IMG/VR virus record: IMGVR_UViG_3300005936_000021
Location: 1 to 22,792 of that record
DNA length: 22,792 bases
DNA from: a virus
Direction: 5' to 3' (one strand)
In this document: positions 1-22,792 of the stretch, piece after piece
Numbering within the stretch: position 1 is the stretch's first letter
Layout: each line of letters starts with the position of its first letter
Program-made: the position numbers and the translations under genes
Notes under the pieces: generated by a model
Seen by the model: only the letters and a program-made list of their open reading frames with translations
Told to the model about the DNA's origin: nothing
The model's database searches: none

Positions 1-1917
1 TCAGAGAACTATCTCCAGCCTGAAATCCGGGCACAAGGGATCGCCTTACGGCCCTCCCAAGCAGATGGTCTGATCCAGTTTGCTGCAGCTGATGGATTGT
101 TCGCGCCTATCGGTGCGGGGGGAGGCAAAACTCTCCTCTCGCTTCTCCTGGCCCACATCGGGCACGCGGAGATGGGACTCAAGAAGATCATGCTTTTGGT
201 ACCTGCGCAACTGGTTGGCAAGTTGCTGGATCATGAGCTGTCTTACTACCGCAAGTGGATCAATCTATCGTTTTCCGTGCATTGCCTCGCTGGCCGGCCG
301 AAGTCCAGGCGCCTACACATCGCCCGATCGAACCGCCCCGGGCTTTACATCTACAGCTACTCCATGTTGTCTTGCCCTGACGCTGAAGATGTGTTGAGTC
401 TCGTAGCCCCGGAAATGATCATCGCTGATGAGGCCCATTGCATCGCAGGCCAATCCGCCCGAGCCGATCGGTTTTCCCGGTACATGGATTTTGCCCAACC
501 GATCTTTGTTCCGATGTCTGGTACCATGACCAGCAAAAGGATTTCAGATTACGCTAATCTGGCTCGGGCAGCATTGAAAACCAACAACTTCCTGCCGACC
601 AGTAACATGCTTACGAACGACTGGGGTGCTGTTCTCGATGCTGATACCAATTACATGGATAGGGTGCCCGCTGGAGTCTCTGGGGGGCTGGATTACGTGT
701 ACGGATGGGCCTTGAACTCAGCTCCAGCCAACACGATCACCTACCCTGCTATCACGGCATCCGGACTCAGGCAGGCGTACTGCTACCGCATGGCCACGAC
801 GCCAGGAGTATCGGTCAGTAGTGTCTTGGATTGTGAAGCGTCCCTGCTGATCCACAACAAGCCAACCACCATGCCTGAAGAAGATCCAGCTATCGTGCAG
901 CTCAAGAAGCACATGGATGTTGTCGACGAGTTGATGATAGCTCCTAATGGAGATGAGATCTCCCACGCGTTCCATACATTCAAGTGGCAGTCAGAGCTTA
1001 CTGTGGGGTTCTATAATGAGCTGTACTGGCCTACCGTAGGCATCGTGGCTAAGAAAGCCGAGATCTCCGACCACGATGCCTTAGACCTACTGTCGAGGTC
1101 TCAGATGCACTTTGAGGCGCACCAGCAGTACAACCGGGATCTCCGAAAGTGGATAGGCTACAACGCGAAAAAAGGCTTGGATACCCCGATGCTTATAGGC
1201 AACAGCATGTACAATCACGGGGCTGAGGCTGTTGGGGAACCTCTGTACGCCAGTTGGTCACACATGAAGTCCCTGGATTTTGACGGACGTATCGAGCGCA
1301 TCTCGCGTGCCGTCCGTGTCTGCGACTTCAAGATCAAAGCTGCAGCATCGTTTGCAAAGGAGTACCGAAAAGAGTTCCAGAAGGGCATGCTGTTTTGGTA
1401 TAATCACCAGGAGATCGGGCGTTGGCTGTTTGAGGTATTCAGTGCTGAAGGTTTGGACCCCCTGCTGTGTGAGGCTGGTGACGCTGCAGCGAAGATCTTC
1501 CTCGATGAAGAAGCCTGCAAAGGTCGAATCATCTTGGCAACATACAACAGCCACGGTACCGGCCGGAACCTGCAGTTCTTTGATACCCAGTATTTCGTAG
1601 AGTGGCCACGTCCCGCCAAGACAGCGGAGCAGGTCATTGCCCGAGAGCACCGGCTGGGCCAGAAGTCAGACGAAGTGACCTGCATCACAAACATGTCCAC
1701 CGACTTCGATTATATGTGCTTCGCAGCGACCCTTAACGATGCCCTGTACATTCACCAGTCGAACGGTACACCTCAACGGTTGATCCTGGCTGCCTACGAA
1801 CCACGGCCCCGTATCTTTCCGCCCCACGTCCTCAGGGAGCGTGGATTCACTCTGGTCTACGACCTCAACAACGACCTCTTGCACAAACTTGAAGCGATGG
1901 GGGTTGACCATGTCTGA
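1..1917 (+). CDS. SNF2-type DEAH-box helicase, 5' end outside window
   Basis: Superfamily 2 ATPase/helicase of SNF2 type, probably unwinding or remodelling DNA during phage replication or recombination. The frame is open from base 1, so the start lies upstream; the TTG at 97 falls just before the Walker A motif and would remove the Q-motif-like LRPSQ (visible residues 16-20). Visible motifs are Walker A GAGGGKT (K43), the DEAH box (D143-H146), motif III SGT (173-175), motif V-like GTGRNL (519-524) and motif VI EQVIAREHRLGQ (543-554). The HRLGQ signature is typical of SNF2 proteins. 638 residues are visible. It is the first gene of the + strand replication cluster, and its stop overlaps the start of a possible small ORF. 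The ATPase assignment is firm; the biological role is inferred from the neighbouring polymerase. Confidence 0.88.
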   Translation, partial: SENYLQPEIRAQGIALRPSQADGLIQFAAADGLFAPIGAGGGKTLLSLLLAHIGHAEMGLKKIMLLVPAQLVGKLLDHELSYYRKWINLSFSVHCLAGRPKSRRLHIARSNRPGLYIYSYSMLSCPDAEDVLSLVAPEMIIADEAHCIAGQSARADRFSRYMDFAQPIFVPMSGTMTSKRISDYANLARAALKTNNFLPTSNMLTNDWGAVLDADTNYMDRVPAGVSGGLDYVYGWALNSAPANTITYPAITASGLRQAYCYRMATTPGVSVSSVLDCEASLLIHNKPTTMPEEDPAIVQLKKHMDVVDELMIAPNGDEISHAFHTFKWQSELTVGFYNELYWPTVGIVAKKAEISDHDALDLLSRSQMHFEAHQQYNRDLRKWIGYNAKKGLDTPMLIGNSMYNHGAEAVGEPLYASWSHMKSLDFDGRIERISRAVRVCDFKIKAAASFAKEYRKEFQKGMLFWYNHQEIGRWLFEVFSAEGLDPLLCEAGDAAAKIFLDEEACKGRIILATYNSHGTGRNLQFFDTQYFVEWPRPAKTAEQVIAREHRLGQKSDEVTCITNMSTDFDYMCFAATLNDALYIHQSNGTPQRLILAAYEPRPRIFPPHVLRERGFTLVYDLNNDLLHKLEAMGVDHV

Positions 1918-2056
1918 TCTTATCGCACTCGGGTTCTGCCCTGTAACACTCCCAGATAGCGTGGACCCGGGATTTCAACCGGTTGATGTGGTATGGAGAA
2001 TCGCCATACCACGCGCCCCAACCCCTACCAGGCAGTCCAACTCAGGATTCGTTTAG
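1910..2056 (+). CDS. possible small ORF overlapping helicase stop
   Basis: A 48-codon ORF starts at an ATG that overlaps the helicase stop (ATGTCTGA), with a GGGGG run about 7 bases upstream, an arrangement that would allow translational coupling. The predicted protein begins MSDLIALGFCPVTLPDSVD, is rich in Pro and Val and has no motif I recognise. Against it, a perfect 9-bp inverted repeat lies inside the frame and the C-terminal third looks low in information. It may be a small phage protein or simply the leader of a structured regulatory region. Confidence 0.35.
   Translation: MSDLIALGFCPVTLPDSVDPGFQPVDVVWRIAIPRAPTPTRQSNSGFV
1988..2012. other. perfect 9-bp inverted repeat (stem-loop)
   Basis: Arms GTGGTATGG and CCATACCAC flank a 7-base loop (AGAATCG). 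The arms match exactly and a T-G wobble pair can extend the stem. No T-run follows, so it does not look like an intrinsic terminator. It could be an operator, an RNA-processing hairpin or part of a replication signal. Confidence 0.5.
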
Positions 2057-2081
2057 CTGTTAACTTCTGGGAGATGTAATC

Positions 2082-2120
2082 AACCCCCCGGGCTACCCAC
2101 TTTTTAGCCCGGGAGGGGTT
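2082..2120. other. GC-rich stem-loop in the leader of the 197-aa gene
   Basis: The left arm AACCCCCCGGGCTA (2082-2095) pairs with TAGCCCGGGAGGGGTT (2105-2120). The inner 9 bp are perfect and a 2-base bulge separates them from the outer stem. The T-run lies in the loop, not after the stem, so this is not a standard intrinsic terminator. The remaining bases to 2193 hold the ribosome-binding site AGGAGAG and no promoter I can support. Confidence 0.5.
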
Positions 2121-2193
2121 CGATGTAAAGTAAGGTTGTTGTGAATCAAGAGTCAATCGCAGGAACGGGAAACCAAGAAATCAGGAGAGAAAG

Positions 2194-2787
2194 ATGTCAG
2201 TCAAAGTAACAACGGTAGCCGGACTGTTTAATGGCATGAGGGACGCCAAGGTCACCCAGAAGGCCAAGTACATGTCTGGGAACGTCGCATGCATGGTGAC
2301 GTCCGTGGATGTCATCAATACACGCATCAACGAAACGGCTCTGATTTTCAGATGCCTTGTGATCCTGCCGTACGAAGACGACAAGGGAGCCCCTTTCGGC
2401 CAAGCCGGGTACTCTGGCCTGAACCCCGGGGACGAGACCAGTATCTACATCAAGATCAGTGGAAGTGAGTACTTCCTAGCTGACATGAAGCGCGTACTGA
2501 TGGCACTGTTCCCCGAAGCTTCGGGCGAAGAGTTGGACGAGTCCGACGCGTACTTGGCTGCTGGCTATACTGAAGACGGCACGGCCTTGACAGGCAACCA
2601 GCCATGCTTCGGGCGCACGTTCCGCTACTACCAACGAGGGTACACAAACAAGGCAGGAGAAACCAAGTTCGCTCACGAATACGAGCCGACCGTCCCGGTA
2701 CCCGAACTCCTGCTGTCGCTTCCGGCCAACTGGGCCGAACGGATTCTGAGGAATGAGAACGTCGTAGCTGCTGCTGCCTCCAACTAG
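2194..2787 (+). CDS. phage replication-cluster protein, possible ssDNA-binding protein
   Basis: A 197-residue soluble protein with a strong ribosome-binding site (AGGAGAG) 5-6 bases before the ATG. No catalytic motif is visible. Its opening, MSVKVTTVAGLFNGMRDAKV followed by beta-strand-like segments and an ILP-type core, recalls small phage proteins encoded beside polymerases that are thought to bind single-stranded DNA. That resemblance is from memory and weak. The C-terminus (VVAAAASN) lacks the acidic tail typical of SSB proteins. Its position between a helicase and a DNA polymerase, with a hairpin after the stop that could uncouple its expression from the polymerase, fits a replication protein needed in larger amounts. 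The gene itself is well supported; the function is a guess from context. Confidence 0.9.
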   Translation: MSVKVTTVAGLFNGMRDAKVTQKAKYMSGNVACMVTSVDVINTRINETALIFRCLVILPYEDDKGAPFGQAGYSGLNPGDETSIYIKISGSEYFLADMKRVLMALFPEASGEELDESDAYLAAGYTEDGTALTGNQPCFGRTFRYYQRGYTNKAGETKFAHEYEPTVPVPELLLSLPANWAERILRNENVVAAAASN

Positions 2788-2794
2788 CCGCCAC

Positions 2795-2839
2795 TGCCCC
2801 CTTAGCGACCTTTCGCCGGGACTCACCGCTAAGGGGGCA
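2795..2839 (+). terminator. intrinsic terminator or attenuator hairpin
   Basis: Perfect 13-bp inverted repeat: TGCCCCCTTAGCG (2795-2807) and CGCTAAGGGGGCA (2827-2839), with a 19-base loop. It is followed by ACCTTTTCC, a short T-run only. It lies 8 bases after the stop of the 197-aa gene and 25 bases before the polymerase start. A partial terminator or mRNA-processing hairpin would lower polymerase expression relative to the upstream gene. Confidence 0.6.
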
Positions 2840-2864
2840 ACCTTTTCCAGGAAGGTAAGGTAAA

Positions 2865-5324
2865 ATGTCAGAGACAGTAAACAACTTAGTTGGGATGGAT
2901 ACAGAGACGTTCCTGATAGGTCAGGAAGCACCGTTCCCGAGGCCAGTCTGTGTTCAGTTCTCAGATTTCGATAAGGGTCAGGTTGACCCCGGGACCGTAT
3001 CAGTTCTCGATGGGATGGAATCGATTTTCGAGATCACTGCAGATTCAGGCGAGAACAACATTGTCACAGTGTGGCACAACGCGAGCTACGACTTGCAGGT
3101 CATGTGCCAGCACCGACCGGACCTGCTACCCAAGATGATCGAGATGGTTCGATCTGGACACGCCAAGTGTACTTTGATCCGCGAGCAGATGCTGAACCTG
3201 GCACAGTATGGCCATCCTAGCATGATCGAGATCAACGGAGTGTTCAAGCAGATCAGCAACGCCCTTGTAGAGTGCGTTCGTCGGTATTTCGGTGTCGACC
3301 TGTCTGCATCGAAAGCGGATGACTCTTGGCGCATGAATTACGCATCTCTGATCAATGTGCCGTTAGCGCAGTGGCCACCTGAGGCTGTCGAGTACGCGGC
3401 AGACGATCCGGTGTGGGCTGCCAAGCTGTACATGGCCCAGGAGAAGCGCCGGGAAGAATTCATCGATCGCGTCGGCGTGGATCCCCTGAAGCAGGAGACC
3501 TTCCGTACCGAGAAGTCTTTCCTACTCACGTTCCTGACACAGGTAGGCTACGACGTGGATCCGATACGGTTCTGGGAGATTGAGCAAGGGATCCTGGATA
3601 ACTTCAACGAGACACTATTCCCCCTGCTCACAGAGGCGACCATCTATCGCCCGAAGACACCTCCCCAACCGTTCGCCAACGGCGCTAAGGACCACACTGA
3701 AGACTGCTTCGCCAACAACAAGAGTCCTCAGTACGACAAGAAGCGTGCAACTGGGAAGAACAAAGAAACGTGCGACTGCCCTCCGAAGATGACGGGAGGC
3801 AAAAAGGCCGGCATACAAACCAAGATATTGCAGGCCTACGTGTGGGAGCTGTGTCGGGGATCGGATGATTTCCAAATCTCGTTCACTAAGTCTGCAAACC
3901 ATGCCGATGTTGGGCACTTCTCGAAACACCAATGGGCATCGGATCCATTAGTTACCACAAGGCTGATGACCTTTGTTGCTGTTAACAAGGAATTCCTTGA
4001 GGCACATAAGCAGCTTGACCCTATCGTACTGGAATATGCCGACTACCAAGAGTACTCCAAGCTAGTATCAAGCTACCTCCCCAGCCTCCGAGAAGCCAGC
4101 GAAAATGGGTACCCTGTTAGGTCTCAATACAGCGTCGTAAAGAGTACCGGGCGCACGTCAGCTAGAGACGCTAGCAAGGGCAAAACCAAAGAGAAGTTCT
4201 ACTGCTCTTGGAACAGCCAACAGGTTGACCCTCGTGTCCGCACAATCTGCATTGCTCCGAAGGACATCGGGTTCACCGAAATTGGCAACCGCTACGAGTG
4301 CCCGGGGATGGATTGGGTCATGGCATCCATTGATTATTCCGCGATGGAGCTTGGCACCTGGAGCCAACGGTGTATCGATCTGCTGGGGTTCAGTGATTGC
4401 GCTACCATGATCCTAAACCAGGGCAAGGACGCGCACATGTACCTGGCTGGGGCTCTGGCAACGCAATTCGATCCGGACTTCACTGCAGCCTACGCAGGGG
4501 ATAGTCTGATGGCTACCTACGAGTTCCTGGAAGCTATCAAGAAAGACACATCTTTTTGCGATCTCCCATTGTTCATCGAAACCTGGAAAGACGCAGGAAG
4601 ATCATCAAAACCGACGTGGAAGGATTTCTGCAAGCACTACCGCACGTTCGCCAAGCCTGTCGGTTTGGGCTATCCCGGGGGTCTTGGTGTCCGCACCCTC
4701 TGCACCATGGCCGCTGCAACGTACCACTTCAAGGTAACGGAAGCGGAATCAAAGCAGGCGCGTGAAATCTGGAAGAGCACTTACCGGGAAGCCCAGGCAG
4801 CGTTGACCTATGTCAACAACGAACTTGTCGATCCCTCCCGCGACATCATGTGGAAAGAGGATCCACGGACGGGCAAGGGGAAGCGCGAAGTGCGTTACGC
4901 TTACACGACCGCCGGCGGATTGTACCGTAGCAACTGCACGTACACTGCAGCGGCAAACGGGTGCTTCCTCCAGGCTCCTGGCGCCGAAGGGGCGTTGGCC
5001 GGCATGGCGAATACGATTCGGGAAGCGTATTCCGGTAGTGGGATACTCGGTCCGGACAGCTATGGACTGCAGACAGTCCCCATCAACTTTGTCCATGATG
5101 AGGGTATCTTCTTGCTACGGAGAGATGGTAACGAATCAAAGCGGGCGTTTGAACTTGCCGATTTGATGGTTGCAGGTATGAAGACCGCCACCCCGGATGT
5201 AACTGCAGGAGCCGAGCCTGTGTTGATGTTCAGATGGGACAAGAAAGCTGAAGCAGAGTACGATTCGGACGGGGTTCTGATCCCGTGGGACGAAGACGAT
5301 AGGCCAGAAAGGGAAATGCTATGA
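2865..5324 (+). CDS. polA: family A DNA polymerase with 3'-5' exonuclease domain
   Basis: Replicative DNA polymerase of the Pol I family, 819 residues. The N-terminal proofreading exonuclease is complete: Exo I D12/E14 (DTE), Exo II N72-D76 (NASYD), Exo III Y177-D181 (YAADD). The polymerase domain shows motif A DYSAMEL (D490, E495), motif B RTFAKPVGLGYPGG (R593, K597) and motif C HDE (744-746). The residue aligning with E. coli Phe762 is Leu601, and the position of Tyr766 is Gly. There is no 5' nuclease domain. Between the exonuclease and palm lies a Lys-rich insertion with H277, C281, C303 and C305, possibly metal-binding. The start at 2865 follows GGAAGGTAAGG. The stop overlaps the next gene (ATGA), so translation is probably coupled. 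Confidence 0.97.
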   Translation: MSETVNNLVGMDTETFLIGQEAPFPRPVCVQFSDFDKGQVDPGTVSVLDGMESIFEITADSGENNIVTVWHNASYDLQVMCQHRPDLLPKMIEMVRSGHAKCTLIREQMLNLAQYGHPSMIEINGVFKQISNALVECVRRYFGVDLSASKADDSWRMNYASLINVPLAQWPPEAVEYAADDPVWAAKLYMAQEKRREEFIDRVGVDPLKQETFRTEKSFLLTFLTQVGYDVDPIRFWEIEQGILDNFNETLFPLLTEATIYRPKTPPQPFANGAKDHTEDCFANNKSPQYDKKRATGKNKETCDCPPKMTGGKKAGIQTKILQAYVWELCRGSDDFQISFTKSANHADVGHFSKHQWASDPLVTTRLMTFVAVNKEFLEAHKQLDPIVLEYADYQEYSKLVSSYLPSLREASENGYPVRSQYSVVKSTGRTSARDASKGKTKEKFYCSWNSQQVDPRVRTICIAPKDIGFTEIGNRYECPGMDWVMASIDYSAMELGTWSQRCIDLLGFSDCATMILNQGKDAHMYLAGALATQFDPDFTAAYAGDSLMATYEFLEAIKKDTSFCDLPLFIETWKDAGRSSKPTWKDFCKHYRTFAKPVGLGYPGGLGVRTLCTMAAATYHFKVTEAESKQAREIWKSTYREAQAALTYVNNELVDPSRDIMWKEDPRTGKGKREVRYAYTTAGGLYRSNCTYTAAANGCFLQAPGAEGALAGMANTIREAYSGSGILGPDSYGLQTVPINFVHDEGIFLLRRDGNESKRAFELADLMVAGMKTATPDVTAGAEPVLMFRWDKKAEAEYDSDGVLIPWDEDDRPEREML

Positions 5325-5596
5325 TTATGGGCGAAGTAACAGCAAAAGCGGCACGCAGAGGCAAGTACGGGGAATTCGCAAAGAGGTTAATCAATCTGCA
5401 TATCGGCAGTGAGTTTTCGGTCTTCGAAGACGGAACCCCTGCCAACCTCCTCCGCACCCGACTGTGGTCCGCGATGCGCACCAACGAGGATGTTCAATCG
5501 TACCTGGACTCGACCGGGCGCCTGTTGAAATTCCGGACCGAAGGCGGCACCATGGTTTTCGTGAGCGTTGAAAACCAGAAATCAGAAGTCGTATAA
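5321..5596 (+). CDS. small basic protein of unknown function, coupled to polymerase
   Basis: A 91-residue ORF whose ATG overlaps the polymerase stop (ATGA), indicating translational coupling. A second ATG at 5327 is an alternative start. The N-terminal part is basic (KAARRGKYGEFAKR). The middle is predicted helical (LLRTRLWSAM) and the end looks like a beta hairpin (GRLLKFRTEGGTMVFV). This could be a small winged-helix-like fold, but I recognise no family. Its position between polymerase and clamp-like gene suggests a DNA transaction role. Confidence 0.8.
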   Translation: MIMGEVTAKAARRGKYGEFAKRLINLHIGSEFSVFEDGTPANLLRTRLWSAMRTNEDVQSYLDSTGRLLKFRTEGGTMVFVSVENQKSEVV

Positions 5597-5637
5597 TCGG
5601 CTCCCCTGGCATACTCAAAAACAAGGAAAGCGACAAC

Positions 5638-6720
5638 ATGTTGAAACTGACAAAGAAGCAGGTTAACGCGGTAGTAACCGCAGCATCGGCAGTCTTGACT
5701 CGCAAGATTGATGAGGAGCTCAAGAACGTACTATTCGTTCCGAGTGGTGTCGATCATTTGGAGGCGATGTCGACCAACGGTACCGAGACGATTGGGATCC
5801 AGATCGACGCCGCTTTGGAAGAATCAATCACGGTACCTCTCAACGCCCTGACCTCCTACAAAGCAGCCAAGCCGGAGGAAGACTTCTACGCTTACTTCGA
5901 CGGCAACTGCGTGTACTGCGGTCCGGAGTCTGACATGGCCGAGTATCCGGAAGCATCATCCGACGCAACCAAGCCTGCAGGGATCAATCTTTTTGATTTC
6001 AACGTAAAGACGTTCCTGTCCACGGTTCGGGGACTTGACTGGGGAATCCCGAAAAAGGATCCGATGCTGTACTTCAGCGATCAAGGTGTATACGTCGGGA
6101 GCGGCCTGAATCTGGTATGGGGTTACGTCGCTGGGTTACCGGAAAGCATACCTTTCGGCAATGTCCCCTTGACCCGAGTACTTCTCAAGAAGATGCCTAC
6201 GAGGGGATCTGGCAAGATCGGGTATGGCCCCGGGGGCGATATTTTGTACCTGGAGGTGGGCAAATACTGGTACAGTGTCAAATTTGCCATCATCGACAAG
6301 ACAGACATCATTGAAACTTTGGCTTTGTATGTCCCTGGGTACAAAACCACTCTTGTATTCACAGATCCCCAGAAACAGGCCAAGGAGATTCGCGAGATCC
6401 TGGACGCATTCCCGGCTGGATCCTCCGACCACGCAGCGCTCAGCGCCGGAAAACGGGCCAGTATGGTAACTGTGTTGCTGGAGGGCAGACCAGTGGGGTT
6501 TCCCTTGGACGTCTTGACCGAAGGTGAGTCCTACACACGCCCAGTCGTCTCCTTGACGCAACTTGGGGCAGCACTGGATGCGGGATTCGAAGAGCTTTGC
6601 TTTGGGAATGACCCGTCATGCCCGTTGGTGTTCAACGGTCAAGACTCTGCGTGTATCATCATGCCCATTACCCCAGGGACATACTCACCCGAGGACAAGA
6701 TTCTCGTTGGAGGTGCGTGA
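5638..6720 (+). CDS. probable phage DNA sliding clamp (DnaN/beta-like)
   Basis: A 360-residue protein, close to the 360-380 typical of bacterial beta clamps. No enzyme motif is visible. Two segments suggest a clamp. TVPLNALTSYKAAKPEEDF followed by a beta-rich DGNCVYCG stretch resembles the VPA-x-K-LPEG region of domain 1. PLVFNGQDSACIIMPI (I341-I344 at its end) resembles the beta-clamp C-terminus ending in VMPMRL. Here about 16 residues follow that core, an unusual extension that would alter the clamp's C-terminal edge. If correct, it would encircle DNA and hold the family A polymerase or resolvase on template. No clamp loader is in the window. It has the ribosome-binding site AAGGAAAG. The gene is certain; the clamp assignment rests on length, remembered motif resemblance and context. 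Confidence 0.62.
   Translation: MLKLTKKQVNAVVTAASAVLTRKIDEELKNVLFVPSGVDHLEAMSTNGTETIGIQIDAALEESITVPLNALTSYKAAKPEEDFYAYFDGNCVYCGPESDMAEYPEASSDATKPAGINLFDFNVKTFLSTVRGLDWGIPKKDPMLYFSDQGVYVGSGLNLVWGYVAGLPESIPFGNVPLTRVLLKKMPTRGSGKIGYGPGGDILYLEVGKYWYSVKFAIIDKTDIIETLALYVPGYKTTLVFTDPQKQAKEIREILDAFPAGSSDHAALSAGKRASMVTVLLEGRPVGFPLDVLTEGESYTRPVVSLTQLGAALDAGFEELCFGNDPSCPLVFNGQDSACIIMPITPGTYSPEDKILVGGA
6709..6715 (+). promoter_or_regulatory. ribosome-binding site that sets the resolvase start
   Basis: GGAGGTG lies 6 bases before the ATG at 6722, inside the last codons of the clamp-like gene. It decides for the 6722 start over the in-frame upstream TTG at 6563, which would overlap the clamp-like gene by about 160 bases. 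Confidence 0.7.
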
Positions 6721-6721
6721 C

Positions 6722-7342
6722 ATGGAATTCGCAGGAGCAGATCCTGATTTAAGGGCTGTCTCGATCGCCTACGTGGATCGCAACGGGAAGATGGTAGGGT
6801 TCTTTCTCTACCGGTACCCGTCGAAGGCAAAGGGTGTCCCAAGGGACGAACTGCTGAACTGGGGGGTACACACGGCCACTTTCTGCCGACACCCGGCGAT
6901 GTTGGCTTTCGTAGAGTATCCCCAGATCACACCCAAGACGCCCAACCGTCAAAGCCTGGTAGAGCTGTCTGTCATCGCAGGCGCTCTGGCTGGGAACTTG
7001 GATGCCAGGTTGGCTCTGCCTATGCAGTGGAAAGGCTCGATCCCGAAGCACATCCACCAGGGACGGGTGTACGCCACCCAAGGATGGGACTTCAAGCAGG
7101 TAAAGGGTAAGAATGAGAAATACTCATACCCGATCGGGGAAGCGTATCGGCAGCACCTGAACAGCTGCTGGACTATCATTGACGGAGATCTCATCGAAGC
7201 TGGAGCCGAAAAGAGTCTCCCAAATTCCGTTTGGAAGGATCTGGGAGACTCGTTAGGCTTGGCCGTTCACGCGCAATGTGTGTATGAGGTCGAGACTACG
7301 GAGCGTCTTCCAGGTCACCTGATATATCCCACTCGTCAGTAG
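6722..7342 (+). CDS. RuvC-like Holliday junction resolvase / RNase H-fold nuclease
   Basis: A 206-residue protein that probably cuts branched DNA during phage recombination, replication or packaging. It carries the four acidic residues of RuvC at matching spacing: D7 in GADPDLRAVSIAYVD (first strand), E65 in FVEYPQ, and D173/D176 in WKDLGDSLGLA, equivalent to E. coli D7, E66, D138 and D141. WKGSIPKH in the middle resembles the segment seen in phage RuvC-like proteins. The start at 6722 is chosen because it has GGAGGTG at the right distance and lies 1 base after the preceding stop. It is the last gene of the + strand cluster; its final 47 bases overlap the convergent tail-fibre gene. It could alternatively be another RNase H-fold nuclease, but the catalytic set is complete. 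Confidence 0.82.
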   Translation: MEFAGADPDLRAVSIAYVDRNGKMVGFFLYRYPSKAKGVPRDELLNWGVHTATFCRHPAMLAFVEYPQITPKTPNRQSLVELSVIAGALAGNLDARLALPMQWKGSIPKHIHQGRVYATQGWDFKQVKGKNEKYSYPIGEAYRQHLNSCWTIIDGDLIEAGAEKSLPNSVWKDLGDSLGLAVHAQCVYEVETTERLPGHLIYPTRQ

Positions 7343-7979
7343 CAACTTTCCGAAGCGTTACCGTCGAATACTGCGCCCTGACTTTCAGAGTCTCCGGGGT
7401 ATTCACGGTAACGCCGGAGCCGGCCGCCACAGTTACCTGCCCCACCCCTACCTGGATGACCGGGATCTCCGCGCCAACAGCAAACACCAAGCTGGAATCC
7501 GGGGGTACTGTAACCGTGATAGCGCTGGCATTCGATGCGCGCACATACGAGTACTCATCAGTCAGAGCCAGGGTGTAAGTTGTCCCTGTCTGGTCGTTGA
7601 CAGTCCTGTTGTGGGGGTTGGCCCAAGTGCCATCGGCTCGCAGGAAGTGGTACGACGCGCCGGTCAGCTTGCGAAGCAGGCCATGCACGGAGGTCGACGC
7701 ATCCAGATCCGTGTTGTCATCAGGTGCAGCCAGATCGTCGAGTTTTGAACTGGCAGCCACGTTTACCCAAGAAGAGCCGTTCGACACCATCAGGGCCGGG
7801 GGTGAGGACTGCACCACCACAAGGCAGTGTTCGAACGACGCGGCTGCCGGCAACGCACCTACCGTTGCTACCCGATAGATCGGAAATGCGCCGCCTACCA
7901 ATAGGCCGAAGTTGGTGTTGACTTCGACTTCCCAGTTATTGAGACCTGAGAGAATTTCATCAAGTGTTGGACGTGCCAC
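7296..7979 (-). CDS. tail-fibre-like virion protein
   Basis: A 227-residue protein with a GTG start preceded by AAGGGG, 12 bases after the hub stop. The N-terminus (MARPTLDEILSGLNNWEVEV) is helical. The middle contains LRADGTWANP, a motif common in phage fibre and tail-tip proteins. The C-terminus is a beta-rich module with PDSSLVFAVGAEIPVIQVG and GQVTVAAGSGVTVN, a pattern I know from many phage receptor-binding and virion-attached proteins. It is the last gene of the tail block, a usual place for a fibre or receptor-binding subunit. Its 3' end overlaps the resolvase gene on the opposite strand. Fibre-like character is well supported; the receptor is unknown. Confidence 0.82.
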   Translation of the reverse strand: MARPTLDEILSGLNNWEVEVNTNFGLLVGGAFPIYRVATVGALPAAASFEHCLVVVQSSPPALMVSNGSSWVNVAASSKLDDLAAPDDNTDLDASTSVHGLLRKLTGASYHFLRADGTWANPHNRTVNDQTGTTYTLALTDEYSYVRASNASAITVTVPPDSSLVFAVGAEIPVIQVGVGQVTVAAGSGVTVNTPETLKVRAQYSTVTLRKVATDEWDISGDLEDAP

Positions 7980-7991
7980 AGTTCGTACCCC

Positions 7992-10496
7992 TTATAGCTT
8001 CTCGAAAGAACTCTCGTCGTATTCGCTTTCAAGCCCGTTCAAAGTGTTGACCAAGCGGATGAGGATTTCAGAAGGCTCCGACCCGAAATCAGATACCATA
8101 TTGCCGTTGGAATATGTGTAGCTGTTGTCGTCCAGGGAACTCACGGTCCTCTTCAGTGTGGTGCCGGTAGAGTCATAGATTCTCAAGGTAAACGTACCTT
8201 CAGGCAGTACAGGCTGTATCGCGGTACCGGCAGCTTGGAACCCGGCGCCGGAAGCTTTTTCAGAGGCGTTCCGAAATGACCACTTCAGATCGAGATCATT
8301 CCCTGCGTCCCAGCTGAGTAGGTTGTCAGACGAATTCAGGTTCTCGGGGGACATTGGTCGGTATCCGCTCCCCTGCATCGCTAGAGATGCTGTCGTGGCC
8401 ACAGACTCATTTATCGCATCGTTCCAGGTTTGCGGAATCGTTTTGATGGAGACCGTGTTTCCTGCTGCTAAGAAATCCCCTACGTACGGTACCAGGTACT
8501 TCTGATCGAAGATGAACACGTTTGACCCGGCCGCGTGCTCGACCTTTCTGGATCCAAACCTACCTCTGATTATCCCTTCCAATTGATAGGTAGTACTCGA
8601 CAGGATAACTATGTTTCTCAAGAACATGAATTCCCTATCGATCACACATAGCTGGTACCCGTTGCGCCATCCGGCTTCCGCTCCGGTGTAGTTGTCGACT
8701 TCATCCAGGTCGTCTCCAACCAGGGTGACCTCTGGGCCTTCCTCCTGTAGACTAAGCGCCGTGTCGCCTCCCATGGAGCTGTTCAACGTGCCTCCAAGGG
8801 AAATCATGCTGTTTGCCCCTAGATCATCATATGTCACTGAATCTAGGGAAAGGAGGATCGATGCCTCCGAGATTACTTTGGAGTCACGCACCCTGAATAG
8901 GTACGCTGCAAGGGTGTCAGGGCTTTGGTACCGGTTAGATTCAAGGAACGCGATAGCCGGATCAGGCTCAGCGACATCTAGGTCAAAACCTCCAGCGCCT
9001 ATGGTATCAGGCAACCGTGAATTAAGACCATAGATATCCTGAATCGACGCAAGTTCAGCGTACCCCTCGTCAGGCTTCAGGATGACACTCGTCAAGATGT
9101 ACAATGGTACAGTTCCCTCGATCCGGAACCGCTGACCGGGATACATCAACAGTGCCTCTCTGGAGGCTTTGAACTTCTGAGCAGACCCCCTACCGGAATC
9201 CTCCTGACTGCGTCTCTCAGATACGATCAGGGCAGTGTTCCAGTCACCTATGGTCGCCATCTGGACCTTTGCATCCTTTGGACTCTCCGAGTCGTCCAAA
9301 ATACCTTCTGATCCCCACACTACGGTCGTTTCTTTGAAGTTACGGTCCATGTCCGTAAACGTGTAGACAGTCCTTTCACAAGAATTTACGTAGTGGGATG
9401 TGATTGTCTCTGGTTCCCCAAACTCCAGTAGCCCGTAGGGAATGTCCGGAAAGGATTCCGACGATTCCCTGATCAAACTGAACTCAATAAGTCCAGTACT
9501 CGGGTTCCTACCCTTCAGGATCCCAAAATCCTGCATGAGAGCGGCAACGCTAGCTTTCCAAGACTCCCCATTTTGAAGCATCAAGTGACATGGAGTACCC
9601 TCAGCATCTACCGCTACCCCCACTGACGCCAGGCTATCGAGATCGAAGTGCCCTGTCGGTAGCTGCATCCCCCTCGGACTTGCAGAAAACAATATTTCCC
9701 GTAGGAGCGACGCCGGATTGTAACCTTCCCCATTAGCCGTCATCCAGTCGTCGATGCCTGGTATAAGAGTCTCTGTAGGTTTGACTGTGATCTCGTAATC
9801 AATAGTAGGCCAAATAGGGGAATACCCTAGACGCCTCTTAATCCACACACCATAGCACACACCCCGCCATGCGGAGCTTATGTTGTAGTCGCTAGCTACG
9901 GTCGCTCTTTCCTGAACACTGGCTTTAGCCGATTTAAACGCCGGTATGCCTCCCCAAAACAATTCCTGAAATGATAACTGAGATGATATTAGTTGTTGAT
10001 AATCGGTATTCGATATATGAGATACTCTCAACTCTGATGGTATATCTTGTGTGAGCGTTCCCCAGTATAAGTGAAAAGTCCCCCCTTTACCTAGATCTAT
10101 GACGGCTTTGTCAGGATTGCTATCCCTTGTTACTTCCCCCTCCCAGATTACTTCCCCATTTGCCCATATCTTCGTTAGGGAATACGCAGGCCCGACACAC
10201 AGGAAGTGGAGGGCATTCTCGTTATAGATGGTAACCTTGGAACTTTTCTTGCTACCACCTTTCTTCCCTCCACTGCCAGACTTTTCTTTCGTTATCACCC
10301 TATCCCCTACCCACCCTATGATAGCCCCGATCCTCTTTTTTCCCTTCAAAATTGGGATCATATTCCCGCGTGTGGAAGATGTCGTTGCCTTATCGTCGTT
10401 GAGCGTTGGCTCTTTTTGGTCCTTCCTGAGAAGCATCCCAGCCATGAGAGACAAGGCTTGAATGACAATGAAAGTTATTACCTTACCGATAAACAT
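7992..10496 (-). CDS. tail tip hub / host-specificity protein (J- and GTA gp15-like)
   Basis: An 834-residue tail tip protein expected to form the central hub that meets the host surface. A hydrophobic N-terminal segment (VITFIVIQALSLMAGMLL, about 5-23) is followed by IPILKGKKRIGAIIGWVGD (46-65), matching the IPxxYGxxRxxGxxIW motif of GTA gp15/J-like proteins. A low-complexity Gly/Ser/Lys stretch follows (about 72-89). Near residues 640-650, LEGIIRGRFGS corresponds to the conserved L-x-G-x-x-RG-R-x-G motif near the end of this family. The C-terminal part is a fibronectin-like beta region. The start overlaps the peptidase stop (TAATG). The segment around 9961-10020 has unusually low GC, and a mosaic origin is possible. 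Confidence 0.85.
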   Translation of the reverse strand: MFIGKVITFIVIQALSLMAGMLLRKDQKEPTLNDDKATTSSTRGNMIPILKGKKRIGAIIGWVGDRVITKEKSGSGGKKGGSKKSSKVTIYNENALHFLCVGPAYSLTKIWANGEVIWEGEVTRDSNPDKAVIDLGKGGTFHLYWGTLTQDIPSELRVSHISNTDYQQLISSQLSFQELFWGGIPAFKSAKASVQERATVASDYNISSAWRGVCYGVWIKRRLGYSPIWPTIDYEITVKPTETLIPGIDDWMTANGEGYNPASLLREILFSASPRGMQLPTGHFDLDSLASVGVAVDAEGTPCHLMLQNGESWKASVAALMQDFGILKGRNPSTGLIEFSLIRESSESFPDIPYGLLEFGEPETITSHYVNSCERTVYTFTDMDRNFKETTVVWGSEGILDDSESPKDAKVQMATIGDWNTALIVSERRSQEDSGRGSAQKFKASREALLMYPGQRFRIEGTVPLYILTSVILKPDEGYAELASIQDIYGLNSRLPDTIGAGGFDLDVAEPDPAIAFLESNRYQSPDTLAAYLFRVRDSKVISEASILLSLDSVTYDDLGANSMISLGGTLNSSMGGDTALSLQEEGPEVTLVGDDLDEVDNYTGAEAGWRNGYQLCVIDREFMFLRNIVILSSTTYQLEGIIRGRFGSRKVEHAAGSNVFIFDQKYLVPYVGDFLAAGNTVSIKTIPQTWNDAINESVATTASLAMQGSGYRPMSPENLNSSDNLLSWDAGNDLDLKWSFRNASEKASGAGFQAAGTAIQPVLPEGTFTLRIYDSTGTTLKRTVSSLDDNSYTYSNGNMVSDFGSEPSEILIRLVNTLNGLESEYDESSFEKL

Positions 10497-11026
10497 TACC
10501 AGTTATCCTTCCCCATAGGGCGTAACACTTGCTTGAACGAGTAGACCCCGTACTCCATGAAAGAGCACCCAGCCTTCACCACACTGAAAGTCGTAGCGTG
10601 ATACATCGTCCCAGGAACCGCCCCTACAACCATTCCATGCCCGAGGGTTCCCAATAGCGGACCACAGCACACCAGATCCCCTGGTTCCACACCATACGAT
10701 CCGTCAGCATTCGCCTCGATCTCAGTACTGGGGTAATGCTTCAAGAGCAAGTCGTAGATTCCCTTTGACTGTTTGTGGTCGGTCAAACAACAATCTTGAG
10801 CTATCAGGGGGAACTTTATGTAGGGTTGCTGGAACATGTCATCCATCACCCCGGTAACAAATCGTATGCAGTCTACCCCTACACCTTTGACTTGTTGCCC
10901 GAGGCCATAAGGTGTGTTGTTCCAACCATCCAACACCGATTTAAGACGATTGACATAACTGGCTTCTACTTCCGGCCAGCGGAAATCCATCGACCTCATT
11001 GATCGTTTCAGCGGCGTACGCATCAT
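10496..11026 (-). CDS. NlpC/P60 tail peptidase
   Basis: A cysteine peptidase of the NlpC/P60 family, 176 residues, likely tail-associated and cutting the peptide part of peptidoglycan during infection, as for GTA gp14 and lambda K-like proteins. The triad is visible: C53 in GVGVDCIRF, H130 in LGHGMVVG, and H143 in MYHAT. YVNRLKSVLDGWNNTPY before the Cys matches the usual family lead-in. An in-frame ATG at 11116 would add 30 residues and overlap the upstream gene by 94 bases. The start at 11026 is preferred because it forms an ATGA overlap with the upstream stop and has GGAGA 5 bases before it; 11023 (second ATG) is an alternative. The stop overlaps the hub start (TAATG). Confidence 0.88.
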   Translation of the reverse strand: MMRTPLKRSMRSMDFRWPEVEASYVNRLKSVLDGWNNTPYGLGQQVKGVGVDCIRFVTGVMDDMFQQPYIKFPLIAQDCCLTDHKQSKGIYDLLLKHYPSTEIEANADGSYGVEPGDLVCCGPLLGTLGHGMVVGAVPGTMYHATTFSVVKAGCSFMEYGVYSFKQVLRPMGKDNW

Positions 11027-11805
11027 ATGGTCTCCGATAGCGGGGAATACGGAACCATCTTGTATCCACACCCCAAGAAGTTGATCTCGTTGTTGTAGGC
11101 TAGGCAGGATTCCCAAGATTTATCACACCCTTGAATAAGCGTGACTTCTTGCCCTGCCATAGCCGCAGGAGGGGGCTGCACTAGAGTTAAGACACTTCCG
11201 GATTCCCACTTTTTGATCGTGAAATTCATACCGGCATACCGAAGTTTTCCCCTCCCGTATTGGTCGTCACTTGTTACGTGGGGTCTCGAGATGGTTACTT
11301 TGTTACCAGCGACCACTGAGCAAGTAACTGTTTCTTCCAAAAGAATCATCCGACACCCAATATCACCAAACACTCTCATACACTGGGCGTTACATGAAAT
11401 CCCTGCAGGTTTGTCGAAGTAGCTGCACACGTCCCGGTACGTCAAACGAGTTACCCCGAACTGATTTTTTGGGTTCCTGGTTGCGATGTACAAGTACCCG
11501 ATGTCGATCAGGTACACGTCATCGTCAAATTTCCCAAACACCTTGATCTCAGTTTTTGGCGAGACAGTCCCGTCTGTCAGTCGGGTGAGTATGACATCCT
11601 CGTCGCTGGAGATATCAATAGTGCCCTCAGACTCCTCCAGATCTGTAGTAGATGGTGCCAGGGTGATCTCCATCCCAGACACTGGGGAGTATGTGTCGCC
11701 GTCGTAAACGATCTCTTCATCGCTGGACGTCCAGAAGGCACCTGTCTCGCTATTTGACATCTTGACAAGGTAGTAGAATTCGTACCCTGGATCATGTATC
11801 GACAT
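11023..11805 (-). CDS. DUF2163/gpL-like tail tip protein with Cys cluster
   Basis: A 260-residue tail tip protein of the DUF2163/BR0599 group (GTA gp13-like, lambda gpL-like), sitting between the distal tail and the hub. The C-terminal signature GCDKSWESC...NNEINFLGCGY (227-247) matches the CDK-x-x-x-x-C...N-x-x-NF-x-G pattern of this group. Cysteines are frequent: C138, C142, C151, C227, C234 and C246, among others. lambda gpL-type proteins are known to coordinate an iron-sulfur cluster, so this set is a good candidate for the same. The N-terminal half is a beta-rich, acidic domain (YDGDTYSPVSGMEITLAPS). It has the ribosome-binding site AGGAG, and its end overlaps the peptidase start. Confidence 0.85.
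   Translation of the reverse strand: MSIHDPGYEFYYLVKMSNSETGAFWTSSDEEIVYDGDTYSPVSGMEITLAPSTTDLEESEGTIDISSDEDVILTRLTDGTVSPKTEIKVFGKFDDDVYLIDIGYLYIATRNPKNQFGVTRLTYRDVCSYFDKPAGISCNAQCMRVFGDIGCRMILLEETVTCSVVAGNKVTISRPHVTSDDQYGRGKLRYAGMNFTIKKWESGSVLTLVQPPPAAMAGQEVTLIQGCDKSWESCLAYNNEINFLGCGYKMVPYSPLSETI
11031..11035 (-). promoter_or_regulatory. ribosome-binding site that sets the peptidase start
   Basis: GGAGA on the minus strand, 5 bases before the ATG at 11026, inside the end of the upstream gene. Together with the ATGA overlap it decides for 11026 over the longer form starting at 11116. Confidence 0.65.
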
Positions 11806-11820
11806 CCCAATACTCCTGCC

Positions 11821-13539
11821 CTAGATGGTGATTGTCGCTTCTTCCAGTGTCTCTATCAGACTCACATCGACCGTCGCTATGGATCGAGTAACCCAAGATT
11901 CCGACATTTCATCAGACGCAAACCGTACCAGAGATCCGAATCCTGATCTGGTGACATCCAACAGTGATTCTAATATGGTGCCAGTTACCGTAAAAGTCAT
12001 CCTATCGGTAACACTATCATACGTAGCGCTGGATATCGGGTAGAACGACGTGCCTGTACTGGTCTGCAAATATACAAACTGGGAGACGGCTTCCGCCAAC
12101 ACCGAAGAGTCCGTCCAAGACTCCACCACAACCGTAGATGTTCCGACTGATACTAGGACGAAGGGCGCGTAGTCCGGCATATACCAAAACGATTCCAGCC
12201 TGCCCTTGGCCAGCTCAAAGAATCCCCCCAAGCGCCAGATCTCCGCACGACTGTTGAGAGATAGCTCAAGGTCATAGGATAGCGCAGGCCGGTCCCCTTT
12301 TGGCACGAAGATGCTGTTGGCTCCGAGAGTGTGGTCTTCCCCGTACATCTTGGACGAGATCCCGTAGCCTGACTTCCAGTTGTGATCAAAATCGAAGATC
12401 ATCTTTCCGCCATATTGATCGATGGTGCTAGGCACCGAATCGTAGCGGGCTGGGAGTCTTGTGGCTCCTGGTTTTTCAGTCGCTGAGTACTCCATGTCGG
12501 CGTTTGTCCAGTGGTTCATTGTCACGCCTGATTCCACAGTATACTTGGCGAGGTAACCAGGGAAGATCTTATCCCCGGCCTTGATTGTAGCGGAGCTGAA
12601 CGACTCTTGAACGATAACGTGATCGGAGTACACGGCAGTAATCGTGAAGGGGATGGCGGCCTTTTGTAGAGAATCTCCGGACAAAACGACAACATAGCCC
12701 CCAACGAAGAAGCGCTTGTACTCGGTATCGATGTTGATCTGCCTGGCCGAGACGTCGACAGAATCGACCTCGGTCAGATCGCAGTATATGATCGCTGGGT
12801 ATTCTTTGGTAGCGATACGATTAAGAGCTGCTACCATGCCCCTAGTCGTTCCCTCGTCTTGGGCACGGAAAGATGCCGTGCTTGACCTCTTGGGCCGTTT
12901 CCTGGTGCCCGCACGGCTTTCTGCTGATGTTCCAGCCAGGAACAATGACGTAACGAAGCTACTCGACAGCTCAAAGGACTCCAGCCAGTTGTGTTGGAAG
13001 ATTGGATACACAAGTCGCAGACCGTCTACTGTGACATCTGCGACATCGGCGCCTGTGATGATCCAGATGTAGGATGTGTCGACAACAGCAGGCCCGTCCT
13101 TATCTACGACTATCGTGTACTTGAAGCTGTCGTAGGGATCGAAATCGAAGGGGACATCAGTAGGCCCAGTCCCTATCTCCACACCCTCGACATCACCTGA
13201 GATGCTGGTGCACGTCTTCTTTTCTCGGTACGTGCTCCAAACTTCAACGTCTTCAGTGGCCGTCCCCAAGATCCTGTCGAGCGATATCGACGTGGGGTCT
13301 ACGATAATCCTATCGTACAGGGCCTCCCCAAGACCTTCGTATACGGCTCCGGACAACTCATCGCTGCCGATATCAGGATTGGTGTGCGCCAGATCCCCGG
13401 ATTCAGTATCGGGAAGAACCCACCCCCCACTCAGGTAAGGCGCAGCCTCTGATACGTTGACCACGTTGGACGACATAACTGATGCGTCCAACGCAGGCGA
13501 TATCAACGAATGTGCAATTGTCCCTGACAGGCTCGCCAT
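11821..13539 (-). CDS. tail tip protein with duplicated domain (distal-tail-like)
   Basis: A 572-residue tail protein lying where GTA-type clusters encode the DUF2460 distal tail component. I recognise a pattern seen in phage tail proteins of this size: an F-x-HNW element followed by a serine-rich loop, basic residues, and a helix ending in an aromatic-rich strand. It occurs twice: IFQHNWLESFELSS (W185) with RAGTRKRPKR, and FDHNWKSGYGISS (W388) with VPKGDRPALS. The copies are 203 residues apart, and each is followed by a beta-rich domain. The N-terminal region is beta-rich (PYDSFKYTIVVDKDG). The start overlaps the upstream stop (TAATG); 15 bases separate the stop from the next start. It is a structural protein; the precise tail position is inferred from gene order. 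Confidence 0.78.
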   Translation of the reverse strand: MASLSGTIAHSLISPALDASVMSSNVVNVSEAAPYLSGGWVLPDTESGDLAHTNPDIGSDELSGAVYEGLGEALYDRIIVDPTSISLDRILGTATEDVEVWSTYREKKTCTSISGDVEGVEIGTGPTDVPFDFDPYDSFKYTIVVDKDGPAVVDTSYIWIITGADVADVTVDGLRLVYPIFQHNWLESFELSSSFVTSLFLAGTSAESRAGTRKRPKRSSTASFRAQDEGTTRGMVAALNRIATKEYPAIIYCDLTEVDSVDVSARQINIDTEYKRFFVGGYVVVLSGDSLQKAAIPFTITAVYSDHVIVQESFSSATIKAGDKIFPGYLAKYTVESGVTMNHWTNADMEYSATEKPGATRLPARYDSVPSTIDQYGGKMIFDFDHNWKSGYGISSKMYGEDHTLGANSIFVPKGDRPALSYDLELSLNSRAEIWRLGGFFELAKGRLESFWYMPDYAPFVLVSVGTSTVVVESWTDSSVLAEAVSQFVYLQTSTGTSFYPISSATYDSVTDRMTFTVTGTILESLLDVTRSGFGSLVRFASDEMSESWVTRSIATVDVSLIETLEEATITI

Positions 13540-14462
13540 TACAACACCTTCTTGAACGCATATGCGATACCCGCATCAGTAGGGACAGGGTATGCATAGG
13601 TACCTGTTGCCTGGAACACCATGTACGTATCTGCCCCGAGGATCATCTCGCGCCCCTGAGTGTCGTTGAGGCCGTTGTACAGGGCCAGAGAGTCCTCCAG
13701 TGCCCCGAGGGCGTTCAGGTACCCAGACCCCGCATCAGACAGTATCTCTGGGACAACCAAAGCCCGACCTCCGGAAAAGCTATCCACTCCATGCAAGAGC
13801 ATCGGATAGTTGAGACCGAAAGCAGATTGGAAGTGTGACTCGCTGGGTGATGCCTGACCGAATCCGGTACGCGCCCAGTATTTCCAGGTGCTGTTGTGAT
13901 AGATAGCACTGGCGCAGCTGGCGTACCCCGTAGAGTTTGCCAATCCGGCATTGAGAAAGTGCAACGGAAGCAGATATGCTGGGGATGTCCCGGACGCCGT
14001 CATTGATAGGCTACCACTGTACCAGATGTCCCCCTTGTTCGTCTCCCCAAATGCCAAGAAGTTCCAGTGGCCGCCAGAACTGAGGACGGCCATTCCGTGT
14101 GTATCACCGTCAATGAAGAAGTGGTATTCTTCAGCATCTGTGAGATCGAACGTCTGAGCGAATCTGTTGTACGTCAGAGTGGATGCGCCGGGTTGCTCGT
14201 ACCACCCCAACCCAGACGAATAACTCGTACCGAGGTTCATGCAGATTCCGTCTACAGCAGTCTCTGACAGTCCGAAATTGTCACCAGTCGTGCGGGAACG
14301 CATGTTGAGGAATAGGCTACCCTTGTGGGCATGGAATCGATAGCCGTTTCCATCTACAGCCAAGTTATCCTGAGTCCACCCATTAGTCGTCAGAAATATT
14401 GACCAGGCTATCAACAGAGAGTCCTGACTAGCAACGGATGCTGTATTCGTTTGATATGCCAT
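13539..14462 (-). CDS. virion structural tail protein, 307 aa
   Basis: A Gly-, Ser- and Thr-rich protein without signal peptide or membrane segments. The N-terminus (MAYQTNTASVASQDSLLIAW, then FLTTNGWTQ) resembles a recurring opening of phage virion proteins (MAYxTGTA...DLL...F...GWT). Aromatic-rich beta segments continue throughout (GHWNFLAFGE, KGDIWYSGSL). It starts 6 bases after the propeller protein stop and overlaps the next gene by TAATG. I infer a tail component, possibly a subunit partner of the giant propeller protein upstream. No catalytic motif is visible. Confidence 0.8.
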   Translation of the reverse strand: MAYQTNTASVASQDSLLIAWSIFLTTNGWTQDNLAVDGNGYRFHAHKGSLFLNMRSRTTGDNFGLSETAVDGICMNLGTSYSSGLGWYEQPGASTLTYNRFAQTFDLTDAEEYHFFIDGDTHGMAVLSSGGHWNFLAFGETNKGDIWYSGSLSMTASGTSPAYLLPLHFLNAGLANSTGYASCASAIYHNSTWKYWARTGFGQASPSESHFQSAFGLNYPMLLHGVDSFSGGRALVVPEILSDAGSGYLNALGALEDSLALYNGLNDTQGREMILGADTYMVFQATGTYAYPVPTDAGIAYAFKKVL

Positions 14463-14468
14463 AACTCT

Positions 14469-17400
14469 CTACCTCTTGATTGCGCAGTACAGCTGTAGGG
14501 TCTCGGCCGGGAACACGTCGTAAACGTCGGTTCCTACCGTCACTGTGTCTTCGGCCGATACCCCAAACGGAGGAATGAAGTACATCCCCTCCAGTTGGCC
14601 GAACACCTTTCCGTCCGTGATCAATGTGGCTGCCATCAGGTCGTACACCGAGGACTCGTCCGGCTTGAGTATAGGGCCCAACTCGGTCAAATCGGAAGAG
14701 TCATACTGCACGTTCCAAGGCCACACTGAAACCCGACCTGTATCTGGGTGATCTCCTATCGGAAGCCAAGTAGTGTATCTCAGGTAAGCGTTCGACGCAG
14801 ACTCCCCAGGGTAACCGTTGTAGAAGCAGGCTCCGAGGTGTTCTGAGATAATCTGACTCAACGACGATGCTCCGACGTACATCGGATATGGGTTCCCCGT
14901 CACGGGGCTCAGGGGAGAATCGTTGCTGTAGTACAGCCCCGAGTACCCGACTTCATATCGCATATTGGGACGAGCTACAGTCACGATAGACCGACCCGAT
15001 ATGTACAGCCAGTACTCATAGGAGTTGTTGTTGACCAGGCGGTACAGAGGTCGGTATGTCTGGCTTACTTGGTACATCGATCCGGGTTGGAGCCAGAAGG
15101 TTTGAGCACTCTCGTATCCCGTGTAGCCCTCGGCATAAAGCCCGAACCTGCCGTTCGTGACGTCTGTGTATGTCCGGAATCCGATGTAAACATCATCCGT
15201 CCCATCGCTGCCGGGTCCTTTAAGTATCAGCTCCGATTCGGTATCCAGTCCGAATTCGAAGATTTTGGAGTCCATCCCCTCTGCGATAAACAGTGTCGAT
15301 CCTCCCGGATCGAGGGCTATGCCCGATGGTGCCATGGTGTACGAGCTGAGGTCGAAATACTCAGAACCGTAACTCGCCGTAGTGATATCCCAAGCTGTCG
15401 TTAGATCGTACTGGTAGGCGTAGTCGTTGTCCTGACCACAAATGATGAAGCGCATGCCGTCGTCGGTGAACACAAGGTTGTACATGTCTGTGTCTTCACT
15501 GGACATGTCGAACATCGACACGTAGCTGGCGGTGGACAGGTCCCAAGGTGTCGATAGTGTGTACCTTGCCAGGGTGGCTGTTGTCCCGACCCTCACCACG
15601 AACATCTCAGTGCCGTCCGGACTAAAACAGATCCCCTGAGGGACCGTGGTTAAGTAGGAAACATCCAAGGACACGACCCCGACAGCGGTGGCTGAGGTGA
15701 GATCATAGGCTGACGATAATGGGTACTGATAGACGTATTTAGTAGAGGCGCCAGCCACGTACATCTTGGTGCCGTCGTCGTTGAACGCCACGCCGTTCGG
15801 GGTGGCGTCTTGGGCAGAGACATCGAACTCTGGGTAGTTTCTTGATACAGGAGACACTATATCCCAAGCAGCATTTAACGAATACTCAACTACGTCGCCA
15901 CCTAAACTTATGGAAGCACTGGCAAAATATACGGTGTCCCCCGTACTATCATACGCCATACCTCTAACAATCTCAGGTATTGCGATACCGCTGATATAGG
16001 TGTAAGCCGCTAGGCTCCAAGCGGATGTCAGGGAGTACTTTTCTATATTGCCATTAACCTGGCCAATATAGGCATAGCTCCCTGTAGAATCAAATAATAT
16101 AGAGCCAAAGATTGCTCCAGATTTGGTTAGGCTATGTCCTGAATAGGAAGCCGTTGTTATGGACCATGCTATCGAAAGATCGTGCTGATACACAGTAGTA
16201 TCTGTAACAACATACATAGCTGTTCCATCAGCACTGAAAGCCAAGTTTTTAGCCGCTGATGTTGGGGGGGTAACGACTACGTTAGCCCCGAACCCTGCTG
16301 TCCCCAAATCCCAAGCGGTAGACAGGGGTGTCGATCCTACGTAATTAGTGCCCAAAGAGTCGTACAAATAGTACACTGTGGTTCCAGTAGGATTGAACCA
16401 GCACCCCTTCAAATTTCCAGAGATAGGCCCGAACGAGTGCCCTCCATACTCTGCTGTTATTACTACCCAAGGTACTCGCAAAGAATACCTGTAAATAGTA
16501 TCCGTGGTCCCGTCACACACGAACATGTACACACCATCTGTGCTGAACCTTATTCCTTCCAAATCGTCGCACTCCGACGAGACATCGTACTCTTTCGCGC
16601 CGTAGTAAGCACTAGCAATGCGCCAAGGCACTTCCATGTCCAACATGCGCACGTATCCATCGGTTACGTCGGTCAGAAACACTTCTTCCCCGTCTGGATT
16701 GAACGCCATCCCTACCAATCCCGTACCGGAGATAGCATCCGAGGCATCGACCTCCTTCGTATCTTGCCAAAGGGTAGAAACATCCCAATCCGTAGACATG
16801 GCAAGCTGATAAATGGTATCGTCGTCCGGGTCCATCACATACCAGATATCGCCGGTAGCATTGGCTTTCATAAAGACTGGATTGCCCCATCCGAAATCGA
16901 CAATCGACGATTTTTCCCCGTATGAAATTGTTGAAATATCTCCCGGAGTAGCTACAGGATACTGGTACAGGGTATCGGCAGTACTGCAGTAGAAAAAGGC
17001 ATCATCCAAGTCAGAGCTCAGCACCATGGATCGACAATACGCCACATCTGCATAGGCCCCTTGTTTCGATGCGTAACTCCCAGTAGACAGGTCGTACGGG
17101 GTAGTCATGGAGTACTGGGCAACGATGTTGTTCGTACTGGACGTCACGTACAGATTGGATCCCGTATCGTCGAAAACCAGATCCGATCCTGTAGTCGTCA
17201 GCTCTGTAGCCACACTGAGCGTCTTTGACGCATACGTGGCCGTGCTCAGGCCCCAGGCGACGGTCATCGTGTATTGGTACACGACCCCCCCAGTACCCAC
17301 CACGTACATACCCAACCCGTCCGGGCTGAACGCCAACCCTTGAGGGCTGGTTGTTTGTCCCGAGGTATCAAAAGACGCCGTATCGTACGTAGCGGAATCT

Positions 17401-17951
17401 ATATATCCCGCACGACTCAGCGTGTAAGAATAGACAGACTTATTTGTGTCCAGTATGAAGAGTTTTGTCCCCTCTGGGTTCAAGACAAACGCCCTAGCGT
17501 TAGCCGCCCCCGCACTGTAATCAAACTCTCCTGTGTACCCTTCTGCTGTCGTAACGTCTACCAGATTCCTGTACCTCATCTCCTCCCACACATTTTCCCC
17601 GATTAGTTGGGTTACGACAAATTCGAAGACATCTCCGACGATGAAATCGGTTGACCCGTCCGAGATCGTAAACGCCACGATATCGTTGTCGTATGCCGTC
17701 CCAACATAAGTCACTGCCTTCGCTCCGGACACACTACCTACCACTGAGAACGTGCCTCCATCGACGGCTGTAGCCGTGCATGTAAGAGTCCAAGTTTCGG
17801 ACGGGGCGTCGTTCTCTGCCACAGGATATGAGATCAAGCCGTTACCCGTACCAGTCGCGGACGGAGTACCCACGGAATTGGCGACAGTGGCGTGGTCTCT
17901 GATCTTTTCCAGCAACCCCAAATGGCTATCTATAGTGCCTGTGAATCTCAT
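14469..17951 (-). CDS. giant tail protein with about 15 beta-propeller-like repeats
   Basis: A 1160-residue protein probably displayed on the virion. Residues 1 to about 140 form an N-terminal module (IDSHLGLLEKIRDHAT, then ETWTLTCTATAVDGGTFSVV and VGDVFEFVVT) that I recognise from phage virion proteins. About 142-910 are about 15 tandem repeats of roughly 50 residues with consensus P-x-G-(I/L)-x-F-S-x-D-G-x-x-(M/L)-Y-V...V-Y-Q-Y-x-L-S-T-x-W-D-(L/I)-S-T-A-S-Y, the NHL/YVTN-like propeller pattern. From about 910 the virion module resumes (ILKGPGSDGTDDVYIGFRTY, later GNPYPMYVGASS). The ATG at 17951 is chosen over the adjacent TTG at 17954: it overlaps the tape measure stop as TGATG and has GGAGGA upstream. 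The role may be glycan or receptor binding, or decoration; no enzyme residues could be assigned. Confidence 0.85.
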   Translation of the reverse strand: MRFTGTIDSHLGLLEKIRDHATVANSVGTPSATGTGNGLISYPVAENDAPSETWTLTCTATAVDGGTFSVVGSVSGAKAVTYVGTAYDNDIVAFTISDGSTDFIVGDVFEFVVTQLIGENVWEEMRYRNLVDVTTAEGYTGEFDYSAGAANARAFVLNPEGTKLFILDTNKSVYSYTLSRAGYIDSATYDTASFDTSGQTTSPQGLAFSPDGLGMYVVGTGGVVYQYTMTVAWGLSTATYASKTLSVATELTTTGSDLVFDDTGSNLYVTSSTNNIVAQYSMTTPYDLSTGSYASKQGAYADVAYCRSMVLSSDLDDAFFYCSTADTLYQYPVATPGDISTISYGEKSSIVDFGWGNPVFMKANATGDIWYVMDPDDDTIYQLAMSTDWDVSTLWQDTKEVDASDAISGTGLVGMAFNPDGEEVFLTDVTDGYVRMLDMEVPWRIASAYYGAKEYDVSSECDDLEGIRFSTDGVYMFVCDGTTDTIYRYSLRVPWVVITAEYGGHSFGPISGNLKGCWFNPTGTTVYYLYDSLGTNYVGSTPLSTAWDLGTAGFGANVVVTPPTSAAKNLAFSADGTAMYVVTDTTVYQHDLSIAWSITTASYSGHSLTKSGAIFGSILFDSTGSYAYIGQVNGNIEKYSLTSAWSLAAYTYISGIAIPEIVRGMAYDSTGDTVYFASASISLGGDVVEYSLNAAWDIVSPVSRNYPEFDVSAQDATPNGVAFNDDGTKMYVAGASTKYVYQYPLSSAYDLTSATAVGVVSLDVSYLTTVPQGICFSPDGTEMFVVRVGTTATLARYTLSTPWDLSTASYVSMFDMSSEDTDMYNLVFTDDGMRFIICGQDNDYAYQYDLTTAWDITTASYGSEYFDLSSYTMAPSGIALDPGGSTLFIAEGMDSKIFEFGLDTESELILKGPGSDGTDDVYIGFRTYTDVTNGRFGLYAEGYTGYESAQTFWLQPGSMYQVSQTYRPLYRLVNNNSYEYWLYISGRSIVTVARPNMRYEVGYSGLYYSNDSPLSPVTGNPYPMYVGASSLSQIISEHLGACFYNGYPGESASNAYLRYTTWLPIGDHPDTGRVSVWPWNVQYDSSDLTELGPILKPDESSVYDLMAATLITDGKVFGQLEGMYFIPPFGVSAEDTVTVGTDVYDVFPAETLQLYCAIKR
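15220..17528 (-). repeat. about 15 tandem propeller-blade repeats (~50 aa each)
   Basis: Degenerate protein-level repeats of about 150 bases inside the giant tail protein. Well-preserved cores include GLAFSPDGLGMYVV, GMAFNPDGEEVFLTD, NLAFSADGTAMYVV, GVAFNDDGTKMYVAG and GICFSPDGTEMFVV, with linkers such as AWDITTASYGS and PWDLSTASYVS. Fifteen units fit two seven-bladed propellers plus one unit, or another closure. The units are well diverged from one another. Confidence 0.85.
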
Positions 17952-20900
17952 CAAAATCCTCCGCCAGCGCGTGTTTGATTTGGGTTTTGGTTCGACGCCT
18001 TGGATACTGCTGCGTCAAAGGACGACCTGCCTCCGGCGATCATTCGTTCCATCGACAGCTCGTTGGCAACCAGAACGGGAAGAATCTGAGACATTGGTCC
18101 AGATCCGTAGCCAACCGATCCACCAGAAGCTGCTGATGCCATACCCCTTACCATAGGCACCGACTCCACAACTGTCGAGACGCCGGGCAAAGAACTGCTA
18201 TCGAGCTGCAGGTTATTCATAGCCTGGAACAGCGACGCTCCGTACTTGGACACGGCTTCGGGACGTATGACGTACTCAGAGGGTCTTAGCCACGCAGGAA
18301 CCGTATCCCTACGATCGATACCGGCAGGTCGGCCAGGTACTGGACCCCCGGACGCATACCCTCTGACCATGCCTCCGTGAGCTGCACCCCCGAAGTAACT
18401 CATGGCCATTGATGCCAAGCCGCCGATAGCAGCACCCACACCACCCCCACCACCCCCACCACCCCCACCACCCATACCAGAAAACAGACTGCTTAGGGAT
18501 CCCATAATCCCCTCAAATCCCCCAGACAGCAGTCCAGACATACTACTCATTAACCCCCCAAAACCTCCAGAGAACAACCCACCTATACTGCCTAGGAGTC
18601 CAGAGAAACCTCCGGACAAGACTCCGGTCAGGCTGCCAAGCATCTTTTTGAAGCCCCCGGTAATCGTCCCCAACATGCCGGGCGACTTAGAAGTCATCAT
18701 GTCTGTCGTTTCGGTGGCTCCCCCTACAATGCCTTCACCCGAAACCACAGATGTCTGCTTCTCTGCCGTTTTCGTGCCAAAGATACCAGAAAAGATCTTG
18801 CTTAGTGGCCCCATAACCGCCTCAGATTTCGCCCCCTCGGTCAATGCAGATACTATCCCGTCCAAGGTCTCTTCGAATACCTTCTGACCCAACTTATCCG
18901 CGAAGCTCAGCAGAGCGTTGCCTAGGGCTGTGCGCAGGTCGTAATCAAGTCCTGCGACACTGCGAGTGAACGCCTGGGAGAGGGTACCTGCTACGGTCGT
19001 CTGAAGTTCAGAGAATCCATCCCCCATTTCAGTGAAATAGTTTACCGTCCCTTTTCGCTTGATATCAAGGCTGTCCTGCTCCATTTGGGTACGGATTTCA
19101 TGTTCATCACGCAACCCCCCAATGTTAATGTCGATCACCTTTCGTCTATTAGCGATCTCTGTATCGAGAGCTGCTTGAGCGTCCGTTACCTTGGTTTTAT
19201 CTTCAGGTGTGGCAGCTTTGGAAAGCTGGTCTGAGAGTATGCGCTTCCGGACAGCCTCTTCTTCCTTCAGGTTCGCGAGAGCTTGGGTGTGCAATGTAAG
19301 CAACGCGCTACGCTCAATATCAGATTCCTGAGCCAGGTACTGTAGGTTGATGGTTGCACGTTCTTTGGCAGCTTTTTTCTCAGATAGCTTACCAGAATCA
19401 ACCTTGAACTGAACGACATCCAACGCGAACTTCTTTTCCTGTGCGATACGCGCCGTCAGGTAGTTCTTTTCGGCGTTCTTCTGGGCCTGCACCTTGATTA
19501 GCGCCAACTGTTCTGCATACACCTTATCGAGAGATGTTATCTGTGCACCTGTGGCTTTCGCCCCAGATTCGGCTTTGATTATACCTCCCACTTGGGTCGT
19601 TACTTTTCCCTTTGACTCAGTATTTAATCCACTTAGTGTCGCTGCCTGCCTACCCTTCGCGAGTCCCAGCCCTTCTTTGATCACCTCAAGTCTTGCTTTA
19701 GCATCCCGCAGTGACGATGCGTCTCCTGCCATCTCCAAAGCTTTGATCTCGTTAACAAGCTGTCGCTCGGATCGCTTCAGGTCAAGAACCTCCAGGGACG
19801 CCGCCTTGAACGCCGCCACCGCGTGGATCTCACCAGCTGTGAAGAGCTTTGTCGATTTGGCTTCTTCCTTTCTGGCATCTGCCGATGCCTTGAACGCTGC
19901 CTGCTGATCCTGCAGCGTCTTCTTCAGGTTGGCGTATTCTTCCCGGGCAAACGATGCCGCCTGGACGTCTTTCAGAATCACAGCGGCCAATCCCGACACG
20001 CTGGTCCCATAATCCCCAGAGTCGAACTTGAACTCCCCAGCTTCCTTTTTTGCCTCTTCAAGGTACGAGGTCATATCGGCAAGGTTGTAGTTGGTTGAAA
20101 TCACGGATGCCGCCACGGAATCCAGGAACGTGTCTATCAACTTCAGAGACTCTACCGTACCATCGTCTACCCCAATCCCAGCCCTCTTATCTGCCTTTTG
20201 GGTGATGCCAACTAGCTTATCGGATGTTTCCTTTCCGATAGCTTTCCAGACGGCGTTAAGGTCTTCTTTCGTCTGCTCCAGGGTCTTTATTGCTTTGGCG
20301 TCAGCTTCCGTTAGGATTCCAGTAAAATGGAAAGCCTTTAGCATCGAATCTAAAATACTCTTGAATTGCCCGAGAAAGTATCCACCAAATGCAAACAGTG
20401 GGGCTGCCAGTACCTGTGCTGCACCCTCAAACAATACCCGAAGGGCACTCAGAAATTCTGTGAAATTGAGTTGGCCGCCCTCCCCTCCCATGCTGGCTAG
20501 TTTGTTCGAAATCATCTGAAGTGCTTTTACCACAACCAAAGTGATCACAGATATCGCGGCGCCAGTGAGCAGGACTGATTTCATCCAAACGATAGCAGCT
20601 CCTGCTGTAAGCCCTCCACCGGCCCCAACACTCACAAGTCCGGCCTTTGACGCCAAACCTCCGGCTGCTCCGGCTGCTTTTACACCTAATCCCTTAGCCG
20701 CACCAGTAGCACCTAGAGCGCCCAATGCGTTTGTAACGCCTGCAGCCTTTAACAACTTCAATGATGCTACCAATGCTACAATAGCCGCCGTGAGCTTGCC
20801 CAGACCTGCAGCCAGTGTGCTAGATCTCGTCCCAAAGATCTCCAGCTTGTCGAATGCTGTTACCAGCTTGCTGACCCACCCGAAGATTGTTACGAACGTT

Positions 20901-22792
20901 TTAACGATCTCCAACGCGTATACGACCAACACCCTCAAAGATTTCCCCAAGGAGGCAGCCAGATCCTCTAAATTGCCCCCTACCGCCAGCCTGCGTACGT
21001 ATTGAAGAAGCAGCTTGATTTCATCAGCGAATGCCGTTAGGGCTGCCAGTGCCGACTTGCTCGGCTGCATTTTGCCAAACGGATCCTTGGTAACCAAAGC
21101 GTTCGACAGATCCGTAACCAGGTCTTTGAAATCTTCGAACACTCCTATCCCGGCTGCTCCGGCTAGCAACTGGAACCGGTCTTTCAGGTTACTGAGTTTG
21201 ACTGTGAGAGTTTCCATACTCTCTTCGCCGGCGTCGTTGAACGCTTGGAACCGCGACTGGAGTTCCTTGAACAGCGTCCCCATAGCTGTCCAGTTTTTCA
21301 CGTCCTCCCGAGAGATATCCAAACTCACTGCCAGACGCGATGTCTGTTGACGGATCTGCCCTGTGAGTAGCGACCTGATCTCTTCGGGTAGCTGGTTCTG
21401 AAGAAGTCCGACAGCCGTGGCCGCCCGGGACACACTGCCTGTAAACTCCCGAACCTGATCCGGATCAAACCCGGCTTTCATTCCCGGGGCTATGGCATAC
21501 TGGAGATTCCTAGCCAGATCCTCAAATGTCGAGCTCGTAGATAGGGCATCAACGCGCAACTTGCGCATCTGGTCCCTCGACACCGCATGGGCAGCGTTAA
21601 GGGCTTCCACCCCCTTTAATAGCCTCCCGTTCTCATCCACAAGGGTACCCGTAGCTGTGAACAAGGCTGCCAACCCCAACTCGGTCACTTCCATCTCAGC
21701 ATTGAACCGGAACAGTTCCGTGATGACGGTACGTAGTGCTCTGGTAAACTGGTTGATGATGGTGTAGAAGGCGTACACCTTGAACAGGTGGGCCAGATTC
21801 ACTGCGTAGCTTCTTGTGGACTTCGAAGCCTGACTCATCGTTTTTGCGTTCTCCTGGACTTCAAGACCCAGCTGCCTCGCAACGTTCGGGTCATTGATAT
21901 CCAACCCGGCCTTGGTTGCTAGAGTTTTGGTGCGCCGGGCAAGAACCTGCTGATTAAGCAAATTCGTGATTCGCTTCTGTGCCTGCTCCTCAACAGAGAG
22001 TCGCTGGAGGTTCTTGTCCTTCAGCTTTGCGATAGTTGTTTCGATAGCTCTCTGGGCCTTCAGTATCGAAATAACCCGCTCTTTCTTTTGGAGCGTCAGG
22101 TTTTCAAGCTGGAACTTTTTGCTCTCCAAAGAGACAAGTCTGGCTTCCAGATCATACTTCTTCTTTATGGTCTGGTAATCCCGATCGTGAAGGACATCCC
22201 TCGACGTTTCGAGAGCTTGTCTACGCTGCATGAGCGCTACTTGCTTCTGCAGCCCCTGAACATCCGGACTGCCACCAACAGTCAGTGTAGTTTTCAACGA
22301 CGATAGGCGTGTCTGTAGTGCTACCTGAGTCTTGAGACCTTGAAGCACTCGACTACCGGCCAAAACTAAGGCCTGCTTCAAACTCTGTTGCTGCTGGAGC
22401 GCAGCATTCTCTAGTTTGAGCTTCTGCAGTCCCGTATCTGAAGACGAAGCTATTTGGTTGGTGAGCTGTTGTTTCTTAGAGAGTATCGCGACAGAGCGTT
22501 CTTGCTCTTGGAGCGCCCGGTTCCCGAGTTGGAGTCTCTTACTCTCCAGTGCCAGAGATCTGGATTCCTGGTCGACACGAAGCTTGAGCTTCTGGTATTC
22601 CTTATCGTGCAGAGAATACGACTTGTTTTTGAGGTTCTGAATCTGACGCTGGAGGTATGCTTGCTGCTTCGTAAGATCTGCTGTATTCTCAACCTCCGTG
22701 TTGAGGGTATGGGCAGCTTTAGCCGACTTGTCGAGCGCTGTAGAAAGTGCTACTGCATTCTGGGCAGATTGCTTGGAGAACTTGAATGATGC
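17951..22792 (-). CDS. tail tape measure protein, 5' end outside window
   Basis: The tape measure protein sets tail length and often helps DNA entry. The frame is open to the right edge: the codons from 22792 to the TTG at 22381 contain no stop, so 1613 residues are visible and the start lies outside. The first ~320 visible residues are Lys/Glu/Gln-rich coiled coil with an internal duplication. Next comes a core (about 330-650) with hydrophobic LFKVYAFYTIINQF. A hydrophobic part around 20510-20830 contains possible membrane segments (GAAISVITLVVVKAL). Further coiled coil follows. The C-terminus has three 15-residue Gly-rich repeats, an 11-Gly run, and GGPVPGRPAGIDRRDTVPAW then LRPSEYVIRPEAVSKYG, the usual tape measure ending. 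It is the most upstream visible gene of the tail block. Confidence 0.93.
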   Translation of the reverse strand, partial: ASFKFSKQSAQNAVALSTALDKSAKAAHTLNTEVENTADLTKQQAYLQRQIQNLKNKSYSLHDKEYQKLKLRVDQESRSLALESKRLQLGNRALQEQERSVAILSKKQQLTNQIASSSDTGLQKLKLENAALQQQQSLKQALVLAGSRVLQGLKTQVALQTRLSSLKTTLTVGGSPDVQGLQKQVALMQRRQALETSRDVLHDRDYQTIKKKYDLEARLVSLESKKFQLENLTLQKKERVISILKAQRAIETTIAKLKDKNLQRLSVEEQAQKRITNLLNQQVLARRTKTLATKAGLDINDPNVARQLGLEVQENAKTMSQASKSTRSYAVNLAHLFKVYAFYTIINQFTRALRTVITELFRFNAEMEVTELGLAALFTATGTLVDENGRLLKGVEALNAAHAVSRDQMRKLRVDALSTSSTFEDLARNLQYAIAPGMKAGFDPDQVREFTGSVSRAATAVGLLQNQLPEEIRSLLTGQIRQQTSRLAVSLDISREDVKNWTAMGTLFKELQSRFQAFNDAGEESMETLTVKLSNLKDRFQLLAGAAGIGVFEDFKDLVTDLSNALVTKDPFGKMQPSKSALAALTAFADEIKLLLQYVRRLAVGGNLEDLAASLGKSLRVLVVYALEIVKTFVTIFGWVSKLVTAFDKLEIFGTRSSTLAAGLGKLTAAIVALVASLKLLKAAGVTNALGALGATGAAKGLGVKAAGAAGGLASKAGLVSVGAGGGLTAGAAIVWMKSVLLTGAAISVITLVVVKALQMISNKLASMGGEGGQLNFTEFLSALRVLFEGAAQVLAAPLFAFGGYFLGQFKSILDSMLKAFHFTGILTEADAKAIKTLEQTKEDLNAVWKAIGKETSDKLVGITQKADKRAGIGVDDGTVESLKLIDTFLDSVAASVISTNYNLADMTSYLEEAKKEAGEFKFDSGDYGTSVSGLAAVILKDVQAASFAREEYANLKKTLQDQQAAFKASADARKEEAKSTKLFTAGEIHAVAAFKAASLEVLDLKRSERQLVNEIKALEMAGDASSLRDAKARLEVIKEGLGLAKGRQAATLSGLNTESKGKVTTQVGGIIKAESGAKATGAQITSLDKVYAEQLALIKVQAQKNAEKNYLTARIAQEKKFALDVVQFKVDSGKLSEKKAAKERATINLQYLAQESDIERSALLTLHTQALANLKEEEAVRKRILSDQLSKAATPEDKTKVTDAQAALDTEIANRRKVIDINIGGLRDEHEIRTQMEQDSLDIKRKGTVNYFTEMGDGFSELQTTVAGTLSQAFTRSVAGLDYDLRTALGNALLSFADKLGQKVFEETLDGIVSALTEGAKSEAVMGPLSKIFSGIFGTKTAEKQTSVVSGEGIVGGATETTDMMTSKSPGMLGTITGGFKKMLGSLTGVLSGGFSGLLGSIGGLFSGGFGGLMSSMSGLLSGGFEGIMGSLSSLFSGMGGGGGGGGGGGVGAAIGGLASMAMSYFGGAAHGGMVRGYASGGPVPGRPAGIDRRDTVPAWLRPSEYVIRPEAVSKYGASLFQAMNNLQLDSSSLPGVSTVVESVPMVRGMASAASGGSVGYGSGPMSQILPVLVANELSMERMIAGGRSSFDAAVSKASNQNPNQTRAGGGF
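17957..17962 (-). promoter_or_regulatory. ribosome-binding site of the propeller protein
   Basis: GGAGGA on the minus strand, 5 bases before the ATG at 17951 and inside the last codons of the tape measure gene. It supports the ATG within TGATG as the start. Confidence 0.65.
18440..18472 (-). repeat. 9-bp tandem repeat encoding an 11-glycine run
   Basis: On the coding strand the unit GGTGGTGGG is repeated three times and followed by GGTGGT, giving 11 consecutive Gly codons in the tape measure protein. The run is a likely slippage site. Five G-runs of three or more bases, separated by short loops, meet the usual G-quadruplex pattern on the coding strand. Confidence 0.9.
18482..18616 (-). repeat. 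three 15-aa SGGF repeats in tape measure C-terminus
   Basis: Three consecutive units begin SGGF: SGGFSGLLGSIGGLF, SGGFGGLMSSMSGLL and SGGFEGIMGSLSSLF. Each is 15 residues (45 bases), Gly/Ser-rich with hydrophobic positions. They look amphipathic or membrane-seeking and lie just before the poly-Gly linker. Confidence 0.85.
22031..22621 (-). repeat. duplicated 57-aa coiled-coil segment in tape measure protein
   Basis: Copy A (22451-22621) and copy B (22031-22201) lie exactly 420 bases (140 residues) apart in frame. By hand alignment without gaps 23 of 57 residues are identical, including LHD, ALESK/SLESK and ER...IL. The corresponding DNA is also recognisably similar. This is a protein-level duplication within the coiled coil. 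Confidence 0.85.

Follow-up and report, generated by a model that had tools for sequence, protein, structure and literature searches.

The window analysed here, the whole stretch of 22,792 nucleotides that makes up positions 1 to 22,792 of the virus record IMGVR_UViG_3300005936_000021, carries a series of tail genes on the minus strand (Table 1). The gene under study is a minus-strand reading frame running from 17951 to 14469, stop codon counted, which encodes a protein of 1160 residues (P0001), and its ATG shares one base with the stop codon of the upstream gene (TGATG). It lies directly between the tape-measure gene, assigned by position, and a gp48-type gene that is followed by the distal tail gene. 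The order of tape measure, fibre subunit A, fibre subunit B, distal tail, upper baseplate, hub and receptor-binding protein matches that of phage JBD30. The partner fibre subunit B gave no sequence match of its own in the PDB, the hub gave only two phage matches, both distant (Sphingomonas phage Kimi and RcSimone-Hastad), and no match to the polymerase was found among phages.

Table 1. Features of the propeller-bearing fibre gene and its neighbours in the window.
Feature	Coordinates	Strand	Basis or remark
Tail-fibre subunit A (JBD30 gp47 type) with nested propeller	14469..17951	-	1160 aa + stop
N-terminal helix, aa 1-27, common to the fibre family (M..GT...H..LL.KI)	17871..17951	-	alignments
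Site-1 module (ETWTLTC...), aa 28-117	17601..17870	-	beta strands predicted
First conserved strand of the fibre fold (GENVWEEMRYRNL, Trp 122), aa 118-130	17562..17600	-	alignment
Inserted propeller cassette, 15 blades, aa 131-905	15237..17561	-	Pfam, model, repeat profile
Five-blade block, aa ~456-707	15831..16584	-	39%-identical allele in G001, G002 and the part of the gene present in G003
Second strand onward, conserved fibre-fold core (ELILKGPG...), aa 907-1160	14472..15233	-	sequence, model
Partner fibre subunit B, 307 aa	13539..14462	-	PHROG 687, as fibre A; position of JBD30 gp48
Probable tape-measure protein, runs off window end	17951..22792	-	gene order only; no family match
Distal tail protein	11821..13539	-	PHROG 1082; order as in JBD30
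Upper-baseplate/hub protein	11023..11805	-	Phage_BR0599, PHROG 778
Baseplate hub protein	7992..10496	-	PHROG 1101; Rcc01698-like C-terminus slightly below cut-off
Probable tip receptor-binding/tail-fibre protein	7296..7979	-	no difference from G002 relative

An earlier note, made from the letters of the window, had described about 15 propeller-like repeats over some 770 residues and had named structure prediction as a check. The analysis bore this out on both counts. Fifteen repeats of about 51 residues were counted in residues ~131-905, and a profile built from the eight odd-numbered blades recovered all seven held-out even-numbered blades with 18.3 to 36.0 bits, against a top score of 6.2 bits in 200 shuffles of the propeller segment. 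The Pfam propeller family SGL scored above its cut-off in the protein (E 9.1e-13), as did Arylesterase; taken singly, one SGL stretch (33 residues) passed and no Arylesterase stretch did. The AlphaFold2 model showed propeller blades of about four strands each, with a mean pLDDT of 60-90 in most ten-residue blocks of residues 140-905, several lower blocks (minimum 29) and a pTM of 0.34. Among the matches listed, the solved structures resembling this model were propeller proteins, single and tandem alike, and 15 blades are compatible with two propellers in series as one option.

Comparison with relatives supported the insertion of this cassette in the loop between strand 1 and strand 2 of a fibre subunit. 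Ab19 gp67 and Bhz54, which have no propeller, matched both flanks in order (residues 14-142 and 145-383 of the former, 14-138 and 145-395 of the latter) with a gap of only 2-6 residues between the two matches, and both flanks were likewise found with no propeller in between in L177 and L178. The loop comprises 784 residues in the 1160-residue protein, compared with 12-18 in minimal relatives. An F5/8-type-C domain occupies the identical loop in YuA, DLP4, VPv64 and L105, and its presence there in YuA, DLP4 and VPv64 identifies the loop as a domain-insertion site. A linear fusion was considered and rejected, as the fibre-fold strand with Trp 122 precedes the propeller and the next strand (residue 907) follows it; because conserved fibre strands flank it on both sides, the propeller is nested rather than fused end-on. 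The first strand of P0001 was placed poorly by automatic alignment and properly by a seed alignment made without the propeller. The site-1 module also occurs in Ab19, Bhz54, L177 and L178 and is absent from minimal members of the fibre family; searched alone, the N-terminal module gave only chance-level matches in the PDB (E 0.25 or worse) and no match in Pfam. In a tree, long branches joined the core of P0001 to Brevundimonas phage BabaJaga, a phage carrying neither insert, which makes it uncertain in which lineage the insertion took place. The proposal in the earlier note that a propeller had been inserted in a conserved tail protein thus stands, since the directly joined flanks whose absence was to count against it do exist. 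Its view of the flanks as parts of ordinary virion proteins holds in that both are phage modules, but they are not generic ones: together they form a lateral tail-fibre subunit of the JBD30 gp47 type.

Sequence, fold and gene order supported this identity of the carrier. JBD30 gp47 is the lateral tail-fibre subunit whose arm with gp48 binds type IV pili (PDB 8rk3/8rk5; PMC11445458). A phmmer search with P0001 alone matched the core, residues 907-1139, to JBD30 chain 8rk3_c with an E of 1.5e-6, and Ab19 gp67 matched the same chain with an E of 1.3e-17. The family profile gave an E of 1.9e-91, a value that is partly a self-match because two JBD24-type rows were included in the profile. A second model, whose input alignment also contained two JBD24-type rows and whose confidence was modest (mean pLDDT 44.5; fibre-core block means 36-82), had 8rk3_K as its top Foldseek match and 8rk3_G in fifth place; its alignment with 8rk3_K reached Z 18.0 over 259 residues with an rmsd of 4.2 A, the next row having Z 4.0. 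Asp185 of JBD30 gp47, a predicted PilA contact, corresponds to Phe in this protein, in a part where the alignment is loose.

The propeller differs between near-identical phages. The sister-phage records G001, G002 and G003 are 99.3-99.9% identical to the window phage in alignable DNA; they are essentially one phage, so that two genotypes were compared, and G003 holds only part of the propeller gene. In these records, five consecutive blades are replaced by another allele of 39% identity; the breakpoints are sharp and respect the repeat register, and the reading frame is kept at both joints. Each blade of the block pairs with the blade at the same position in the other allele, one tie excepted, and 47 of 240 aligned codons are alike (17 gap columns, 364 base differences). 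All 255 codons of the C-terminal module are identical, and the probable receptor-binding protein gene shows no difference between the window phage and G002. The block is the largest difference between the near-identical phages; as for the others, of the 110 columns that differ from G002, 52 fall within 6382-6755, and some 150 bases of the tape measure have no alignment to G002. A search for a donor of the window block in viral contigs gave four pattern matches, none confirmed as a relative, and the other allele was found in the three known records only. That near-identical viruses differ mainly in five blades suggests that part of the insert helps to choose the host.

Related propellers were found elsewhere. 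Among eight scanned proteins of other phages that carry one, four matched tail-fibre, tail or baseplate proteins and four had no match. Contigs L020 and L026, which are 98.9% identical, have one related propeller swapped as a cassette, and no propeller difference was seen in seven out of nine sets of near-identical contigs with a propeller. A search of genome contigs with P0001 yielded 35 loci with a propeller, and at E 1e-3 the fibre core was detected in none of them; a prophage search of genome contigs with the fibre alignment gave 16 pattern matches, none confirmed, and a search of viral contigs with the DLP4 fibre confirmed nothing. Among the matches listed from titles and abstract starts of open-licence literature, we found no description of a JBD30-type fibre with an inserted propeller or of an exchange of blade blocks.

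Taken together, the protein is probably a gp47-type subunit of the lateral fibre with a propeller head, an add-on adhesin whose specificity would be altered by exchange of blade blocks. The subunit would form a lateral tail fibre projecting from the baseplate, as in JBD30; the arm would keep pairing with its gp48-type partner and carry the propeller as an additional, hanging head. The head would most likely hold a molecule of the host surface, a glycan or pilin, and recombination swapping whole-blade blocks would change its specificity.

Four other explanations were weighed. An unlikely alternative is a spacer or decorative role, in which the propeller would stiffen or shield the fibre arm and have no ligand of its own. 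Propellers often serve as scaffolds, and the two genotypes are almost alike in 10 of the 15 blades and in every fibre module; yet a spacer does not account for a 39%-identical replacement of five blades in otherwise near-identical phages or for the presence in relatives of a sugar-binding type of domain in the same loop. Somewhat less likely is an enzyme, such as a lactonase, lyase or depolymerase, that would cleave surface polysaccharide during entry: the two Pfam families above their cut-offs (SGL being SMP-30/gluconolactonase-like) point that way, although any such propeller could give one short SGL stretch and no singly passing Arylesterase stretch. We give slightly less credence again to an artefact, one metagenome contig having been assembled as a chimera from two strains that occur together. 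Each of the four records is an assembled virus contig, and flanks more than 99% identical in both genotypes favour misjoining, but the fact that neither joint disturbs the reading frame or the repeat register, the blade-by-blade match and the recurrence of the other allele in three records speak against it; even a chimeric contig would mean that both alleles exist. Targeted hypermutation of the blades, by a diversity-generating retroelement or by another route, is very improbable. It would account for many amino-acid changes limited to one stretch, whereas the gap columns and base differences across the 240 codons point to replacement rather than point mutation and no reverse transcriptase (PF00078) was found in the four records searched, all possibly incomplete.

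The reading of an adhesion head with exchangeable blades raises a wider idea, which we put forward tentatively as the less probable part: the host specificity of fibre propellers may evolve as whole-blade blocks are exchanged in register, through recombination in the conserved strand of each blade. Such an exchange would swap part of the binding face and keep the ring intact, in a cassette set on the insertion loop of the pilus-gripping arm. The results single out one loop in a widespread tail-fibre subunit where phages mount extra domains, and explain part of the length variation in proteins labelled only 'structural protein'. They also provide a natural comparison of two near-identical phages: at the protein level these differ most in five propeller blades, which makes the role of the blades directly testable.

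Among known systems, JBD30 gp47 shares with the present protein a homologous core fold, the matching gene order and a partner subunit of the same family, but has 318 residues and no site-1 module, and JBD24 gp49, which is closely related to it, has a stretch of 18 residues in place of the 784 here. Phage Lydia gp67/gp68 have already been compared with JBD30 fibres by their authors, and the available part of that report describes no insertion site, propeller or blade exchange (PMC11946847). Ab19 gp67 and Bhz54 (423 residues) represent the same fibre subunit, with the N-terminal module, flank order and tail gene order in common, but have 12 loop residues in place of the propeller. In YuA gp70 and the DLP4 tail fibre protein, the insert in the same loop is a smaller and different one (169-174 loop residues). 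A propeller has been proposed to hold the sugar receptor in the receptor-binding protein Gp45 of phage phi11 (PMC4901313); there it is a five-bladed domain of a homotrimeric protein, whereas here it is an insert in a lateral fibre subunit. A parallel in principle is the 'evolved Dit' of skunaviruses, where a domain inserted in a conserved baseplate protein helps adsorption and forms with and without it coexist (PMC10688798). The protein here falls outside that class, its carrier being a gp47 homologue and the distal tail gene lying separately at 11821-13539: evolved Dit combines Dit with a carbohydrate-binding domain in phages of Lactococcus, the present fibre a gp47-type carrier with a propeller. 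Like the carbohydrate domains of evolved Dit proteins, the propeller would give the phage a second grip.

The 1160-aa fibre protein P0001 of the window is encoded by an open frame whose ATG shares one base with the stop of the large upstream frame and whose stop is followed, 6 bases further, by the next gene, so that it lies within the tail operon. The earlier note had claimed about 15 propeller repeats in this protein, and fifteen, each of about 51 aa, were counted from aa 131 to 905. A profile of the odd blades (n = 8) also recovered the seven held-out even blades at 18.3–36.0 bits, against a top score of 6.2 bits among 200 shuffles, and Pfam SGL matched P0001 (E 9.1e-13). Structure prediction, proposed as a check, agreed: an AlphaFold2 model (13-row alignment; pTM 0.34, flanks unmodelled) contained blade-like strand groups across aa 140–905, with block-mean pLDDT of 60–90 over most of this segment and 29 in the lowest block. 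The solved structures listed as matches for the propeller are single and tandem propellers.

Features of the window and of related loci
Feature	Position	Strand	Remark
P0001 gene	17951-14469	minus	open frame, 1160 aa
Partner fibre gene			307 aa; same PHROG as P0001
Unaligned to G002, inside propeller	15831-16584		
Unaligned to G002, probable tape-measure gene	20632-20782		~150 bases; Ala- and Gly-rich peptide when translated
Second difference cluster	6382-6755		52 of 110 differing columns vs G002
Overlapping frames holding that cluster	5638-6720, 6563-7342	plus	no informative family match
Probable receptor-binding gene	7296-7979		no difference, window vs G002
Propeller swap	L020:8905-10821 vs L026:6774-8705		upstream 98.9% identical, C-terminal tail common again
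Fibre-type frames of L127	L127:2501-5304		three consecutive
F5/8-type-C domain of L105	L105:3001-4242		diverged; same fibre loop
S-SKS1 propeller frame	L006:2707-7419		1571 aa; no annotated gene there

The propeller was found to be set into a conserved phage tail protein, as had been supposed: P0001 1–141 and 906–1160 match, in order, Ab19 gp67 (14–142, then 145–383) and Bhz54 (14–138, then 145–395), proteins of 423 aa each from phages whose tail operon resembles the window's. Chain 8rk3_c of phage JBD30 was matched by the C-terminal part of P0001 (E 1.5e-6), by Ab19 gp67 (E 1.3e-17) and by the family profile (E 1.9e-91, boosted by two JBD24-type rows inside the profile). With a second model (19 family rows, mean pLDDT 44.5), Foldseek ranked 8rk3_K first (E 2.6e-9) and 8rk3_G fifth (E 1.3e-6), and VIA-align gave 8rk3_K a Z of 18.0 over 259 residues at 4.2 A, the following row having Z 4.0. 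The 318-aa 8rk3 chain was taken to be JBD30 gp47, because the gene of the 318-aa relative in JBD24 directly follows the tape measure and because the chain has Asp at position 185, as given for gp47 in PMC11445458, but lacks the Tyr169 and Cys142 given there for gp48. The gene order of JBD30 is identical to that of the window. Asp185 of gp47 is not conserved in P0001. The partner fibre protein had no PDB match of its own by sequence. Such fibres have already been linked to JBD30 in work on phage Lydia (PMC11946847).

In the alignment with relatives, the fibre fold runs from a helix to a strand around Trp 122 and then to a strand at aa 907. From the strand-1 aromatic to the strand-2 start, the loop measures 12 residues in Ab19 and Bhz54, 12 to 18 in minimal relatives (Ab26 12, PG288 12, BabaJaga 13, JBD24 18), 169–174 in YuA, SN1, DLP4 and VPv64, 153 in L105, and 784 in P0001. 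The core profile matched 115 frames, 111 of which were kept (E 1e-20, profile start included) and formed 33 clusters at 85% identity. By reading of the cluster list, 18 have no insert in the loop (L103, truncated at its start, is one of them), 10 a longer loop, three only the site-1 module, which precedes strand 1, and two, both of the window clade (one the 5′-open L009), module and propeller together, proportions that are not frequencies since the sample was drawn from chosen queries. Pfam F5/8-type-C was matched in all four longer-loop clusters scanned (E 2e-7 to 4e-4; only DLP4 and VPv64 exceeded a cut-off), and the remaining six were provisionally assigned to it by similarity to YuA. In a tree of 29 clusters (L009, L103, L127 and L181 left out), the F5/8C distribution takes two changes and may reflect a single origin, and the site-1 module takes three, forced by supported branches. 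The L105 domain, outside the YuA group, is possibly a second acquisition. The window core groups with that of BabaJaga, a Brevundimonas phage lacking both inserts; the two branches are long, of which the tree program warns. In L127, the first frame is a gp47-type gene, the second combines a gp47-type core with the beginning of another fibre type, and the third is also fibre-type, the triple being either a duplication or an assembly repeat.

Searching viral contigs with P0001 gave 73 loci (L007–L079). The fibre core was absent at E 1e-5 from the frames of L010–L079, the viral propeller loci outside the window clade, and at E 1e-3 from 35 propeller loci in bacterial or archaeal genome records, over the sequence available for these loci. 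Four of eight scanned propeller proteins matched PHROG families including tail-fibre, tail or baseplate ones; the other four matched none. These loci, the PHROG matches and the presence of propeller and core together in L007–L009 alone indicate that phage contigs commonly encode the propeller, in part at least as a virion module, and that, within the viral contigs and genome records searched, only the window clade carries it on a gp47-type protein. The related repeats of Synechococcus phage S-SKS1 lie in a frame strongly resembling a baseplate wedge protein (PHROG 2885).

G001, G002 and G003, records of a near-identical sister, are practically one phage. Over alignable parts, G002 differs from the window in 110 columns, one of them in the hub gene. 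Codon by codon, the P0001 gene differs from that of L007, of the window clade, by 3 bases in aa 1–141, 5 in 142–455, 6 in 708–905 and 0 in the 255 codons of 906–1160; in aa 456–707 just 47 of 240 aligned codons are alike, the others being 143 non-synonymous and 50 synonymous, and there are 17 gap columns. Both joints are sharp and fall within the E-Y/F-D-V-S strand motif, the window sequences there being GAGTACGATGTCTC and GAGTTCGATGTCTC. Among the proteins compared, the two blocks are mutual best matches (39%, 139 bits; next 96 bits), and blades 7–11 pair by position (67, 45, 47, 35 and 37% identity), blades 9 and 15 scoring equally well for the fourth blade of the block; mutual matching and pairing indicate that the blocks are one set of blades in two deep alleles and not unrelated blades.

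Among nine groups of near-identical propeller contigs passing the filter, the propeller diverges between close relatives in two: L020/L021/L034 versus L026, where trunk and tail on either side of the divergent propeller are shared, and L050 versus L061/L063, the L050 contig ending within the propeller. The other seven, mostly near-copies, showed no propeller divergence, nor was a propeller break seen in near-identical pairs outside the filter, including L011/L019, L013/L022, L014/L029, L018/L024 and L070/L071. Propellers are patchy in the less close pairs L011/L015 and L015/L044.

Beyond the documented homology, insertion site, alternative inserts and block difference, we infer where the propeller may sit on the virion, what it may hold and how it may benefit the phage. 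According to PMC11445458, the type IV pilus is embraced by three bent arms that JBD30 builds from gp47 and gp48. The propeller can be read as an additional adhesion head mounted on such a pilus-type arm, in which case blade exchange would alter what the head holds. The non-conserved Asp185, the other variable spots of the genome, the modest models and an allele comparison of two genotypes, all records being contigs from assemblies, count against this reading, and its support from other phages is narrow (four of eight propeller proteins, two of nine groups). It draws on analogy with evolved Dit proteins, whose inserted carbohydrate domains help adsorption (PMC10688798), and with the propeller-bearing RBP of phi11 (PMC4901313). 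PMC9206674 reports that phage AXL1 requires the type IV pilus and that its gp37, a 484-aa ‘tail fibre protein’ listed after the tape measure, was detected in virions, its authors suspecting other genes; if gp37 is the DLP4 homologue, AXL1 would fit the pilus link of this fibre family.
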